This document shows, piece by piece, positions 1 to 64,000 of a DNA stretch of 64,000 nucleotides (position 1 is the first letter of the stretch; the number at the start of each line of letters is the position of its first letter). The DNA is taken from assembly GCA_015061745.1 (NCBI GenBank), contig SUWB01000001.1, positions 1 through 64,000 on the forward strand. The letters are read 5' to 3'. Position numbers and translations under genes: made by a program. This DNA is from Lentisphaerota bacterium (GTDB lineage Bacteria; Verrucomicrobiota; Lentisphaeria; Victivallales; Victivallaceae). Below the pieces are notes generated by a model. That model did not search any database and was not told the origin of the DNA. It worked only from the letters and a program-made list of their open reading frames with translations.

Positions 1-100
<100 letters not shown>

Positions 101-179
101 TTCTACCCGACCGAAGTCTTTCCGGTCGCCAATTCCACTCTTTTTCTGATGCTCAAGGCGTAGACTTTTTGTGCCTTGA

Positions 180-204
180 AAAACTGTATCAATCCAATTT
201 TACA
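180..204 (+). repeat. 25-nt conserved leader site, copy A
   Basis: AAAACTGTATC-A-ATCC-A-ATTTTACA. The same 25-mer with only two A/G differences is found at 11042-11066. In both places it lies downstream of a GCAAGCCTTTATT hairpin and upstream of a gene encoding an exported protein. It may be a shared leader or promoter element, or a direct-repeat footprint of the AT-rich island between the copies. Confidence 0.7.
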
Positions 205-205
205 G

Positions 206-241
206 CCGCGAAGTCCAATTATGGATTATCGCGGTTTTTTG
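206..241 (+). terminator. rho-independent terminator or attenuator
   Basis: CCGCGA stem with an inner TCCAAT/ATGGA pairing and TCGCGG as the 3' arm, followed at once by TTTTTTG. It lies 40 nt before the first small gene, so it either ends an upstream unit that starts outside the window or attenuates this operon. Confidence 0.75.
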
Positions 242-282
242 TTTATCTTCTTCGTAAAAAACAAATAAGAAAGGAAACAGGT

Positions 283-411
283 ATGAAGAAGTTTTTTATG
301 CTGTTGACTGTTGTTTTGGCAGTCGTTGTGTGTTGCTCTGGTTGTGATCCTAAAAAAACTGGTGGTGGAAAACAGCAGTCTTATGATCGCAGCAATGGTC
401 AGTACAAGTAA
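283..411 (+). CDS. 42-aa predicted lipoprotein
   Basis: I place the start at ATG 283 because AAGGAA lies 7 nt upstream and the protein then begins with a clean signal peptide: Met-Lys-Lys, a hydrophobic stretch (FFMLLTVVLAVVV) and a lipobox CSGC with the lipidated Cys at residue 21. The mature part is only about 22 residues, with a Gly-Gly-Gly stretch and the tail SYDRSNGQYK, rich in Tyr, Asp and Gln like the two other small peptides of this operon. It is the first gene of the AT-rich series and is followed 21 nt later by the precursor-like peptide gene. Function is unknown. It could be a lipid-anchored substrate or immunity/anchor factor of the peptide system, or an unrelated small entericidin-like lipoprotein. 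Confidence 0.7.
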   Translation: MKKFFMLLTVVLAVVVCCSGCDPKKTGGGKQQSYDRSNGQYK

Positions 412-432
412 TCTTAAAAAAGGAGTTGAGCT

Positions 433-600
433 ATGATCGTGAAAGATGGAAAAATCCGCAATGACATTATCAAAGGCTTGAAGTTGAAGGTGCAGTTGCC
501 TTCCTCTTCTAACGCAAATAAGCAAAAAATTGCTTATCAATATGCAGGGAAATACGGCCAGGGATACGATGGGTGTGGTTCTCACACTCATGATGATTGA
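433..600 (+). CDS. 55-aa candidate RiPP precursor peptide
   Basis: ATG 433 has a strong ribosome site (AAAAAAGGAG, 10 nt upstream). The 55-aa product has a charged leader-like N-terminal half (MIVKDGKIRNDIIKGLKLKV) and a small, polar, aromatic C-terminal half that includes YQYAGKYGQGYDG and ends CGSHTHDD. That split, the single Cys at residue 48, the four Tyr and the clustered His/Asp are what one expects of a leader plus core substrate. The next gene, 64 nt away across a hairpin, is a radical SAM/SPASM enzyme of the peptide-modifying type. Nothing in the sequence identifies a known precursor family, so the assignment rests on size, composition and position. Confidence 0.65.
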   Translation: MIVKDGKIRNDIIKGLKLKVQLPSSSNANKQKIAYQYAGKYGQGYDGCGSHTHDD

Positions 601-617
601 TAATCAGAATTAATAAA

Positions 618-650
618 CATCCCCCGCAATTTTTTAATCGCAGGGGGATG
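618..650 (+). promoter_or_regulatory. intercistronic hairpin between precursor and radical SAM genes
   Basis: CATCCCCC pairs with GGGGGATG, with an inner GC/GC pair and an AT-rich loop. There is no T-run after it, so it is more likely a read-through attenuator or mRNA-stabilising hairpin than a full terminator. Such a hairpin would allow the peptide to be made in excess over the enzymes. Confidence 0.6.
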
Positions 651-664
651 TGTGGAGCTTGAAA

Positions 665-1996
665 ATGCGAACCCCATGGCTTAGTAATATTTATCAAAAA
701 TCGCCTTCTGTAACGACAATAAAAAAAGTTGTTGATGGACAGGAGTTTTATATCCTTCTGAATCCCGAGTCGGGATCTTGGGTTGTTCTTTCCAAGGATG
801 AACACAAACGATATATCGAAAATAATTTCACAGAAACTGAATGGGAGACTCTTTATGTCCGAGGGTTAGCATTGGATAAAGAGGGTGATGCTGTATCGTT
901 GGAATTTCCCCCACCTGCTGAGTTTCCCAGTGTTGTAGTCGTAAACATTACCACATTCTGCAATCTTCGCTGTTTATATTGTTTTGCCAGTTGTGAAGAG
1001 TTTCATGGCGAAAATATGACAGAAGATGTTATGTCCAGAATAATAGACGAAATGCTAAAAATGCCATCAGAAAGCATTACTTTTGAACTACAAGGAGGAG
1101 AACCCCTTTGCTATATCGATGGCATGGAAAAATTTATTTTACTTGCAGAAGAAAAAAACAAAAAGTATGGTAAGACAATAAAGTATAGAGCAGTTACTAA
1201 TGGGACTCTCATAGATGACAGATTCATTGCCCTTGCAAAAAAATTCCATATAAATTTTGGAGTTAGCATGGATGGTCCTAAAGAATTAACAGACAAGGTT
1301 CGTGTTCATTCAGATGGAACTGGTGCTTTTGATGATATTATTGCTGGAGTTGAACGAGCCAAAAAAGCTGGACTTAATATTGATGGTTCCGTTTGCACCT
1401 TGGGGCAGCACAATTGTGAACATACAGATGAAATAGTTGATTTCTTTGCATCTCATTCAATAAGTTTTAAACCAAGACCAGCAAATATACTTGGGCGCGA
1501 GAAAGAGTCCATGACAACAACAAAACCTGGCCAATGGGCGAAAGCGTATAAGGAATTGTATTACAAAAGCAAGGCGGCAGGAATCACAAATTTTTCAATA
1601 CATATTTTTGAAGAAAACGTTTATACTCCTGTTCGCGATTACATTTGCCTGCGTTATCCCTGTGGTGCTGCCCGAGAAATTATATCCGTTAATCCGGATG
1701 GAACTGTTTATCCCTGCGATGGTTTTAAGGGTGAAGACAAATTTGTAATGGGAAATATCCTGAACGAGTCAATTCCCGATATGCTTAAGAACAACTGGGT
1801 GGCTGAACTAAGAAATAGGACAGCCCAAACGATAAAAGCATGTTCTAAATGCATATATCGAGCGATGTGTTGTTCTTGTTGTTACTCAGCATATGGAGCA
1901 TATGGGACCGTTTACCGCGAGGATCCTCATTGTAGTGATAGACGAAAAATCTTCGATTTCTTATTTGAACAATGGATTCGAGACTTCGTTTTGTAA
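665..1996 (+). CDS. radical SAM/SPASM peptide-modifying enzyme
   Basis: 443-aa radical S-adenosylmethionine enzyme. ATG 665 is chosen over the GTG at 650 because GGAG lies 7 nt upstream. Residues about 1-90 form a small domain with a PqqD/RRE-like look (ILLNPESGSWVVLSKDE), a usual place for leader-peptide binding. The SAM cluster motif is CNLRCLYC: Cys99, Cys103, Cys106. A SPASM domain follows with the complete seven-Cys pattern: Cys333 and Cys351 (ending DGTVYPC), then CX2CX5CX3C at Cys393, 396, 402 and 406, and Cys423. SPASM enzymes carry auxiliary Fe-S clusters and typically make C-C, C-O or thioether crosslinks in peptides. Placement right after a short peptide gene supports that role. 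The bond formed cannot be told from sequence. Confidence 0.9.
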   Translation: MRTPWLSNIYQKSPSVTTIKKVVDGQEFYILLNPESGSWVVLSKDEHKRYIENNFTETEWETLYVRGLALDKEGDAVSLEFPPPAEFPSVVVVNITTFCNLRCLYCFASCEEFHGENMTEDVMSRIIDEMLKMPSESITFELQGGEPLCYIDGMEKFILLAEEKNKKYGKTIKYRAVTNGTLIDDRFIALAKKFHINFGVSMDGPKELTDKVRVHSDGTGAFDDIIAGVERAKKAGLNIDGSVCTLGQHNCEHTDEIVDFFASHSISFKPRPANILGREKESMTTTKPGQWAKAYKELYYKSKAAGITNFSIHIFEENVYTPVRDYICLRYPCGAAREIISVNPDGTVYPCDGFKGEDKFVMGNILNESIPDMLKNNWVAELRNRTAQTIKACSKCIYRAMCCSCCYSAYGAYGTVYREDPHCSDRRKIFDFLFEQWIRDFVL

Positions 1997-1998
1997 AA

Positions 1999-2607
1999 AT
2001 GAGATACTATTCCCATACAGGTATTTTTGTTGGAGATCGCAACAGTGGCAAAACAACAATGCTTTCGAGCATTGTTGCACGGGCGCTTGCTAACGGAAAT
2101 ACACTGTTTGTTTTTGATTCCGCGACGAAACATTGTGACAAATCTTTATTGAAAAAGTGTGAAAAAAATTTGCCTCAATATCGCAAATTTTCGATGTTTC
2201 ATTTTTCTAAAAAAGAACTGTTTAGATTAGAAACTATTGTAAACTCATGCTCAGTAGACATTTTTCTTTTTGATGTTTCGGAACACTTAGAAAAAAGTCA
2301 TACGATTGCAGAATTGCGCAAAAGAACCATAGAGCGCAGCTTGTATAAAAGAAAGGTCAATGAGATATTAAAAGTCCTTCTTCGTACACAGCCACTCGGA
2401 AAGAAAACTATTGTTTTTGATGAAATTGAAATTACCGATGGGATTGCCAAGCAATTAAATGCGCATCTCGCAAATGCTGCTATTTTTTGGGGAGCATTGC
2501 ATCCGCATCGCGTATCTAATGCGGCCCGAAAACACTTTGATTTGTTAATCCCACCGTTTACCCAACATAATATTGAACTAACAAACGAGGTGAAAAATGT
2601 TCAATAA
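1999..2607 (+). CDS. P-loop ATPase of unknown role
   Basis: About 202 aa from ATG 1999, two bases after the radical SAM stop; an upstream in-frame ATG at 1972 would overlap that gene by 25 nt, and neither start has a good ribosome site, so translation is probably coupled. Walker A is GDRNSGKT (residues 12-19) and a Walker B-like segment is TIVFDEIE (Asp141, Glu142). Lys-rich sequence lies between. It looks like a soluble single-domain ATPase of the viral-packaging/IstB-like P-loop type, but I recognise no specific family. Its last 11 nt overlap the HelD-like gene. Confidence 0.6.
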   Translation: MRYYSHTGIFVGDRNSGKTTMLSSIVARALANGNTLFVFDSATKHCDKSLLKKCEKNLPQYRKFSMFHFSKKELFRLETIVNSCSVDIFLFDVSEHLEKSHTIAELRKRTIERSLYKRKVNEILKVLLRTQPLGKKTIVFDEIEITDGIAKQLNAHLANAAIFWGALHPHRVSNAARKHFDLLIPPFTQHNIELTNEVKNVQ

Positions 2608-4645
2608 AACAGAAGATGATGAGAAAAAATATCTTACTTGCGTAAAGGATAGAATATATCTCTGGATAGATTCGCTATCAAAAGAAATTCAACGTTGTAG
2701 TGAACAGATTGCAGAATCCCAAAAGTATTATGTGGACTCGATTCATGAGATTGATAATGCTGAAAAAGCCTCCATTCAGATGTCTATTGATACTTTTTTT
2801 GCCTCTCAAGAACATGCGTTAGAAAGAAAAGCCAAAGCAGAACGTTTGGCACAGTCGCCTTATTTTGGACGTGTTGATTTCTTGCGCGAAGATTCGTCAG
2901 AATGTGAAAACATATACATAGGAATTAGTAATTTTGATTCTGACAATAAGCAATATGTGTTTGACTGGCGAGCTCCGATCTCAAGCTTGTTTTATGATTA
3001 CGAAAAAGGCAAGGCTTCTTTTGTTGCTCCAGGAGGAAAGATTAATGGTAATATTTCCTTAAAGCGTCAATACAGAATTCGCAACGGGGAAATGGAATAT
3101 ATGTTTGACAGCTCGCTTAAAATTAATGATGATATTCTTCAGGAAGCCTTAAGCCATGCATCATCGCAGAAGATGAAAAACATTATAGCGACTATTCAAC
3201 GAGAACAAAATACAATTATTCGCGATGAGTCGCATCGTATAATGTTAATACAAGGAGTTGCCGGCTCCGGCAAGACATCAATCGCACTTCATCGAGTTGC
3301 CTATCTTCTTTATCGTTTTAAAGGAGAGTTAACCGCAAATAATGTTCTCATTCTTTCACCCAATAAGGTTTTTGGAAATTATATCTCTAATGTTTTGCCT
3401 GAGCTGGGTGAGGAAAATATTACTGAAATAGAAATGGAAGAATTAGCCTCAGCTCTTTTGGGTTATAATACCCAATTCCAAACTTTTTATCAACAGGTTG
3501 ATGCGTTGTCTCATACCTCAGATGATGATTATATTGAGGCAATAAAATTTAAATCATCATTAGAATTTGCAAAAAAATTGGATAATTACCTCAAGGATTT
3601 TGATTACAATAACTTTGTCGCGGAAGATATTACAATTCGTAACGAAGCCACAGTTATGGCATCACGCATAGAACACTACTATCGATACACACATGGAGAA
3701 CCCATTGCTGTACGTATTGACCGAATTACCGATGACGTCATAGATGATTTAGAGTGTCAACTTGATTCTGACCTAGGCAGGAAACAAAAAACATTGGTGC
3801 GTCAAATGATTCAAGGTATGTTTCAAGAAACAAAACCTTTTGGTGTATATGTGCGTTTTCTGAAATCCATAGGCAGAGAGGATTTAATACCAGGATCATC
3901 AAAGAACCTTGAGTATGCAGATGTATTTCCCTACATTTATGTGAAAAGTTTTTTTGAAAAAATTGAGTTGCCATATGAGGTCAAGTATTTGATTATTGAT
4001 GAAATGCAGGACTACTCACCAATTCAATATTTGGTATTGGAACGACTCTTTAAATGCAAAATGACAATACTAGGTGATGCGAACCAGGCAGTCAACCCAT
4101 ATTCATCCACTAATTTAGATGCTATTTGTGCAGTTCTCCCGTCCTCGTTTTCAATAGAATTACTCAAAAGCTATCGCTCAACATTTGAAATCATGTCATT
4201 TGCACAAAAAATTATTTACAATCCCAAATTGGAAATGATGGAGCGGCATGGAGATGTCCCTGGTGTCCAGCAATGCGAGAATAACAACCAAATGTTTGAA
4301 AAAATAAAAGGGATTATAGACTCTTTCCAGAACACTGATTTTACATCAATGGGAATCGTTTGCAAAAACCAAGATGAAGCGGATTACGTTTACAAAGAGC
4401 TTGTAAACGCAGGTTCTGGGGTTCGGCTTATAAACTCTGATAGCAAGGAGTTTTCTGATGGTGTAATGGTTGTATCTGCCCATATGTCCAAAGGCTTAGA
4501 GTTTGATCACGTGATTATTCCTGCAGTTGATTCAAAAAATTATTTCAAGGAAATTGACAAATACATGCTTTATGTCGCATGTACTCGTGCAATGCATAAA
4601 CTGGATGTGTTATATGTTGGATCACTGTGTGAATTTCTAGGGTAA
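2597..4645 (+). CDS. helD: HelD-type RNA polymerase recycling ATPase (UvrD-like superfamily 1)
   Basis: 682-aa UvrD/Rep-like protein with the layout of HelD, the factor that frees stalled RNA polymerase. The N-terminal 200 residues contain a charged helical region and the family signatures YFGRVDF and DWRAPIS. Walker A is GVAGSGKT (220-227) and Walker B is LIIDEMQD (465-472). Further helicase motifs are LGDANQAVNPY, SYRST, MSKGLEFDHVIIP and YVACTRA near the C-terminus. ATG 2597 is preceded by GAGGTG and overlaps the upstream gene by 11 nt; the next gene starts 5 nt after the stop. In actinobacteria some HelD relatives (HelR) protect RNA polymerase from rifamycins. Inside a peptide-modification operon this one could be an immunity factor; that is inference. 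Confidence 0.85.
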   Translation: MFNKTEDDEKKYLTCVKDRIYLWIDSLSKEIQRCSEQIAESQKYYVDSIHEIDNAEKASIQMSIDTFFASQEHALERKAKAERLAQSPYFGRVDFLREDSSECENIYIGISNFDSDNKQYVFDWRAPISSLFYDYEKGKASFVAPGGKINGNISLKRQYRIRNGEMEYMFDSSLKINDDILQEALSHASSQKMKNIIATIQREQNTIIRDESHRIMLIQGVAGSGKTSIALHRVAYLLYRFKGELTANNVLILSPNKVFGNYISNVLPELGEENITEIEMEELASALLGYNTQFQTFYQQVDALSHTSDDDYIEAIKFKSSLEFAKKLDNYLKDFDYNNFVAEDITIRNEATVMASRIEHYYRYTHGEPIAVRIDRITDDVIDDLECQLDSDLGRKQKTLVRQMIQGMFQETKPFGVYVRFLKSIGREDLIPGSSKNLEYADVFPYIYVKSFFEKIELPYEVKYLIIDEMQDYSPIQYLVLERLFKCKMTILGDANQAVNPYSSTNLDAICAVLPSSFSIELLKSYRSTFEIMSFAQKIIYNPKLEMMERHGDVPGVQQCENNNQMFEKIKGIIDSFQNTDFTSMGIVCKNQDEADYVYKELVNAGSGVRLINSDSKEFSDGVMVVSAHMSKGLEFDHVIIPAVDSKNYFKEIDKYMLYVACTRAMHKLDVLYVGSLCEFLG

Positions 4646-4650
4646 TAAAC

Positions 4651-5829
4651 ATGGATACTTCCGAATTAAAATCTCTTTTCCCTCTGCTTAATCAGAACAG
4701 TATTCACTATTTTGACTACGCAGCAACAACCCCTATGCCTAGAGAGGTGATTGATGAATGGGTTGATTTTCAGTCATCAATAGGGGTTTTCATAGGTAAA
4801 GGATCTGGAATCTTAACAGAGCGCGCTTCTGAAAAATTATATCAGTGTGAAGAGAATTTACTATCCTTTTTTCAGGCAAATCATGGGGATAAAATTATAT
4901 ATGGCAAAAATGTAACTGAACTTGTCAATATTATGGCATATGCTATTGAAGATTTCATATCTCCCATGGATATAATTTTGGTCGGTCCGTATGAACATAA
5001 CAGCAATTCATTGCCTTGGAAATATCTTGCCAAAAGGTGCGATGCTATTTTTTTTGAAATTCCTATTGATGAAAATGGAATTCCTATTTGGGATTATATA
5101 ACCAAAATCAAAGGGAAAATTAAAATTTTTGCATGTTCCGAAATATCAAATACGAGTGGCAATGAGGCGGATTTATCCAAAATATTTTCATTGTTGCCAC
5201 CAGAAACACTGATATTTATTGATGAATCTCAGGTTGTTGGGCATAGAAGGTTAAAAAAAGAATCACGAGTTGATTGTAAATTTGTGGCATCACACAAAAT
5301 GTACGGTCCTAAAAATATTGCAGCATCAATTGTCAATAACCGATTATTGGAGAAAATGAAGCCTGTTTTGCTCGGCGGAGGAATGATTGATTACAGCGGA
5401 TTTGTAGATACATGGAAGCGAGATAGGGAAAAGTTCTTCGCAGGGACAATGGATATTGGCCTTATCACAGCGTGGAGTAAAGCCTGCGACTTTTTAACAA
5501 GTCTTAGCTTTGATAAAATACATAATATAGAATCGTTACAACATGAGAAACTTTTAACATTTCTAATGGACTCAAAGCATTTTTGTGTTGTTCCAGGAAC
5601 ATCAAAGTCCATTATATCGTTCTATCACCATTCTCTTCATGCTCACGATATTGCGTATGCTTTAGCTCAAAAAAATGTTATTACTAGAGCTGGACATATG
5701 TGTGCGGGAGGAATTTTGAGAAAGCTAGAAAAACACGCAATCACACGAGTTTCATTCGGGCTCGGGTTGATGGATTCCGATACATCTGTTTTATTAGATT
5801 TATTGGGAGATATTGACAATGAATATTAA
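4651..5829 (+). CDS. SufS-like cysteine desulfurase (class V aminotransferase)
   Basis: 392-aa PLP enzyme of the NifS/SufS fold. It opens with the family signature FDYAATTPMP (21-30). It has the PLP-stacking His116 (YEHNSNS), Asp191 and Gln194 (IDESQ), the Schiff-base Lys216 (ASHKMYGPKN), and the SufS-position Cys351 in RAGHMCAGG, which should carry the persulfide. All catalytic residues expected of a working cysteine desulfurase are present. It overlaps by 11 nt the next gene, whose N-terminal domain resembles the SufU/IscU scaffold, so the two probably act as a sulfur donor-acceptor pair. Sulfur could go to the many Fe-S clusters of the radical SAM enzyme or to the peptide product. Confidence 0.85.
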   Translation: MDTSELKSLFPLLNQNSIHYFDYAATTPMPREVIDEWVDFQSSIGVFIGKGSGILTERASEKLYQCEENLLSFFQANHGDKIIYGKNVTELVNIMAYAIEDFISPMDIILVGPYEHNSNSLPWKYLAKRCDAIFFEIPIDENGIPIWDYITKIKGKIKIFACSEISNTSGNEADLSKIFSLLPPETLIFIDESQVVGHRRLKKESRVDCKFVASHKMYGPKNIAASIVNNRLLEKMKPVLLGGGMIDYSGFVDTWKRDREKFFAGTMDIGLITAWSKACDFLTSLSFDKIHNIESLQHEKLLTFLMDSKHFCVVPGTSKSIISFYHHSLHAHDIAYALAQKNVITRAGHMCAGGILRKLEKHAITRVSFGLGLMDSDTSVLLDLLGDIDNEY

Positions 5830-7624
5830 AAACATCTACTCTTCAACAGTACAACGGTTACTGACTGAAAAACAGCAGTTTTTTTTAATTCCTGACGAAT
5901 TTTTAATCCGAGATGGTGTCGCGTGCGGAGATGCTCTTGTAATATTAGGTGAAATTAATGATGATGTCATTAATTTTAAGCTTTTGGTTACAGATGGTTG
6001 CATTATATCCAAAGCGGTTTCAGCATACCTTTTTCAACGCTTCTCTGGCAAGCATATTGAGGAAGTAAAAAAGGCAGTAAATCATCTGCTTTTACAATTA
6101 CAGAAAAATCCCAAGCATATATTTGCATTACTTGACTTAGATGTAATTTATGATAGAATTTCATGTGTGCAAGCCCCTATTGAGCTTTTATCCAATCTTA
6201 TAGATAAATTGCTGAGTCGTGAAATAAACGTAGTTACAATGAAGGACACAAGTCAGGATTTGGATTGTGATGCATGTGTGCGCTCCTCAAGTATAAGTTG
6301 GAGTGAACAAAAATGTTCCATTATCCAACATTCTGAAGAAAAAAAATTCCCGACTGATTACAGAAGAAAATGGCTACAGTTATCTAAATATGAGCTGAAT
6401 ATTGAAGAACGCCAATTATTACACAAGTTAGCTTCCAACATTACTCTAGAGGATATGGAATTCCTGCGTCATGAAAAAATTGCACAGTGTATATTCTCTA
6501 ATTTATTAAAATATGATGGAACGTTTTTTTTGCATACTCCGATATGGAAAATAATACATTATCAAATTCATAGAAAGCATATTGTTCGCCGTGAATTGAA
6601 AAAGATAGCAGAGTTTATAAAAAATATTGATGCAAGCTTTATAAAAGGGATGAACACAAGTTCACTTTATGAAGACGAAGATGCAATACGAATTCATTTG
6701 GATTATGACATCCTATGTTTTTCAGAACATACAGCCTGGGAACTAGGGGGATTTCTCCTGCAGCGTGGTTTTTTGCTGTTTGAAAATGTCTTCTCCTTAA
6801 AAAAAATGACAATGTCTGAAGATAATATATATCAAGGGCATTTTCATATGCAAAAAATATTTGATGATCAATATAAACTTGTCATTGATGTTAATTTCCC
6901 CGGCTTCCCCGTTGGAAGAATTGGTCTGTTTTATCCAGATTATATTGGTTTATTTTTATCTAATGAAGATCAATTCATTATAACACTTTGCCATACATTT
7001 AAGCATAAAAACGTCTTTATGAAAGACTTAAACGATTTGTATTTGATGTTAAAGAAAAGAAAATTAAATTTTGGGCTGTTGGCTACTAAAATCAAGTACT
7101 TACATCTTGAATTCTTTACATCGATTGCGTTGGAATATATTGTTAAAAATTATAAACTTGCACCTAATTTAATTCCTTATCTAAAGACTTTTGTAGAAAA
7201 TCAATATCTCGCTCAGAAGAGGTTTTCTGCATGGCCATACTCTGCGGAAGCAATGTTAGCTGTAAAAAGAGAGGATTTAAAATATCGTGTTGAAATACAG
7301 GACGATTATCCCAGGATCTATCTATTCCCCTTAATACTATTTAAACACACAATGGATGCTTCATCTTTATTTGCGGCTGTATCCAAGACAGGATATCGGA
7401 CCATTTTATTAACATCAACTATTGTCAGCATTACTGTTGATAATGCCAATATTTTTATTAGTGAAATGGGAATTTTTCTGGACAACAAAACACATGACGC
7501 CAACTCTATAAAAAAATCGTCTATTCGTGAGGCATTGAATAGATTACTGCAGATTGGAGTCTTCTCTTGGGACAATGTTATGGAAATTCCAACCGCTCCC
7601 AAAACCGGGAAATGGTTTTTTTAA
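5819..7624 (+). CDS. SufU/IscU-like domain fused to NTP_transf_5-like nucleotidyltransferase
   Basis: 601 aa from ATG 5819 (GGGAGA 8 nt upstream; a TTG at 5813 is less likely). Residues 25-130 resemble SufU/IscU with all ligands kept: Cys36 and Asp38 (ACGD), Cys61 (DGCIISKAVSA) and Cys116 (RISCVQAP). A linker of about 100 residues follows. Residues about 190-450 resemble the uncharacterised nucleotidyltransferase family PF14907: FIKG with Lys276, the metal-binding pair Asp295/Asp297 in LDYDIL, FLLQRGF, and a late helix LCHTFKHKNVFMKDL. The last 110 residues match nothing I know. PF14907 proteins occur in lasso-peptide and other RiPP clusters. A fusion to a sulfur/Fe-S scaffold is unusual. Translation is coupled to the desulfurase gene. 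Confidence 0.75.
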   Translation: MNIKNIYSSTVQRLLTEKQQFFLIPDEFLIRDGVACGDALVILGEINDDVINFKLLVTDGCIISKAVSAYLFQRFSGKHIEEVKKAVNHLLLQLQKNPKHIFALLDLDVIYDRISCVQAPIELLSNLIDKLLSREINVVTMKDTSQDLDCDACVRSSSISWSEQKCSIIQHSEEKKFPTDYRRKWLQLSKYELNIEERQLLHKLASNITLEDMEFLRHEKIAQCIFSNLLKYDGTFFLHTPIWKIIHYQIHRKHIVRRELKKIAEFIKNIDASFIKGMNTSSLYEDEDAIRIHLDYDILCFSEHTAWELGGFLLQRGFLLFENVFSLKKMTMSEDNIYQGHFHMQKIFDDQYKLVIDVNFPGFPVGRIGLFYPDYIGLFLSNEDQFIITLCHTFKHKNVFMKDLNDLYLMLKKRKLNFGLLATKIKYLHLEFFTSIALEYIVKNYKLAPNLIPYLKTFVENQYLAQKRFSAWPYSAEAMLAVKREDLKYRVEIQDDYPRIYLFPLILFKHTMDASSLFAAVSKTGYRTILLTSTIVSITVDNANIFISEMGIFLDNKTHDANSIKKSSIREALNRLLQIGVFSWDNVMEIPTAPKTGKWFF

Positions 7625-7637
7625 GGAGAGAGATAAT

Positions 7638-9650
7638 ATGCTGGTTGCTTTAGAAGGAATGGACGGAGTTGGAAAAAGTACACTTGCAAAAAAATGCGCA
7701 CAGCTACTTGGTGGATTTTTTGTAGTCAAGGCAATTCATCCATTGCGCGACAAAAATGTCTATTATGACAATTTTTACAATATTAGCGATCTTGTTTTAG
7801 AAATTTTCAAGAGTGATTTTGACCAATGCATGTTTGGAATTCGCGGAATATTTTGGTACTACCGACTTAATGGATTTGACATTGTTTCTGATCGTTTTTA
7901 TGCTTCCAATCTTTGGCACATAGAACGCCGCGATGTAGACATTGAAAATATGGTATCATTTATTGGCATTCCAGAAAAAACAGTTCTATTATACGCTTCA
8001 CAAGATGTATTAAAAAAACGCATATGGGCGAGAAACCCTCAAGATAAAGATTTGGTAAAGATAGAGCAATCTGAATATGCATATCGTTTAATGAAGACCC
8101 GCTTCAATAAAAACGGCATTAATTATAGCATTATCAATACAGATGACTTGCCACTAGATTCTGTTGCCGAAAGAATATTATCTACTGCATCCCAAGATGA
8201 ACCCGCTCCGCCTCTTAATGCAACGATGCGTGCTTTTTCCTGCAAAAGAAAAAAAATCACAGAAATATTTATTGACGAAGATATTAATTTTATAGATCCT
8301 AAAGCATTTTTTTATCTTTCAAACCTTCAGTGCATAAAAGTGTCAGATTCAAATAAGTATTTTTCATGCCTTAATGGTGTTTTATATTCCAAAAATCAAG
8401 ATATTTTATATTGTTATCCCAATAATCGTGAAGAAAAAAACTTTACGGTTCCCCGAACGGTAAAGTATCTTATGCCCTCGGCATTCATTAACGCCTCGTG
8501 TCTCGAAAATATTATTCTGCATGATGGAGTCATTGAAATCGGAAGTACTTGTTTTTTTAATTGTCGTATGTTAAAATCTTTTGCAGTTTCAGCAGAATTA
8601 CGGCGAATTGGTCCTATGAATTTTCTAGGTTGTTCAAACATGGAGGCATTTTCTGTGGCATCTGACAATACTGTTTATTCCGAAATCTCAAAAATGCTTT
8701 TTTCTCATGACGGAACAAACTTAATTAAGATTCCATCTGCGATTCCATTTCTAGATTACAAATTCTGTTGCCAAAAAGTATCTGCATGGGCGGGCGCCGA
8801 TGTGTCAACAATAAAAAGAATTGATTTTGATGATAAATTAGAAATTATTGAAGCATATGCTTTTTTTAACTCAAATGTTGAAAAAATAAATATTACATCA
8901 TCCAATCTTACACGTATTGGTGAACGTGCTTTTGGAATGTGTAAAAATTTAAGAAATCTGGACATTTCCTCTGCACCCATTTCAATTTCAATTCATAATG
9001 ATGCTTTTGAAAACGCAAGTGAAAAATTAAGGATTTACATATCAGATATTTTGTTTGAAAAATTGGTCAGAGATCCAAAGAAAGAACATATAAAAAAACA
9101 TTTTGCCGTAAGACTGTTTGATAAAAAACAATTGTCGTGCGGAGCTGCTTGCTGCATTTATCTGAAAAAAAAGCTTGATCTAACAATTTCTATTGAAGAG
9201 GATAAGACATATTGGATTTTTAGTATTGCTCGGCAATTCTTACAATATATACCATGTCTTCTCTATTACTACGATAGCAATTTGATGCGCGATTATTATT
9301 CTCGTAAAATTCCCGATGACTTTTCTGGGACGGCTGATTTAGAAGAAATCATTCAGAGTCAAAAAATATGCTGTAAAAAGCTTGATAAAGATAATTTAAT
9401 ACATGCTATTAGAGATTGTTTTATACTGATGATTGTTGATTCTCAGTTGTTAAACGATGACGCGACGCTCACAGGGGGGCACTATATTATTATTGAGCAT
9501 ATAGAAGGAACGCAAGCAATTATCGTGAACCCCCTAAAATCAGTTGCTATTTTGCACCTCGTAGATGTTGATTTGCTTGTTGAGGGGTGTTTAAAGCAAG
9601 GGGGGTGGTACATGACCATTTCGAGAACGCACAAAGGAGTTTTTTTATGA
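7638..9650 (+). CDS. thymidylate-kinase-like / BspA-type LRR / C39-like protease triple fusion
   Basis: 670 aa from ATG 7638, with AAGGAGAG 7 nt upstream. Residues 1-185 are a thymidylate-kinase-type P-loop domain: Walker A GMDGVGKST (7-15), DRFY (85-88), and a lid-like KKRIWARNPQDKD. Residues about 195-490 form 8-10 irregular BspA/LRR_5-type repeats (for example LTRIGERAFGMCKNLRNLD). From about 498 comes a papain-fold domain like peptidase C39: SCGAACC with Cys501, GGHYIII with His615, and VNP with Asn631, giving a plausible Cys-His-Asn triad. C39 domains cut leader peptides in other RiPP systems, usually fused to ABC transporters; here no transporter is present. The LRR part may recognise the substrate. 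The order kinase-LRR-protease is not one I know. Confidence 0.75.
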   Translation: MLVALEGMDGVGKSTLAKKCAQLLGGFFVVKAIHPLRDKNVYYDNFYNISDLVLEIFKSDFDQCMFGIRGIFWYYRLNGFDIVSDRFYASNLWHIERRDVDIENMVSFIGIPEKTVLLYASQDVLKKRIWARNPQDKDLVKIEQSEYAYRLMKTRFNKNGINYSIINTDDLPLDSVAERILSTASQDEPAPPLNATMRAFSCKRKKITEIFIDEDINFIDPKAFFYLSNLQCIKVSDSNKYFSCLNGVLYSKNQDILYCYPNNREEKNFTVPRTVKYLMPSAFINASCLENIILHDGVIEIGSTCFFNCRMLKSFAVSAELRRIGPMNFLGCSNMEAFSVASDNTVYSEISKMLFSHDGTNLIKIPSAIPFLDYKFCCQKVSAWAGADVSTIKRIDFDDKLEIIEAYAFFNSNVEKINITSSNLTRIGERAFGMCKNLRNLDISSAPISISIHNDAFENASEKLRIYISDILFEKLVRDPKKEHIKKHFAVRLFDKKQLSCGAACCIYLKKKLDLTISIEEDKTYWIFSIARQFLQYIPCLLYYYDSNLMRDYYSRKIPDDFSGTADLEEIIQSQKICCKKLDKDNLIHAIRDCFILMIVDSQLLNDDATLTGGHYIIIEHIEGTQAIIVNPLKSVAILHLVDVDLLVEGCLKQGGWYMTISRTHKGVFL

Positions 9651-9847
9651 TTTATATTTGTATTTTAGGTATTGCCCTAGGTTGTATTTTTTTTATTGCA
9701 TTTATTGCCTATGTTACCTTTTTCAAAACGCCCCCCAAAGGCAACTCCGATGAAATAGATACTTACAATTTTTATCGCAATGACCACCGGGATTGTTGTG
9801 AAAATTTATATACGGATGATGACTATCATCGTGATTATGATGATTAA
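9647..9847 (+). CDS. 66-aa membrane peptide with Asp/Tyr/His tail
   Basis: ATG 9647 overlaps the upstream stop by 4 nt (ATGA) and has AAGGAG 7 nt upstream, inside the end of that gene. Residues 2-26 form one hydrophobic helix with no charged N-terminus. The remaining 40 residues are very polar and end CCENLYTDDDYHRDYDD, with two adjacent Cys. The tail composition resembles the C-terminus of the 55-aa precursor candidate (HTHDD). It may be a second, membrane-anchored substrate, a metal-binding anchor or an immunity peptide. It is the last gene of the series. Confidence 0.65.
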   Translation: MIYICILGIALGCIFFIAFIAYVTFFKTPPKGNSDEIDTYNFYRNDHRDCCENLYTDDDYHRDYDD

Positions 9848-10002
9848 ACCTCAATGAAGGAGAAAACGACAGATAACGTCCGGAAAATTGCGCACATTTT
9901 AGATTGATTATCCCACGTGCTTTAGGCGCAGCCGTAACAAAACGACCGTTTGAGAAGCTCCGGAGGAGCAGGTTGTCTTGTAGGCGGAGCCTGCTACCTC
10001 CA
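9848..10002. other. intergenic stretch with short hairpins after the island operon
   Basis: It contains a compact hairpin GCTCC-GGA-GGAGC at 9957-9969 and a wider one at 9967-9995 (AGCAGG with CCTGCT). The GGA loop is the same as in the hairpin array at 14813-14900. An ATG at 9853 opens only 17 codons with a good AAGGAG inside; I do not support it as a gene. Confidence 0.5.
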
Positions 10003-10356
10003 TTAAATTACACCTTGTTCGTAAATTTTGCAAGTGCAAAGATACTGGCGATTTCCCCATTTTGTTGTGGAAATATGTCTTAATCTTGCTTCAACTAACA
10101 TCATTGCAGAATAGCCATCCGGGAAACTGCCCACCACCCTTTTTCGTCGCCTGTTCTCTTTTATGATTCGTTCCAAACCGTTGTTTGTTCTGATTTTTAC
10201 CCAATGTTCATAGGGAAAACCCATGTAAGAAAGAGTTTCATCTATGCTATCTTCCACGAATTTTGCAACAGAGTCTAATTTCATTTTTCGCAGTTTTTCA
10301 GCAACAAGAACATATAATGGTAACAGTTTTTTAATAGTACTGGTAATGGTCGGCAT
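10003..10356 (-). pseudogene. IS256-type (mutator) transposase, C-terminal remnant
   Basis: The 117-aa frame matches the C-terminal end of IS256-family transposases: ETLSYMGFPYEHW, IRTNNGLERI, RRRKRVVGSFPDG and SAMMLVEARLRHI. A full protein is about 400 aa, so the N-terminal three quarters, including the first two catalytic acidic residues, are missing. The match starts near residue 20 (EKLRKMK); the first residues are probably fused sequence. ERIIKEN replaces the usual ERxxREI, a sign of decay. No inverted repeats are visible. It marks past insertion or rearrangement at the right edge of the AT-rich island. Confidence 0.85.
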
Positions 10357-10457
10357 TATAAAGCGGTAAAACCCGACCTTAACTTTTTAGACCAAAAGTC
10401 CTTTCCAAACAGAGGTTGAATAATTTATAAAAAATGATTATTTTCATTTTTTTTCGG

Positions 10458-10485
10458 TTGTAATTTGCTTTTCGTATGCTATATT
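10458..10485 (+). promoter_or_regulatory. putative promoter upstream of beta-helix gene leader
   Basis: TTGTAA, 16 nt, then TATATT preceded by TGC. The TGC-TATATT form matches other promoters in this window. If used, it gives a 5' leader of about 670 nt before the ATG at 11168. Confidence 0.5.
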
Positions 10486-11041
10486 AGGATATCGTACTAT
10501 GGTGGGCCATTGTCTTTTCTCGTAGTGCGAGGCTATTTGACAACCGCTATATTTCAGCAAAACGCTTCGAAACCGACCAAGTAATGAATGTTTTTGCTCT
10601 TATCGCAGGTGAAATGTATCCGGTGGGATTGTGTCTACACATCTTACCGGACGTTCTCTGGTATGATGTTGCGGGCTCTGGGGCGGGCCTCAGGAGCGTG
10701 CTTGGGAGCGTTCGGTTTTTATTTGAACGTTACCAAGCAAGCTGGATTTCGCAGCAGAAAGTTGTGGAATCGGCGAGCTTACTAAATTTATGGGGATTTT
10801 CGATCATGAGAACTAAACTTGCTACGACAGCATTTAAGATGCCGCTTACGGCATCAGTTCTTTGTTGTCCGCATTACAGAGATCCCGGAGCTTCTTTCAA
10901 GAACGGAAACAACCGGCTTCCGTTGCTTCACAACTTTTGCTCCGTGACAAAAGCAAGCCTTTATTTCAATAAAGGATCGCTTCTATCCGCTTGGTCGGAT
11001 AGAGTTGTTTTTCATCTTTTCAAAACATATTATCGTTGCGG

Positions 11042-11066
11042 AAAACTGTATCGATCCGATTTTACA
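11042..11066 (+). repeat. 25-nt conserved leader site, copy B
   Basis: AAAACTGTATC-G-ATCC-G-ATTTTACA, two substitutions from copy A at 180-204 and in the same orientation. It sits about 100 nt before the beta-helix start codon, as copy A sits about 80 nt before the small lipoprotein start. Confidence 0.7.
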
Positions 11067-11167
11067 ATTTCGCTTTCAGGTAATGGGTCATCACAATTTT
11101 TCCGGTTGTGGCAAAAGATCACCGTCATAGTGTCGATGGTTGCAAATATCAAATGAAAGGAATGTAC

Positions 11168-12487
11168 ATGAAAAAATCCCTTCTGATGGTCGCTGCATTG
11201 CTGGCGATCACAACGTTGTCTGCTAAAGATATCTTTGTTTCTTTGGCAACCGGAAAAAATAAAAACCCCGGAACCAAAGCAGCTCCGTACAAAAATCTCT
11301 GGAAAGCTCTGGCTGTCGCCAAAAATAATGATGTGATCCACATCGCCGAAGGTATTTATCCCGGAAAGATGAAATGCGGTTGGTTCAAACTTGAAAAACC
11401 GGTTTCTCTTTTCGGCGGCTATTCTGCCGACTTCACCAAACGCGACCCGCTGAAGTTCAAAACCTTGTTCCAGCCCCGGAACGAACACAACGATAAGAAA
11501 GCCGGAGCCCAGGGCATACTCCATATCGAATTGGCAAAATCCCCGATGAACGCCCCCAAAGGATTCCATATCGTCATCGACGGGATCATCTTTGACGATG
11601 GTTTTGCTTCCAGCTATCACGCCACCAAGGGAAAACCCGCCGGATTTGATACCGGTATGTGGCTGGAAGGTCCGGCGATGAACAAAGCTGCGGACAAATT
11701 CCCCAGTGCCAACCGTTACAGCATCCACACCGCTTCCGCTTCCCGCGGCGAAGGTGATCTGACTATTCAGAACTGCACCTTTGTCAACGGTTCCAACTAC
11801 GCCGTCAATGTCAACTGGTACAAAGGCAAAGTCGCCATTCTCAACAATGTGTTCTGCAACAACCGTATGCTTTCGGTCAATGTGAACTGCTCCAACGGCA
11901 GAGGCAAGATCGATTGGGAATGTGCCTACAACACCATTCTTTTCACCTGGAGCCGTCTTAATGACCTGGCTGATATGGGTTTTGCCATCCGCAACAACAC
12001 CAACTGCAATGCCAATATCCACAACAACATTATCGGCTTGAACGTGCTGACCGGTTTTGACAACACCAAAGGCAATCCCAAGCAGAAAAAGACCAAACTT
12101 GACAACAATATCTTCTTCCTGAACCGTGAATCTGACGTGCAGATGACAGTTTCTCCTTCCATTGCCAAGGTCAAAGTCGATGGTTTTGAAGATCTCGAAG
12201 GTACTGACGGTATTGAATCCATCGAAGGCAATATCGACCTCAAAGATCCCAGCATTTTCAAAGGCCGCATCAATGCCCAGTATCTCAATGCATTCCTTTC
12301 TATGAAGTATTCCGAAAAGACCAAACTTGATCCGGGCAAATGCAATGCTCTGCGCAGTGTTCTCGGTCTGCCGCTTCAGGGAACCATCACCACCAAATGC
12401 GACATGTATGCCAACCGTTATCCCTGGGGTGAAGCATTGAATCTTTTCGGTGCTGTCAAGGACTACGGTGCTCAGTTGCCGAAATAA
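11168..12487 (+). CDS. secreted parallel beta-helix protein
   Basis: 439 aa from ATG 11168 (AAAGGA 6 nt upstream; an in-frame ATG at 11162 adds only Met-Tyr). Residues 1-18 are a signal peptide (KKSLLMVAALLAITTLSA). The mature start, SLATGKNKNPGTKAAPYKN followed by DVIHIAEGIYPG, is the usual opening of DUF1565-type right-handed beta-helix proteins, common among polysaccharide lyases and surface proteins of PVC bacteria. Asn-rich turns (AIRNNTNCNANIHNN) continue through the middle. I see no catalytic signature that names a substrate. It stands apart from its neighbours and has ordinary GC content, unlike the AT-rich block before it. Confidence 0.8.
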   Translation: MKKSLLMVAALLAITTLSAKDIFVSLATGKNKNPGTKAAPYKNLWKALAVAKNNDVIHIAEGIYPGKMKCGWFKLEKPVSLFGGYSADFTKRDPLKFKTLFQPRNEHNDKKAGAQGILHIELAKSPMNAPKGFHIVIDGIIFDDGFASSYHATKGKPAGFDTGMWLEGPAMNKAADKFPSANRYSIHTASASRGEGDLTIQNCTFVNGSNYAVNVNWYKGKVAILNNVFCNNRMLSVNVNCSNGRGKIDWECAYNTILFTWSRLNDLADMGFAIRNNTNCNANIHNNIIGLNVLTGFDNTKGNPKQKKTKLDNNIFFLNRESDVQMTVSPSIAKVKVDGFEDLEGTDGIESIEGNIDLKDPSIFKGRINAQYLNAFLSMKYSEKTKLDPGKCNALRSVLGLPLQGTITTKCDMYANRYPWGEALNLFGAVKDYGAQLPK

Positions 12488-12521
12488 TGTTATTCACTAT
12501 ATATTAAGGAAATAAAAAATT

Positions 12522-12791
12522 ATGGATATTAAGAAAATTATTGATACTTATCTTAACATTATCAAAACCAAGTATATCTGCTTTGACGGAACCGCCTCTC
12601 AGGAGGAATTCATCTATTTCATTGCAGTCTGGATCGTCGGGGCGATTGCCTGCGGTATTGTCGCAGTAATTCTCAAAATCATCGGTCTCGGTTTCATCGG
12701 TGGAATCGTTTGCGCTGTGTGGAACCTGGCTAATCTGCTGCCGGGACTCGGAACATTGGTTCGTTTCATCAATTCCAAAAAAGCCCGGTAA
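12522..12791 (+). CDS. small DUF805-like membrane protein
   Basis: 89 aa, ATG preceded by AAGGAA. The segment YICFDGTASQEEFIYFIAVW resembles the start of DUF805 (YhaH-type) inner-membrane proteins, in which F-x-G-R-x-x-R-x-E-F precedes the first helix. Two hydrophobic helices follow (about 33-52 and 55-77), then a basic tail NSKKAR. It is shorter than typical DUF805 proteins, with the conserved Arg residues changed to Thr/Gln. Function unknown. Confidence 0.6.
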   Translation: MDIKKIIDTYLNIIKTKYICFDGTASQEEFIYFIAVWIVGAIACGIVAVILKIIGLGFIGGIVCAVWNLANLLPGLGTLVRFINSKKAR

Positions 12792-12793
12792 TC

Positions 12794-12857
12794 AAAAAAA
12801 AAAAAAAAAAAAAAAAACCGAACCGGCAGTAAGCAGGTTTGTTTGCTGCCGGTTCGG
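12794..12857. terminator. A24 homopolymer plus strong hairpin
   Basis: Twenty-four A residues (12794-12817) are followed by CCGAACCGGCAG and its perfect complement CTGCCGGTTCGG with a 16-nt loop (12818-12857). On the minus strand this reads as an ideal terminator, but no minus-strand gene precedes it. On the plus strand there is no T-run after it, so it may act as an mRNA 3' stabiliser between two plus genes. The A-run is a likely slippage site. Confidence 0.7.
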
Positions 12858-12897
12858 CATAAACGATATTTCAACAAATCCGGTAAGGAGGCGTTTT

Positions 12898-14208
12898 ATG
12901 AAACATAAAGTTAAATTTTTATCGATAGCATTGACAGGATGCTTTCTTGCCGGATGTACCTGTTATAACACCCATGTCCCCGGAAGACATATTAATCACG
13001 GAGAAAATCCCAGTGGGATTGACAGATTTTTCTGCAATCTTGATTACATACTTTTCCCGCCACAACAAGGGTATGTAGTAGCACCCGTTCCGGTTGTTGT
13101 GGCTCCACGCCCGGTTGTTGTGGCTCCACGCCCAGTTGTTGTAGCTCCACGCCCAGTTGTTGTAGCTCCACGCCCGGTTGTTGTAGCTCCACCTCCGCCA
13201 CGCCATCACAGCAGACCAGCTCCGTCCTATAGAGGCAGTTCATCTCACAGACCAGCTCCGTCCTATAGAGGCAGTTCATCTCACAGACCAGCTCCGTCCT
13301 ATAGAGGCAGTTCATCTCACAGACCAGCTCCGTCCTATAGAGGCAGTTCATCTCACAAACCTGTTCCTGCGGTAAATAATTATGCCCGTGGAGGTCGCGG
13401 TAACAAACAATCTGCATACAGACCATCTACGTCAAACGTCAACAGACCTTCGGCATATCGCCCGTCGTCTTCAAGCACCAGCAGACCGGCTGGCGGTAAG
13501 ACTGTCACCGGACCGGCAAGCAAACCGGCAGTATCTCGGCCGTCGTCTTCAAGCACAAGAACCCCCTCGGCATACAAACCGTCAGCATCTGATATCTATG
13601 GCAAACCGTCAAGAGGAATCAGTTCTCCATCAGCGGTCCGCCCGTCATCGACAAGCAGCAAACCGGCAGCTTCATCAATAAACAGACCGTCCAGTTCCAA
13701 CAACCGCCCGAAGCCATCGGCAGTATACACGGTGTCGCCCAGCCGATCAAGCGGGTCCTCTGCTTCCAGCAGACCGTCCAGTTCCAACAACCGCCCGAAG
13801 CCATCGGCAGTGTATTCGACCTCGTCAAGTCAGTCAAAAGGCAACACATCTGTGAGCAGACCTGCAGGAAATATTACGGTGAGCCGTCCGCCGACAACAA
13901 CTTCTTCAAGCAGTCTTGGAACCAGACCGTCCACGAGTCGGCCAAGACCGACAACAACTTCTTCAAGCAGTCTTGGAACCAGACCGTCCACGAGTCGGCC
14001 AAGACCGACAACAACTTCTTCAAGCAGTCTTGGAACCAGACCGTCCACGAGTCGGCCAAGACCGGCAACAACTTCCTCAAGCAGTCTTGGAACCAGACCG
14101 TCCACCCACAGACCAACATCGGCAACGACCTCTACTTCCTCAAGCACAACTTCAAGCGGCGGCAGAGGTTCAACCCCGACCGGCAAAAGTCAGTATATGG
14201 AAGATTGA
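12898..14208 (+). CDS. Pro/Ser/Thr-rich repeat lipoprotein
   Basis: 436 aa from ATG 12898 with TAAGGAGG upstream. The signal peptide ends in the lipobox LAGC (Cys at residue 20). A short globular-looking part is followed by several internal repeat families: PVVVAPR five times, RPAPSYRGSSSH four times, two copies of a unit with RPSSSNNRPKPSAVY, and TTTSSSSLGTRPSTSRPRP four times. The rest is Ser/Thr/Pro-rich with almost no hydrophobic core, so it is probably an extended cell-surface or periplasmic spacer, perhaps O-glycosylated. The repeats are nearly identical at DNA level, which implies recent expansion. Long open frames on the other strand are shadows of the repeats. Confidence 0.8.
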   Translation: MKHKVKFLSIALTGCFLAGCTCYNTHVPGRHINHGENPSGIDRFFCNLDYILFPPQQGYVVAPVPVVVAPRPVVVAPRPVVVAPRPVVVAPRPVVVAPPPPRHHSRPAPSYRGSSSHRPAPSYRGSSSHRPAPSYRGSSSHRPAPSYRGSSSHKPVPAVNNYARGGRGNKQSAYRPSTSNVNRPSAYRPSSSSTSRPAGGKTVTGPASKPAVSRPSSSSTRTPSAYKPSASDIYGKPSRGISSPSAVRPSSTSSKPAASSINRPSSSNNRPKPSAVYTVSPSRSSGSSASSRPSSSNNRPKPSAVYSTSSSQSKGNTSVSRPAGNITVSRPPTTTSSSSLGTRPSTSRPRPTTTSSSSLGTRPSTSRPRPTTTSSSSLGTRPSTSRPRPATTSSSSLGTRPSTHRPTSATTSTSSSTTSSGGRGSTPTGKSQYMED

Positions 14209-14231
14209 GCCCCAGTAAGAAAAAAGAAAAC

Positions 14232-14266
14232 ATCCCGTCCTTTTCTCTCTTGATATTCGGACGGAT
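14232..14266 (+). terminator. weak terminator-like hairpin
   Basis: ATCCCGTCC pairs with GGACGGAT with one bulged C, followed by ATTTCTTT. It sits 24 nt after the repeat lipoprotein stop. Confidence 0.4.
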
Positions 14267-14318
14267 ATTTCTTTAGGTATCACATCGGTAACATATCAGG
14301 GGAATCAACAAGGGAAAT

Positions 14319-14504
14319 ATGTCAAAAAAACTTATTCTTACATTCTTTGCCGGAGTGTTTCTGGGCAGCGGAATAACTTGGATCGTGAAATCCGGAAACT
14401 GTACAGCCTCGAAACATCCCGATAATACAAATGTCGCCGATGAATTGAGAATAGCCCTCTTGTTTGCTGAAGATATGGAAAAACTTCAAATATACAGAAT
14501 GTAA
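14319..14504 (+). CDS. 61-aa hypothetical single-pass membrane protein
   Basis: ATG 14319 is preceded by AAGGGA. The protein has a hydrophobic segment (about 4-23, LILTFFAGVFLGSGITWIV) and a polar C-terminal part with a short amphipathic helix (ADELRIALLFAEDMEKL). It could be anchored by an uncleaved signal. No family recognised. Confidence 0.5.
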   Translation: MSKKLILTFFAGVFLGSGITWIVKSGNCTASKHPDNTNVADELRIALLFAEDMEKLQIYRM

Positions 14505-14574
14505 AAATTAAAGAAAAATCTAATATTGTCCAGTAGAAAGAAACTCGAACCGCCGACTTTTGCATCCTTTTTGA

Positions 14575-14744
14575 AAAGTCGCAAGTTGCTATCTTTTTTC
14601 GGAGCATTTTGCAGTTGTTTCGGAGAAAAAGTCCTTTCGGTTGAGTAGAAATCTTTTCTCTGCTGCGTAAAAAGGAAAAAAACAGAGATACTTTCGCAAA
14701 TTAGCGAAGCGATCACCATTTTATATAAATTCGCAACCATTTGA
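14575..14744. repeat. 170-bp dispersed repeat, copy 1
   Basis: From AAAGTCGCAAGTTG to CGCAACCATTTGA. It is about three-quarters or more identical by eye to 17858-18026 in the same orientation. Shared blocks are AGTCGCAAGTTG, TATCTTTTTTCGG, CAGTTGTTTCGGA, TTTTCTCTGCTGC, AAAAACAGAGATA and TTAGCGAAGCGAT. The two copies flank the BspA-type gene. Confidence 0.85.
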
Positions 14745-14812
14745 GCTTGGGAGAATTTTCCGAATCAAGCGAAAATGGTCGACCATTTTTTGCCCTGACG
14801 GAAAAAAAAATG

Positions 14813-15027
14813 AAGCCTGAAAAGGCTTTGCTTTATGGCTCGACAGAGCCGCTTCATAATCCGGAGGATTGCTTTATGCACCGGAGGTGCGCTTCACAAA
14901 TCCGCCTTTTCAGATGAAACAGCTCCATTTTATTCCGCTATGAAGCATTTTCGCTTTCGCTCAAATATGAAGCACTCCGCTTACGCTGCGTATGACCTGT
15001 CATCCATAGCACTTCGTGCGACGGATG
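14813..15027. repeat. array of short hairpins with GCTTYAY linkers
   Basis: Four stem-loops in regular 21-24 nt steps: AAGCC/GGCTT (14813-14828), GGCTC/GAGCC (14837-14850), AATCC/GGATT (14858-14870) and GCACC/GGTGC (14878-14890). Linkers are TGCTTTAT, GCTTCATA, GCTTTAT and GCTTCACA. The stems differ but the GGA loop and linkers are conserved. Further GAAGC-containing units follow, and a nested hairpin at 15001-15027 (CATCC..GCAC-TTC-GTGC..GGATG). Confidence 0.75.
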
Positions 15028-15096
15028 ATGAGAAAATGAAAAATGAGAGTTTATCTATTTGTAATGCAACTCTGTCCGCATTATATTATAACCTCC

Positions 15097-15127
15097 AATC
15101 CAGTCCTTTATGACTGGATTTTTTTGT
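15097..15127 (+). terminator. rho-independent terminator
   Basis: AATCCAGTC, a 6-nt loop, GACTGGATT, then a T-run. It follows the hairpin array and would end any RNA transcribed through it. Confidence 0.8.
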
Positions 15128-15391
15128 GTCGCACTTTTACCCAAAGAACCGCAGGCATTTACAGCTAATCATCGCCCCGACAGAGAACAAACAGAGAACG
15201 GCAAATTCTCTGTTTGGTAAGGTCGGCGGTCGTTTATGAAAGAATTATTTGCAAGCCATACAACTTCAGGAAAAAATCTGCCGTAATTTTAAGATTTTTG
15301 TCAGATATTACAGAAAATCTCCTCTATTATAGATAGTAAACTTTGTCAGGATATTTTCGCAGGAATGTTCCGGATAAATTATAACATTGCC

Positions 15392-15420
15392 TTGCAATTT
15401 ATCAGAAATAATGATATTGT
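15392..15420 (+). promoter_or_regulatory. putative promoter of the BspA-type gene
   Basis: TTGCAA, 17 nt, TATTGT, about 40 nt before the ATG at 15462, which also has GGAGAAAAG as ribosome site. Confidence 0.5.
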
Positions 15421-15461
15421 ATAACAAAGAATAACAAATAAATAAAATATGGAGAAAAGAT

Positions 15462-17768
15462 ATGTTAGATAATGATTTTCCCAGTTCTGATGCGATCCGC
15501 AAAGCAGAAAAAAAAGGACTTGTTTTCAGCAAAGACAAAAAAATATTGAAAGAATGTACCAATAAAGAAATCGCTGAAGTCGTCATTCCAAACAGCGTGA
15601 CAAAAATCGGAGGGTGTGCGTTTTGGGGCTGCACCAGTCTGACCAGTGTCGTCATTCCAAACAGCGTGACGTATATCGGAAAGGATGCGTTTCAGCACTG
15701 CACCAGTCTGACCAGTGTCGTCATCCCCGACAGTGTGACCGAAATCGGCTGGAATGCGTTTTTCGGCTGCACCAGTCTGACCAGTGTCGTCATTCCAAAC
15801 AGCGTGACCAAAATCGGAGCGGGGGCATTTGAGGGCTGCAGAAGTCTGACCAGTGTCGTCCTCCCCGACAGCGTGACCGAAATCAGCAGAAAGGCGTTTA
15901 GAAACTGCGAAAGTCTGACCAGTGTCGTCATTCCAAACAGCGTGACTAAAATCGACAGATGGGCGTTTTACGGCTGCTCAAGTCTGACCAGTGTCGTCAT
16001 CCCCGACAGTGTGACCGAAATCGGAGAGTGGGCGTTTGACGGCTGCACCAGTCTGACCAGTGTCGTCATTCCCAACAGCGTGACCGAAATCAGCAGAGAG
16101 GCGTTTTACCGCTGCAGAAGTCTGACCAGTGTCGTCATCCCCGACAGCGTGACCGAAATCGGCAGAGAGGCGTTTTCCGGCTGCAGAAGTCTGACAAGTG
16201 TCGTCATCCCCGACAGCGTGACAAAAATCGACAGAGGGGCGTTTTCCGGCTGCACCAGTCTGACCAGTGTCGTCATTCCAAACAGCGTGACCGAAATCAG
16301 AGAGAGTGCGTTTCCCTGCTGCACCAGTCTGACCAGTGTCGTCATTCCAAACAGCGTGACTAAAATCGACAGATGGGCGTTTTACGGCTGCACCAGTCTG
16401 ACAAGTGTCGTCATTCCCGACAGCGTGACTGAAATCTGGGAAGAGGCGTTTAAGAACTGCACAGGTCTGACCAGTGTCGTCATCCCCGACAGCGTGACGT
16501 ATATCTGCGGTGGGGCGTTTAAGGACTGCTCAAGTCTGACCAGTGTCATCATTCCCGACAGCGTGACCAAAATCGGAGAGGAGGCGTTTAAGAACTGCTC
16601 AAGTCTGACAAGTGTCGTTATCCCAGACAGCGTGACCAAAATCGGAGAGGAGGCGTTTAAGAACTGCACCAGTCTGACAAGTGTCGTTATCCCAGACAGC
16701 GTGACCGAAATCGGCGGTGGGGCGTTTGACGGTGTCCAACAGGTTACTTCCAACAACAGCAAGTTCAAAGTTTGTAAAACGGGAACTCTTGTTGATGTTG
16801 ACCATCAGATGTTGCTTTATGTTCCCCCCTGTACAACAGAGTATATCCTCCCAGACAGCGTGACCCAAATCGGCAGTAGGGCGTTTAAGGACTGCTCAAG
16901 TCTGACTAGTGTCGTTATCCCCGACAGCGTGACCGAAATCGGCAGGGAGGCGTTTTACGGCTGCACCAGTCTGACCAGTGTCGTCATCCCCGACAGCGTG
17001 ACGTATATCTGCGGAGAGGCGTTTTACGGCTGCACCAGTCTGACAAGTATCGTCATCCCCGACAGCGTGACAGAAATCGGCAGTGGGGCGTTTGAGGGCT
17101 GCACCAGTCTGACCAGTGTCGTCATTCCAAACAGCGTGACGTATATCGGAAAGGATGCGTTTTTGCGCTGCACCAGCCTGACAAGTGTCGTCATCCCCAA
17201 CAGCGTGACCGCAATCGGCGATTGGGCGTTTTCCGGCTGCACCAGTCTGACCAGTGTCGTCATCCCCGACAGCGTGACGTATATCGGATACAGCGCGTTT
17301 CGGGGCTGTACCAGTCTGACCAGTGTCGTCATTCCCGACAGCGTGACGTATATCGGCGATGGGGCGTTTGAGAACTGCACCAGTCTGACAAGTGTCGTCA
17401 TTCCCGACAGCGTGACAAAAATCAGCAGAGAGGCGTTTCGTAACTGCGAAAGTCTGACCAGTGTCGTCATCCCCGACAGCGTGACCGAAATCGGCAGGGA
17501 GGCGTTTTGCGGCTGCGAAAGTCTGACAAGTGTCGTCATCCCAGACAGTGTGACGTATATCTGCGGTGGGACGTTTGAGGACTGCATAAGTCTGACCAGT
17601 GTCGTCATCCCTGACAGCGTAACTGCAATCGTAGAAGAAGCACGTGATTATTATGGGGATGGCAGTGATGATTATCTAGTCATAGGGGGTGCGTTTGAAG
17701 AAGCTGGTTGTGAAGAACAGGTCAGACGAGACTATGGACACTTGTTCATAAAAGAGGAATACTACTGA
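15462..17768 (+). CDS. BspA-type leucine-rich repeat protein (29 repeats)
   Basis: 768 aa made almost entirely of LRR_5/BspA repeats of 23 residues with the consensus SLTSVVIPDSVTEIGxxAFxGCT. I count about 28 full units plus one decayed unit. Between units 17 and 18 is a non-repeat insert of about 37 residues (QQVTSNNSKFKVCKTG onward), a common feature of this family. The N-terminal 40 residues are polar and Lys-rich, with no signal peptide and no membrane anchor, so it is either cytoplasmic or exported by an unusual route. The C-terminal 50 residues are acidic. Repeats are 69 bp long and nearly identical, suggesting ongoing unequal recombination. BspA-type proteins bind host or bacterial surfaces in gut and oral bacteria; this role is not shown here. 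Confidence 0.85.
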   Translation: MLDNDFPSSDAIRKAEKKGLVFSKDKKILKECTNKEIAEVVIPNSVTKIGGCAFWGCTSLTSVVIPNSVTYIGKDAFQHCTSLTSVVIPDSVTEIGWNAFFGCTSLTSVVIPNSVTKIGAGAFEGCRSLTSVVLPDSVTEISRKAFRNCESLTSVVIPNSVTKIDRWAFYGCSSLTSVVIPDSVTEIGEWAFDGCTSLTSVVIPNSVTEISREAFYRCRSLTSVVIPDSVTEIGREAFSGCRSLTSVVIPDSVTKIDRGAFSGCTSLTSVVIPNSVTEIRESAFPCCTSLTSVVIPNSVTKIDRWAFYGCTSLTSVVIPDSVTEIWEEAFKNCTGLTSVVIPDSVTYICGGAFKDCSSLTSVIIPDSVTKIGEEAFKNCSSLTSVVIPDSVTKIGEEAFKNCTSLTSVVIPDSVTEIGGGAFDGVQQVTSNNSKFKVCKTGTLVDVDHQMLLYVPPCTTEYILPDSVTQIGSRAFKDCSSLTSVVIPDSVTEIGREAFYGCTSLTSVVIPDSVTYICGEAFYGCTSLTSIVIPDSVTEIGSGAFEGCTSLTSVVIPNSVTYIGKDAFLRCTSLTSVVIPNSVTAIGDWAFSGCTSLTSVVIPDSVTYIGYSAFRGCTSLTSVVIPDSVTYIGDGAFENCTSLTSVVIPDSVTKISREAFRNCESLTSVVIPDSVTEIGREAFCGCESLTSVVIPDSVTYICGGTFEDCISLTSVVIPDSVTAIVEEARDYYGDGSDDYLVIGGAFEEAGCEEQVRRDYGHLFIKEEYY

Positions 17769-17807
17769 ATTGGCAGCATAAAAATATTATATTGTTGTAG
17801 TGTATAC

Positions 17808-17854
17808 GGAATTTCAGACACGGCCTTTAGGCTATCTGAAATTCCTTTTTTTTT
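17808..17854 (+). terminator. strong rho-independent terminator of the BspA-type gene
   Basis: GGAATTTCAGA, a 16-nt loop with a small inner GCC/GGC stem, then TCTGAAATTCC and nine T residues, 40 nt after the stop codon. Confidence 0.9.
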
Positions 17855-17857
17855 ACC

Positions 17858-18026
17858 AAAGTCGCAAGTTGGTATCTTTTTTCGGGGCATTTTACAGTTG
17901 TTTCGGAATGGTGGTCGTTTTGTTTGAGCTGAAAAATTTTCTCTGCTGCATAAAAAGAGAAAAACAGAGATATTTTCGCAAGTTAGCGAAGCGATAACCA
18001 TTTTATATTAATCCGCAACCGTTTGA
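17858..18026. repeat. 170-bp dispersed repeat, copy 2
   Basis: Direct copy of 14575-14744 (see that entry). It starts four bases after the BspA gene terminator. Confidence 0.85.
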
Positions 18027-18268
18027 ACCATCAACAGCCCGGCAGCATCAGCGGAATAATTTAATCACAACTCATTAAACAATATATTGTTCCATAGAAT
18101 GGCACCAATTATATTCCCTTGTAAAAAAAGCAGCTGTGGTCTGCCGTTTGTAACAACAGCAGTTCCCTGTGCTCCTTTTACCCGACAACGATCCTGCCTG
18201 TAATAATTCTTGAGGACTTTTGATTTTACCTCAAGTATAAAAATTGCCCTTTTTTCTGTAAGATGCAA

Positions 18269-18769
18269 TTAGAAATTGCATTTTATCAGTTCGGGGTGAT
18301 CGGGGTGGCGTTTTTTCACCACTTCCAGATATTTTTGGGCATCTTCAAGTTTGGCAAAAGTTTTTTCCACGCAGCGCGGTATATCCGCTCCGACGCTATC
18401 GCAAACGGTGTAAAATCCTGCCGCAGTCATCACTGGCAGCACCCAGCCGGGGCAATGGTCGCAGTAAATATCGCACACGCCTGCATCGTTATCCAGCACT
18501 TTAGCCAAACTCGGGCAATGGTGCATAATAAAGGTATAACTTTTGCCCTCATCAAGTATTGCATCGGCATCGCAATTTTCTTCAAAAATGATTTTATCCC
18601 AATACTCTTTCATACCTGCCAGGCCTTTAGAGGTGAACAAATCCAGACAATGGGTTTTCTGGTGTTCGGCAATGGTGGTGTAATATTCGTCGATCGCCGC
18701 TTGTCCCTGCTTCTGCAAATACTTGAATACTTCGGCGTAAAATTTGACAAAATGGTCGCTGGGTATCAT
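18269..18769 (-). CDS. Cys-rich protein of unknown function, paralogue 2
   Basis: 166 aa, start ATG at 18769 with GAGGTG upstream. It is a clear paralogue of the protein at 19249-19770: both begin MIPSDHFV+FY and share the block CPSLxKVxDNDAGxCxxYCxHCPGWVLPxM and a later D-x-PRC. Conserved Cys in this copy are 85, 99, 103, 106 and 133, with His39/His84/His105 nearby, suggesting a metal site or a redox-active centre. It is the last gene of a four-gene operon headed by a DapA/NanA-type aldolase. The general pattern recalls L-2-amino-thiazoline-4-carboxylate hydrolase-like proteins, but I cannot confirm this. No signal peptide. Confidence 0.7.
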   Translation of the reverse strand: MIPSDHFVKFYAEVFKYLQKQGQAAIDEYYTTIAEHQKTHCLDLFTSKGLAGMKEYWDKIIFEENCDADAILDEGKSYTFIMHHCPSLAKVLDNDAGVCDIYCDHCPGWVLPVMTAAGFYTVCDSVGADIPRCVEKTFAKLEDAQKYLEVVKKRHPDHPELIKCNF

Positions 18770-18777
18770 ATTTCACC

Positions 18778-19227
18778 TCACTTGCGGCGCAGCGTCTGAC
18801 GGCAGCCATTTTCCAGCGGTTCGATCACGATTTCAAAAGGAGAACCTTCGCACCAGCAGCTGTTCATTTTTTCGGTCGAATGACAGATCAGCGGGCGGTC
18901 GTCGATTTTTTCCTTGGCAAGCTGGCGCAGCGCAGGACATTCGCGCAATTCCAGAACAGCAGTGCCGTCGGGATTTTCGGTCAGCGTAAAATCGCACTTT
19001 TCGCGTTCAAGATAGTAACGCCAATGGCAGATAAGTTCCGAGGAATCTCCGCGCTGCAAACGTTCATAGATCGACTTGTAAACCTTTTTGGCCGTACTGT
19101 CCAGCACTTCATCGACTGCTTCCATACCAAAGTGGTCGAACAAATATTTTAACCCCACATAAGTACTGCCGTGAAAATCCAGATGCACTTCACCTGTGGA
19201 GCAATAACGCATTTCTTCGGGTTTCAT
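18778..19227 (-). CDS. Cys-rich protein of unknown function
   Basis: 149 aa, start at 19227 with AAGGATG upstream. N-terminal RYCSTGEVHLDFHGS is followed by a helical part; the C-terminal half has ECPALRQL, ICHSTEKMNSCWCEGSPFEI and a basic end. The placement of Cys/His near the C-terminus (CPAL ... CHS ... CWC) vaguely echoes its two neighbours, and it sits between those two paralogues with gaps of 8 and 21 nt. Loosely similar to L-2-amino-thiazoline-4-carboxylate hydrolase-type families; low certainty. Probably acts with the flanking paralogues. Confidence 0.65.
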   Translation of the reverse strand: MKPEEMRYCSTGEVHLDFHGSTYVGLKYLFDHFGMEAVDEVLDSTAKKVYKSIYERLQRGDSSELICHWRYYLEREKCDFTLTENPDGTAVLELRECPALRQLAKEKIDDRPLICHSTEKMNSCWCEGSPFEIVIEPLENGCRQTLRRK

Positions 19228-19248
19228 AAAATCATCCTTTCATTAAAC

Positions 19249-19770
19249 TCAATCTTCTTCCGGAAAATTCCATTTGACCAGTGTTCGGTCACCATTGTGT
19301 CTTTTCAGCACCAATCTGAGCTGCGCACGGGCATCTTCAATATGCTCGCAGATCGTTGTCTGACAACGCGGCATATCCAAACTTATCAGGTCATATACAT
19401 AATAATACCCAACCTTGCTCATAATCGGCAGCACCCAGCCAGGGCAATGACAGCAATACAAAGGACACGCCCCCGCATCGTTATCCTTTACCTTGCTCAA
19501 ACTCGGACAGCCGCTCATAAAACCCTTGAGCACTTTGCCGTATTGACCGTCTTCGATAAATTTATCGGAATCGCAATTTTCTTCTTTTTTGATTACCATC
19601 CAATAGTCGTACATACCCTGCAGACCGCCTTCGCTGAACTGCTTGAGGCAGTGGGTTTCCTGATGGCGGCTGATGGTCAGAAAATAGTCTTCCAGATGTT
19701 CGTGACCTTTGTTTTCCAAAAACTTGAAAATTTCGTTATAAAATCTTACAAAATGATCACTGGGTATCAT
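19249..19770 (-). CDS. Cys-rich protein of unknown function, paralogue 1
   Basis: 173 aa. I take ATG 19770 because GGAGG lies 5 nt upstream; an in-frame ATG at 19782 overlaps that site. It shares the DNDAG-x-C-x2-YC-x-HCPGWVLP core with the protein at 18269-18769. Downstream of the aldolase gene, separated by a strong hairpin. Two divergent copies flanking a third Cys-rich protein suggests a heteromeric complex. Function unknown. Confidence 0.7.
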   Translation of the reverse strand: MIPSDHFVRFYNEIFKFLENKGHEHLEDYFLTISRHQETHCLKQFSEGGLQGMYDYWMVIKKEENCDSDKFIEDGQYGKVLKGFMSGCPSLSKVKDNDAGACPLYCCHCPGWVLPIMSKVGYYYVYDLISLDMPRCQTTICEHIEDARAQLRLVLKRHNGDRTLVKWNFPEED

Positions 19771-19785
19771 AAAAGCCTCCATTGC

Positions 19786-19826
19786 AAACAGGCGTTCCCG
19801 TCTGTTTTACGCGGAAACGCCTGTTT
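19786..19826 (-). promoter_or_regulatory. intercistronic hairpin after the aldolase gene
   Basis: On the minus strand, AAACAGGCGTTTCC and GGGAACGCCTGTTT pair, with a 13-nt loop. It is followed by GCAATGGAGG, the ribosome site of the next gene, not a T-run, so it is probably an mRNA processing or differential-expression hairpin. Confidence 0.65.
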
Positions 19827-19835
19827 TATTTTTGC

Positions 19836-20765
19836 TTACTTCAACAGCCAATCCTTTTCGTCGCGGATAACTTCGTCGATCATCTTGGAACATTCTTCGG
19901 TCAGCTGATAGTTCAGATAGGTCTTGGCGGTGTTAAACACATTCAAACGCACCATAAGTTCCTTCTGTCCAGCCATCCAGCAGGCGATGTTTTTACCGCC
20001 GAATACCTTGTACATAACTTCGCTCAGGTGTTCCTGCAGAGCCTGCGCTTCGTCATATTTACCAGCATAGGCAAGACGGCACATTTCTGCAGCGTAAGCA
20101 CCGTTGAAGCAGCCACCGCCAAAGAGCACGCCGTCGTAACCAGCTTTGAGGTAAGTTACGCAATCAAATTCGTTGCCTGTAAGCACTGTCAGCGTTCCAT
20201 TGCGGCGCGCCTTGGCAGCCATAATAGCTTCAGTAAAATCAGGCTGACTGGCGGAATCTTTGCACAGAATGACTTTAGGATCATCCATAAGTCGGCCCAG
20301 CACTTCGGGCGTAACATAAACGCTGGAATATTTGCCGCGGTTGTACAGGCCAACAGGGATCTGGCTGGCATCGAACACCTGCTTGTACAGTTCATAGATA
20401 AAATCGCCTTTATCGGCAGCAAGCTGGAAGAACGGCGGAGCGATCACTGCTATATCAATACCGCAATCCTGATAACGTTCCAGATTTTCGATCATACGTT
20501 CGGCGGAGTTGTCAGTTATCTGCATAGCAACGGGGATTCTGCCGTTAACATAGCGGACGGTCAGTTCAGCCAGACGCTGACGTTCGCGGTCAGGCAGGAA
20601 CGGTCCTTCACCTGCAGTCCCAGCCAGAAACAGACCTTTGATACCGAGTTTGATCTGGTGATCGACCAATTTGCGCAGCGCATCGCTGTCAACTTTGCCG
20701 TCACAAGTAAGGGGGGTGGACATTGCCGACCAGGCACCTTTGAAAGAATCCATCGTAAAATTCAT
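19836..20765 (-). CDS. DapA/NanA-family class I aldolase
   Basis: 309-aa TIM-barrel aldolase/lyase of the dihydrodipicolinate synthase/N-acetylneuraminate lyase superfamily. Seen: GTAGEGPFL at residues 50-58 (the GTTGE pyruvate-carboxylate site with Thr to Ala), LYNRGKYSS with the catalytic Tyr, and CKDSAS with the Schiff-base Lys. Ribosome site AAAGGAGG is 8 nt upstream of ATG 20765. The YNRG in place of YNxP and the linked GntR/FadR-type regulator argue against lysine synthesis and for catabolism of a sugar acid or sialic-acid-like compound. It leads a minus-strand operon with three Cys-rich unknowns. Exact substrate undetermined. Confidence 0.85.
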   Translation of the reverse strand: MNFTMDSFKGAWSAMSTPLTCDGKVDSDALRKLVDHQIKLGIKGLFLAGTAGEGPFLPDRERQRLAELTVRYVNGRIPVAMQITDNSAERMIENLERYQDCGIDIAVIAPPFFQLAADKGDFIYELYKQVFDASQIPVGLYNRGKYSSVYVTPEVLGRLMDDPKVILCKDSASQPDFTEAIMAAKARRNGTLTVLTGNEFDCVTYLKAGYDGVLFGGGCFNGAYAAEMCRLAYAGKYDEAQALQEHLSEVMYKVFGGKNIACWMAGQKELMVRLNVFNTAKTYLNYQLTEECSKMIDEVIRDEKDWLLK

Positions 20766-20825
20766 TTTTATAACCTCCTTTTGAATGGATCAGTTAATAT
20801 GTAGTATTTATTATTGACTATTATT

Positions 20826-20854
20826 AAAATACACACAAAGCGGTAAAAATACAA
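20826..20854 (-). promoter_or_regulatory. putative promoter of the aldolase operon
   Basis: Minus-strand TTGTAT (20849-20854), 17 nt, TATTTT (20826-20831). The region between the aldolase and the divergent regulator (20766-20960) is AT-rich and is where the regulator would be expected to bind, but I see no clear operator palindrome. Confidence 0.45.
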
Positions 20855-20960
20855 ATTTCAGTTTGACTGTAAAGCTGTTTTTTTCTATTTTTTTCACAAT
20901 ATTTCTTTTTTATCGGCTGCAACGCTTGATTTTTTTATATTTTAAGTACATATTATCCAT

Positions 20961-21629
20961 ATGATGAAAAAGACAAAACAACAATATTTGACCGATCAGG
21001 TCGAAGAACGGATCTATCTGTATATCCGCGATAAAGGCTGCGTTTTCGGCGATGCTCTGCCCAAAGAGGAAGAACTTGCCGAAATCCTGGGCGTGTCGCG
21101 TACTATCACCCGCGAAGCCTTGAGCCGTTTGAAAGCCGCTGGTATCGTAGAAAGCCGCCGCCGCCGCGGTATGATCCTTAAAAAACCCGATCTGTTTGCC
21201 GGCTTGGATAAACTCATAAAGTACGACATCATTGATGAGCGTACCAGAAAAGAATTCGCAGAACTGCGTCTGGTCATCGAACTCGGTCTGGCGGATCTGA
21301 TCTATGTGAACCGCACTGCTGAAGCCATTGATGAACTCGAAAATATCTGCAGCGAATTCCGCAATGAACAAATCAATCTGAATAAACATCTGGCGGCAGA
21401 AAAAGATTTCCACCGCCGTTTGCTTGCTATGTCGGGCAACGAGCTTATTGAGCGTTTTCAGCTGCTTTTGGAAGCGTTCTTTTCGCCGCACAAAAAATTG
21501 CCGCAAACCACGTTGCTGAATTCATATACTGAACATATGGAACTGGTTACTGCTCTGCGCGGACATTCTATTGCTGAATGGCGGAAGATCGCCCACAAAC
21601 ACTTCGGGCACTATTTTACCAGCCGCTGA
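20961..21629 (+). CDS. GntR-family (FadR/FCD-type) transcriptional regulator
   Basis: 222 aa. Residues 8-75 form a winged helix: LTDQVEERIYLYI, LPKEEELAEILGVSRTITREAL, LKAAGIVESRRRRGMIL. Residues about 85-220 are all-helical FCD-type: ELRLVIELGLADL, EKDFHRRLLAMSGNEL and a late HMELVTALRGH. Asp/His residues in that half may bind a metal and a small acid ligand. It is transcribed away from the aldolase operon and probably controls both directions. No good ribosome site precedes the tandem ATG ATG start. Confidence 0.85.
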   Translation: MMKKTKQQYLTDQVEERIYLYIRDKGCVFGDALPKEEELAEILGVSRTITREALSRLKAAGIVESRRRRGMILKKPDLFAGLDKLIKYDIIDERTRKEFAELRLVIELGLADLIYVNRTAEAIDELENICSEFRNEQINLNKHLAAEKDFHRRLLAMSGNELIERFQLLLEAFFSPHKKLPQTTLLNSYTEHMELVTALRGHSIAEWRKIAHKHFGHYFTSR

Positions 21630-21926
21630 AAAAATCTGCTGTTTTCTGATTCCTTTGCGGCCGATTTTTTCGCTATACCTGCAAGCAATGCCGGACATTT
21701 CATAATTTTCCAGAGAGCCCTGCGGATAAATTCTTCAGATTCGTCGAACAACGTTTGCATTTCTTTACCTTTTGCTGATGCTTGTGTGGTGCAGATAATC
21801 TATTGAGATGCGGAATTTCTTGCATTCTGGTAAAAAATGCACTGTATCGAATTTGGATTTGGCAATAGAAAGCTGTCCTCTTATAAAACTACTGCAATTT
21901 TTTTTCATTTTTTTTGAAAAAACGAT

Positions 21927-21954
21927 TTGAAAAAATCATTTTTACAACTATATT
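21927..21954 (+). promoter_or_regulatory. promoter of the EF-G gene
   Basis: TTGAAA, 16 nt, TATATT, then ATGTTCC. It has the same form as the promoters at 24556, 55552, 59742 and 61680. It gives a leader of about 310 nt. Confidence 0.65.
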
Positions 21955-22004
21955 ATGTTCCTATCTTAAAAATTCACTAAAATAATTGATCTTAATTTAC
22001 AAAA

Positions 22005-22060
22005 GGGGGAACTTCTATGAAACAGCAGCTTTTGCATTCATCGAACAAAGAAGTTCTCCT
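22005..22060 (+). promoter_or_regulatory. 12-bp stem hiding the leader-peptide ribosome site
   Basis: GGGGGAACTTCT (22005-22016), the leader ribosome site and spacer, can pair over 12 contiguous positions (two G-U) with AGAAGTTCTCCT (22049-22060), which lies inside the leader ORF. Ribosomes translating the leader would open or rearrange this structure. Confidence 0.6.
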
Positions 22061-22082
22061 TTGTTTTTGCGTGGTTCGCTGA
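22017..22082 (+). CDS. 21-aa leader peptide upstream of EF-G
   Basis: ATG 22017 with the very strong ribosome site AAAAGGGGG at optimal distance. The product, MKQQLLHSSNKEVLLCFCVVR, is too short for a normal protein and has a hydrophobic, Cys-containing C-terminal half. Followed by two hairpins before the EF-G gene, as in translation-sensing leaders of ribosome-linked resistance genes. Confidence 0.55.
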   Translation: MKQQLLHSSNKEVLLCFCVVR

Positions 22083-22099
22083 TTCCCGGCACACGCACT

Positions 22100-22138
22100 G
22101 ACGGAAAATACATTTTTCCGTCCTCTCACCTTTTTTCC
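22100..22138 (+). terminator. attenuator-like hairpin in the EF-G leader
   Basis: GACGGAAAA and TTTTTCCGTC form a compact stem, followed 9 nt later by TTTTTTCCCTTTT. An imperfect terminator that could be conditional. Confidence 0.45.
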
Positions 22139-22165
22139 CTTTTCTAAACTCACAGTAGGCAGAAT

Positions 22166-22204
22166 ATGCTGAAACAGGAGGAGTTGTGCGCCTGTTTTCA
22201 GCAT
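22166..22204 (+). promoter_or_regulatory. stable hairpin before the EF-G ribosome site
   Basis: ATGCTGAAA-CAGG pairs with CCTG-TTTTCAGCAT, with one bulged T and a 12-nt loop. It lies 52 nt before the EF-G ribosome site AAGGAG. Confidence 0.65.
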
Positions 22205-22269
22205 TGTTCTGCTGTGCCTTTATCCGTACAATATTCATTATCTACACACAAAATCAAGGAGAAACAACC

Positions 22270-24378
22270 ATGACAGAAAGACTCGACTATCACGAATCAC
22301 CGAGACGTCAAGTGCGTCTCTCCAATGTTCGCAACATTGGTATTATGGCTCACATCGACGCGGGCAAAACGACCCTCTCCGAGCGTATTCTTTTTTATTG
22401 CGGACGTAATTACAAAATCGGAAATACCCACGATGGCACAGCCACGATGGACTGGATGGAAGATGAACAGAAACGCGGCATCACAATTACAAGTGCTGCC
22501 ACCACCTGTTTCTGGAAAAATCACCGCATCAACATTATCGATACACCCGGACACGTCGATTTCACCGCTGAAGTTGAACGGAGTTTGCGCGTTCTTGACG
22601 GCGCAGTAGCTGTTTTTTGTGCTGTGGGCAAGGTTCAACCCCAAAGCGAAACAGTCTGGCATCAGGCACAGAAATATGGCGTGCCGATTATTGCGCTGGT
22701 CAACAAGATGGATCGTACCGGAGCTGATTTTCAGGGTGTGGTGGAGGATATCCGCAACAAACTGGGAGCCAATCCGCTGCCTGTCTATCTGCCCATTGGC
22801 AAAGAAGCAGATTTCAGAGGCGTGATCGACGTTCTCGGCGGCAAAGCGATCTATTTTCATAACGAAGACAACGGTGTCAAAGAGGATATTCAAGAGCTTG
22901 ACGCAGAACAGCAAATTGAGTGTGCAGAAGCATTCTCTTTCCTGCTGGAAACTCTTGCCGAAGTTGACGACCAGATTATGGAGTCATATCTGGAAGATAA
23001 AATTCCCTCTCAAGATGAATTGCGCGCAGCACTCCGCCGGGCGACTCTTGCCTGCAAGATCGTTCCGGTGGCTGCCGCCTCTGCGTTCAAAAACAAAGGA
23101 GTTCAACCTCTGCTGGATGCTGTGACCTGGTATCTGCCAAGTCCCGTCGACATCTGGAATATTCAAGGTTCTGATCCTGCCACAGGAAATGAAATCACCC
23201 GTCACGTCGGCGATATGCAGCCCTTCAGTGCCCTGGTATTTAAGATTATGAACGATGTACACGTCGGTAAACTTTTTTTCCTGCGTATCTACTCAGGGAC
23301 CGCATCAAAAGGAATGAGCGTTTTCAATCCGCGTACCGGCAAATCAGAACGTATAGGGCGTCTGCTTCAGATGCACGCAAACACGCGGGAAGAACGTGAG
23401 GAAATCTTTTCCGGAGATATCGCTGCAGTCATTGGCTTAAGTGATGCAAAGACTGGAGATACTCTGTGTTTGAGTTCCAATCCCATCGTGCTGGAATCTA
23501 TGACATTTCCAGACCCGGTCATCTCCATTGCAGTGGAACCTGCCAGTGCCGCAGACCGGACAAAGCTGACCAACGGTCTGATTGCTCTGACAGAAGAAGA
23601 TCCCACCTTCAAAGTCCACAGCGATGAAGATACCGGACAAACGATTATTTCCGGAATGGGAGAATTGCATCTGGATATCATTCTCAGCCGTTTGCGCAAG
23701 GAATTCAAGGTCGAAGCAAAGACAGGAGCTCCCCAAGTTGCTTATCAGGAAGCCCTTTTGCAAGAAGCTGTCAGCGATATGCGTTTTGTCCGTCAGTCCG
23801 GCGGCCGGGGCCAATACGGCCATTGCGTCATCAAACTGATCCCGCAGGAACGGGGCAGCGGTATTACCATTGAGAACAAAGTTGTCGGCGGCAATATCCC
23901 CAAAGAGTTCATCAAACCGATTGAAAACGGGATTCTTGAAGCGGCTGCCGGCGGTGTACTGGCAGGATATCCGGTGGTCGACTTCAAAGTGGAGATCATT
24001 GACGGCAGTTACCATCCGGTGGATTCCAGCGAAATGGCATTCAAGATTGCCGGTTCTATGGCATTCAAAGAGGCTGCAAAAAAAGCGGGGATCGAACTTC
24101 TTGAACCCATTATGCAAATTGAGATCAATACGCCGGAAGAACACCTGGGGGACTTGATCGGAGATATCAACGGACGCCGGGGAAACCTGACAGGAACAAA
24201 AACTGTTGCCAGAGGAATTTCTCAAATCGCAGCGAACATTCCTTTATCGGAACTTTTCGGCTATGCAACAGCGATCCGGTCTCTTTCTCACGGCCGGGCA
24301 GTTTCGTCGATGCAGTTGTCCCACTTTCAAAGTGTCCCTGTACACGTTCAGGAAAAGGTCCTGAAAAAACAGGGATAA
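22270..24378 (+). CDS. fusA: elongation factor G
   Basis: 702-aa translational GTPase. ATG 22270 follows CAAGGAGAAACAACC; an upstream in-frame start would run through the leader hairpin. G motifs: G1 AHIDAGKT, G2 [12 protein letters not shown]3 DTPGHVDF, G4 NKMDRTGAD. Domain IV has SGGRGQYGH and the C-terminal domains are full length ([33 protein letters not shown]). Length fits a canonical EF-G. It catalyses ribosome translocation and, with RRF, recycling. It stands alone, not beside rpsL, rpsG or tuf, so it may be a relocated housekeeping copy or a second paralogue (EF-G2-like). The elaborate leader suggests regulation by translation status. Confidence 0.93.
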
Positions 24379-24397
24379 CAACTGAGTCGTGACCACA

Positions 24398-24431
24398 GAT
24401 GACGTGAGGCAAATATCTGTTTCACGTCATC
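24398..24431 (+). terminator. hairpin after EF-G
   Basis: GATGACGTGA and TCACGTCATC, a perfect 10-bp stem with a 14-nt loop, 19 nt after the stop. No T-run follows. Confidence 0.5.
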
Positions 24432-24555
24432 CTGAGTCATTAAAATGCTCCTGATTCCGTCCGAGGTTTTGACAGGGGGCAATGCTTGAACAGCAAAATA
24501 ATAAAAAACTGTCGAATAATATGTTCAAGTTTTGCATTTTTATTTGCCGTTTTTC

Positions 24556-24584
24556 TTGAAAAACAGTGAAGATTGTGCTATATT
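24556..24584 (+). promoter_or_regulatory. promoter of the exopolysaccharide/exosortase operon
   Basis: TTGAAA, 17 nt ending TGC, TATATT. It is the only convincing promoter between here and 48787, so it may serve the whole 24-kb operon. Confidence 0.7.
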
Positions 24585-24649
24585 ATGGAAATGAATTGTC
24601 AACCGGCGGTTATAAAATACCGCACCCGCACAGAAAGGAAAAAAATTTT

Positions 24650-25225
24650 ATGAAAAAAACATTTTTTATTTCACTTTTTTTGGGTCTGGCCTTTTCGGCA
24701 ATGGCTGCTTATCAGTATGAAGTCAAGGGAAATCAGGGGTGGTTGACCTTTGATTCTGAGACAACCGTGGCTTTTGATTTAGGACGCAGCGGTAAAGACA
24801 AGGACCACGAAAACTTCATTGACCGCGGCGAAGGAGTCACCGATTACGGCTGGTATAATCTGGATACCGGGGCCTCCGGCTCTTTTAAAAACGGTCTCTC
24901 AGCAACCTTTTCTGCCAATGACCGTATCGGTCTCTATGTGACCGATCAAAACGGCAACACCTATCTTTCCACAAAACCCCGCACTCCCTTTGAAGATGAT
25001 ACTTGGGGCAAGGCCAGAATTCAAGACGGTAATTTGTATCTGGGCGGCGGCAATATGGGCTCCAACGGAACACACGAATTTTATGTGTTCAAGGTCAACA
25101 ATGCCAATGCTTCCGGCAAAGCTCCCTCCGGTCAGCCCCTGCCCGGAATCATTGCCACCTTGCTCGTGGGCGGTGGAGCTGTGGTTTATCTGAAAAAACG
25201 CAAAAAACTCAACGCTTCAAAATAA
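24650..25225 (+). CDS. secreted protein with PEP-CTERM-like (PLPG) sorting tail
   Basis: 191 aa from ATG 24650 (AAAGGAAAAA upstream). Residues 1-18 are a signal peptide ending SAMAA. The central part is a small beta-rich domain with GADxT-like Asp/Asn/Gly repeats (LGRSGKDKDHEN, GWYNLDTGASGSF, IGLYVTDQNGNTYLS). The C-terminus has the tripartite form of an exosortase substrate: Pro-rich signature GQPLPG, a hydrophobic helix IIATLLVGGGAVVYL, and a basic end KKRKKLNASK. PLPG replaces the usual PEP. An exosortase lies two genes downstream, so this is probably its dedicated substrate and first product of the operon. Confidence 0.8.
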   Translation: MKKTFFISLFLGLAFSAMAAYQYEVKGNQGWLTFDSETTVAFDLGRSGKDKDHENFIDRGEGVTDYGWYNLDTGASGSFKNGLSATFSANDRIGLYVTDQNGNTYLSTKPRTPFEDDTWGKARIQDGNLYLGGGNMGSNGTHEFYVFKVNNANASGKAPSGQPLPGIIATLLVGGGAVVYLKKRKKLNASK

Positions 25226-25270
25226 TTGCAGCGGGCAAAGTTGCTGATATCGGACTGTTAATGAGAAAAA

Positions 25271-27424
25271 ATGAAAAAAACCCGTCTTACGCTGATTATT
25301 CTGGCACTGCTGGTGCTCCTCGGGAGCATCGGTATGACGGTGTGTTTGCTTTTTTCAAATTATCAGAATGTCCGGTTGTTCAAGCAAGCTCAAAATAATT
25401 TCCTGCCGGGAGATGATGCCGCGCTTGCTCTGGCGGAAACACAGCTGCTTCAACTTATTCGCAGTGACAGCGATAATGAAGCAGCATTCATTATGCTGGC
25501 CGACATTGCCCTGAAAAAGAAGATCTATCCCGAACAGGTCTATTACCGCCATATGGCCTGTCAGCTCAATCCTCTGAGCAAAGAGAACAAAGAAAAATAT
25601 ATTGAGAGCTTGTGTTTTGCCCGGTATTTTCAAAGACTGGAGCATTTTCTTGCTCAATATCCGGAGTTTGAAGCGAAATTCCCCGGTGTCTGTCTTTATG
25701 CTGCGGGCCGAAACGGCAATATCAACAAATACAAAGCCCGTTACCGGCAGGATGATCCTTTTACAGTCCTGGCCTTTCAACTTTTCAAATTCCAGCAGGA
25801 GCCTTTGAAAAAACGATTGGCCGCTTTGAAGGCACTGCCTGCAAAAACGCCCTTTTTGCAGCAGGAAATTCTCGCCGCACAAGCAGAACTTCATCTTGAA
25901 GGACAAGATTGGGACAACGCAGAAAAAGCCCTGGTGCAAGTTTGGAAACTCAACGAATTTGCCTTTGCTCCGACTCTGGGCCGCTTCTATGCCAGATATC
26001 GCACGCTCGGTAAGGCTTTGGAAGTTTTTGAAAAACACCTTGCTCTCTATCACGACCAATCAGTTGCCATTCAGGTCGCAGAAATATATTGTCTGCTGAA
26101 CCAAACCGGAAAAATCGCAAGATTGCGTACCGATTTCCAGGCTGATTCCGGCAAACGGGCTATGTTGTGCAACTACTACTTTGATACTTTGATCGCTTTT
26201 GCCAAAAAAGATATGGCAGCTTTAAAAGAATTGACTGTCCCTTTGCGTAAAAATATGGGGACTCCCCTGGCGGCGTTCATCTTTTTTTGCACAGATGTAC
26301 AAAAAAATGATCTTGCGGCCATACAGACAAGTTACACGGAACTTCTGGCTCAGGGGAACTATTTGGATTTGCTGGAACAGGCAGATAATATCGTCTCAGG
26401 CTATCTGAAAAAATCCTTTGCTGAAAATAAAACCGGCAGAGAAAAGCTGCTTCCGCTGGCAAATCTTCTTTACAGCCGCAAACCGGAAATTTTTACCGCA
26501 AAATTCATATTGCTTGCTCAAAAGAAAACAAATTCTGTCAATATCGTACTCTTGAAAGATGCCTTAAAACGCTTCAAAAAAGATCAGGGGTTGATAAAGA
26601 TTGCCATTGAATACTATCTGCAGCACGAAGTTGCTGAAGCAGGCCGCCTGATTGCATATTACAAGCAGAATTTTCCTCAAAGATCCGGCGATATGCTGCG
26701 TTATGAAATTGTATTGAATATGCAGAAAAAAGATTATGAAAAAGTTTCAGAATTGTTCAGAAAAAACTTTTCTGCAGAAATATTGCCGGCATATTGGAAC
26801 TTTGCAAGTTCTTTGAAGCGGGAAAAAGATTTGCTCTTTTTGAGCAAAGACAAATTCTATGAACCTTTTTGCAAAGCTCTGCTCCTGATCAACGCAGGCA
26901 AAAAACAGCAGGCCTGCGATCTGCTGGAAAAAGCTGACGCAAAGAATAATCAGATGCTGCTTTTCTTTGCAGCAAAAACTCTGGCTGAAAACGGCCATTC
27001 CGACGGGGCTCTGAAAAAATATGCACTCTTTCCCCGGAATTCGCTCTATACGATCCCCGTTTTACTGAATATGGCGGAACTTTACTCCGAAAAGGGAGAA
27101 CTGGATCAAGCACTGCTGCTGGCAAAAAAAGCTTATAATCTGGCTCCCCAGATGCCTGAAACACAACTTTGTTATGGAGATAAACTCTACAAAAAAGGAA
27201 AATTGAGTGCCATTCCGGACGTTGTCAAATTGTCCGCATCAAAAACTTACCGGCGCAAACTGGAAGCATTGTGGATCGCTGGCATTCAACAACGTATCAA
27301 AGAGTGTGACATAAATACCCAGCGGGAAAAAATCCGGGAAATGTGCCGCCAGATTCTGGTGATCGCCCCCCGTAACGATATTGCCCTTGATTATTTGAAA
27401 CACTTTCAGAAAATGCCTCAGTAA
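25271..27424 (+). CDS. membrane-anchored TPR-repeat protein
   Basis: 717 aa. Residues 6-30 are a single membrane helix; the rest is alpha-helical with TPR-like repeats, clearest at about 45-110 and 600-660 (AELYSEKGELDQALLLAKKAYNLAPQ, then a further unit). It sits between the PEP-CTERM-like substrate and the exosortase, a position where other exosortase/EPS loci carry a large TPR protein such as PrsT. Likely a periplasmic scaffold for polysaccharide or protein sorting. The function is inferred from context only. Confidence 0.75.
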   Translation: MKKTRLTLIILALLVLLGSIGMTVCLLFSNYQNVRLFKQAQNNFLPGDDAALALAETQLLQLIRSDSDNEAAFIMLADIALKKKIYPEQVYYRHMACQLNPLSKENKEKYIESLCFARYFQRLEHFLAQYPEFEAKFPGVCLYAAGRNGNINKYKARYRQDDPFTVLAFQLFKFQQEPLKKRLAALKALPAKTPFLQQEILAAQAELHLEGQDWDNAEKALVQVWKLNEFAFAPTLGRFYARYRTLGKALEVFEKHLALYHDQSVAIQVAEIYCLLNQTGKIARLRTDFQADSGKRAMLCNYYFDTLIAFAKKDMAALKELTVPLRKNMGTPLAAFIFFCTDVQKNDLAAIQTSYTELLAQGNYLDLLEQADNIVSGYLKKSFAENKTGREKLLPLANLLYSRKPEIFTAKFILLAQKKTNSVNIVLLKDALKRFKKDQGLIKIAIEYYLQHEVAEAGRLIAYYKQNFPQRSGDMLRYEIVLNMQKKDYEKVSELFRKNFSAEILPAYWNFASSLKREKDLLFLSKDKFYEPFCKALLLINAGKKQQACDLLEKADAKNNQMLLFFAAKTLAENGHSDGALKKYALFPRNSLYTIPVLLNMAELYSEKGELDQALLLAKKAYNLAPQMPETQLCYGDKLYKKGKLSAIPDVVKLSASKTYRRKLEALWIAGIQQRIKECDINTQREKIREMCRQILVIAPRNDIALDYLKHFQKMPQ

Positions 27425-28294
27425 ATGATGAAAATATTATCTGCAAAACTTTTAACGAATCATCCCCTGAGAGCGTTATATGGAACGCTTCTGGGGATTA
27501 TTGCTTTTTTTGCGGCACGGCCTCTCTTTGCTTCGGGTATGTGGGACGCGGCACTGGTGGATCTGGCAATGGCGGTGCTGCTGATATTGCTTATGCTCAG
27601 AAGTTTTACTGTCACTTGCCGCAGAGAGGCAACGCTGCCGGAAAAATGTACTGCCTGGACGATGTTGATTGCTGCCAATATTCTTGCACTGCTTCCCCGG
27701 GGGGATTTCCCCGGAAGTTTGAGTTCCGCATTTGCTTTATCTCTGCTGATTTGCGCTTTTGTGCTCTATTTCAGCAACTGGTTTGTTGCGGTGCACAGCG
27801 TCACCCCTGCCCTGTGGTGCTGTGTTTTTATACCTTATCACGAAGAATTTATGCTTTTGATGAGTTATCCTTTGCGGTTAAGTGCCACAATGCTGAGTGC
27901 CGGAATATTGAAATTGTGCGGTATCGGTGTCGTTTATTCCGGAACTTCTCTTTCTTTGCCTGATTTGAATATTGCTATCACCGATGCCTGCAGCGGCATC
28001 AATCAGTTGGACGCCTTTATATTGATCGCCTTTGCGGTTGTGGAAATATTGCATAAAAAGGTGCTTTGGAAAATTCTGCATTTTTCGTTCCTCATTCCCG
28101 CGATCATCATCGGAAACAGCTTAAGGATCGTTCTGACAGTCATCTTGTCCCGTGTATGGGGAGATATGGTTTTGCAGAACAGCTGGCATACAGCACTCGG
28201 CTATGTACAGATATTGCTGGCATTGCTGATTTTTATTGCCGTTGGAAAAGTTTTTGCTGTCCCTGAAACTCAAACGACGGAGGGAGAGCAATGA
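27425..28294 (+). CDS. exosortase
   Basis: 289-aa polytopic membrane protein with about eight helices and the transpeptidase-like catalytic set of the exosortase/archaeosortase family: Cys189 in ITDACSGIN, Arg234 in GNSLRIVLTV and His255 in WHTALGY. It would cut the PLPG-type tail of the substrate at 24650-25225 and transfer it to a surface acceptor, probably the polysaccharide. It starts at the base after the TPR stop codon and its stop overlaps the next start (ATGA). It is shorter than fused exosortase-EpsI forms; an EpsI-like domain is in the next gene. Confidence 0.92.
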   Translation: MMKILSAKLLTNHPLRALYGTLLGIIAFFAARPLFASGMWDAALVDLAMAVLLILLMLRSFTVTCRREATLPEKCTAWTMLIAANILALLPRGDFPGSLSSAFALSLLICAFVLYFSNWFVAVHSVTPALWCCVFIPYHEEFMLLMSYPLRLSATMLSAGILKLCGIGVVYSGTSLSLPDLNIAITDACSGINQLDAFILIAFAVVEILHKKVLWKILHFSFLIPAIIIGNSLRIVLTVILSRVWGDMVLQNSWHTALGYVQILLALLIFIAVGKVFAVPETQTTEGEQ

Positions 28295-29343
28295 CAAAAA
28301 TCATTCTTATCATACTTTCCTTTTTGCCGTTGTGCTTTCATTCGCCCTATTTATGGCAGGCCTGGAACGGTTCCAGACTGGATCATTGGGATTGGATTTT
28401 TTATCTGGCTGCTGTTCCGGCAGCGGTATGGGCATTGCGTTCACAAAAAATGGAAAAATGTGACTTTTATGCCTTATTTCTGCTGATCCCGATGCTCTTT
28501 TTGACTGCCGGCACATCATTTCACCATATCAATGCCCTTGCAGTTGCGTCGGCGGCAGGTGTGATTTTTTGCACCGTATGGCTGTTGGGTGCGTGGGCTC
28601 TTGCATACAGGATTCTTCCGGCAGCATTCATATTGCTGTTGGGGACTCCCAGTTCAAGTTATCAGCTCTCACTGCTGCTGATGTGTCCGGTATGGGGGGC
28701 GTGGGCTGCGAAATTTCTGCTGGCGGTGCTGAATCTTGTGTGGATATGGTACAACAAACGTTCCGGGATTGTGATAAGACGCGGGACACTTTGTTTTTCG
28801 GCGGCGGTGCTGGCAAGCGGATTTCTCTTGCTGCACACAAAAGAATTGTATATCGAAGGCCAAAGTTTTATTCCGGAATTTCCTGCACACTGCGGGGAGT
28901 TCTGGGGCAGAGTTATACAGCCGGATTCCAATACAAAGCGTTTTTTTGCCACCAGTACAGTGCACCAGTACCGGTACACCAGAAACAATGTGGACATATC
29001 AGTTCTGGCAGTGCAATGCGGCAGAAATATACACGAGATTCATCCGGCAAGCCATTGTTTGCGTACAAGTATGTGGACGGTTCATTCTGAAAAAACACTT
29101 TGGCTGCGGCACAATCTGGCTGTGACCGAAATAGATGCTCAAAGAGGAGCAGACCGTATTCTGGTATGGGTGTGGTACAGCAGTGATAAATTTTCGACAC
29201 CGGGATTTCTCGGATTCAGGCGTCATTTTACGCCGGGAAAAGAGTATTACACCTATCAGATATCCGTTCCCTTGTACCGCAGTATTGCAGAAAGCCGCAA
29301 GGAATTGAAAGGTTTTGTGCAGGTTTTGAGGAGGAAAAAATAA
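28291..29343 (+). CDS. EpsI-like exosortase-associated membrane protein
   Basis: 350 aa. The first half has four to six membrane helices (residues about 5-150) and a further helix at about 165-180. The C-terminal 160 residues form a soluble domain with the EpsI features: IHEIHPASHCLRTSMWTV (the usual H-x-P-x-x-C-L-x-G-W element, here with S in place of G), VTEIDAQRG and RILVWVWYSSD. EpsI-like proteins accompany exosortases in EPS-linked loci. ATGA overlap with exosortase suggests a stoichiometric partner. Confidence 0.8.
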   Translation: MTKIILIILSFLPLCFHSPYLWQAWNGSRLDHWDWIFYLAAVPAAVWALRSQKMEKCDFYALFLLIPMLFLTAGTSFHHINALAVASAAGVIFCTVWLLGAWALAYRILPAAFILLLGTPSSSYQLSLLLMCPVWGAWAAKFLLAVLNLVWIWYNKRSGIVIRRGTLCFSAAVLASGFLLLHTKELYIEGQSFIPEFPAHCGEFWGRVIQPDSNTKRFFATSTVHQYRYTRNNVDISVLAVQCGRNIHEIHPASHCLRTSMWTVHSEKTLWLRHNLAVTEIDAQRGADRILVWVWYSSDKFSTPGFLGFRRHFTPGKEYYTYQISVPLYRSIAESRKELKGFVQVLRRKK

Positions 29344-29345
29344 TT

Positions 29346-30059
29346 ATGACACAATATGAAGAAATCATTGCTTTGCGGCAGGAATTGAAACGCCCCAGTG
29401 CTTTCCGTCATCACAATATCCAGCTGCGTATGGTGTTGTGGCATTTGACAATCCGCAGTTCCGTATGCTTCAAACGCTTGATGGACATTCTGCTTTCTGT
29501 GATTGCTGTGATCTTGGGCTCCCCCGTTTTTCTGATCACTGCCCTGCTGGTCAAAGTGACCAGTCCGGGTCCCATTATTTTCAGTCAGGTGCGGGTGGGC
29601 AGATACGGCAGACACTTCAAATTTTATAAATTCCGCAGTATGTATATTGATGCAGAAGCACGCAAAGCAGAATTGATGAAACATAACGAGTCCGGGGACG
29701 GAGTGATTTTTAAAATGAAACACGATCCCAGGATTACGCCTGTTGGACGTTTTATCCGTAAATTCAGCATTGATGAGCTGCCTCAATTATTCAATGTACT
29801 CCTGGGGGATATGAGCCTGGTAGGTCCCCGTCCTCCCCTGCCCTCTGAGGTGCGGACTTATACCCTTGAAGAAAGAAAACGGTTGAATATTACGCCGGGA
29901 ATCACCTGTTTGTGGCAGGTTTCCGGCCGCAGTGAACTGCCCTTTTCCAAGCAGATCGCCTTGGACAAGGAGTACATTGCAAGCCGCGGAGTATGGAAAG
30001 ATTTTCTGATCCTGCTCAAGACAATTCCTGCAATTCTGACAGGGAAAGGAGCCTGGTAA
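29346..30059 (+). CDS. polyprenyl-phosphate sugar-1-phosphate transferase
   Basis: 237-aa bacterial sugar transferase (WbaP/PglC/EpsL type). After a short N-terminal stretch it has KRLMDILLSVIAVILGSP (the re-entrant helix), FSQVRVGRYGRHFKFYKFRSM, DPRITPVGRFIRKFSIDELPQ with the catalytic Asp-Glu pair, NVLLGDMSLVGPRP, and ITPGITCLWQVSGR. It starts repeat-unit assembly by putting the first sugar phosphate on undecaprenyl phosphate at the inner membrane. It lacks the large N-terminal membrane domain of WbaP, so is of the short monotopic form. Confidence 0.92.
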   Translation: MTQYEEIIALRQELKRPSAFRHHNIQLRMVLWHLTIRSSVCFKRLMDILLSVIAVILGSPVFLITALLVKVTSPGPIIFSQVRVGRYGRHFKFYKFRSMYIDAEARKAELMKHNESGDGVIFKMKHDPRITPVGRFIRKFSIDELPQLFNVLLGDMSLVGPRPPLPSEVRTYTLEERKRLNITPGITCLWQVSGRSELPFSKQIALDKEYIASRGVWKDFLILLKTIPAILTGKGAW

Positions 30060-31289
30060 ATGAAAAATCTGCTGATAAATCCCTACTCTCAAAGCCAGGA
30101 GTGGTGCAAAGATTACTTTCCCGACCGCAGTTTGGGAATGATGCCCGTCGCCGGACGCTGTGCGGCAGAGTACTTTATTGATCTTGCTCTGCGGTGTGAG
30201 GCAGAATCGCTGTTGCTCCTCGGACCTACTTATAATGAACACCTCGCAGAACTCCTTTATGAATACCAGCACGGCGAATTGAAACTTGACTATCGCAAAG
30301 GCGGCGGCCACGATACTGTCCGGCATTTGCTTGAAGTGTATGCAAAAGAGTGCGGCGATGATTGTTTGATCCTGCACGGTATGCTGATGCCCAAAGCCTA
30401 CACAAAAGAAGAAATTGAAAAATCTTTTGTTCCCTGTGAAGATGACGGCAGTGCAGACGGCATATATTGCTGTAAAGACGGCTCTTTATTCAAAAGCACT
30501 ATCGAATTTTATCATATCAACTCGCTTGAGAGTTACTTTGAGGTCAATTTTCAGGTTCTCAAAGACGATTTCTACAACCTGCCCGGCTATTCAGTGACAG
30601 ACAATATCTATGCCGGAACCAGTGTGGCAATGAAAAGCGACTGCACTCTGTCAGGCCCTCTGGTTCTGGGGGACAATACCTTTATTGAGAGCGGAGCTGT
30701 TGTTTCCAACGCGGTCATAGGGGAACGTTCTCTGGTGGACAAAGGGTGTGTTGTGGAACGATCCATCATCTTTGACCGGACCTATGCTGCCGGTAATCTC
30801 GAAATCAAAAATAAGATCGTCACCCCGGGACGGATTATTGATCCTTACTCCGGCGGTGTATTGGAACGAAACAGTTTCAGTTATACCTTTTCACCGATAC
30901 AAAACCGTTCAGCGTGGATATTGCGTTTATGGGAACACTTTATTGCACTGGTGCTGGCTCTGGGGCTGGCAGTGCCCTATTTACTGCTCTTGCCTTTTTA
31001 TCTGACACACAGAACCTCTCACTGGTGTTGGAAACTTTCAATGGATCGCTATCCCGGTTACTGGGCGGTGCTGTTTTTCCGCCGGGAACTGGTCAAAAGT
31101 CACCCCGCTAATGAACATTTTGTGTTTCAGATGGGGGAAATTTACGGACTTCAGAATACGCCGGAGCAGCGGCGCATCTATGACTATTATTATCACTATC
31201 ACTGCTCTTGTTTTTTAGTGCTTCAAGTTGTTTTACGCAGTTTGGGAAAAAGAGGATTTGCCACCTATGTGGAACGCAAACGTTCATAA
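30060..31289 (+). CDS. nucleotidyltransferase-like protein with beta-helix and membrane tail
   Basis: 409 aa, starting directly after the preceding stop codon. The N-terminal 170 residues resemble a degenerate sugar-nucleotidyltransferase (MMPVAGRCAAEYFIDLAL). Residues about 185-260 form hexapeptide left-handed beta-helix turns (TLSGPLVLGDNTFIESGAVVSNAVIG). The C-terminal part adds a membrane helix (about 288-315, IALVLALGLAVPYLLLLPF) and a basic tail. The mix suggests a membrane-bound sugar activation or acyl/acetyl transfer step for the polysaccharide. The GG-x-x-x-x-R catalytic loop of active pyrophosphorylases is not obvious. Confidence 0.6.
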   Translation: MKNLLINPYSQSQEWCKDYFPDRSLGMMPVAGRCAAEYFIDLALRCEAESLLLLGPTYNEHLAELLYEYQHGELKLDYRKGGGHDTVRHLLEVYAKECGDDCLILHGMLMPKAYTKEEIEKSFVPCEDDGSADGIYCCKDGSLFKSTIEFYHINSLESYFEVNFQVLKDDFYNLPGYSVTDNIYAGTSVAMKSDCTLSGPLVLGDNTFIESGAVVSNAVIGERSLVDKGCVVERSIIFDRTYAAGNLEIKNKIVTPGRIIDPYSGGVLERNSFSYTFSPIQNRSAWILRLWEHFIALVLALGLAVPYLLLLPFYLTHRTSHWCWKLSMDRYPGYWAVLFFRRELVKSHPANEHFVFQMGEIYGLQNTPEQRRIYDYYYHYHCSCFLVLQVVLRSLGKRGFATYVERKRS

Positions 31290-32301
31290 AAAATTTACTG
31301 CTTGCGGAAATACAGAAGCTGAACTCCTGCTGCAAAGAGTCCTTTCTGAGATAAAAGAAGCTCTTTCCGGCACGGGGCTTTGTGTGTTTTTGGGCGGCAG
31401 TTACGGCAGAGGAGACGGCGGTGTCAGACAGGATCGGGAAAACGGTGTGCTTTACAACGATCTTGACTTTTTTGTTTTCGCCAGGAAATATTCTGCTGAG
31501 GCCCCTGCATTGCTTGAAACCGTTGCCCGGAAATATGAAGAAGAATTGAAAGTCGATGTGGATTTCAGTGCCATTATGAGCGTAAAAGATATAAAAAATA
31601 ATGGTAAACGCTTGATGATGCAGGAGTTGAAACGGGGATACCGTCTGGTGTGCGGCGAAGATCTGCTCGCAGAGTATCTGCCGGAGCTTCCCCCTGAGAA
31701 ACTCCCCTTTTCTGAAGCCTGCCGTCTGCTGCTCAACCGGGGTATGGGATTATTAATGGCAGGAGCAAAGATCTCAGAAAATTCTGATGAAACCGATTTT
31801 ATATTGCGGAATATTTACAAAGCCATTCTCGGTGCCGGTGATGCAATGCTTATCGCGTCAGGGGAATACTGCTGGCATATTTCCGAAAGGCTGGAGTTGA
31901 TCCAAAAGTCAGATATGCCGGAAGTTTGGAAAGAGCTTTATTGTGAAGCCGTTGAATTCAAACACGCCCCCCACCGGAAGAAAAAGCAGGATATGATCTC
32001 ATTTTGGAACAGTGTCCGGGATTTTTTTCAGACGGCCATAGTCCGCTGTGCCGGAGCAAAGAAGCATAACGATCTCAGGGACGGGATCTATACCCGCTGT
32101 TTCCAAAGGGGGGAAACGTCCCTCAAAAACTATATAAAATATTGTATCAAAACCCGTTCTTTGCCCCTGATCGACTGGGGATATTATACCATTCCGCCGG
32201 TGGCTGTACTGGTGGAAGATGTTTATTCGGCGTTGAATGAGATGCCGGAAACAACAGACAAAAAAAGTAAACTTTATCAGCAATGGCTGATTTTTAACTG
32301 A
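31267..32301 (+). CDS. predicted nucleotidyltransferase (polymerase-beta fold)
   Basis: About 344 aa from ATG 31267, which overlaps the previous gene by 23 nt and has AGAGGA upstream; an earlier ATG at 31228 is possible. The N-terminal domain has the nucleotidyltransferase signature FLGGSYGRGDGG, then LYNDLDFFVFA with a metal-binding Asp pair, and a third acidic site KVDVDFSAI. The rest is helical without known motifs. Position between a sugar-nucleotide-like protein and the Wzz-like gene suggests a tailoring role in the EPS pathway, substrate unknown. Confidence 0.65.
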   Translation: MWNANVHKKFTACGNTEAELLLQRVLSEIKEALSGTGLCVFLGGSYGRGDGGVRQDRENGVLYNDLDFFVFARKYSAEAPALLETVARKYEEELKVDVDFSAIMSVKDIKNNGKRLMMQELKRGYRLVCGEDLLAEYLPELPPEKLPFSEACRLLLNRGMGLLMAGAKISENSDETDFILRNIYKAILGAGDAMLIASGEYCWHISERLELIQKSDMPEVWKELYCEAVEFKHAPHRKKKQDMISFWNSVRDFFQTAIVRCAGAKKHNDLRDGIYTRCFQRGETSLKNYIKYCIKTRSLPLIDWGYYTIPPVAVLVEDVYSALNEMPETTDKKSKLYQQWLIFN

Positions 32302-32316
32302 GGAGAAAAAATACCA

Positions 32317-34407
32317 ATGGACTCTTTGGATAATGAGTTGAATGTACAAGCAGAAACCAGGCAGATGCAGGAACTGCAGCTGTATCAGAAACTGGTGCTC
32401 TTTACTCTGCAGAAGTTCAAGTGGAGCATTCTTGCTGTTTTTCTGCTGACTCTTTTTTCTGCTGCCGTGTTCCGGTATATCACTTTCAGTTACTCCTTCC
32501 GTAAATTTGAGGGAGGGGTCACTCTCTTTTACACTCCCCGTGCCAGTGAAGAGGTCAAACCATTAAGTATCAATCACATTTTAGGTGTTTTCAGCCGTCA
32601 GCAGATTTTTCACCAGCTGATCGAAGCGATGCACCTGAACCCAAAACAGCGGGCTGTTCTCAAGCAGAGTATTGAAGTCAAACTCCTGAGAGACCAGAAC
32701 GATATGTTTGTCATTACCGGTGTCGGTGAAAGTGATGAATATGTCAAACAGCTTGTCAACACCTTTGTCAGTCTCGGTATCCGGAATTACGAAGAATACC
32801 GTACCTCAGAACTGCGCAACTTTCTGGATTCCCGCGAACGGCGTTTGCGGGAAGTTCAGGAGTATCAGAAACAGCTGATCGAACGGCTCCACGGGCTGCA
32901 TAAAAAATACGGAATCATCCATCCTGTTGAGGAAATGGAAAATGTGAAAAAAATCCAAGGCGATCAGAATGCTACACAAGCGGAATTGAATGTGAAACTT
33001 GCCGATGCCCGTCACAGATTCTCTATTGCAGAAAAAAACTACAAGGCGATCCCTGCCAATGTGATCAAACATCGTGGAACGCTGCGTGAATTTATTGCAG
33101 ATCTGCGGAAATTTTCACGGGAATACGAAAAAGCCAAGTTGATGTTTGCCGAACGAAACCCCCGTTTTGTAGAAGCAAAAAGTGCTTATGAAGCACTGAA
33201 AAATGATTTTGAAAACTTTAAAACCAAAAATAAAATTACCGAATTCGATGAAAATATGCTTCTTGGAATAGAAGGCGTTATCAACCGTTATCAGGAAACA
33301 GAAGTGATCTTGCGGCAATTGGAAATCAGTATGAAATCCCTGCAGGCAGAAATTGCCCTCAATAAGGAAAAAGAGAAAAAATTGCAGCATATGATCCCGG
33401 AACACGAATCTGTTGAACAGCTGATGAAAACAACCAACAAAACCATAAATCTGCTTCTGGAAGAAATGACCCGGGTACGAAGCAACATTGCTCACGTCCC
33501 CAATGATATTATCATCAATGAAAGTGTCATAAGCACCAAGGAATTTCCGGTATTCCCCATAAAAATGCTGGCTGTCATTGTGATCGCCGGGATCTTTGTC
33601 TGCGGTCTTTATGCCACTGTGATCGTAGCCTATGATCTGATATATGGAAAATTCGACGGTATTGAAGAAACCTCTTTTCATAAAGACTTTTTTGATACGG
33701 TGGGAGTCATTCCCCACGAAAATGCCGTCTTTACAACAGAGCAGCGGCAGATCATCAACAATGAGATGTTTTACCGCTTCATTCTGCGTTTGAAAGATAC
33801 CCGGACACTTTTCTCCTGTTCTCTGGACGGCTCATTTTTGAGTTCTGTGATATTTGACGAACAGTTCACTAAAGCCAAACGCAATACGATTCTGATCCGC
33901 CTGATTTCAGAAAATGATGTGGAACGAATCTGCGGCAATATGCAGAAAATCGGTTACTTTTACTACTCAGACAGCGGTAAAACCGGTGTAAATTACGCCA
34001 ACACTGACGAAAGCAATAGGCACGCAATCGAATATTTCCGCGGCTTTTCCTCCGGTGACGGTAAAGGTTACGGCTACGGTTACGGCTTTGCCTTTTTCCC
34101 GGTGCGTAATCTTTCAGTCCTTGAACCCGATGAGATCACTGCCCTTTATTCTGTGGTCAATGAGTTGAAAAAGCATTATCAGCTGATCCGTATTTCCCGG
34201 GAAAAGCCCTTTAATGCCTCCTGTATTCTGGTCAGACAGCTCCACGATATTTGTGACGCCACGCTCCTTTATATCGGAAAACAAAAAACCCCCCGTTCAG
34301 TGTTGAGAAAAATACTTAAACTTCACGATGATGAACATAAGATCTATGCCATTCTTACCGGAGTTACCGACATCAACAAGGTTATTTCAGGAGATTATAT
34401 ACGATGA
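32317..34407 (+). CDS. Wzz/GumC-like chain-length protein with decayed kinase domain
   Basis: 696 aa. Membrane helix 1 lies at about 36-54, then a Wzz-type periplasmic domain with long coiled coil (about 165-400, KKYGIIHPVEEMENVKKIQ, LEISMKSLQAEIALNKEKEK), then helix 2 at about 415-440. The C-terminal 250 residues occupy the place of a BY-kinase in related proteins but have no Walker A (no GxxxxGK[ST]), no Walker A' and no Tyr cluster; instead there is a Gly/Tyr run GDGKGYGYGYGF. So chain-length control may be present without Tyr phosphorylation, or through the TM2-linked domain as a binding module. Confidence 0.8.
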   Translation: MDSLDNELNVQAETRQMQELQLYQKLVLFTLQKFKWSILAVFLLTLFSAAVFRYITFSYSFRKFEGGVTLFYTPRASEEVKPLSINHILGVFSRQQIFHQLIEAMHLNPKQRAVLKQSIEVKLLRDQNDMFVITGVGESDEYVKQLVNTFVSLGIRNYEEYRTSELRNFLDSRERRLREVQEYQKQLIERLHGLHKKYGIIHPVEEMENVKKIQGDQNATQAELNVKLADARHRFSIAEKNYKAIPANVIKHRGTLREFIADLRKFSREYEKAKLMFAERNPRFVEAKSAYEALKNDFENFKTKNKITEFDENMLLGIEGVINRYQETEVILRQLEISMKSLQAEIALNKEKEKKLQHMIPEHESVEQLMKTTNKTINLLLEEMTRVRSNIAHVPNDIIINESVISTKEFPVFPIKMLAVIVIAGIFVCGLYATVIVAYDLIYGKFDGIEETSFHKDFFDTVGVIPHENAVFTTEQRQIINNEMFYRFILRLKDTRTLFSCSLDGSFLSSVIFDEQFTKAKRNTILIRLISENDVERICGNMQKIGYFYYSDSGKTGVNYANTDESNRHAIEYFRGFSSGDGKGYGYGYGFAFFPVRNLSVLEPDEITALYSVVNELKKHYQLIRISREKPFNASCILVRQLHDICDATLLYIGKQKTPRSVLRKILKLHDDEHKIYAILTGVTDINKVISGDYIR

Positions 34408-35453
34408 AAAAATGGTTTTACTCTCTCCTTTTTCTTTTTGGGTTTCTCTCTTTTTCAGGGTGCTACAACCGTTTTACCGGGAACTTTGACCAATTCCCCG
34501 AAATCACCAATCTGCCCAGCGGAGTGGTCGACCAATCCGGGTTGACCGATGAAGATAAACGCCGCCAGCTGGAACTGCTTAAAAAACTTGATGAACAGAA
34601 AGAACCGGTCTACCGTATCAATGCAGGTGATAAAATCAGTATCCGTGTTTACAATCATCCTGATTTGATTATGGAATCCCTTGTCACTCCCGACGGAGCT
34701 ATCGGGGTAATGTTCGCAGGTCAAGTCCAGGTCGCCGGACTCACCCTCGAAGAAGCCAGCGAAAAAATCAAAAAAATTTACGGCCAGTACATCAAAAATC
34801 CCGAACTGGGTGTCTTTGCTATTGATGTGAGAAGTCAGACCGCCACCATCGCCGGTGCCGTGAACAATCCGGGGATGTTTGTCATCGCCAACGGTATGCG
34901 TCTTGCCGATCTCTTTGCCAAAGCCGGCGGCTCTGCTGTGCGTGACTTTGATGACCAGATGCTTGATGCGGCAGATTTTCAAAACAGTATCATTGTCCGT
35001 AACGGCAAGATTCTGCCGGTCAATTTTTCCCTTGCCATTGAAAAAGGTGATCGCTGGCACAATGTAAAACTTAAAAAGGGCGACTATATCTATATTGCCG
35101 TCCGTTCCGAAGTTATGGTCAGTATCATCGGCAGCATCAACCGTCCCCACAAAAGATTGTGGGATCAGAATCTTGGCGTACTGGAACTTATTTCATCCGG
35201 CCTCGGCGTGAAAGAGCAGTACTGGAAGTATGGGGTCATTATCCGCGGCGGTATGGAAAATCCCCGTTTCTACCGGGTCGATATCGACGGCATACTCCAG
35301 GGACGCTGTTCCAATGTCCGGCTGATGCCGGGTGATGTGGTATATATTCCCCACGACAACATTTCTGAATACAATGTATTTGTACGCAAACTGCTGCCCT
35401 CTGCTCAATTCCTGAGTACTTTTACATTCCCGGCACTGAATTTTATGAAATAA
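34404..35453 (+). CDS. outer-membrane polysaccharide export lipoprotein (Wza/OPX type)
   Basis: 349 aa. The signal peptide ends with the lipobox FSGC (Cys20). A Poly_export domain follows: YRINAGDKISIRVYNHPDL, LVTPDGAIGVMFAGQVQVAGLTLEEA. Then two SLBB domains: TATIAGAVNNPGMF with LADLFAKAGG, and VMVSIIGSINRPHKR with LMPGDVVYIP. The end, LLPSAQFLSTFTFPAL, resembles the membrane-spanning amphipathic helix of Wza. It forms the export channel that works with the Wzz-like protein encoded just upstream (4-nt overlap). Confidence 0.92.
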   Translation: MKKWFYSLLFLFGFLSFSGCYNRFTGNFDQFPEITNLPSGVVDQSGLTDEDKRRQLELLKKLDEQKEPVYRINAGDKISIRVYNHPDLIMESLVTPDGAIGVMFAGQVQVAGLTLEEASEKIKKIYGQYIKNPELGVFAIDVRSQTATIAGAVNNPGMFVIANGMRLADLFAKAGGSAVRDFDDQMLDAADFQNSIIVRNGKILPVNFSLAIEKGDRWHNVKLKKGDYIYIAVRSEVMVSIIGSINRPHKRLWDQNLGVLELISSGLGVKEQYWKYGVIIRGGMENPRFYRVDIDGILQGRCSNVRLMPGDVVYIPHDNISEYNVFVRKLLPSAQFLSTFTFPALNFMK

Positions 35454-35462
35454 GCAACTTTT

Positions 35463-36791
35463 ATGAAGTACCTGATCTTTCTCATCGCATTTATGGGAGT
35501 ACTGCCCCTGGGGTATATACTTACGTTGAACCGTAAGTTTATGCGCTGTGCCTTTCTGGCGGTATTGCTCCCGGTAATGATGTTCAATCAGGTGTCTATC
35601 AACTTCTTTTCCCACGAAACCTACCGGGGAACTTCACGGGGTATGGAAGTTTCACTGATCTACCTCATCGCGGCGGCAATACTTATCGGGATGTGGATCC
35701 TGCACCATAAAAAGCCTTTACTGCCGGACGGCGGCAGCAAGATCTATTGGATATATTTCCTCTTGTGCATCCCCTCATTAATAGAAGCAGACAATACACT
35801 TTTTTCCTGGTTTGAACTCTGGAAAATGATTATGATGTATATCGTTTTTCTCTGCACTTATTATTACTTGTATTACACACGGGATTTCAATACTGTAATG
35901 CTCGGTTTCGGTATCGTTGCAACGGTCACATTTCTATCAGTGGTTATGCAGCACGTCCGGGGAATCCACCAGGCAAACGGCCTTTTCCCCCACCAGAACA
36001 GTATGGGTATGTTTATGAACCTGATCGCCCCTGTCTTTTTTGCCTACTATTTCAACCGGAACAAAGGCTGGAAAAGGTTTCTGTTTGCAGGATTCTTTCT
36101 TATGGCGTCGGCGGCCTGTATGCGTACCTACTCCAGGGGAGCTATGGTCTGTCTGCCTTTCGGATGTGCCATTACAACACTGCTTTCTTTGCGTTATCAG
36201 TTTCATATGCGGAAAATCCAGATCCTGCTGCCGATATTTCTGGTATGCTTTTTCGGAGCTTTGCTGCTTTTGCCCAATATCATCAAGCGTTTTGAAAATG
36301 CTCCCAAAGAATCCCTGATGACCCGCCAGTATCTTGCAGCTTCCGCCTGGAATATGATGAAAGACAAACCCCTCACAGGCGTCGGTTTGAACAACTGGGG
36401 CATCAAGATCAATCCCCCCTACCCCTATTGTGAATACCGGTATGCAAACAAACGTATCGCCAAAGATTTCAAAGAAGGCATTGTAGAAACAAGTTATCTT
36501 TTGGTCGGTGCCGAATGCGGTTTTCTTGCCCTGGGAGCCTTTCTTGCCTGGCTGGGCTATTATTATATTGCCGCCTGCAAACTGGTCAAACAGTTACGCC
36601 GGAGTGAACTGTTTTTCATCCCCTCAGGAATCGTTGGCGGCTTGACTGCAATTTACGCTCAATCCACATTGGAATGGGTAATGAAACAGCAGGTGAATTT
36701 CATTCAAATGATGATCCTCTTTGCCGCTTTAAGTCTGCTTTTGAAATATTGTAAAAACTTTGCTTCAGGTAAAGCGGAGGTGGTGGTATGA
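35463..36791 (+). CDS. O-antigen ligase/Wzy-like polymerase
   Basis: 442 aa with about eleven membrane helices. The Wzy_C/WaaL signature region lies at about 270-345: the large loop with SLMTRQYLAASAWNMMKDKPLTGVGLNNWGI and the downstream ETSYLLVGAECGFLALGA. Conserved Arg (about 222, RTYSRGAM) and His residues fit the catalytic loop. It polymerises repeat units or ligates the glycan at the periplasmic face. In a Wzx/Wzy-type locus with no second candidate, polymerase is more likely. Confidence 0.85.
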   Translation: MKYLIFLIAFMGVLPLGYILTLNRKFMRCAFLAVLLPVMMFNQVSINFFSHETYRGTSRGMEVSLIYLIAAAILIGMWILHHKKPLLPDGGSKIYWIYFLLCIPSLIEADNTLFSWFELWKMIMMYIVFLCTYYYLYYTRDFNTVMLGFGIVATVTFLSVVMQHVRGIHQANGLFPHQNSMGMFMNLIAPVFFAYYFNRNKGWKRFLFAGFFLMASAACMRTYSRGAMVCLPFGCAITTLLSLRYQFHMRKIQILLPIFLVCFFGALLLLPNIIKRFENAPKESLMTRQYLAASAWNMMKDKPLTGVGLNNWGIKINPPYPYCEYRYANKRIAKDFKEGIVETSYLLVGAECGFLALGAFLAWLGYYYIAACKLVKQLRRSELFFIPSGIVGGLTAIYAQSTLEWVMKQQVNFIQMMILFAALSLLLKYCKNFASGKAEVVV

Positions 36792-39022
36792 AAAATTTAT
36801 TTCTGCTTCTGACACTTTTCGCCTTGTCTGCAAGTGCTATTGAATATGAATTTCTGACACCTCAAGTGGTTGTTCTGAAATTTTCCGGCCGGGGAATGCC
36901 CAATCTTGCGACCGTAGGCAATAATATTGTAAAAACCGGACTTTGGCACAAAGAAAATGCCCTTTTGCGGGACAAAAAAGGCAATATCCTGAGAAAAGCT
37001 GACATCAGCGGCTTTAATTACATCGTATTCGGAACTCCTTTCAAAGCCGGGGAAAAACGCAATATCGGCTGCTGCATACTGCAATATGATCCTGAACGTC
37101 CCACTCATATTTTTAAACTGAATCAGCTGGGCAACGGCGTGAGGCAAAAGAAAAAATATGCCTATATGGGAGCCTGGCTGGGAGGAGGTGCGGGGGCCTT
37201 GCCCTTGAAACACCTTGCCGGAAAAGAGTTTGAATTGCGGAAAAGTTCAGACAATAAATGTGTGTTCAAAAACACCCTGCGCCTGCGCCGGAATGCCCCC
37301 AGATACAAATGGCGTATCCCCTTTACCGGTGAGGAGGTGCTGGAGTTGGATTACTCCTCTTTCAATACGCCCGGGAAATATTATTTTTACGTTGACGGTA
37401 TCGGCAGAAGTATGGATTTTACTGTGGGACCTGAGACTTTGAATGAAGCCTTTTACATCCACGCAAGGGGCCTCTATCACAAGCGGTGCGGCATTGCCAA
37501 AAAACAGCCCTTTACGGCGTGGGAAACACCTGAATGTCATCAGAAAGTCTATCAGGGAAATTTCCCGGAAAATATAGAGGATTACCGTAAGAAAAAAGGA
37601 AGTTCCGCACACGGATTTTCTGACCGCAACGGCAGCGTGACCCTCAGACACTTTGACTTGATCCCGGGGAAAGCTCCCTCTTTTATACACAGCCGCCCCC
37701 TTACCGCTCCCGGTGGCTGGCACGATGCGGCAGATTATGACCGCCGTCCCTTTCATTTGCGGATCGTCAGCGATCTGGCAACTGTTTATCTGATGAAAAG
37801 CGAGAACTTTATTGACGGACAACTCAATATTCCTGAAAGCGGGAATGGGATCCCCGATATCCTTGATGAAGCCGCCTGGGGCGTGAAACATCTGCTTGCC
37901 GTTCAGCAGAAAAACGGCGGTGTGGGAACCTGGTTTGAAACGTCAAGTCATCCCGGCCCCGGTGAGGGAGGGCCCCACAAAGACAGACGCACTTACTTTA
38001 TTTCCGCTCCCTCCCGCAACGGAACTCTTGAGTACGCCGCAGCGGTCAGCACCCTTGCACTTGCAATGAAAAAAGCGGGCTTTCCTGCTGAGTCTGACAA
38101 ATATTTGCAATCGGCTCTCAAAGCCTGGAATTTTGCCCTTGATTATAAAAACCGTCTTATCACCTGGTTCAGAGTAAAGGAAAAAATGATATCATACAGC
38201 GAAAATCCGGCTCTTGCAGGAGAAAATCTGCTTAAAACTGCTCTTAATCTTTATATCCTGACCGGAGAAAAAAAGTATCTTGATCCCATTGAAAAAGAAG
38301 AAAAACAAATACTAAAATCTTTTAACCGGAATTTCTGGAAATGGTCTCCTCTTTCTTGGATGATCCTTGAACTTTTCCCTGTAAAAGAAGCAGAGATGTT
38401 CCGGCAGGAGTACAGAAAAATAATCCTGCGCAATGGAGATAAAATGCTTGCCAATCAGGAAAACGCTTATCCCTACCGCACCTTGTGGTATGGTTCCAAT
38501 GAACCGTGGGTCCACTCTATGGCCTGGGGAACTTCTCATCCCCTGCGCCGGGCAATGACGCTCATTGCCGCCCATAAATTGACCGGAAATGAAAAATACC
38601 TGACAGGAGCATATCTTGCCAATGATTTCCACAACGGAGCCAACCCTCTGGGCCGCAGTATGACTTCCGGTCTGGGAAAAATTTATCCGGCAGCGTTTCT
38701 TGACCTGATAAGTTACGCAAGAGGAACGGGAGAATTTGTCCCCGGGATCACGCCCTACGGCAATACATTCGGCCTTGACCGCAATGCGGTAAAAATGGTG
38801 TATAAAGGAAAAGAGAATAAACTCCCCATATTCCGCCGTTATGTGAATCTGGAATTTTTAAGTGTCCCTGCCAGTGAATACAGTGTATGGGAAACGATCG
38901 CCCCGGCAGCAGTGACAAGCGGTTATCTCATTGAAAAACCTGCCTTGCCGACTCCGGAATTGAAAAAAAGGAAACCTGCCGCTGATTTCCGCAAACTTCC
39001 CGGATACCGGGCATTACCGTGA
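36788..39022 (+). CDS. secreted glycoside hydrolase family 9 enzyme
   Basis: 744 aa with a signal peptide (1-17). An immunoglobulin-like N-terminal beta domain covers residues about 20-215 and an (alpha/alpha)6 barrel follows. GH9 signatures: GGWHDAADYDR with Asp313 and Asp316 (catalytic base and water-positioning Asp), SGNGIPDILDEAAWGVKHLLAVQ, GANPLGRSMTSGLG, and Glu702 in VWETIAPAA as the proton donor. All catalytic residues are present. GH9 enzymes cut beta-1,4-glucans; in an EPS operon it probably trims or releases the polymer, as cellulase BcsZ does in cellulose loci. Its start overlaps the Wzy-like stop by 4 nt. Confidence 0.9.
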   Translation: MKNLFLLLTLFALSASAIEYEFLTPQVVVLKFSGRGMPNLATVGNNIVKTGLWHKENALLRDKKGNILRKADISGFNYIVFGTPFKAGEKRNIGCCILQYDPERPTHIFKLNQLGNGVRQKKKYAYMGAWLGGGAGALPLKHLAGKEFELRKSSDNKCVFKNTLRLRRNAPRYKWRIPFTGEEVLELDYSSFNTPGKYYFYVDGIGRSMDFTVGPETLNEAFYIHARGLYHKRCGIAKKQPFTAWETPECHQKVYQGNFPENIEDYRKKKGSSAHGFSDRNGSVTLRHFDLIPGKAPSFIHSRPLTAPGGWHDAADYDRRPFHLRIVSDLATVYLMKSENFIDGQLNIPESGNGIPDILDEAAWGVKHLLAVQQKNGGVGTWFETSSHPGPGEGGPHKDRRTYFISAPSRNGTLEYAAAVSTLALAMKKAGFPAESDKYLQSALKAWNFALDYKNRLITWFRVKEKMISYSENPALAGENLLKTALNLYILTGEKKYLDPIEKEEKQILKSFNRNFWKWSPLSWMILELFPVKEAEMFRQEYRKIILRNGDKMLANQENAYPYRTLWYGSNEPWVHSMAWGTSHPLRRAMTLIAAHKLTGNEKYLTGAYLANDFHNGANPLGRSMTSGLGKIYPAAFLDLISYARGTGEFVPGITPYGNTFGLDRNAVKMVYKGKENKLPIFRRYVNLEFLSVPASEYSVWETIAPAAVTSGYLIEKPALPTPELKKRKPAADFRKLPGYRALP

Positions 39023-39029
39023 GATAAAT

Positions 39030-40178
39030 ATGAAACATAAAACAATTGAAATATTCCTGTTTTCAGATGCGTTGGGTTGGAAAATCGTCAACGATCATTG
39101 CTTTTTGACCGATTTGCTGCCGTACCGCAAAAAAATCTCAATGCAGTTCGGTTATTCCAGCAGTGCGATCCCGACCATCCTTTCGGGGAAAACGCCTGCT
39201 GAACACGGTCATTTGGGATTGTTCCGATTTGCTCCGGCACAGTCGCCGTTCAAAAACCTTTCCCGGTTGTGGTGGCTTTTCAAACCTGCGGCCTTTTGGA
39301 ATCGGGGACGGGTGCGGCATCATTTGTCCAAGCTGCTGAAAAAGGTATATGGCTTCACCGGATATTTTCAACTTTACCGGATGCCCTTGTGGAAACTGAA
39401 ATTTATGGATTACTGCGAAAAGCGGGATCTTTTTATTGCCAACGGTATGGAAGATATTGCCAATCTGCACGATACCTTGAGCGCAAAGAAGGTAAAATTC
39501 CACATTTCCGACTGGCATTTAAGCGACAGTGAGAATTTCAAAGCGGCAGAAGATGCTGTTGAAAAGAAGTGCAATTTTCTTTTTGTCTATACAGCAAGTC
39601 TGGACGGAGTCCTCCACGACAAGGTCAAAGATGCAGCGGCAGTTCAAATAAAACTTGATGAAATAAAAATGCAGATCGAAAGCCTTTTTCAAAAGGCTGA
39701 AAAATATGCGGAAAAAGTCCATTTCACTGTTATCTCAGATCACGGTATGACCCCTCTTGCCGGAACTGTCGATATTATGAGCAAAGTGGCTCAGAGCGGC
39801 CTTGTTTTCGGCCGTGATTACGGTGCTTGTTACGATTCAACAATGGCGCGGTTCTATTATTTGAATGACAATGCTCAAAAACTGATTCCTGAAATAATGC
39901 AGGAGTTTCCCGGACACTTTTTAAGCAAAGATGAGGAACTTAAATACAGGATCTACCGTTCTGACCGGGCCTTTGGAGATGCCATATTCCTGCTTGATGC
40001 CGGAATACAGATCGTCCCCTCTGATATGGGAGAAAAGCCCCTGAACGGAATGCACGGATTTCTTCCGGAAGATGCACACTCCTTTGCGGCACTCCTTTCA
40101 AATGAGGAGCTGCCGGAAAATGTGGAACACGTTGCAGATTATTTTAACTTTATGATAGAGAGAGCTGAAAATTTATGA
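39030..40178 (+). CDS. type I phosphodiesterase / alkaline-phosphatase-superfamily enzyme
   Basis: 382 aa with no signal peptide. FSDALGW at the start supplies a metal Asp; YSSSAIPTILSGKTPAEHGH carries the nucleophile Ser/Thr and first His; TVISDHGMTP (Asp237, His238) and GMHGFLPEDAH supply the remaining metal ligands. This is the layout of type I phosphodiesterase/nucleotide pyrophosphatases and phosphoglycerol-type transferases. It may transfer or remove a phospho-substituent on a glycan lipid intermediate in the cytoplasm. Overlaps the flippase start by 4 nt. Confidence 0.8.
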   Translation: MKHKTIEIFLFSDALGWKIVNDHCFLTDLLPYRKKISMQFGYSSSAIPTILSGKTPAEHGHLGLFRFAPAQSPFKNLSRLWWLFKPAAFWNRGRVRHHLSKLLKKVYGFTGYFQLYRMPLWKLKFMDYCEKRDLFIANGMEDIANLHDTLSAKKVKFHISDWHLSDSENFKAAEDAVEKKCNFLFVYTASLDGVLHDKVKDAAAVQIKLDEIKMQIESLFQKAEKYAEKVHFTVISDHGMTPLAGTVDIMSKVAQSGLVFGRDYGACYDSTMARFYYLNDNAQKLIPEIMQEFPGHFLSKDEELKYRIYRSDRAFGDAIFLLDAGIQIVPSDMGEKPLNGMHGFLPEDAHSFAALLSNEELPENVEHVADYFNFMIERAENL

Positions 40179-41716
40179 AAATACCATTTTTCAAAAACAC
40201 TGTCACCAATTACTTTTCGATGTTTGTCCGGCTGGTACAGGGAATCCTTGTCACCCGCTGGCTCATCAGTCATCTGGGTGAAGCTCAATACGGCTTGTGG
40301 GTTATGCTGTGGAGTTTTTTCAGCTACGCCCTGCTCCTCGATCTGGGATTCGGTGTGGCCGCTCAAAAGGTAACGGCAACGGAACTTTACAAAAAAGATA
40401 TCGAAAAATTCAATCACACCGTTTCCAGTATCTTTTTCAGCCACGTCAGTATGGCTCTTTTGATCCTGCCATTGACATTTGTGGGAATGTATTATATCCG
40501 GGAACTTTTCCATCTGCCTGCGGACGCAACACCTGAATACATCTATTTTTGCCGGGAAGCACTGCTGCTGAGCGGTCTTGCGGCAACGGTCGTGTTCCCG
40601 CTGGGGGTCTTTCCTGAAATTCTGGTGGGATTGCAGAAACTCTATTTGCGTAATTATATAATCATTGTTTCAAAAATAGTGGAACTTTCCGGCGTTATCT
40701 TTATTTTCGCTATGGGCTGGGGACTCTTTAAGCTGCTCTTTTTTGTAATGATGGTTATGGGACTCACTCAGCTGGCAATGCTGATTTCGGTGTGGAAGAG
40801 TATTCCCGGATTCCGCATCCGTCTGGCTTTTGACAAAGCGATTTTCAAAGGTATCTTCCGTTTCAGCAGTGCCGTTTATATTATTTCCATCGGCCGTATG
40901 ATCTGGGAACGGGGAATGTTTCTTTTGATCAGTATGTTCTGCGGTCTTGCCCCGGTGGGCATCTTTCAGCTGGGCAGCCGGATCCCCTTTCTTATTCAGC
41001 AGATCTCTTTGCCCTATGTTGAAAATATTTCTCCCATATCGGCATTGCTCCACAGCCGCAACCGGACGAGGCATCTGGCTCAAATATTGATGCGTTCGAT
41101 CCGCTGGGTGAACTTTTTTGCAGCAGGAGCAACGGTTATGGTGATGATTTATGCTCCGAGAATCATATTGCTGCTTTTTAATGTGGAAAATAATGAAGCA
41201 GCCTTTATCTGCCGTCTTATGGTACTGTTTGTTTATTTTCTGCTGGTCTGCCGGGTCATTCCTGAAAAATTCCTCACAATGGCAGAAGAACACAAATTTC
41301 TTGCCAAAGTGCAGAGTTTTGAAAGTTTCTTTTTTATCCTGCTTTCTCTTGTGGGCCTTTTGATAAAGCCCCACGAACTGATCGTTGTCGGTGCTATGAT
41401 CCTGACCAAATTTATCGGTACAGCTTTCTTTGTAATGCCTCATCTGATCAAAAGGACTCAAATGAAGGTGATCCGTTTTGTTTTGTATTCATTGTTTGAA
41501 CCGGCTCTTTTGGCACTGTCGACCGGAATGGTGTGCTATTGGCAATATTATTTCTTGAGGGGACAGCTTCACGAATTTTTCCTGTTGGCACTGGCAGGTT
41601 TTTCCGGGGTGTTGATCTACTTCCCCGCACTCTATTTAATGATGTTTGACCACGCTGATAAGATCCGTGTAAAAAAATTTATCAGCAAATTCACCGGCAA
41701 ACTGCGGAGGGCATAA
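40175..41716 (+). CDS. Wzx-like polysaccharide flippase
   Basis: 513 aa with 12-14 membrane helices and the MOP/PST superfamily pattern: NTVTNYFSMFVRLVQGILVTRWLISHLG, a first loop YGLWVMLWSFFSYALLLDLGFG, and ISPISALLHSRNR in the middle. It flips the lipid-linked repeat unit to the periplasm. It is the only flippase in the operon. Confidence 0.88.
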   Translation: MKIPFFKNTVTNYFSMFVRLVQGILVTRWLISHLGEAQYGLWVMLWSFFSYALLLDLGFGVAAQKVTATELYKKDIEKFNHTVSSIFFSHVSMALLILPLTFVGMYYIRELFHLPADATPEYIYFCREALLLSGLAATVVFPLGVFPEILVGLQKLYLRNYIIIVSKIVELSGVIFIFAMGWGLFKLLFFVMMVMGLTQLAMLISVWKSIPGFRIRLAFDKAIFKGIFRFSSAVYIISIGRMIWERGMFLLISMFCGLAPVGIFQLGSRIPFLIQQISLPYVENISPISALLHSRNRTRHLAQILMRSIRWVNFFAAGATVMVMIYAPRIILLLFNVENNEAAFICRLMVLFVYFLLVCRVIPEKFLTMAEEHKFLAKVQSFESFFFILLSLVGLLIKPHELIVVGAMILTKFIGTAFFVMPHLIKRTQMKVIRFVLYSLFEPALLALSTGMVCYWQYYFLRGQLHEFFLLALAGFSGVLIYFPALYLMMFDHADKIRVKKFISKFTGKLRRA

Positions 41717-41719
41717 TTT

Positions 41720-42064
41720 ATGGAAATGCGTTTTGAATATATTGACAATGTACTGGTCGCTCATCTGCAAATGTTCCTCGACCGGAACGGAGCCGAAAAT
41801 TTCAAATACGTTTTAAGTGAACGTATGAAACCCGGTGAAAAAATCGTTCTCGACCTGGAAAAACTGGTCAATATTGATAATTACGGACTTGATGCACTGC
41901 TGGCTGCGGCGCAGAAGGCTCTGGAAAATAATTCTGTCATCAAACTCGCCAAAGTCAGTGCTGATATGAGGATCGTGCTGGATATAACAAGAGTTTACCG
42001 GGTCTTTGAGATCTACGCCACTGTTGAAGAAGCTGTGGCAAGCTGCCGGGAGGAAAAGTTATGA
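41720..42064 (+). CDS. STAS-domain protein (anti-sigma antagonist-like)
   Basis: 114-aa single STAS domain. GGAGG of the ribosome site lies inside the end of the flippase gene. At the position of the phosphorylated Ser of SpoIIAA-type proteins the sequence reads VNIDNYGLDALL, with Asn in place of Ser/Thr, so classical kinase control looks lost. STAS proteins in EPS loci can modulate sigma factors or bind nucleotides. No anti-sigma kinase is encoded nearby. The next gene overlaps by 4 nt. Confidence 0.8.
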   Translation: MEMRFEYIDNVLVAHLQMFLDRNGAENFKYVLSERMKPGEKIVLDLEKLVNIDNYGLDALLAAAQKALENNSVIKLAKVSADMRIVLDITRVYRVFEIYATVEEAVASCREEKL

Positions 42065-42873
42065 TCTCTGTTCTGATGCGTTCACATAACGACATCCTTT
42101 ATATCAGACGGACAGTTGAAGCGTTACTGTCACAGGAACTTGACGACACATTGGAGATCATTTCCTGTGATGACCATTCTACGGACGGAACAGCAGAGTA
42201 TCTGGCAGGTGTCGCTCAGCTGCGCAGGATCTCTCCGCCTGAGGGCAAATATGTCCCCGGAAAAACTCTTAACCATATGGTAAGTCACGCCAGGGGCGAA
42301 TATATCGTTTTCAACAACGGTGACGCTGTTCCCCAAAACAACGAATATTTGAAACATCTTATCCAGCCTTTGAAAGACAAAAGTGTAAATTGCGTCTTTG
42401 CCAATCAAATCGCCAGACAGGATGCCTTTGCTGTGGTGCGGAAGGATTATGAACGTGCTTTCGGTGACGGTTCGATTTCCCGGAACTGGCATAAATTCTT
42501 TTCCCTTGTATCCTCCGGATTCAGGAAAGAGGAGTTGATTCAGCATCCTTTTGACGAAACTTTCCAGTATTCCGAAGATTCCCAATGGGTCAACCGCCGG
42601 GAGGTCAAAATCGTTTATGTGCCTGAAGCGGTCGTGGAACATTCCCACAATTATACCTTGAAAGAGGTTGAAAAACGTTTTTTCAACGAGGGCGTGGCTG
42701 ATAAACAAATGGGAAAGCAAACTCCCGGATTTCTGCGAACCTGGAAAAGCATTGCCGCTGAAACTTTACGGGATTGGATCTATCTGCTTAAAAAGGGAGA
42801 GAAAAAAGAGTTTTTCTATTCCCCCCGTTACCGTTATACCCAAAAAATGAGCTATTACCGGGGGACAAGATAA
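42061..42873 (+). CDS. family 2 glycosyltransferase
   Basis: 270 aa GT-A fold. ISVLMRSHNDILYIRRTVEALLSQ, then IISCDDHSTDGTAEYL with the nucleotide-binding Asp residues, YIVFNNGDAVPQN as DxD-like motif (here NGDA), and a C-terminal acceptor part with EDSQWVNRREVK. Typical inverting GT2 that adds a sugar to the lipid-linked repeat unit. Donor unknown. Confidence 0.87.
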   Translation: MISVLMRSHNDILYIRRTVEALLSQELDDTLEIISCDDHSTDGTAEYLAGVAQLRRISPPEGKYVPGKTLNHMVSHARGEYIVFNNGDAVPQNNEYLKHLIQPLKDKSVNCVFANQIARQDAFAVVRKDYERAFGDGSISRNWHKFFSLVSSGFRKEELIQHPFDETFQYSEDSQWVNRREVKIVYVPEAVVEHSHNYTLKEVEKRFFNEGVADKQMGKQTPGFLRTWKSIAAETLRDWIYLLKKGEKKEFFYSPRYRYTQKMSYYRGTR

Positions 42874-44069
42874 TGAAAATCGCCCATATTGTCCGCCGTT
42901 TCACCTTTTCCGAATGGGGCGGCACTGAAAGTGTCGTCTGGCACATTGCCAGACAGCAGCAGGCTCAAGGATTGACGCCGGAAATACTCTGTACCGGAGC
43001 TTTGGATAAAGCAGGAACTGAAATTGTTGAGGGCATCACGATCCGCCGTTTTCCCTACTTTTATCCTTATTTCCCTATGCCGGAAAAGGATAAAATCGCT
43101 CTGGACAAAAAAGGAGGCAACCCCTTTTCCCCTGAACTTATGAAAACGCTTCGTGAGGGAGCATACGATATCTTTCATATTCACGCAGGAGGCCGACTTG
43201 CCAATTATTCCATCCGTCTTGCCCGGAAACTTGCGGTGCCGACAGTAATGAGTCTCCACGGAGGTTCCTGTGCCATTCCGGAACAGGAAATGGCACTGAT
43301 GCTCAAACCGTTGAAACATAAATTCAGTTACGGCGGCATTATTGACCGTCTTTACCGCACCCGCAGAGCTCCGGAAAGTCAGGCGGAGCTTCTTTTGGCA
43401 TTGAGCCGTGAAGAACAGGCAAAACTGCAGAAACTTTACCCCGGGAAAAGAGTTGAACTTTTCCCCAACGGCATACTGCACCGGGAACTGCCGGAAACAG
43501 GGGATTTCCGCAAAAAATACAATATTCCTGAAAATGCAAAACTTCTCCTTTGCATCTCACGCATTGATTACCAGAAAAATCAGAAAATACTTCTGGAGCT
43601 CTTGAAAAAGGAAAACAGCTCCCACTTGCTGCTCATCGGCCCCGTGACCGCCCAATGGTATCTTGAAGAATTGCTGGCTGAAGCGGAAAAATGGGACCTA
43701 AAAGAACGTTTGACTATTATTCCGGGGGTTGCTCCGGACAGTATTGAACTTTTACAGGCTTTGAAAACAGCTTACTGCTTTATTCTGCCCTCCCGTCACG
43801 AACCTTTCGGGATTGCGGCACTGGAAGCCCTTGATGCAGAACTTCCTCTGATCGCTTCAAATGTAGGCGGCTTGAGGGATTTTCTTGCCGACGGGAAAAA
43901 TGCACTGCTTTTTGAAGATAACGATGCCGATTCTCTCTTGAAAACATACGATCGGCTCCATTCTTTGCGGGAACAGATCATTGCAGGCGGCAGAGCAACT
44001 GCTGCTGAATACAACTGGCAAAGCATCAGTGCAAAGTTGACTGGAATTTACCGGGAGCTTGTAAAATGA
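42873..44069 (+). CDS. family 4 glycosyltransferase
   Basis: 398-aa GT-B enzyme. The N-terminal domain has GGTESVVWHIARQQQAQG and a HIHAGGRL loop; the C-terminal domain has LLCISRIDYQKNQKILLEL and the donor-binding E-x7-E motif in LPSRHEPFGIAALEALDAELPLIAS. One base of the stop codon TAA is shared with the GT2 gene start; its own stop overlaps the next start. Confidence 0.88.
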   Translation: MKIAHIVRRFTFSEWGGTESVVWHIARQQQAQGLTPEILCTGALDKAGTEIVEGITIRRFPYFYPYFPMPEKDKIALDKKGGNPFSPELMKTLREGAYDIFHIHAGGRLANYSIRLARKLAVPTVMSLHGGSCAIPEQEMALMLKPLKHKFSYGGIIDRLYRTRRAPESQAELLLALSREEQAKLQKLYPGKRVELFPNGILHRELPETGDFRKKYNIPENAKLLLCISRIDYQKNQKILLELLKKENSSHLLLIGPVTAQWYLEELLAEAEKWDLKERLTIIPGVAPDSIELLQALKTAYCFILPSRHEPFGIAALEALDAELPLIASNVGGLRDFLADGKNALLFEDNDADSLLKTYDRLHSLREQIIAGGRATAAEYNWQSISAKLTGIYRELVK

Positions 44070-45157
44070 AAAGGGTTCTCTACATCGGTAAATACAATGG
44101 AATCGTAGGCGGCATTGAGCGTTATATGCAGCAAAGTGCCCAGCTGCTGCGGAGGAGCGGTTTGGCTGTTCATTGTCTTTATATGGAACAAGGAGGCAGA
44201 GAACAGCAAAGTTTTGCTGACGCCTTTGATTCGATTCAGAAGTTTTCTCCGGAAAATGAATTGCTGCAAAAAGCGGATATTGTGATCGTCCACAATATTA
44301 TTCCCGTTGAGTTTTTACAATTTATGCCGGAAGGCAAGACATTCTTTTTTGCTCACGACCACAATATTTACTGCAGGCGGCATCACTATTACACGCCCAT
44401 AGGCAGAATCAACTGTCACCGGAAATACAATAAATTCTTTTGTGCCCTCTGTTCTCTGGGCAGGAACGCAGCTCCGCCCCTGGCGGAATACCGGAAACTT
44501 CCGGCGTTGGTGCTTTCTGACTTTATGGCCGGAAATTTGCGTAAAAACGGTTTTGAAAAAATTGTCAAACTCCCCGCCTTTATTCAATGTTCAGAGAAAA
44601 AACATTCCTTTATGCCTGACAATGTATTGAGAATCCTCTTTCTCGGGCAGCTTATCCGGGGGAAAGGGGCTGATTTGATGCTCAAAACTTTCAGCGATCT
44701 TGCAAAAGTTGACATTCCTTTTACCTGTACCGTTGCCGGAGACGGCAATGACCGGCCTATGCTTGAAGCACTGGTAAAAAAATACCATTTGCAGCAGCAG
44801 GTTCATTTTACAGGTTTCGTCAGTTCCCCGGAAAAGTTGTGGGACAACTGTGATGTATTCTTTTTTCCTGTCCGCTGGCAGGAACCTTTCGGGTTGGTGG
44901 GCTTGGAAGCAATGGCACACGGGATCCCCGTCGTTGCGTTTGATACCGGCGGAGTCCGGGAGTGGCTTTTACCTTCAGAAAACGGTATAATCGTGCCGGA
45001 AAAAAAGACAATCAGTGCCGCCGGAATGCTCGGCGTTCTGGCTCAAAACCGGGAACTCCTTGAATCTATGGGCAAAAGAGGAGCTGAACTGGCAAAAGAA
45101 AGGTTCTCAGAAAAACAGTTTGTGAAAAAATTTCAACAATTATTGGAGTTGCAGTAA
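44066..45157 (+). CDS. family 4 glycosyltransferase
   Basis: 363-aa GT-B enzyme. GIVGGIERYMQQSAQLL opens the acceptor domain. An unusual Cys/His-rich stretch follows (residues about 103-130, CRRHHYYTPIGRINCHRKY then CALC), possibly a zinc site as in some GT4 of EPS loci. The donor site is FPVRWQEPFGLVGLEAMAHGIPVVAFDTGG. Substrate unknown. Confidence 0.87.
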   Translation: MKRVLYIGKYNGIVGGIERYMQQSAQLLRRSGLAVHCLYMEQGGREQQSFADAFDSIQKFSPENELLQKADIVIVHNIIPVEFLQFMPEGKTFFFAHDHNIYCRRHHYYTPIGRINCHRKYNKFFCALCSLGRNAAPPLAEYRKLPALVLSDFMAGNLRKNGFEKIVKLPAFIQCSEKKHSFMPDNVLRILFLGQLIRGKGADLMLKTFSDLAKVDIPFTCTVAGDGNDRPMLEALVKKYHLQQQVHFTGFVSSPEKLWDNCDVFFFPVRWQEPFGLVGLEAMAHGIPVVAFDTGGVREWLLPSENGIIVPEKKTISAAGMLGVLAQNRELLESMGKRGAELAKERFSEKQFVKKFQQLLELQ

Positions 45158-46938
45158 TGAAAATATTACTTTCGGCAATACCTTTTGATAACGGGAAATC
45201 AGGAATTTCCGTTTATATCCGTGAAGTGGTCAAAGCTCTGGAAGCTCAGGGCCACAAACTGACTTTGATCGTGGAAGATGACGGAGTTGAGGAGTTTGAA
45301 CGCTTTGAACAAATCCGGATCAAAAAGCGCAATGCTCTTTTTTCAATGCTTTACAGTCTGTTTATCCTGCCCTTCAGAATCAACTGGAAAAAGTACGATT
45401 TCTGCATCCTGCTTGCTGCCAACCGCAGATGTTTTTGCCGTTTTCCTGTATTTACGATCGCTGTGGTGCACGATCTTTCACAATATCACGTTCCGGTCAA
45501 GTATGACCGGTTCCGGATGTTTTACATCAAAAAAGTTCTGCCCCATTATGTCAGAAAAGCTCAAAGTATCGTGGCAATCAGTCGCTCCACCCAAAATGAT
45601 CTTATCAAATACTGGCACATTCCGGCAGAAAAGATTTCCGTTGTTTATAACGGTTTTACCCCTCAAAAAACGGTTCAGACAGAAAAACTCAAACAGATCC
45701 TTTATATTTCCCGCATTGAACATCCCGGGAAAAATCATTTGAATCTGCTCAAAGCCTTTGAACTTTTACCGGAAGAATTACGCAGAGAATATACCCTCGT
45801 TATGCCGGGGGCTGCCTGGAACGGCGCAGAAGCCGTCTTTGAATATGCCAAAAATTCGCCGTGCAGAGAGCAGTTCAAATTCCCGGGTTTTGTGGATCTT
45901 GCCAAACTGCCCGAACTTTACGCTCAAAGCACAATGTATATATTCCCCTCCCTCTTTGAAGGGTTCGGTTTGTCTCTCCTTGAAGCAATGCACGCAGGAG
46001 TCCCCTGTGCCTGTTCAAACAACTCCTCTCTCGGGGAACTGGGGCAGGATTCCGCACTTCTCTTTGATCCCGCTTCAGTGGAAGAAATTGCTGAAAGTAT
46101 GAAAAAAATCCTTTCTTCCCCTGCTTTGCAGCAGGAACTGAGTGCAAAAGGTAAAGAAAAAGCCGCCCATTTCAGCTGGCAGAATACGGCCAACGGTCTG
46201 GCGGAACTTTATAAAAAACGGAAAGCCTTTGTGTTCGGAGTCCCCTTTTTCAGCGGAACAATGGATGAAGCCTTACAGCAGATCGATGATCTTGTGAAAA
46301 GTAAGCACGCTCACCATATTGCCTTTATCAATGCCCATTGTCTGAATATTGCCTCTTGTAATGAAAATTACAAGAACATCTTAAAAATGTGTTCTGCTGT
46401 TTTTGCCGACGGTATCGGTGCCAGGATCGGAGCCAAGATGTTGGGATTCCGGGTGGAAGAAAATGTGAACGGCACCGATATGTTCCCCCTTCTGGCGCAA
46501 AAGCCCTACCGTATCTACCTCTTTGGCGGGGCTCCCGGAGTGGCGGCAACGGCACTTGAAAAGGCAAAAAAATTAAATGGGAAAGCCCAATTTGTCGGCT
46601 GTGCCGACGGATTTTTCAAGGAGAAAAGTGAAAAAGAGCTGCTGACTGAACTTGCTGAATTGAAAGTTGATATCCTTTTAGTCGCTTTAGGCGTTCCCAA
46701 ACAGGAAGAATGGATAGCCACTAATCTTGAAAAAATACCCGGATGTGTGGCGATCGGGGTGGGCGGTTTGCTGGACTTTGTGTCAGAACGTATCCCCCGG
46801 GCCCCCCTGTGGATGAGAAAACTCAATATTGAATGGTGTTTCCGTCTGTATTGTGAGCCTGTAAGATTGTTCAAACGTTATATTATTGGAAATCCGCTTT
46901 TTATTGCACGGGTTTTCAAAAGCAAATTATGGAGATGA
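45157..46938 (+). CDS. GT4-GT26 bifunctional glycosyltransferase
   Basis: 593 aa fusing two transferases normally encoded apart. Residues 1-350 are GT-B/GT4, with ISRIEHPGKNHLNLLKAF and FPSLFEGFGLSLLEAMHAGVP. Residues about 355-593 are a WecG/TagA/CpsF (GT26) domain: FINAHCLNIAS, VFADGIGARIGAKMLG, VNGTDMFP, IYLFGGAPGVA, and VALGVPKQEEWI followed by GVGGLLDFVSERIPRAPLW. GT26 enzymes add N-acetylmannosamine-type or glucose residues to a lipid-linked sugar. The fusion implies consecutive transfer steps. It starts at the base of the preceding stop codon. Confidence 0.9.
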   Translation: MKILLSAIPFDNGKSGISVYIREVVKALEAQGHKLTLIVEDDGVEEFERFEQIRIKKRNALFSMLYSLFILPFRINWKKYDFCILLAANRRCFCRFPVFTIAVVHDLSQYHVPVKYDRFRMFYIKKVLPHYVRKAQSIVAISRSTQNDLIKYWHIPAEKISVVYNGFTPQKTVQTEKLKQILYISRIEHPGKNHLNLLKAFELLPEELRREYTLVMPGAAWNGAEAVFEYAKNSPCREQFKFPGFVDLAKLPELYAQSTMYIFPSLFEGFGLSLLEAMHAGVPCACSNNSSLGELGQDSALLFDPASVEEIAESMKKILSSPALQQELSAKGKEKAAHFSWQNTANGLAELYKKRKAFVFGVPFFSGTMDEALQQIDDLVKSKHAHHIAFINAHCLNIASCNENYKNILKMCSAVFADGIGARIGAKMLGFRVEENVNGTDMFPLLAQKPYRIYLFGGAPGVAATALEKAKKLNGKAQFVGCADGFFKEKSEKELLTELAELKVDILLVALGVPKQEEWIATNLEKIPGCVAIGVGGLLDFVSERIPRAPLWMRKLNIEWCFRLYCEPVRLFKRYIIGNPLFIARVFKSKLWR

Positions 46939-46940
46939 AA

Positions 46941-47861
46941 ATGAAAAAACTCTTTTTTCTGCTGTTGAGTGCTGCCGCAGTCATATTGACTTTTGCCGGG
47001 TGTTCATTGAGTTCCCCCTATGATTATGGCACAAACTGGCTGATCCGTGAAAATGATATTCCGCAATATTATTCAAAGTTTGATCTTTTCTATATCGGCA
47101 AGGCACCGGCGGGTTATGGTGATACCCACGACATTCAGTTCAACTGGACAAAAACCCATACCAATGATATTTTCGGCCGGGGGGTGCGGGTCTTTTCCCC
47201 TGAAATACCCAAGCCTGATGTTGAAAATGTTTCTGAAGCACTGGAATACTACCTTGATAATTTCCATAAACCGGGACATCCTTTTGTTCTGCTTGCTGAA
47301 GGTAAAGCCGCCGATCTGCTTTATAAAGCAATGCAAAAAACAAACGGGATAAGTGTAAAAAACGGCTTCATAGCCGCCTATCTTCCTGATATGCAGCCCA
47401 AAACAGCCGAAGAAATCGCGGACGATTTTTTCTGGGATGGCCTGAAAGCTGCGGCCAATGCCGATGATTATGGTGTAATCGTAACCTGGACAAGCTGTAT
47501 CAACAATGAGAAAATGAATAATCCGGCTTTGAAAAAAGGAAATTACTGTATCAATCCCCTCAACTGGAAATTGGACGCCACTCCCGGAACAAACAAAGAA
47601 AATATCAAAGCAGTCTTTTATATGCCGGAACATAAAAACATTTTCTGGCGTAAAGTCGAAGCAAAAAATTTCTGCAGTGCAGTCATTGATCCGGAAAAAG
47701 GTGTGCTGAATATCAAATGTCCCCTGGTGCTGCTTCATACTGTCAACGGCAGATTTACCAAAAATTGTATTTCCATTTTTGCCGGAAATATTGCCGCCAA
47801 TGCCGCAAAAAGAACTCAAAACCTGATCAAATACCGGGAATGGGGGAAAAACGTAAAATGA
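46941..47861 (+). CDS. DUF3089-like lipoprotein lacking the hydrolase nucleophile
   Basis: 306 aa from ATG 46941, because GGAG lies 6 nt upstream (46931-46934); this gives a clean lipobox TFAGC. The sequence resembles DUF3089, an alpha/beta-hydrolase family: NWLIRENDIPQYYSKFDLFYIG at the start and a Cys/Asn-rich late part (TWTSCINNE). Where active members have GHSQG, this reads VLLAEGKAADLL, with no Ser. It is therefore probably a non-catalytic binding protein for the glycan, in the outer membrane or periplasm. Family assignment is moderate. Confidence 0.6.
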   Translation: MKKLFFLLLSAAAVILTFAGCSLSSPYDYGTNWLIRENDIPQYYSKFDLFYIGKAPAGYGDTHDIQFNWTKTHTNDIFGRGVRVFSPEIPKPDVENVSEALEYYLDNFHKPGHPFVLLAEGKAADLLYKAMQKTNGISVKNGFIAAYLPDMQPKTAEEIADDFFWDGLKAAANADDYGVIVTWTSCINNEKMNNPALKKGNYCINPLNWKLDATPGTNKENIKAVFYMPEHKNIFWRKVEAKNFCSAVIDPEKGVLNIKCPLVLLHTVNGRFTKNCISIFAGNIAANAAKRTQNLIKYREWGKNVK

Positions 47862-48787
47862 AATTTTTTGATTATCTTCCGGCTTACATTCTGAATCATT
47901 CCCCCAGGATCATTGCCGCATTTGAAATGGATTTTTTACGGAATCTGCCCGCATTTCAAAAATCCATACCGAAAGGGGAAAAGTTTACACTTGTTTTGCA
48001 GCTGGGGTGGTCGGCAGAACTTCCTGAAGTTGCCGCAGAACTGAAAGAACGTCTTTCTGAAGCACGGACAGCCTTTCCGGAAGCCCGTTTTATCATCCTT
48101 GCCAATGCTCCCGGAGAAGTGGAGATCATCAAAGATTTCTGCGAAGTTTATCTGGCAAGTCATAATGCCTTTCTTGATCCCCGCCGCTATCCGTTGGCGA
48201 AGGAAAAAAATCGTAAATTTGATGCCCTTTACATTGCCCGTATTACTCCTTTCAAACGGCACGAACTTGCAGTAAAAATAAAAAATCTCCATTTGATCGG
48301 CAGTTATTCCCAAAAAGAAAAAGAATATTTCACCAAAACGATCTCCCTTTTCCCCAATACAGCGTGGAGTCAGAAAGTTCCTTCATTTCTGATCGGCAGA
48401 AAAATTTGCGAAGCCTCCTGCGGTCTGGCTCTTTCGGCAATTGAGGGAGCAATGTTTTCCTGCGGCGAATACTCTCTGTGCGGCGTACCGGTGGTCAATA
48501 CCCGGAATCTGGGCGGCCGGGATACGCTGCTGCCGGAATTTGCTGTGCGTTATGCAGATGATAATGCAGACAGTGTAGCAGAAAATGTGGAATTCTGGGT
48601 AAAAAACCCCATTGCGCCCGCCGAAATCAGAGAGGGATTTCTGCGTCTGGCTCTGCCGCAAAAGGAACTGGTGCAGGATCTGATCAACTCAATTGCAGGC
48701 CATAGGGTAAACTTGCCCCATAAGTTAAACATCAGATGCCGCCTGCTGCCTCATACGCAGTTCCTGCACGGTATCAGAAAAAAGTGA
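47858..48787 (+). CDS. predicted glycosyltransferase, GT-B like
   Basis: 309 aa from ATG 47858, overlapping the previous stop by 4 nt. The N-terminal half is unusual, but the C-terminal half has the GT4-type donor region: CGLALSAIEGAMFSCGEYSLCGVPVVNTRNLGGRD. A short ARITPFKRHELA segment resembles the inter-domain start of GT-B enzymes. It is last in the operon and may act on the polymer end or a side branch. No terminator is visible before the convergent gene at 48833. Confidence 0.7.
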   Translation: MKFFDYLPAYILNHSPRIIAAFEMDFLRNLPAFQKSIPKGEKFTLVLQLGWSAELPEVAAELKERLSEARTAFPEARFIILANAPGEVEIIKDFCEVYLASHNAFLDPRRYPLAKEKNRKFDALYIARITPFKRHELAVKIKNLHLIGSYSQKEKEYFTKTISLFPNTAWSQKVPSFLIGRKICEASCGLALSAIEGAMFSCGEYSLCGVPVVNTRNLGGRDTLLPEFAVRYADDNADSVAENVEFWVKNPIAPAEIREGFLRLALPQKELVQDLINSIAGHRVNLPHKLNIRCRLLPHTQFLHGIRKK

Positions 48788-48832
48788 TCCGGGAAACACC
48801 ACTTTGCAGCGATGAGTTTTCAAATTTTTCAC

Positions 48833-49477
48833 TCACATCCCTGACTGCGGATTCTCGGACTGTTTGATAACAGGAAGTTTTCTTCCCATATCAAAGTTGA
48901 TCAGCGGCATCCAAGGCAGATATGATTTAGGATTGTAATTCAGCAAACCTATTTGAAATGCTGCCCCGTAACGTCCGTTATTCAACAGGCCGATTTGCAC
49001 TTTATCGGTGTCATTCAATATACCTATAAAAACGGAGTCTGCAATATTTATTCCGCAAAACTGCATAAGTTCCGTATGTTTTTCTATCACCTCGCCAGCC
49101 CAGATATGATTAAGTATTCCGATTTGTATGCCATAACACTTTTTCGTATAATTTTCAAATCCGACAGAAATACCGTAATTATTATCTGTTGCCGTTCCCA
49201 TCGGAAGCGGATTGAGCTGAAGTCCGTAATTATTCTGCAGATGAGTCGCCACCGTCGCCAGAGAAATAACAGAGGATTTCTGCTGCACAAATATGAGTCC
49301 CAAAGCCAGAAAGGTATCAGAACTTTCATCCACCAGTTTTCTGCTCGCAACCAGTCCCACATCTACTTGCAGCGGAGCAAATTTCCAACCGGAAATAACT
49401 CCTTTATCATTAAAGTCACCGGCAAAAGAAACTGATAAGAACAAGATCGTCCACAATATCAATAAAATTTTTTTCAT
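48833..49477 (-). CDS. secreted repeat protein, LA_2272-like
   Basis: 214 aa from the ATG at 49477, with a signal peptide (KKILLILWTILFLSVSFA). The middle has the repeated pattern GIQIGILNH ... FIGILND ... QIGLLNNG ... FQIGLLNYN, about 15-20 residues apart, which is the LA_2272-type surface repeat; it ends SYLPWMPLINFDMGRK. Alternating hydrophobic residues suggest beta-strands. Probably outer-membrane or periplasmic. It is convergent with the EPS operon and not part of it. Function unknown. Confidence 0.7.
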   Translation of the reverse strand: MKKILLILWTILFLSVSFAGDFNDKGVISGWKFAPLQVDVGLVASRKLVDESSDTFLALGLIFVQQKSSVISLATVATHLQNNYGLQLNPLPMGTATDNNYGISVGFENYTKKCYGIQIGILNHIWAGEVIEKHTELMQFCGINIADSVFIGILNDTDKVQIGLLNNGRYGAAFQIGLLNYNPKSYLPWMPLINFDMGRKLPVIKQSENPQSGM

Positions 49478-49794
49478 TTTCACTATTCCCCCCCAAAAAT
49501 TTATATACTCCGGTTGAACAGCATTGATTTTCTGCCCCAATTGGAATGTCATATAAATTACTGTTCTTTTCCTGTTTTGTCAAGCAGAAAATGAATTTTC
49601 TTTGATCTGTAAATCATTTCAGTTCTCTTTTTTCTGCTTCAACCTGAAATGCTCTATTTCAAGAGAAATTATAAAATCCCGGAAAAGCAGAAATAAAAAA
49701 GGAACTTTTTTCTTGTAAAAGGTTCATTTTTGTGCTAAATTATAAAGTTGTATGTATGAATCAAAGAAATTGCAATTTCAGGAAATATATTGAT
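49478..49794. other. 317-bp divergent intergenic region
   Basis: AT-rich with many A/T runs. The only feature I can support is the promoter at 49713-49741 reading toward the Etf/lactate operon. A ribosome site for the minus-strand gene (GGGGGG then AATAGTG) lies at about 49488-49493. Confidence 0.5.
49713..49741 (+). promoter_or_regulatory. promoter of the lactate-oxidation operon
   Basis: TTGTAA, 17 nt ending TGC, TAAATT; about 55 nt before ATG 49795. Confidence 0.6.
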
Positions 49795-50595
49795 ATGAAA
49801 ATAGCTGTCTGCATCAAACAGGTTCCCGGCACCACCGCCGTTGAGGTGGATCCGGTGACAGGGACCTTAAAAAGAGACGGTGTTGAGTCAAAACTCAATC
49901 CGTGCGACCTTTACGCCCTTGAAACAGGGCTGCGTCTCAAAGAATCCTGCAATGCGCATTTGACTGCTGTCACAATGGGACCGCCTCAGGCAGAAAGCAT
50001 CCTCAGAGAAGCCTTTATGATGGGAGTTGATGAAGCGATCCTTGTCTCTGACAGAAAATTCGGCGGTTCAGATGTTTTGAGCACCAGCTATACTCTGGCG
50101 CAGGCTTTGGAATGCAGCGGACCTTTTGATCTGATCATCTGCGGCAGACAAACCACAGACGGCGACACAGCTCAAGTGGGTTCAGAACTTGCCGAACTGC
50201 TGCAAATTCCCCACGCCGCCAATATTACAGAGATCCATTCAGTTGAAGACTCCTCCATTTCCGCAACCACACTTCTGCCGGGGAGCCTTATGAAAATCAC
50301 AATGGAACTTCCTGCATTGATCGCCGTAGATGAATCCATTGCCGAACCCCGTCTTCCCTCTTACAAGTTGAAACTTGCCACTGCCGACCGCAGTATCAAA
50401 GTGTTATCTCTTGAGGATTTCGCCGACAAAGATGAAACTCACTACGGTCAGAGCGGCTCTCCCACCAGAGTGGTGCGGGTGTTCCCTCCTGAGCACGATA
50501 TCATTCAGGAACGCTGGGAAGGGACTGCTGATGAAAATGCTTCAAAGTTGGCAGATTTCCTTGAAAACAATAAATTTCTTCAAATTGCGAGGTGA
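49795..50595 (+). CDS. lctB: electron-transfer flavoprotein beta subunit (LctB-type)
   Basis: 266-aa EtfB: KIAVCIKQVPGTTAVEVDPVTGTL, KLNPCDLYALETGLRL, VTMGPPQAESILREAFMMGVDEAILVSD, and the AMP/FAD-site loop IICGRQTTDGDTAQVGSELAELL. Start ATG 49795 is preceded by AGGAAAT. Followed 6 nt later by EtfA and then a FAD-dependent lactate dehydrogenase, the gene order of LctBCD of Acetobacterium woodii, which couples lactate oxidation with NAD+ to oxidation of reduced ferredoxin by flavin-based electron confurcation. Gene symbol assigned by this order. Confidence 0.87.
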   Translation: MKIAVCIKQVPGTTAVEVDPVTGTLKRDGVESKLNPCDLYALETGLRLKESCNAHLTAVTMGPPQAESILREAFMMGVDEAILVSDRKFGGSDVLSTSYTLAQALECSGPFDLIICGRQTTDGDTAQVGSELAELLQIPHAANITEIHSVEDSSISATTLLPGSLMKITMELPALIAVDESIAEPRLPSYKLKLATADRSIKVLSLEDFADKDETHYGQSGSPTRVVRVFPPEHDIIQERWEGTADENASKLADFLENNKFLQIAR

Positions 50596-50601
50596 TTTTC
50601 T

Positions 50602-51801
50602 ATGAGCAAGATCATCATTCATCAGGAAAAAGCCCTCAAAAACGACCTGACAGCCCTGGCTGCCGTGTGTCCCTTTAACGCCATTGAAACGGGAACTGCC
50701 GGACTTTCCATTAATGCCGGGTGCAAGATGTGCCGTCTGTGTACCAAACGCTATCCTGAAATCTTTGAATTTCAGGAATCCCAAACGCCCCGCATCGACA
50801 AATCCCAATGGCAGGGGATCGCCGTTGCCGCAGAATTGACGGAAAAAAATGAACTTCATCCCGTTTCTCTTGAACTTCTGGGCAAAGCACGGGAGCTTGC
50901 GGCTAAAGTAAATCAGAAAGTTCTCGCCTTTGTGGCGGGATCTGATATTGAAGATGCAGCAGATAAACTGATCGCCTATGGCGCAGATGAAGTTGTTATT
51001 TATGACTCACCTGAATTAAAATATTTCCGGGCAGAACCCTTTACTACTGCCCTTGAGGATTTTATCAATCTCTATCACCCGGCAGTTGTTCTGGTGGGAG
51101 GTACTTCCGTGGGACGTCAGTTTGCCCCCCGGGCAGCGGCCAGATTCAGGACCGGTCTTACTGCAGACTGTACCGTACTGGACATAAAACCTGACACCGA
51201 CCTTGAACAGATCCGTCCCGCTTTCGGCGGCAACATTATGGCCCATATCAATACGCCCAATCACCGCCCCCAGTTTGCCACAGTGCGGTGCAAGATCTTT
51301 CCCTTCCCTGAAAAGGTCTCCACTCCCTCCGGGAGCAAGATTTTCAGACACCTGACACCTCAGCAGCTGAGTTCCAAAGTGACTGTCAACTCTGTTGAGC
51401 CCCTTCCCGAAGAAGAAGGAATCGAAGATGCCCAGGTCATTGTTGCCGCCGGCAAGGGAATAAAACGTCAGGAAGATCTCAAGATGATCTATGACCTTGC
51501 CCAAGCCCTCAACGGCAAAGTTGCCGGTACCCGGTGTGTCATTGAAGCCGGTTGGCTTGACCATAAGAAACAAATCGGTCTTTCCGGCAGAACGGTCGCT
51601 CCGAAACTCATTATCTGCTGCGGGATTTCAGGCTCCGTCCAGTTTGCTGCCGGTATGAAAGGTGCTGAAAAGATCATCGCCATCAACAACGATCCCGATG
51701 CTGCCATTTTCAAGATCGCTCATATCGGTATCGTTGGAGATATTTATGAAGTGATCCCCGCACTCCTGAAAGAAATTGCCAATAAAGGAGCTTTTCTCTG
51801 A
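50602..51801 (+). CDS. lctC: electron-transfer flavoprotein alpha subunit with ferredoxin domain (LctC-type)
   Basis: 399 aa. The N-terminal 75 residues are a small ferredoxin-like module with four Cys: Cys23 (CPFNAI), Cys41, Cys44 and Cys47 (CKMCRLC), enough for one [4Fe-4S] cluster. The rest is Etf[71 protein letters not shown] and [12 protein letters not shown]. The ferredoxin domain is diagnostic of the anaerobic EtfA linked to bifurcating dehydrogenases rather than fatty-acid oxidation. Its stop overlaps the next start by one base. Confidence 0.9.
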
Positions 51802-53192
51802 TGACACACTTTAACAAACTTACCCCTTCTCATATTGCAGAACTGAAAAAACTTGCTTCAGAAGTCATCACCGGTTCCAATATCCACGAAGATTATTTTC
51901 ACGATGAACTTGCGGGCACTCCCCATCCTCCTGAAGCCGTGGTGCGTCCCCGTTCCACAGCAGAAGTTTCTGCAGTAATGAAATATGCTTATAACAACAA
52001 TATCCCCGTTACCCCCAGAGGACAGGGCACCGGATTGGTAGGCGGTTCCGTCTCTCTTTACGGCGGCATTATGCTCGATATGACTGCGATGAACAAGATC
52101 CTTGAGATCGACCGGGAAAACCTGACAATGACCGTTGAACCGGGTGTTCTGCTTATGGAAATCCCCCCTGCCATTCAATCAATGGGCCTTTTTTACCCCC
52201 CGGACCCCGGTGAAAAAAGTGCTTCTATCGGCGGCAACATCAGTACAAATGCAGGGGGGATGCGTGCGGTCAAATACGGAGTAACCCGGGATTATGTCCG
52301 GGGACTTGAGGTCGTTCTTGCAGACGGCAGAGTTATGGAATTGGGGGGCAAGATCGCCAAAAACAGTTCCGGCTACAACCTTTTGCAGCTGATCGTCGGT
52401 TCTGAAGGCACATTGGCCGTCGTGACCAAAGCCATTCTCAAACTGATTCCCCTGCCCCCAAAAAGCATCACCCTGCTTGTGCCTTTTCCCTCTCTTGCCC
52501 AGGCTATCGGAACAGTTCCTGCCATTGTAAAATCCAGGACGACTCCCACAGCGGTGGAATTTATGGAACGTGCCGTCATTCTTGCTGCGGAGGAGTTCCT
52601 CGGACGCTCTTTCCCTGACAAAAGTGCCGATGCTTATCTGCTTTTGACCTTTGACGGAAATTCAACAGAAGAAATTGAAAAATCCTACGACGAAGCTGCC
52701 CGTATCTGTCTTGACAACGGAGCTCTGGATGTTTTTATTTCCAACACACCGGAACGCAATGAAGCGATTTGGAAAGCCCGCGGGGCATTCCTTGAAGCCA
52801 TTAAAAGCTCCACCACAGAAATGGATGAATGTGATGTGGTCGTGCCCCGGAAACTTATTGCAGAATTCATCACCTTTTCTGCCGCATTGGAAGAACGTTT
52901 CGGTGTCCGTATCCGCAGTTTCGGCCACGCCGGAGACGGCAATTTGCATATCTATATCCTCAGAGATGATCTGCCCCGGGAAAAATGGGAATCAACACTG
53001 CAAAGTGTCTTTGATGCCCTTTATGCCAAAGCCAGTTCCATCGGGGGCGAAGTTTCAGGCGAACACGGTATCGGTTATGTCAAACGTCCTTTCCTCAAAG
53101 AATCCCGGGGCAGCGATCAGCTGGAACTGATGGCAGCCGTCAAGCAAGCCTTTGACCCCAAAGGGATCCTGAATCCCGGAAAAGTATTTTAA
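51801..53192 (+). CDS. lctD: FAD-linked lactate dehydrogenase (GlcD/LctD family)
   Basis: 463-aa VAO-fold flavoenzyme. FAD_binding_4 region: [32 protein letters not shown], then [30 protein letters not shown]-terminal FAD-oxidase domain: [17 protein letters not shown] and [15 protein letters not shown], with the active-site His residues. It oxidises lactate (or glycolate) to the keto acid. With the two Etf subunits upstream it forms the electron-confurcating lactate dehydrogenase. Transhydrogenase partners are not in the window. Confidence 0.92.
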
Positions 53193-53209
53193 ATCCAAAG
53201 GAAAAAGTT

Positions 53210-54490
53210 ATGGCTGAAATAAAAGTTCCCTGCGGCAAAACATTCCTCAGAGCTAATATCCCTGATGAAGAACTGACCGGGATTTACCACGCCAATCTCC
53301 CGGCAGCTTGTGCAGACGAAGCCGCCGAAGTCGCCCGGGCTATGGCTGAACCGTTCAACTCTCCGCCTCTTTGCGAACTTGCAAGAGATAAGAGAAACGC
53401 CGTTATCATTATAAGCGACCATACAAGGCCGGTTCCCAGTTGTGTTATTCTGCCCCGGATGCTTTCGGAGCTGCGGAAATACAATCCTGACATTGATATT
53501 ACCCTTTTGGTCGCAACCGGATTCCACCGTCTGACCACCGAAGCAGAACTCCGCAGCAAAGTCGGTGACGATATTTTTGAAAAAGAAAAAATCGTTGTCC
53601 ACAATTCTGCCGACCCGGATGTTCTGACAAAAATCGGAACTTTGCCCTCTGGAGGGGAATTGATTATCAATAAACTTGCCGCAGAAACAGAACTTCTGGT
53701 CTCTGAAGGCTTTATTGAGCCTCACTTCTTTGCCGGATTTTCCGGCGGCCGTAAAAGTGTTCTGCCCGGTATTGCCGCAAGAGAAACGGTCCTTGCCAAT
53801 CATTGTGCCGAATTTATCGCCCACCCCCAAGCCAGAACAGGCAGTATTCCCGGTAATCCCATTCACGAAGATATGCTTTTTGCGGCCAGAAAAGCAAAAC
53901 TTGCTTTCATCGTCAATGTGGTCATAGATCAACAGAAAAAGGTCGTCAAAGCCTTTGCCGGAGAAGTTGAAGCCGCTCACGCCGCCGGATGTGCTTTTTT
54001 GAAAAGTCTGGCTGAAATAAGTGTTCCGGAATCCGACATTGTCATCACAAGCAACGGGGGCTATCCTCTGGATCAGAATTTATATCAATCAGTAAAAGGA
54101 ATGACCGCCGGAGAAGCAGCTGTCCGTCAAGGCGGTGTCATCATCATCTGTGCCGCCTGTAACGACGGTCACGGCGGGGAGTCTTTCAGAAAAACCCTTG
54201 CTGAAGCCCCCTCCCCTCAAGCTGTTCTTGACAAAATCTCAACAGTGCCCCGGAATAAAACCGTTCCCGATCAGTGGGAATCCCAAATTCTGGCCCGGGT
54301 TCTGACCAAAGGATCAGTTATTCTTGTTTCTCCTGTCATAGATCCGGAATTGCCCCGATCTATGCATCTGCACCACGCCTTTTCCTTATCTGAAGCTCTG
54401 ACCAAAGCAAGGGAGCTTTCGGCTCCCGGTCACTTGCGTATATCAGTTATTCCCGATGGCGTTTCTGTGATCGTTTCCAAACAACATTAA
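53210..54490 (+). CDS. larA: nickel-pincer lactate racemase
   Basis: 426 aa. DHTRP at 70-74 (substrate/cofactor binding), GFHR with His106, EPHFFAGFSGGRKSVLPG with His172 and Lys182, and NHCAEF with His198. These four positions have the spacing of His108, His174, Lys184 and His200 in Lactobacillus LarA, so the nickel-pincer cofactor site (covalent on Lys) is complete. Interconverts L- and D-lactate, so the neighbouring dehydrogenase can use both. The maturation genes larB, larC and larE are not in this window. Some LarA homologues act on other 2-hydroxy acids. Confidence 0.9.
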   Translation: MAEIKVPCGKTFLRANIPDEELTGIYHANLPAACADEAAEVARAMAEPFNSPPLCELARDKRNAVIIISDHTRPVPSCVILPRMLSELRKYNPDIDITLLVATGFHRLTTEAELRSKVGDDIFEKEKIVVHNSADPDVLTKIGTLPSGGELIINKLAAETELLVSEGFIEPHFFAGFSGGRKSVLPGIAARETVLANHCAEFIAHPQARTGSIPGNPIHEDMLFAARKAKLAFIVNVVIDQQKKVVKAFAGEVEAAHAAGCAFLKSLAEISVPESDIVITSNGGYPLDQNLYQSVKGMTAGEAAVRQGGVIIICAACNDGHGGESFRKTLAEAPSPQAVLDKISTVPRNKTVPDQWESQILARVLTKGSVILVSPVIDPELPRSMHLHHAFSLSEALTKARELSAPGHLRISVIPDGVSVIVSKQH

Positions 54491-54505
54491 ATAAAAAGGA
54501 AAAAA

Positions 54506-55465
54506 ATGGACTGGTTTGTTCAAATTATGCTGGGTATTCTCGGCGGCGTTATGCTCTATTATGGTGCTGAGTTTCTCGTCAAGGGCGGTGTTTCCATTGC
54601 CCTGAAATTCAAGATTACACCTCTGGTCATCGGATTGACATTGGTCGCCTTTGCCACCAGTGCTCCTGAACTTGCCGTAAGCATCAGTGCTTCTCTTAAA
54701 GGTTCGGGCGATGTGGCAATGGGCAATGTGGTAGGGTCCAATATCTGCAACATCGCACTCATTCTCGGGCTCTCTGCTCTTATTGCACCGCTGCCGGTCA
54801 ACAAGAAACTGCTGAAACTTGATATGCCCCTTATGTTCGTTGCCTCTTTGCTGCTGACCGGATGTTTTCTTCTCAACCACGGCGTCAACCGCTGGCAGGG
54901 AGCGATCTTCTTTCTGGGGATCCTCGCCTATACCTTCTGGTCGATTTATTCTTCCCGGAAAGAAGGTGTTTCCGAGGATGACGGCGGAGATGAAGTTGAA
55001 ATCAAAGAGGTCAATCTCTGGCTTTCGATCGCGTTCGTTGTCGGCGGGCTGCTTACACTTGTTTACGGAGCCCGTTTCTTTGTGGGAAGTGCATCGTTTA
55101 TTGCACTCAAACTGGGAGTCCCTGAAGCGATCATCGGCCTGACCATTGTGGCTTTCGGTACCAGTCTGCCTGAACTTGCCACCTCAATCGTGGCAGCACT
55201 CAAGAAAGAACAGGATATTGCCATCGGCAATGTTGTCGGATCAAATATTTTCAACATTCTGTGTATTATGGGTATTTCTCCTATGATCAAACCCATTTCT
55301 GCCAAAGGAATTTCTCTGATCGACTTCGGAGTGATGATCGGCATTGCCGTATTGCTCTGGGGTATGATGATCTGGGGTAAAAAAATCAACCGGACAGCCG
55401 GTGTTGTTTTTCTGATCGTCAACTTTGCTTATGTCGGTTGGCTCATATCCCGGAGTATCAACTGA
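54506..55465 (+). CDS. calcium/sodium antiporter (YrbG/CaxA family)
   Basis: 319 aa with ten predicted helices in two homologous halves. Alpha-repeats: GLTLVAFATSAPELAVSI with GNVVGSNICNIALIL, and GLTIVAFGTSLPELATSI with GNVVGSNIFNILCI. These hold the ion-binding acidic and Asn residues. A charged cytoplasmic loop (SSRKEGVSEDDGGDEVE) separates the halves. It is 15 nt after larA and ends with a terminator, so it is probably co-transcribed with the lactate genes, perhaps for a linked sodium gradient. Confidence 0.9.
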   Translation: MDWFVQIMLGILGGVMLYYGAEFLVKGGVSIALKFKITPLVIGLTLVAFATSAPELAVSISASLKGSGDVAMGNVVGSNICNIALILGLSALIAPLPVNKKLLKLDMPLMFVASLLLTGCFLLNHGVNRWQGAIFFLGILAYTFWSIYSSRKEGVSEDDGGDEVEIKEVNLWLSIAFVVGGLLTLVYGARFFVGSASFIALKLGVPEAIIGLTIVAFGTSLPELATSIVAALKKEQDIAIGNVVGSNIFNILCIMGISPMIKPISAKGISLIDFGVMIGIAVLLWGMMIWGKKINRTAGVVFLIVNFAYVGWLISRSIN

Positions 55466-55482
55466 TATTCATTCTCTATCCA

Positions 55483-55527
55483 CGCTCCTTTTTCCTGAAA
55501 CAGCCAAGGAAAAGGGAGCGTTTTTTT
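55483..55527 (+). terminator. strong terminator of the lactate operon
   Basis: CGCTCCTTTTTCCT and AGGAAAAGGGAGCG form a near-perfect 14-bp stem, followed by TTTTTTT, 18 nt after the exchanger stop. Confidence 0.9.
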
Positions 55528-55551
55528 CTGAGAGTGCCTCAGAAAAAAAAT

Positions 55552-55580
55552 TTGACTTGTTCCCACCGGTATGCTATATT
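55552..55580 (+). promoter_or_regulatory. promoter of the debranching-enzyme gene
   Basis: TTGACT, 17 nt ending TGC, TATATT; about 37 nt before ATG 55617. Confidence 0.75.
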
Positions 55581-55616
55581 AAATATCAAGGTTTTACAGG
55601 ATATTGAGGGAATTTT

Positions 55617-58600
55617 ATGCTTCAGCAGTTTATCACACCCGCCAAAGGAATATTTTATGCAGGCGAAAGCATAACCATTGACCTCACCAATATTCCGGAC
55701 ATTCCGGGCCGGGCCGTTTTCAGAAGCAATCTGCCGGGAGTCAAGCAGCACCGCCGGGAGATCATCTCTCATTACACTTACGGAACAGCTATTCAGGATT
55801 TGGATTGGTGTGATATTGAGATCCCCGGTTCAGGCAGCAGGCGGACTCTTACCCTGCCCCTGACTGATGTGGGTATTTTTGAAGGCAAATGCTGTTTTAT
55901 TCCTGAAGGCCCCTCACAAATCATCTGGGTTTCCGGCGACAATATCCGCATCAAGGTGCTGCCTGCCGAAACGATCGCAGGCAATACGGTTTATTCTGCT
56001 TTTGTCCGTCAATTCGGACGGAATCTCTATAAACCTTTCAGCGACCGGGAACCGGAAGAAATTTCCTTTCTTGAACAAAACGCCTATTCTGTGCTGCCGC
56101 CTTCCGGGACATTCCGTCAATTGATCCGGCATCTGGATCATATTTTCGACACCCTCAATTGCCGCATACTCCAGCTTTTACCCATTCATCCTGTTCCCGC
56201 TCAATACGGACAAATGGGCCGTTTCGGCAGTCCCTTTGCCCCATTGGATTACTTTTCAATCGAACCCACTCTTGCTGAATTTGATACCCGTGCCACCCCG
56301 ATGGAACAGTTTGAAGAACTGCTCAACGCAGTCCACAGCAGAGAGGGAAAACTCTTTCTTGATATTCCGGTCAATCATACAGGCTGGGCCTCAAAACTCC
56401 AGCAGCAGCATCCAGAATACTTTGTCAGAAGTGCCGACCACACCTTTGAAAGCCCCGGAGCCTGGGGGATCGTCTGGGCAGACTTGTGCAAACTGGATTA
56501 TACCCGCAAAGAGGTGGCTCAAACAATGGCGGAAGTCTTCCTTTTCTGGTGTGCAAAAGGGGTTGACGGATTCCGTTGCGATGCAGGTTATATGGTTCCG
56601 GAAAATGCTTGGGACTATATTGTTGCCAAAGTCCGTTCATCCTACCCTGATACGATTTTTCTTCTTGAAGGGCTGGGGGGACCGCAAGAGGTGCAGAACC
56701 GGCTTTTGCAGCACTCCGGGCTGGACTGGGCCTATTCTGAAATGTTCCAGAATTATTCCCGTGCGGGAATGGAGTATTGTCTGCAATATATGCTGCACAG
56801 TGCTCAATCTGCGGGAACACTTATCAGTTTTTCTGAAACTCACGACAACAACCGTCTGGCAGACTCCGGAAAAACTTTTGCAAGATTCCGTTTCCTTGCC
56901 TGTGCGTTACTGTCACTAAACGGAGCTTTCGGATTTGCCAACGGTGCTGAATTTTTTGCCAGAGAAAAGATAGATGTTCACAAAGATTCTGCTCTCAATT
57001 TCGGTGCTCTGGAAAATCTCTGTTCCCTCACCGGCTCGCTCAATCATCTTTTGAGCTGTCATCCGGCCTTTACCGGAAATTCAAAAATCACTTCAGTCAC
57101 CTTGAATCCCGGAGAAGGTATGGCCCTGCTGCGCAGTGCTTATGACAACTCATCCCGGGTACTGGTATTACTGAATCCAGAGTGCAGCAACACCGCTTTT
57201 GTCCAGTTTCCCGGCAATTTGCCTGATTCAGGAACAGATCTGCTGACGGGACAAACTCTTTCCTTTGTCCGCAGCAATAATACTTTGGGGATAGATCTCC
57301 CCCCCGGCAGCGGTTTTGCCGTGGCCCTTGATCCTTTTGAATGGCCCGACATTTCCCCGGCAACGCACCAGCAGATCAAAGTTATGGAAAAACGGGCCTT
57401 CCTCGCCTTGAAAGGGTGGCAAGATGAACAATTGCCTGTCACCTCTTTTGCAGATTCTCCGGAACAATTTGTCAGTGAACTTGCCTCTATGTCCCCTCCT
57501 CCCCTGAGCATCTGGGAAGGTTCCCGGGATTTCAAACGGATAGTGCCAATTCCTGCGGGAGATTTGCTGCTGGTCAGAAATCCCTATCCTTTCAGATGCA
57601 GGATCCTTGAAGAAGGCAGCGGGTTTATTAAAGGAGTCCCTTTGAAAGAGGGTTCTTTTGCCGCACTGCTCACTCTTGAAAAAAACACCTCACCCCACCG
57701 TCTGCACAAAGAGTTGCTCTTTGAATCTTTTGAACCTGGCAAATGCGTCAAAAGAAGGGCTCTGCTCTGCCACTTGCCTGAATATGAAAGATTCGCCTTC
57801 CGCCGGGAATATTCTCAAGAGGAAGTCAGACGTTTTTCCATTGAAGCTTTCGGTTCCAATGACAACAGCTCCTACGCTCTTTTTCCTGCTGCGTTGGGAG
57901 ATTTTTCCAGCAAATACTCAGCATTGCTGGCTGTGAACGGTGCTTCTGATATGCCCTTTGACCGCTATTGTCTCTTTACCGGGCTTCACATCTATCTGGT
58001 AGTTGAGGGTTATTCCCGCAAAGTGGATATCAATTCTCTTGAATCTTTCACCTCTCCCGCCCCCAACCGGGGAGATTGGAAATTCCGTATCCCCGCCGGT
58101 CAGGGACGGAGTATGTGTCTTGAGCTCCGTATGCGTTTCCCCTTTACCGGAGATGCAGTTGAACTTGAATTTTTCCGTCCTGTTCAATCCGGAGTTCCTG
58201 ACACCACCCCGGCGGCACTCATACTGCGTCCCGAAGTGGAAGACCGGATCAATCATCACGTCACCCGGGCTTGCGACGGCCCTGAATGGCAATTTCCGGC
58301 GGCAGTTCAGGATTATGCCCAAGGCTTCACCTTTGCTCCCGGAGAAAGAAAATTAGAGCTTTCTGTCAGCAAGGGTTCCTGGCATCCCGAGCGGGAATGG
58401 CATTATATGTGCGAATTGCCCGCAGAACGCTACTACGGCCTTGAGGACAAAACCGACCGGTACAGTCCCGGATATTTTCACATTCCGCTGCAGGAAAAAG
58501 AACGGTTCACTCTGACAGCCTGTGCCGGAGAAAAAAACAAATGTGTCTGGGATGAAACAGAAAAAAACACCTCAGATCCGCTCCTTGCCGCAATGCGGCG

Positions 58601-59735
58601 TTTTGTGGTCAAGAGGGGCAATTTGAGTACAGTCATCGCAGGCTACCCCTGGTTTCTGGATTGGGGACGGGATACGCTCATTGCCCTGCGGGGATTGCTC
58701 AAAGCTCCGGAATTTCACCCTCAGTGTGCTGAAATACTCCGTGCCTTTGCCTCCTTTGAAGACAGAGGCACGATCCCCAATGTTCTCTCGGGCAGCAACA
58801 CTTCAAACCGGGATACAAGTGATGCCCCGCTGTACCTGATCCTGGGGGTCAGAGATTACATTGCCGAAACAAAGGACACTTCCATTCTTGAAACCTTTTG
58901 CGGCACCCGGAAACTCAAAGAGATCGTCGATTCCATTGTTTCCCACTACATTTCAGGCACCCCCAACGGCATAAAACAGGATCCGGCAAGCGGCCTGATC
59001 TTCAGTCCTTCTCACTTTACCTGGATGGACACCAATTTCCCGGCAGGAACGCCCCGGGAAGGCTATCCCGTTGAGATCCAGGCTCTCTGGTATGCTGTTT
59101 TGAAATTTGTCAAACGCGACGATATGGCAGAACAAGTGCAAAACGCCATTGAAAAATATTTTTTCAGCACCTTTGAAGGCGTTTCCGACTGTCTCCACGC
59201 CCCACGACACACTCCTGCGGCACAAGCCGTTGCCGATGACCATATCCGTTCAAATGCGCTGCTGCTCATCACAATGGGAGCTGTCCGGAAAAAAGATTTG
59301 TGCAGCGGAATATTGCGGAGCTGTGCCGAACTTCTTGTCCCGGGAGCCATACGGACACTGGCTGACCGGCAGGTAAAATATCTGCTGCCTGTAAAATATG
59401 ACGGACGGCTTCTCAACGATCCGGCCAATCCCTACTGCGGCCGCTATGCGGGACCTGAAAACGATTCAAGAAAAGTGGCCTACCACAATGGAACGGCCTG
59501 GTGCTGGCCTTTCCCTGCGTACTGCGAAGCTCTTTGTATTTGCGGTGGAGCAGCAGAGAAAAAACGTGCCTTGAGTCTTCTTTTGTCAGGAGCGGAATAT
59601 CTTGAAAGAACGATCCCCGGCCAGCTGTCAGAAGTGGCTGACGGAAATGCTCCCCACGCCCCCGGCGGATGTCCCGCACAGGCGTGGAGCGTAACTGAAC
59701 TTTTCAGAGTCCGGGAAATCCTGCAAAATATGTGA
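55617..59735 (+). CDS. glycogen debranching enzyme, GH13 plus GDE C-terminal domain
   Basis: 1372 aa, fusing two activities as in eukaryotic and some PVC/archaeal debranching enzymes. An N-terminal domain is followed by a GH13 barrel (about 180-490) with the four alpha-amylase motifs: FLDIPVNHTG, GVDGFRCDAGY (Asp322, nucleophile), FLLEGLGG (Glu351), SFSETHDNNRL (His409, Asp410). A beta-rich linker region follows. The C-terminal third (about 990-1370) is the GDE_C amylo-alpha-1,6-glucosidase barrel: GYPWFLDWGRDTLIALRGLL (Asp1015, Asp1019), GTIPNVLSGSNTSNRDTSDAPLYLI, ending GQLSEVADGNAPHAPGGCPAQAWSV. So one protein may do both 4-alpha-glucanotransferase and 1,6-glucosidase steps. It stands alone behind its own promoter. 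Confidence 0.9.
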   Translation: MLQQFITPAKGIFYAGESITIDLTNIPDIPGRAVFRSNLPGVKQHRREIISHYTYGTAIQDLDWCDIEIPGSGSRRTLTLPLTDVGIFEGKCCFIPEGPSQIIWVSGDNIRIKVLPAETIAGNTVYSAFVRQFGRNLYKPFSDREPEEISFLEQNAYSVLPPSGTFRQLIRHLDHIFDTLNCRILQLLPIHPVPAQYGQMGRFGSPFAPLDYFSIEPTLAEFDTRATPMEQFEELLNAVHSREGKLFLDIPVNHTGWASKLQQQHPEYFVRSADHTFESPGAWGIVWADLCKLDYTRKEVAQTMAEVFLFWCAKGVDGFRCDAGYMVPENAWDYIVAKVRSSYPDTIFLLEGLGGPQEVQNRLLQHSGLDWAYSEMFQNYSRAGMEYCLQYMLHSAQSAGTLISFSETHDNNRLADSGKTFARFRFLACALLSLNGAFGFANGAEFFAREKIDVHKDSALNFGALENLCSLTGSLNHLLSCHPAFTGNSKITSVTLNPGEGMALLRSAYDNSSRVLVLLNPECSNTAFVQFPGNLPDSGTDLLTGQTLSFVRSNNTLGIDLPPGSGFAVALDPFEWPDISPATHQQIKVMEKRAFLALKGWQDEQLPVTSFADSPEQFVSELASMSPPPLSIWEGSRDFKRIVPIPAGDLLLVRNPYPFRCRILEEGSGFIKGVPLKEGSFAALLTLEKNTSPHRLHKELLFESFEPGKCVKRRALLCHLPEYERFAFRREYSQEEVRRFSIEAFGSNDNSSYALFPAALGDFSSKYSALLAVNGASDMPFDRYCLFTGLHIYLVVEGYSRKVDINSLESFTSPAPNRGDWKFRIPAGQGRSMCLELRMRFPFTGDAVELEFFRPVQSGVPDTTPAALILRPEVEDRINHHVTRACDGPEWQFPAAVQDYAQGFTFAPGERKLELSVSKGSWHPEREWHYMCELPAERYYGLEDKTDRYSPGYFHIPLQEKERFTLTACAGEKNKCVWDETEKNTSDPLLAAMRRFVVKRGNLSTVIAGYPWFLDWGRDTLIALRGLLKAPEFHPQCAEILRAFASFEDRGTIPNVLSGSNTSNRDTSDAPLYLILGVRDYIAETKDTSILETFCGTRKLKEIVDSIVSHYISGTPNGIKQDPASGLIFSPSHFTWMDTNFPAGTPREGYPVEIQALWYAVLKFVKRDDMAEQVQNAIEKYFFSTFEGVSDCLHAPRHTPAAQAVADDHIRSNALLLITMGAVRKKDLCSGILRSCAELLVPGAIRTLADRQVKYLLPVKYDGRLLNDPANPYCGRYAGPENDSRKVAYHNGTAWCWPFPAYCEALCICGGAAEKKRALSLLLSGAEYLERTIPGQLSEVADGNAPHAPGGCPAQAWSVTELFRVREILQNM

Positions 59736-59741
59736 ATGCTC

Positions 59742-59770
59742 TTGAAAAAAAAGCCAAGTTGGGTTATATT
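59742..59770 (+). promoter_or_regulatory. promoter of lepA
   Basis: TTGAAA, 17 nt, TATATT, 5 nt after the debranching-enzyme stop codon and 72 nt before ATG 59843. Confidence 0.7.
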
Positions 59771-59842
59771 ATATAAATAATATTTATAATTCAACAAAAG
59801 GGGGTGTTTTACGCACCTTCCGGGAACAAAGATCGTAAATCT

Positions 59843-61657
59843 ATGGCTGAACTCAGTTTAATCAGAAATTTTTGTATCATTGCCCATATTGACCACGGCA
59901 AATCAACGCTGGCTGACCGTCTGCTGGAAATCACCGGCACTGTGGCCCCCCGTGATCTTCAGGATCAGCTTCTGGACGGTATGGATCTGGAGCGTGAACG
60001 GGGAATCACCATCAAATCCCATCCGGTCAGAATGAAATATGATCCGGGCGACGGAAAAACCTATGAACTTAATCTTATCGACACTCCCGGACACGTGGAC
60101 TTTTCTTATGAAGTTTCCCGTTCACTGGGGGCTTGCGAAGGAGCCATTCTGCTTATTGATGCGACTCAGGGAGTACAGGCTCAAACCGTTGCCAATGTGG
60201 AACTTGCTTTCAAGCAGAATCTTCACGTCATCCCTGTTATCAACAAGATCGACCTGCCCGCGTCCAATCTGGAACTTTGTTACGAACAGATGGAAGAAAT
60301 CCTCGCCCTGCCCCGGGAAGAAGCCCTTTGTGTGTCAGGAAAAACCGGTGAGGGTGTCAAAGAACTCCTTAAAGCCGTTATCGAAAGAGTGCCGCCGCCG
60401 ACTGTTCCTGAACCTGCCGACGGAACAAATGCTTTGATTTTTGACTCCTACTACGACGCTTTCCGCGGCGTGGTCAACTATGTGCGTGTCAGTTCCGGCT
60501 CTTTCAAACGGGGAACCCGGGTGCGGCTTTTCAGCAACGGTATCGAAAGTGAACTGAAAGAGGTGGGCTTTTTCAATCCCTCTATGCACGCCGATGCTGA
60601 GTTGACCGCAGGTTCCGTGGGTTATGTGATCCCCAACCTCAAAAGTCCCGCCGACACCAAGATCGGCGATACGATGACCGACACGGCAAACAGCTGCAAA
60701 AATCCCCTTCCCGGATTCCGGGAAGCAACGCCGATGGTTTTCAGCGGTATCTATCCTATTGACACCGCCGACTACGACCAGCTCAAGGCAAGTATGGCAA
60801 AACTGCAGCTCAACGATGCGGCGTTTCTGTATCAGGCAGAAAGCTCTGCAGCTTTGGGCTTCGGTTTCCGCTGCGGATTCCTGGGGCTGCTCCATATGGA
60901 AATCATCCAGGAACGTCTGCGCCGTGAGTACAATATGGACATTATCGCCACCTATCCGTCGGTGGTCTATCACGTCTATTTGAAATCCGGCGAACAGATC
61001 AATGTTGACAATCCGGTATTTCTGCCTGATCCCTCAACTATTGAGCATATTGAAGAACCGATGATCAAATGCCGTATTATGACGCCGTCCACCTATATCG
61101 GCGACGTGATGAATCTGGTAATGAGCAAACGGGGTCTTTGTTCCGACACCCAGAGTATTGATGCCAATCACGTTATCATTACCGCAGATATGCCGATGCA
61201 CGAGATCCTGATCGACTTCCACGACAAGCTCAAATCCATTACCAGAGGCTACGCCAGTATGGACTATGAACAGGCCGGATATCAGAGTTCCAAGCTGATC
61301 AAACTGGACATTCTGGTCAACGGCGAGCCGGTGGATGCTTTCAGTTCGATCGTCCACGAAAGTATGGCTTATGAACGGGGACGGCAGATCGCAGAACGGC
61401 TTAAAGATGCCATTCCGCCCCAGTTGTTCCAGATTGCCATTCAGGCGGCAGTGGGGGGCAAGGTCATCGCCCGTGAAACGATCCGGCAGCTGCGTAAGAA
61501 CGTGCTTGCCAAGTGCTACGGCGGCGACATCACCCGTAAACGCAAACTTCTTGAAAAACAGAAAGAGGGTAAAAAGCGGATGAAACAGATCGGTCAGGTC
61601 AACATTCCTCAGGAAGCCTTTGTGTCGGTGCTCAAGGCTCAGGAATTGAGCCAGTGA
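59843..61657 (+). CDS. lepA: elongation factor 4
   Basis: 604 aa from ATG 59843. A GTG at 59804 is in frame and right after AAAAGGGGG, but that Shine-Dalgarno is too close to it and the extra 13 residues are not family-like. GTPase motifs: [29 protein letters not shown] and NKIDLP. The LepA C-terminal domain is complete (RKRKLLEKQKEGKKRMKQIGQVNIPQEAF). It back-translocates ribosomes and has an initiation or biogenesis role. Usually near lepB or in other housekeeping contexts; here alone. Confidence 0.95.
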   Translation: MAELSLIRNFCIIAHIDHGKSTLADRLLEITGTVAPRDLQDQLLDGMDLERERGITIKSHPVRMKYDPGDGKTYELNLIDTPGHVDFSYEVSRSLGACEGAILLIDATQGVQAQTVANVELAFKQNLHVIPVINKIDLPASNLELCYEQMEEILALPREEALCVSGKTGEGVKELLKAVIERVPPPTVPEPADGTNALIFDSYYDAFRGVVNYVRVSSGSFKRGTRVRLFSNGIESELKEVGFFNPSMHADAELTAGSVGYVIPNLKSPADTKIGDTMTDTANSCKNPLPGFREATPMVFSGIYPIDTADYDQLKASMAKLQLNDAAFLYQAESSAALGFGFRCGFLGLLHMEIIQERLRREYNMDIIATYPSVVYHVYLKSGEQINVDNPVFLPDPSTIEHIEEPMIKCRIMTPSTYIGDVMNLVMSKRGLCSDTQSIDANHVIITADMPMHEILIDFHDKLKSITRGYASMDYEQAGYQSSKLIKLDILVNGEPVDAFSSIVHESMAYERGRQIAERLKDAIPPQLFQIAIQAAVGGKVIARETIRQLRKNVLAKCYGGDITRKRKLLEKQKEGKKRMKQIGQVNIPQEAFVSVLKAQELSQ

Positions 61658-61679
61658 CAAATAAAATCTGTTTCTGTGC

Positions 61680-61708
61680 TTGAAAAAATCATTCACTCGG
61701 CGTATATT
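61680..61708 (+). promoter_or_regulatory. promoter of the DUF1846 gene
   Basis: TTGAAA, 17 nt, TATATT; 21 nt before ATG 61730, giving a short leader. Confidence 0.75.
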
Positions 61709-61729
61709 ATCCAAACGCAAGAGGGTATT

Positions 61730-63247
61730 ATGAAAATCGGTTTTGACAGTGAAAAATATTTGAAAGAACAGTCTGAGGCAATCATTGCCCGGGCAGGAAA
61801 ATTTGACGGCAAACTTTATCTTGAATTCGGCGGCAAGCTGATTTGCGACTTTCACGCCGCAAGAGTGCTGCCCGGTTTCGATCCTGATGCCAAGATCAAA
61901 CTGCTTCAACGCCTGAAAGATCAGGTGGACATCATCATCTGTATCCACGCCGGTGCCATTGAAGAAAAGAAAATGCGTGCCGACTTCGGCCTTTCTTATG
62001 AAGCCGATACAATGCGTACCATTGACGATTTGCGTAAATGGGGACTTGAAGTCAAAGCTGTTGTTGTCACCCGTTACTGCAATCAGCCGGGAGTGCGTTT
62101 TTTCCTCAACCGCCTGACCCGTCAGGGAATCAAGGTCTATCTGCACCGTCCCATTGAAGGGTATCCCACTGATGTCAATGCCATTGTCAGCGAACACGGT
62201 TACGGTGCCAATGAATATATTGAAACCACCCGCCCCATTGTGGCCGTCATCGGCCCCGGTCCCAATTCCGGAAAAATGGGAACCTGTCTTTCACAGGTTT
62301 ACCACGAACAACTCAGGGGTATCCGTTCAGGATATGCCAAGTTTGAAACGTTCCCGGTCTGGAATCTGCCCCTTGATCATCCTGTCAACGTCGCTTATGA
62401 AGCGGCCACAGCTGATCTTGCCGATGTGAATATGGTGGATCCCTTTCACCTTGCCGCCTGTAATGAAACTGCGATCAACTACAACCGGGATGTGGAAATA
62501 TTCCCGGTGGTACGCCGCATCTGTGAACGGATAATGGCTCCGGAACAGCTTTACGTTTCTCCCACCGATATGGGTGTCAACCGGGTCGGATTTGCCATTA
62601 CTGATGATGCTGTCGTCCGCGAAGCCGCCACTCAGGAGGTCATTCGCCGTTACTTCAGAGCGTGCTGTGATTATGCTTCCGGCATCGCCGAAAAGACGGT
62701 TCCGGAACGCTGCAAGCTGCTGATGGATTCCCTGGGAGTCAATGAAAGTTGCCGCAGCGTAGTTGAGCCCGCCCGCAAAGCCGCTCAGGAAGCAGAAAAG
62801 AAACATAAAGAAACAGACAATGTCAACGTCTTTTGCGGTGCCGCCCTTGAACTGTCCGACGGAAAAATCATCACCGGTAAAAACTCCCAGCTGCTCCACG
62901 CGGCCACCAGCTGCGTTTTGAATGCCATCAAATATCTGGCTGATCTGCCGGATGATCTGCATTTGCTGCCCCAGCTGGTCATTGACTCCGTGGGCAAGCT
63001 GAAGCAGCAGCTTTATCAGGATCAGCGTATCTCGCTGACTTTGAATGAAGCTCTTATTGCTCTGAGTGTCAGTGAGCCTTCAAATCCGGCGGCACAGCTG
63101 GCTATGTCCAAACTGCCTTTGCTCAAAGGATGTCAGATGCACTTCACCCACATCGTTCCCGAAGGCGATCTGGCTCCCTTGCGGAAACTTGGTATCACCT
63201 TTACCTGCGATCCGGTTTACACAAGTAAAAACCTCTTTATGGAGTGA
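61730..63247 (+). CDS. DUF1846-family protein
   Basis: 505 aa from ATG 61730 with GAGGG upstream. Family features: MKIGFDSEKYLKEQSEAI, LYLEFGGKLICDFHAARVLPGFDPDAKIKLL, GPGPNSGKMGTCLSQ, FETFPVWNLPLDHPVNVAYEAAT, and MDSLGV near the middle. It resembles ATPase/kinase-like folds with a P-loop-like GPNSGK, but its reaction is not established in general knowledge. Followed by a strong terminator; monocistronic. Confidence 0.9.
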   Translation: MKIGFDSEKYLKEQSEAIIARAGKFDGKLYLEFGGKLICDFHAARVLPGFDPDAKIKLLQRLKDQVDIIICIHAGAIEEKKMRADFGLSYEADTMRTIDDLRKWGLEVKAVVVTRYCNQPGVRFFLNRLTRQGIKVYLHRPIEGYPTDVNAIVSEHGYGANEYIETTRPIVAVIGPGPNSGKMGTCLSQVYHEQLRGIRSGYAKFETFPVWNLPLDHPVNVAYEAATADLADVNMVDPFHLAACNETAINYNRDVEIFPVVRRICERIMAPEQLYVSPTDMGVNRVGFAITDDAVVREAATQEVIRRYFRACCDYASGIAEKTVPERCKLLMDSLGVNESCRSVVEPARKAAQEAEKKHKETDNVNVFCGAALELSDGKIITGKNSQLLHAATSCVLNAIKYLADLPDDLHLLPQLVIDSVGKLKQQLYQDQRISLTLNEALIALSVSEPSNPAAQLAMSKLPLLKGCQMHFTHIVPEGDLAPLRKLGITFTCDPVYTSKNLFME

Positions 63248-63278
63248 TCCGTTGCAGCAAACGCCACATTTTCTCTGC

Positions 63279-63312
63279 AAGACAACAGTTCAACTGTTGT
63301 CTTTTATTTTTT
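63279..63312 (+). terminator. rho-independent terminator of the DUF1846 gene
   Basis: AAGACAACAGTT, one C, AACTGTTGTCTT, a perfect 12-bp stem, followed by TTATTTTTT. Confidence 0.9.
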
Positions 63313-63346
63313 GAGACCGGTCCCGGTACAACAGGAAAGGAGCATT

Positions 63347-64000
63347 ATGGATAAGCGATTACTGATTCCGCAAATCATTTACGGAAGTGCGGGGATTGAG
63401 ATGAATGTTTATTTTTCCAATATTTTTGAGACATTGAATCCGGATAACTACGCTTTCCATTTTCATTGTTCCTGCGGCAGCTGTTGCGATGAGCGGTGGC
63501 ATTTTACACCGTCAACCGGCAGCACAGGAACTTTTGACGCCAAGCTTGAAGTCTTTGACGACAATGGTTTGCAAACCGCAGGTTCGTGCCGTATTATCAT
63601 ACGGGATCCTGCTCAAAGTGCCGGAAAAAAGCTGAAACTTCTGATAATAGGCGACAGTCTGACTGACCAGAGCCATTATCCGGTCCATATCCATACCTTA
63701 TGCAAACAGTACGGGATCGGCCTTGAAATGCTGGGGACAAACATTCCGGAACACCTCAAGTCCCGGCCGGGACAGCTGATCCGTTATCCTGAATCAGAAT
63801 TGCTCCCGGGAGTCCGTCACGAAGGATACGGCGGCTGGAGTGCCGCAACCTTCCTCACCCGCAGAGAAGCTCTCAAAACCAATCCCTTTCACCATTGGCA
63901 TTGTGCCTCACCTTTTCTCAATGCCTGCGGCGAATTTGACTTCAAAGAATACCTTGAAAAAAATTGTTCAGGGCAAATACCCGATGTCATTATGATCGGC
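63347..64000 (+). CDS. SGNH/GDSL-type hydrolase, 3' truncated by window end
   Basis: 218 codons are visible without a stop. ATG 63347 is preceded by AAAGGAGCATT. Residues 1-95 form a beta-rich domain with a Cys cluster (FHCSCGSCCDE). SGNH block I is LLIIGDSLTDQS at about 104-115, with the nucleophile Ser at about 110. A GYGGWSAATFL segment (about 162-172) supplies the block II Gly. The block V Asp-x-x-His lies beyond the window. Probably an esterase acting on carbohydrate or lipid esters; substrate unknown. No signal peptide. Confidence 0.75.
   Translation, partial: MDKRLLIPQIIYGSAGIEMNVYFSNIFETLNPDNYAFHFHCSCGSCCDERWHFTPSTGSTGTFDAKLEVFDDNGLQTAGSCRIIIRDPAQSAGKKLKLLIIGDSLTDQSHYPVHIHTLCKQYGIGLEMLGTNIPEHLKSRPGQLIRYPESELLPGVRHEGYGGWSAATFLTRREALKTNPFHHWHCASPFLNACGEFDFKEYLEKNCSGQIPDVIMIG

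Follow-up and report, generated by a model that had tools for sequence, protein, structure and literature searches.

Organization of the locus

We analysed a 64,000-nucleotide stretch of DNA from a Lentisphaerota bacterium, which we refer to as the window. Positions 283-9847 contain nine intact open frames, all on the plus strand, which are listed in Table 1 together with an RNA hairpin and a transposase remnant. The six junctions from the radical SAM gene onward are either overlaps or gaps of 2-13 bases, and overlaps in such succession would hardly be expected by chance. The first-pass annotation had described nine consecutive, tightly packed plus-strand genes, and the open frames as well as the refined starts and gaps agree with this description. 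The nine-gene block has a GC content of 36% compared with 47% downstream, and the transposase remnant sits at the 3′ edge of this low-GC block. Because of the low GC content and the remnant past its 3′ end, the block looks imported, and the operon was probably acquired horizontally. Sigma-70-like sites are no more frequent than in shuffled sequences (46 versus 39.7, SD 6.9), and we therefore claim no promoter for the operon.

Table 1. Features at and next to the nine-gene block (gaps and overlaps in bases)
Feature	Positions	Strand	Start and junction	Basis
42-aa lipoprotein-like peptide	283-411	+		Open frame; hydrophobic signal, ...CCSGC/DPKK (signal read by eye); AGGA upstream
55-aa candidate precursor peptide	433-600	+	ATG; gap 21 after lipoprotein-like gene	AAGGAG ~7 nt before ATG; C-terminal end ...KYGQGYDGCGSHTHDD
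RNA hairpin between peptide gene and radical SAM gene	617-651	+		RNAfold
Radical SAM/SPASM enzyme, 443 aa, extra N-terminal region	665-1996	+	ATG; gap 64 after peptide gene	Radical_SAM 75.4 bits, SPASM 39.9 bits
P-loop (AAA_14-like) ATPase, 202 aa	1999-2607	+	ATG; gap 2 after radical SAM gene	AAA_14 27.0 bits, equal to cut-off 27
Class I HelD, a motor that recycles RNA polymerase, with a shorter clamp-arm region	2597-4645	+	Overlap 11 with ATPase gene	NF041464
SufS-type cysteine desulfurase, 392 aa	4651-5829	+	Gap 5 after HelD gene	Aminotran_5 215.9 bits, above curated cut-off
SufU-nucleotidyltransferase fusion (~600 aa): SufU-like ~1-135, C152-DA-C155 linker, NTP_transf_5-like ~240-450, C-terminal region	5819-7624	+	ATG; overlap 11 with desulfurase gene	Alignment A1
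Thymidylate-kinase-like domain, BspA-type LRR_5 and C-terminal domain, possibly a C39-like protease	7638-9650	+	ATG; gap 13 after fusion gene	Pfam
66-aa peptide, Asp/Tyr/His-rich tail	9647-9847	+	ATG; overlap 4 with kinase-LRR gene stop	Open frame; one hydrophobic segment (by eye)
Mutator-family transposase remnant (C-terminal part)	10003-10356	-		PF00872 52.1 bits, profile positions 296-371 of 379

Within NCBIfam, the 42-aa peptide comes closest to a lipoprotein model (15.8 bits, cut-off 33, E 0.0085), while the 55-aa and 66-aa peptides match no Pfam or NCBIfam family above cut-off. Folding of positions 596-664, which include the hairpin, yielded -20.9 kcal/mol (z -2.87), and 2 of 200 shuffled sequences folded as well. 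The hairpin may protect the 3′ end of the peptide mRNA or act by attenuation. With the order 55-aa frame, hairpin, radical SAM/SPASM gene, a short gene lies beside that of a peptide-modifying enzyme, as is characteristic of RiPP clusters, and we regard the 55-aa peptide as a candidate precursor. The coupling of the genes and the hairpin after the peptide gene were counted in favor of a peptide operon.

In the radical SAM enzyme, the Radical_SAM and SPASM matches both lie above their curated cut-offs. Its nearest NCBIfam model is HxsB (TIGR03978), and none of the NCBIfam models among the 25 matches listed reaches its cut-off. The score for HxsB, 184.8 bits, is half the cut-off of 370, and we therefore rejected an assignment to the His-Xaa-Ser system. 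The HelD-type ATPase proposed in the first-pass annotation was confirmed by a score of 548.1 bits with HelD_BACSU (NF041464), well above the curated cut-off of 419. The class I profile reaches the N-terminal arm (protein 5-391 on profile 7-409), and a single-sequence alignment to B. subtilis HelD (6wvk, 378.8 bits) begins only at residue 39. No other HelD above cut-off is encoded in this genome.

The thymidylate-kinase-like/LRR/C39-like fusion held up in part. LRR_5 scores 96.4 bits, above its curated cut-off. Thymidylate_kin reaches 24.8 bits in the whole protein against a cut-off of 27, and 29.4 bits only as a separate fragment; since the dTMP kinase model TIGR00041 also stays below cut-off (28.8 versus 83.25 bits), we call this domain a kinase-like P-loop only. 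The C39 label lies below threshold, with 14.8 bits against a cut-off of 22 (E 0.026) and a fold model with pLDDT 41.

The desulfurase and the SufU-nucleotidyltransferase fusion

A profile search of the PDB with the desulfurase returned the cysteine desulfurase 8d8s as best match, followed by SufS entries. The residues K216, H330, H332, D333, and C351 are invariant in all seven sequences of alignment A2, which include the PLP lysine (K216), the catalytic cysteine (C351), and the zinc-swapping histidine (H332) of SufS proteins; the HxHD motif aligns with HPHD of 8d8s. H332 precedes C351 by 19 residues, the same distance as described for SufS-SufU of M. tuberculosis, in which His354 lies 19 residues ahead of Cys373 and draws zinc from Cys40 (PMC10216065). 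The desulfurase is thus complete in its known catalytic residues, as first annotated. The NCBIfam SufS model TIGR01979 gives only 214.4 bits against a cut-off of 475.1, and 240-295 bits for three relatives, which places these desulfurases in a separate branch. Since the host genome encodes a NifS elsewhere (545.5 bits, cut-off 530.75), the operon desulfurase is an extra one.

The next gene encodes the fusion protein, whose residues are numbered from a TTG at 5813. Both halves stay below the Pfam and NCBIfam cut-offs: NTP_transf_5 scores 24.9 bits against a gathering threshold of 31.2 (E 1.8e-5), NifU_N 19.1 bits against 22, and the SufU model TIGR01994 25.0 bits against 92.5. Ordinary annotation would therefore miss this protein. 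Nevertheless, both domain calls, already made in the first-pass annotation, are backed by conservation among the seven sequences of alignment A1 and by an AlphaFold model (pLDDT 75, pTM 0.75). C38, D40, C63, C118, C152, C155, W163, K278, G279, R293, D297, and D299 are invariant in 7/7. C38, D40, C63, and C118 constitute the Cys, Asp, Cys, Cys ligand set of SufU, and C118 aligns with the third cysteine of SufU 6a6f in a profile alignment. In the model, the N-terminal domain has the IscU/SufU fold, with Foldseek matches to IscU 7c8m (TMt 0.77, E 6.3e-4) and SufU 6a6f (TMt 0.63, E 9.5e-3); MenT-type nucleotidyltransferases were matched weakly by the fusion model. The aspartate pair D297/D299 and the basic residues K278 and R293 are presumably catalytic, judging from nucleotidyltransferase families in general. 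Unlike a free-standing SufU of ~140 aa, the carrier domain is fused to ~470 further residues, whereas at a control locus an ordinary SufS is accompanied by a SufU-like partner of 147 aa in a frame of its own.

Occurrence of the operon and of the two-gene cassette in other genomes

The complete nine-gene operon was found in no other genome searched. The expectation that the nine genes stay together in related genomes was thus not borne out: the fusion has a single match among 148 relatives, its own genome. Larger cassette searches also returned only the own genome, at E 1e-30 (1/398 and 1/299, in overlapping sets) as well as at E 1e-20 (1/135 and 1/100). Single-protein pattern scans with the fusion (50 and 3 stretches) and a profile scan of 200 stretches of viral contigs revealed no relatives, and plasmid searches gave no match to the fusion or the ATPase. 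The radical SAM enzyme matched 609 plasmid records, with 23-28% identity among the 20 matches listed, and 30 of 100 relatives including its own genome, apart from which identity is 22-31%. Eleven such loci from other genomes, with ~1.5 kb of flanking sequence each, contain no other gene of the operon. A second locus with the window's radical SAM enzyme or 55-aa peptide was found neither on the plasmids nor in the 100 relatives or six cassette loci described below. The whole kinase-LRR protein matched 141 of 387 genomes of the phylum (own genome included), and outside its own genome the matches listed cover residues 190-474, the LRR part. LRR_5 swamped this search, and relatives sharing only the kinase or the C39-like domain could be hidden.

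A different picture emerged for the desulfurase and the fusion. In all six loci recovered with the desulfurase (L050-L055), its gene is directly followed by that of the fusion. These loci derive from an uncultured Clostridia bacterium, Anaerotignum, Dialister, Bacillus, a Lachnospiraceae bacterium, and a Synergistales bacterium. Five of the six genomes, those of L050-L054, were searched and carry one copy each, one of them also a partial match of 20 bits. Together with the complete set of residues, this adjacency bears out the sulfur-transfer pair of the first-pass annotation and defines the desulfurase and the SufU-nucleotidyltransferase fusion as a conserved two-gene unit, here called the cassette.

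The six loci fall into three gene settings. The setting of L053 is RiPP-like, with genes for a CYTH protein, PqqD, an Rce1-type protease, and an ABC exporter, while L050 carries a MoaA-like radical SAM gene directly upstream of the cassette. The remaining four loci (L051, L052, L054, and L055) contain genes for an HldE-like kinase/adenylyltransferase and a glycosyltransferase around the cassette and resemble clusters for sugars or nucleotides more than RiPP clusters. L051, L052, and L055 have a variant radical SAM gene two genes downstream, and L054 shows the same gene order, judged by ORF lengths and N-termini. Neighbors were typed in L051 and L052, and those in L054 and L055 were assigned from their homology and corresponding gene order. 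L051 and L052 also carry genes for a PhnP-like hydrolase and a PP-loop protein; the latter is weakly similar to LarE/TtuA/MnmA, and kinase genes occur there as well. These other sulfur, nucleotidyl, or phosphate enzymes near the cassette were counted in favor of a function in sulfur loading.

The window fusion groups with those of L050 and L053 (31% and 35% identity), sharing the absence of a 30-aa insertion, and is 25-28% identical to the proteins of the sugar-type loci. In tblastn searches of the six loci, no relative of the peptide, radical SAM enzyme, ATPase, HelD, or C39-like domain was found beyond chance-level matches, and the link of these genes to the cassette therefore rests on one genome.

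Interpretation and comparison with known systems

Our leading interpretation, to which we assign a probability of roughly 0.42, is that the operon produces a modified and probably ribosomal peptide, with a portable cassette for sulfur loading at its core. Of the RiPP-type operon first proposed, the sulfur-transfer pair, HelD, and the tight gene arrangement stand, whereas the gene set was not found together elsewhere. The RiPP assignment is suggested by the gene order, by the class of the radical SAM/SPASM enzyme, and by one relative, L053, in a RiPP-like setting.

On this peptide reading, cysteine sulfur would be transferred to C351 of the desulfurase, and H332 would exchange a zinc ligand on the SufU domain, leaving C38 free to accept the persulfide, like in an ordinary SufS-SufU pair; both steps are strongly supported by the sequences. 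The persulfide might then reach the nucleotidyltransferase domain via the invariant C152-x-x-C155 linker. Since the model blocks comprising this linker (residues 141-180) have pLDDT values of 54-59, the relay is put forward as a proposal only. The nucleotidyltransferase could activate an acceptor by forming a nucleotidyl (or phosphate-linked) intermediate, on which sulfur would be placed, and the kinase-like protein may prime this acceptor. A plausible acceptor is the 55-aa peptide, which would also be modified by the radical SAM/SPASM enzyme and cleaved or anchored by the kinase-LRR protein through its C-terminal domain. HelD would protect the RNA polymerase of the producing cell against the product, perhaps a form of self-protection, by analogy to class I HelD of B. 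subtilis, which is described to guard RNA polymerase against rifampicin (PMC12802891). A more far-reaching version, in which desulfurase and fusion are an unrecognised plug-in thiolation machine passed between RiPP-like, pterin-like, and sugar-type pathways, with sulfur carriage and nucleotide activation of the acceptor combined in a single protein, and here yield a sulfur-bearing radical SAM peptide directed at RNA polymerase and HelD provides built-in self-protection, seems distinctly unlikely.

Alternatively, the desulfurase-SufU pair could be a dedicated Fe-S supply for the radical SAM/SPASM enzyme, with a separate job for the nucleotidyltransferase half. SufU/IscU-type proteins serve Fe-S assembly, and a radical SAM gene lies close to the cassette in L050, L051, L052, and L055 as well as in the window, where it is of the SPASM class; L054 shows the same gene order. 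We consider this a serious rival but nevertheless unlikely: the host already encodes a NifS-type desulfurase above cut-off, most radical SAM clusters are not known to have a private desulfurase, the aspartate pair and basic residues kept in 7/7 fusions would be left unexplained, and no radical SAM gene was seen in L053, though its contig starts 465 bases upstream of the first large gene. The operon could also make a sulfur-containing small molecule (of thio-sugar or thio-nucleotide type), as seems to be the case for the four cassette loci with sugar-type genes, and the short peptides would then be accessory or regulatory. This appears improbable for the window operon, which lacks sugar genes, has a short peptide gene directly upstream of a SPASM-class enzyme, and encodes a fusion closer to those of L050 and L053 than to the sugar-type ones.

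Mobile elements might also have gathered the cassette, HelD, and the peptide/radical SAM genes into a composite island with a common promoter and separate pathways, as the transposase remnant adjoining the low-GC block and the failure to find the full gene set in any other genome searched would suggest. Random joining would hardly give six junctions after the radical SAM gene that overlap or span at most 13 bases, making this reading very unlikely. Anti-phage defence, finally, was brought up by PADLOC matches of viperin models to the radical SAM enzyme (49.9 bits), of DRT and GajB helicase models to HelD (54.2 bits at best), of SspA and DndA, known from sulfur-based DNA modification, to the desulfurase (57.5 and 55.6 bits), of PDC-M51B and VakA to the kinase P-loop (34.3 and 29.7 bits), and of mad8 to the ATPase (17.6 bits). 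These matches are superfamily-level, and the proteins concerned give far higher scores with the HelD, SPASM, and SufS models; moreover, PADLOC yields no match for the fusion at E 0.001, and the six proteins scanned include no further Dnd or Ssp component. We therefore rejected a defence island as extremely improbable.

The fusion is conserved together with the desulfurase in unrelated bacteria although it falls below annotation cut-offs in the window, and the position of the cassette beside differing genes hints at an uncharacterised route for sulfur into natural products. If the fusion couples sulfur delivery and nucleotidyl activation, natural products would acquire sulfur by a new enzyme logic, and the fusion could anchor searches for gene clusters that may escape present tools. 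A HelD gene inside a peptide operon would provide a testable lead to peptides acting on RNA polymerase.

Several known systems share parts of this arrangement. Radical SAM/SPASM RiPP maturases, of which HxsB is nearest by score, likewise combine a radical SAM core and SPASM domain with an extra N-terminal region and an adjoining short peptide gene; in contrast to the Hxs system, the 55-aa peptide has no His-Xaa-Ser repeats (by eye), and the other eight operon proteins match no Hxs model. The window HelD resembles class I HelD in its score above cut-off and its alignment to the B. subtilis protein, but its clamp-arm region is reduced by ~60 residues, and its gene is set in a biosynthetic-looking operon. 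PsmN of the pseudomycoidin lasso clusters, which we take to belong to the same Pfam family as the window nucleotidyltransferase domain, is comparable in that it is annotated as a nucleotidyltransferase and accompanied by a kinase within a peptide cluster. It modifies a phosphorylated lasso peptide and is tied to hexose addition on phosphorylated Ser, and the PsmN account describes no sulfur carrier or desulfurase with it (PMC9266682). SufS-SufU of B. subtilis and M. tuberculosis has the same PLP lysine, catalytic cysteine, and zinc-swapping histidine in the desulfurase and the same Cys/Asp/Cys/Cys set and IscU fold in the carrier; the window pair differs in the fusion of the carrier to a nucleotidyltransferase through a conserved CxxC linker, in scores below the NCBIfam SufS and SufU cut-offs for both members, and in the occurrence of the cassette in biosynthetic clusters. 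The PP-loop enzymes ThiI, MnmA, TtuA, and LarE activate their substrates with a nucleotide and then place cysteine-derived sulfur. The window fusion would share this activate-then-sulfurate logic, but would use an NTP_transf_5-like domain instead of a PP-loop for activation, and a SufU-like carrier.

A conserved pair of desulfurase and carrier-nucleotidyltransferase fusion

In the nine-gene operon, a SufS-type desulfurase adjoins a fusion of a SufU-like domain with an NTP_transf_5-like nucleotidyltransferase. Both halves of the fusion score under their cut-offs (NifU_N 19.1 vs. 22; NTP_transf_5 24.9 vs. 31.2). A search among relatives matched one of 148 genomes, its own; an initial pattern scan across 84,980 species genomes returned no fusion relatives. 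A second scan, whose query joined two motif stretches from the desulfurase, matched 31 stretches, six of which encode relatives (L050–L055). In all six loci, a fusion of about 600 amino acids with both halves lies directly 3′ of the desulfurase (identity to the window proteins 25–35% for the fusion, 37–43% for the desulfurase). The window fusion groups with those of L050 and L053, based on higher identity and absence of a 30-aa insertion. At the control locus L046 from the window's phylum (desulfurase identity 34%), a separate ordinary SufU-like reading frame adjoins the desulfurase. Four further samples around the loci contained the fused unit in 1/398, 1/299 (these two overlap), 1/135 and 1/100 genomes, each time the centre itself. 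The fused unit is rare; further members likely exist, because the pattern scan demands exact 8-residue matches. The sulfur-transfer pair, already proposed in the first-pass annotation, is better supported than was claimed there; it is complete, and adjacent in every recovered locus.

Twelve residues of the fusion (C38, D40, C63, C118, C152, C155, W163, K278, G279, R293, D297 and D299) and five of the desulfurase (K216, H330, H332, D333 and C351) are invariant in all seven pairs. A profile from the seven fusions matches SufU-type structures (6a6f, E 3.8e-6), with C118 aligning with the third SufU cysteine. The desulfurase profile matches 8d8s and SufS entries best, and its HxHD motif aligns with HPHD of 8d8s. 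In M. tuberculosis, zinc is reported to move from SufU Cys40 to SufS His354, exposing Cys40 to SufS Cys373; E. coli SufS, which has Tyr at the His354 position, is reported to function poorly with M. tuberculosis SufU (PMC10216065). His354 lies 19 residues before Cys373, and H332 likewise lies 19 before C351. The structural model of the fusion (pLDDT 75, pTM 0.75) resembles IscU (TMt 0.77 over ∼130 columns) and weakly matches MenT-type nucleotidyltransferases (8rr5, probability 0.99, E 0.09; MenT3/TglT entries, probability 0.41–0.75). The C152/C155 stretch is conserved in sequence, but its model pLDDT is 54–59, so its location is not fixed by the model. Taken together, residues and profiles show a complete desulfurase/sulfur-carrier pair, with the predicted carrier covalently joined to a nucleotidyltransferase-like domain.

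Features of the window and of other loci
Locus	Coordinates	Strand	Description
Window	1–76		perfect (AAGC)19 tandem array at the contig start
Window	283–9847	+	nine-gene operon
Window	617–651		hairpin between 55-aa peptide and radical SAM genes
Window	4651–5829	+	desulfurase
Window	5819–7624	+	fusion
Window	10003–10356	-	Mutator-family transposase remnant (52.1 bits)
Window	15462–17768		768-aa protein, nearly all BspA-type LRR_5 repeats (1013 bits)
Window	27425–47861		long gene run, exosortase gene (PF09721, 86 bits) close to its head; reads by eye as exopolysaccharide synthesis and export
Window	49732–54490		electron-transfer-flavoprotein-like genes (by eye), FAD-linked oxidase, lactate racemase LarA; probable lactate-use operon
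L065 (window's genome)	1465–2541	-	divergent NifS-like protein (91 bits; NifS cut-off 531)
L050 (uncultured Clostridia bacterium)	809–7050		MoaA-like radical SAM, then pair, small kinase, 328-aa P-loop protein, CYTH protein
L051 (Anaerotignum lactatifermentans)	3803–17160		shared cluster, apparently sugar-type
L052 (Dialister succinatiphilus)	5542–17148		shared cluster, apparently sugar-type
L053 (Bacillus renqingensis)	261–9995		upstream 30-aa ORF, nucleotidyltransferase-like protein, PqqD, Rce1-type protease, ABC exporter, CYTH, TauE-type exporter, pair
L054 (Lachnospiraceae SIG304)			shared cluster, apparently sugar-type
L055 (Synergistales)			shared cluster, apparently sugar-type

Layout, origin and domains of the operon

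The window covers bases 1–64,000 of contig C3, in a 3.1-Mb genome (91.55% complete). The nine consecutive plus-strand genes noted earlier were observed correctly, and every frame is intact. Six junctions link the genes from radical SAM (best start ATG 665) through the final small one, at +2, -11, +5, -11, +13 and -4 bases. The stretch with the strong hairpin has a folding energy of -20.9 kcal/mol (z -2.87) and no T run 3′ on the plus strand; on the minus strand a T-rich tail follows, and the site scores as terminator-like. GC content is 0.356 in the operon vs. 0.468 from 11,000 onward. Third-position GC is 0.40 and 0.45 in the first two small genes, 0.27–0.32 from the radical SAM gene onward, and 0.45–0.58 in four genes farther downstream. 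Because of this low GC and the transposase remnant beyond it, the block looks imported, although the contig itself starts just upstream. The (AAGC)19 array at that start, ∼200 bases from the operon, is possibly a phase-variable repeat or an assembly stop.

Radical SAM, SPASM, class V aminotransferase and LRR_5 domains score above curated cut-offs, as does HelD (HelD_BACSU, 548.1 bits vs. 419), the sole such copy in its genome (one further site, 42 bits). It aligns with B. subtilis HelD at 378.8 bits, and its clamp-arm region is shorter, since ∼55 residues separate the two aligned parts compared with ∼115. The radical SAM enzyme falls below cut-off for all 25 NCBIfam models listed of 81 matched, HxsB being nearest among those listed at half its cut-off. 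The kinase domain passes only as an isolated fragment (Thymidylate_kin 29.4 vs. 27) and any kinship with the dTMP-kinase-like protein of L052 is distant at best (23% identity, E 0.002). The LRR part of this kinase protein consists of repeats of a type widespread in the phylum (141/387 genomes matched), and the candidate C39-like end reaches 14.8 bits, under the cut-off of 22.

Settings of the pair and possible functions

The expectation that the operon genes stay together elsewhere was not borne out in the six loci: in tblastn against them, no window gene except the pair matched convincingly, the next best matches being a 26-aa lipoprotein signal (E 0.003) and a radical SAM piece (E 0.01). The L050 radical SAM protein scores 218.7 bits, below the MoaA cut-off of 284, and the P-loop of the 328-aa protein was seen by eye, without a family match; this locus possibly encodes a sulfur-containing pterin-like pathway. 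The L053 neighborhood is RiPP-like (nucleotidyltransferase-like protein, weak match; PqqD, 43 bits; TauE-type exporter split over two frames, the first 72.7 bits, the second by eye), and may be cut, as the contig starts just upstream. L051, L052, L054 and L055 share an HldE-like kinase/adenylyltransferase, a dTMP-kinase-like protein, glycosyltransferases, the pair and a variant radical SAM protein; L051 and L052 also encode a PhnP-like hydrolase, as well as a PP-loop protein with weak similarity to LarE/TtuA/MnmA. Ten proteins of L051 and six of L052 were scanned for domains, whereas L054 and L055 (which stops at 10.4 kb) were assessed via gene order and homology. Judged from these genes, the cluster seems to encode a pathway to a sulfur-containing sugar or nucleotide and merits separate study.

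The strongest rival to a role in sulfur placement is that the pair supplies Fe-S clusters specifically to the radical SAM enzyme. Besides the window, radical SAM genes lie near the pair in L050, L051, L052 and L055, and in L054 as judged by gene order. Against this rival speak L053, with no visible radical SAM gene, the conserved nucleotidyltransferase residues of the fusion, and the host's own NifS (545.5 bits vs. 530.75). The operon product could also be a small molecule, since four of the six relative loci resemble sugar-type clusters. That the nine genes form one RiPP pathway is plausible; the operon may instead be a composite island, the full gene set being known from one genome.

For sulfur placement, established SufS-SufU chemistry suggests that a persulfide would form on C38. 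Going further, sulfur might be relayed via C152/C155, and nucleotidyl activation of an acceptor might precede sulfur placement. PP-loop thiolases follow the same logic of nucleotidyl activation, then sulfur placement. The acceptor would vary among clusters, the 55-aa peptide being the sole evident candidate in the window. PsmN provides a precedent for a nucleotidyltransferase of this general kind acting on phosphorylated peptides (PMC9266682), and kinase and nucleotidyltransferase genes are reported as frequent in rumen lasso clusters (PMC7533575). HelD could provide self-protection for RNA polymerase, by analogy with B. subtilis HelD, which shields the polymerase from rifampicin through its N-terminal arm (PMC12802891), and given that class I HelD proteins, in short and long variants, are known mainly from low-GC Gram-positives and Bacteroidia (PMC8655204).

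At title and abstract level, with most subscription papers outside coverage, we found no description of a SufU-like/nucleotidyltransferase fusion. SufS-SufU is a known pair; in the variant described here, the carrier is fused to a nucleotidyltransferase.
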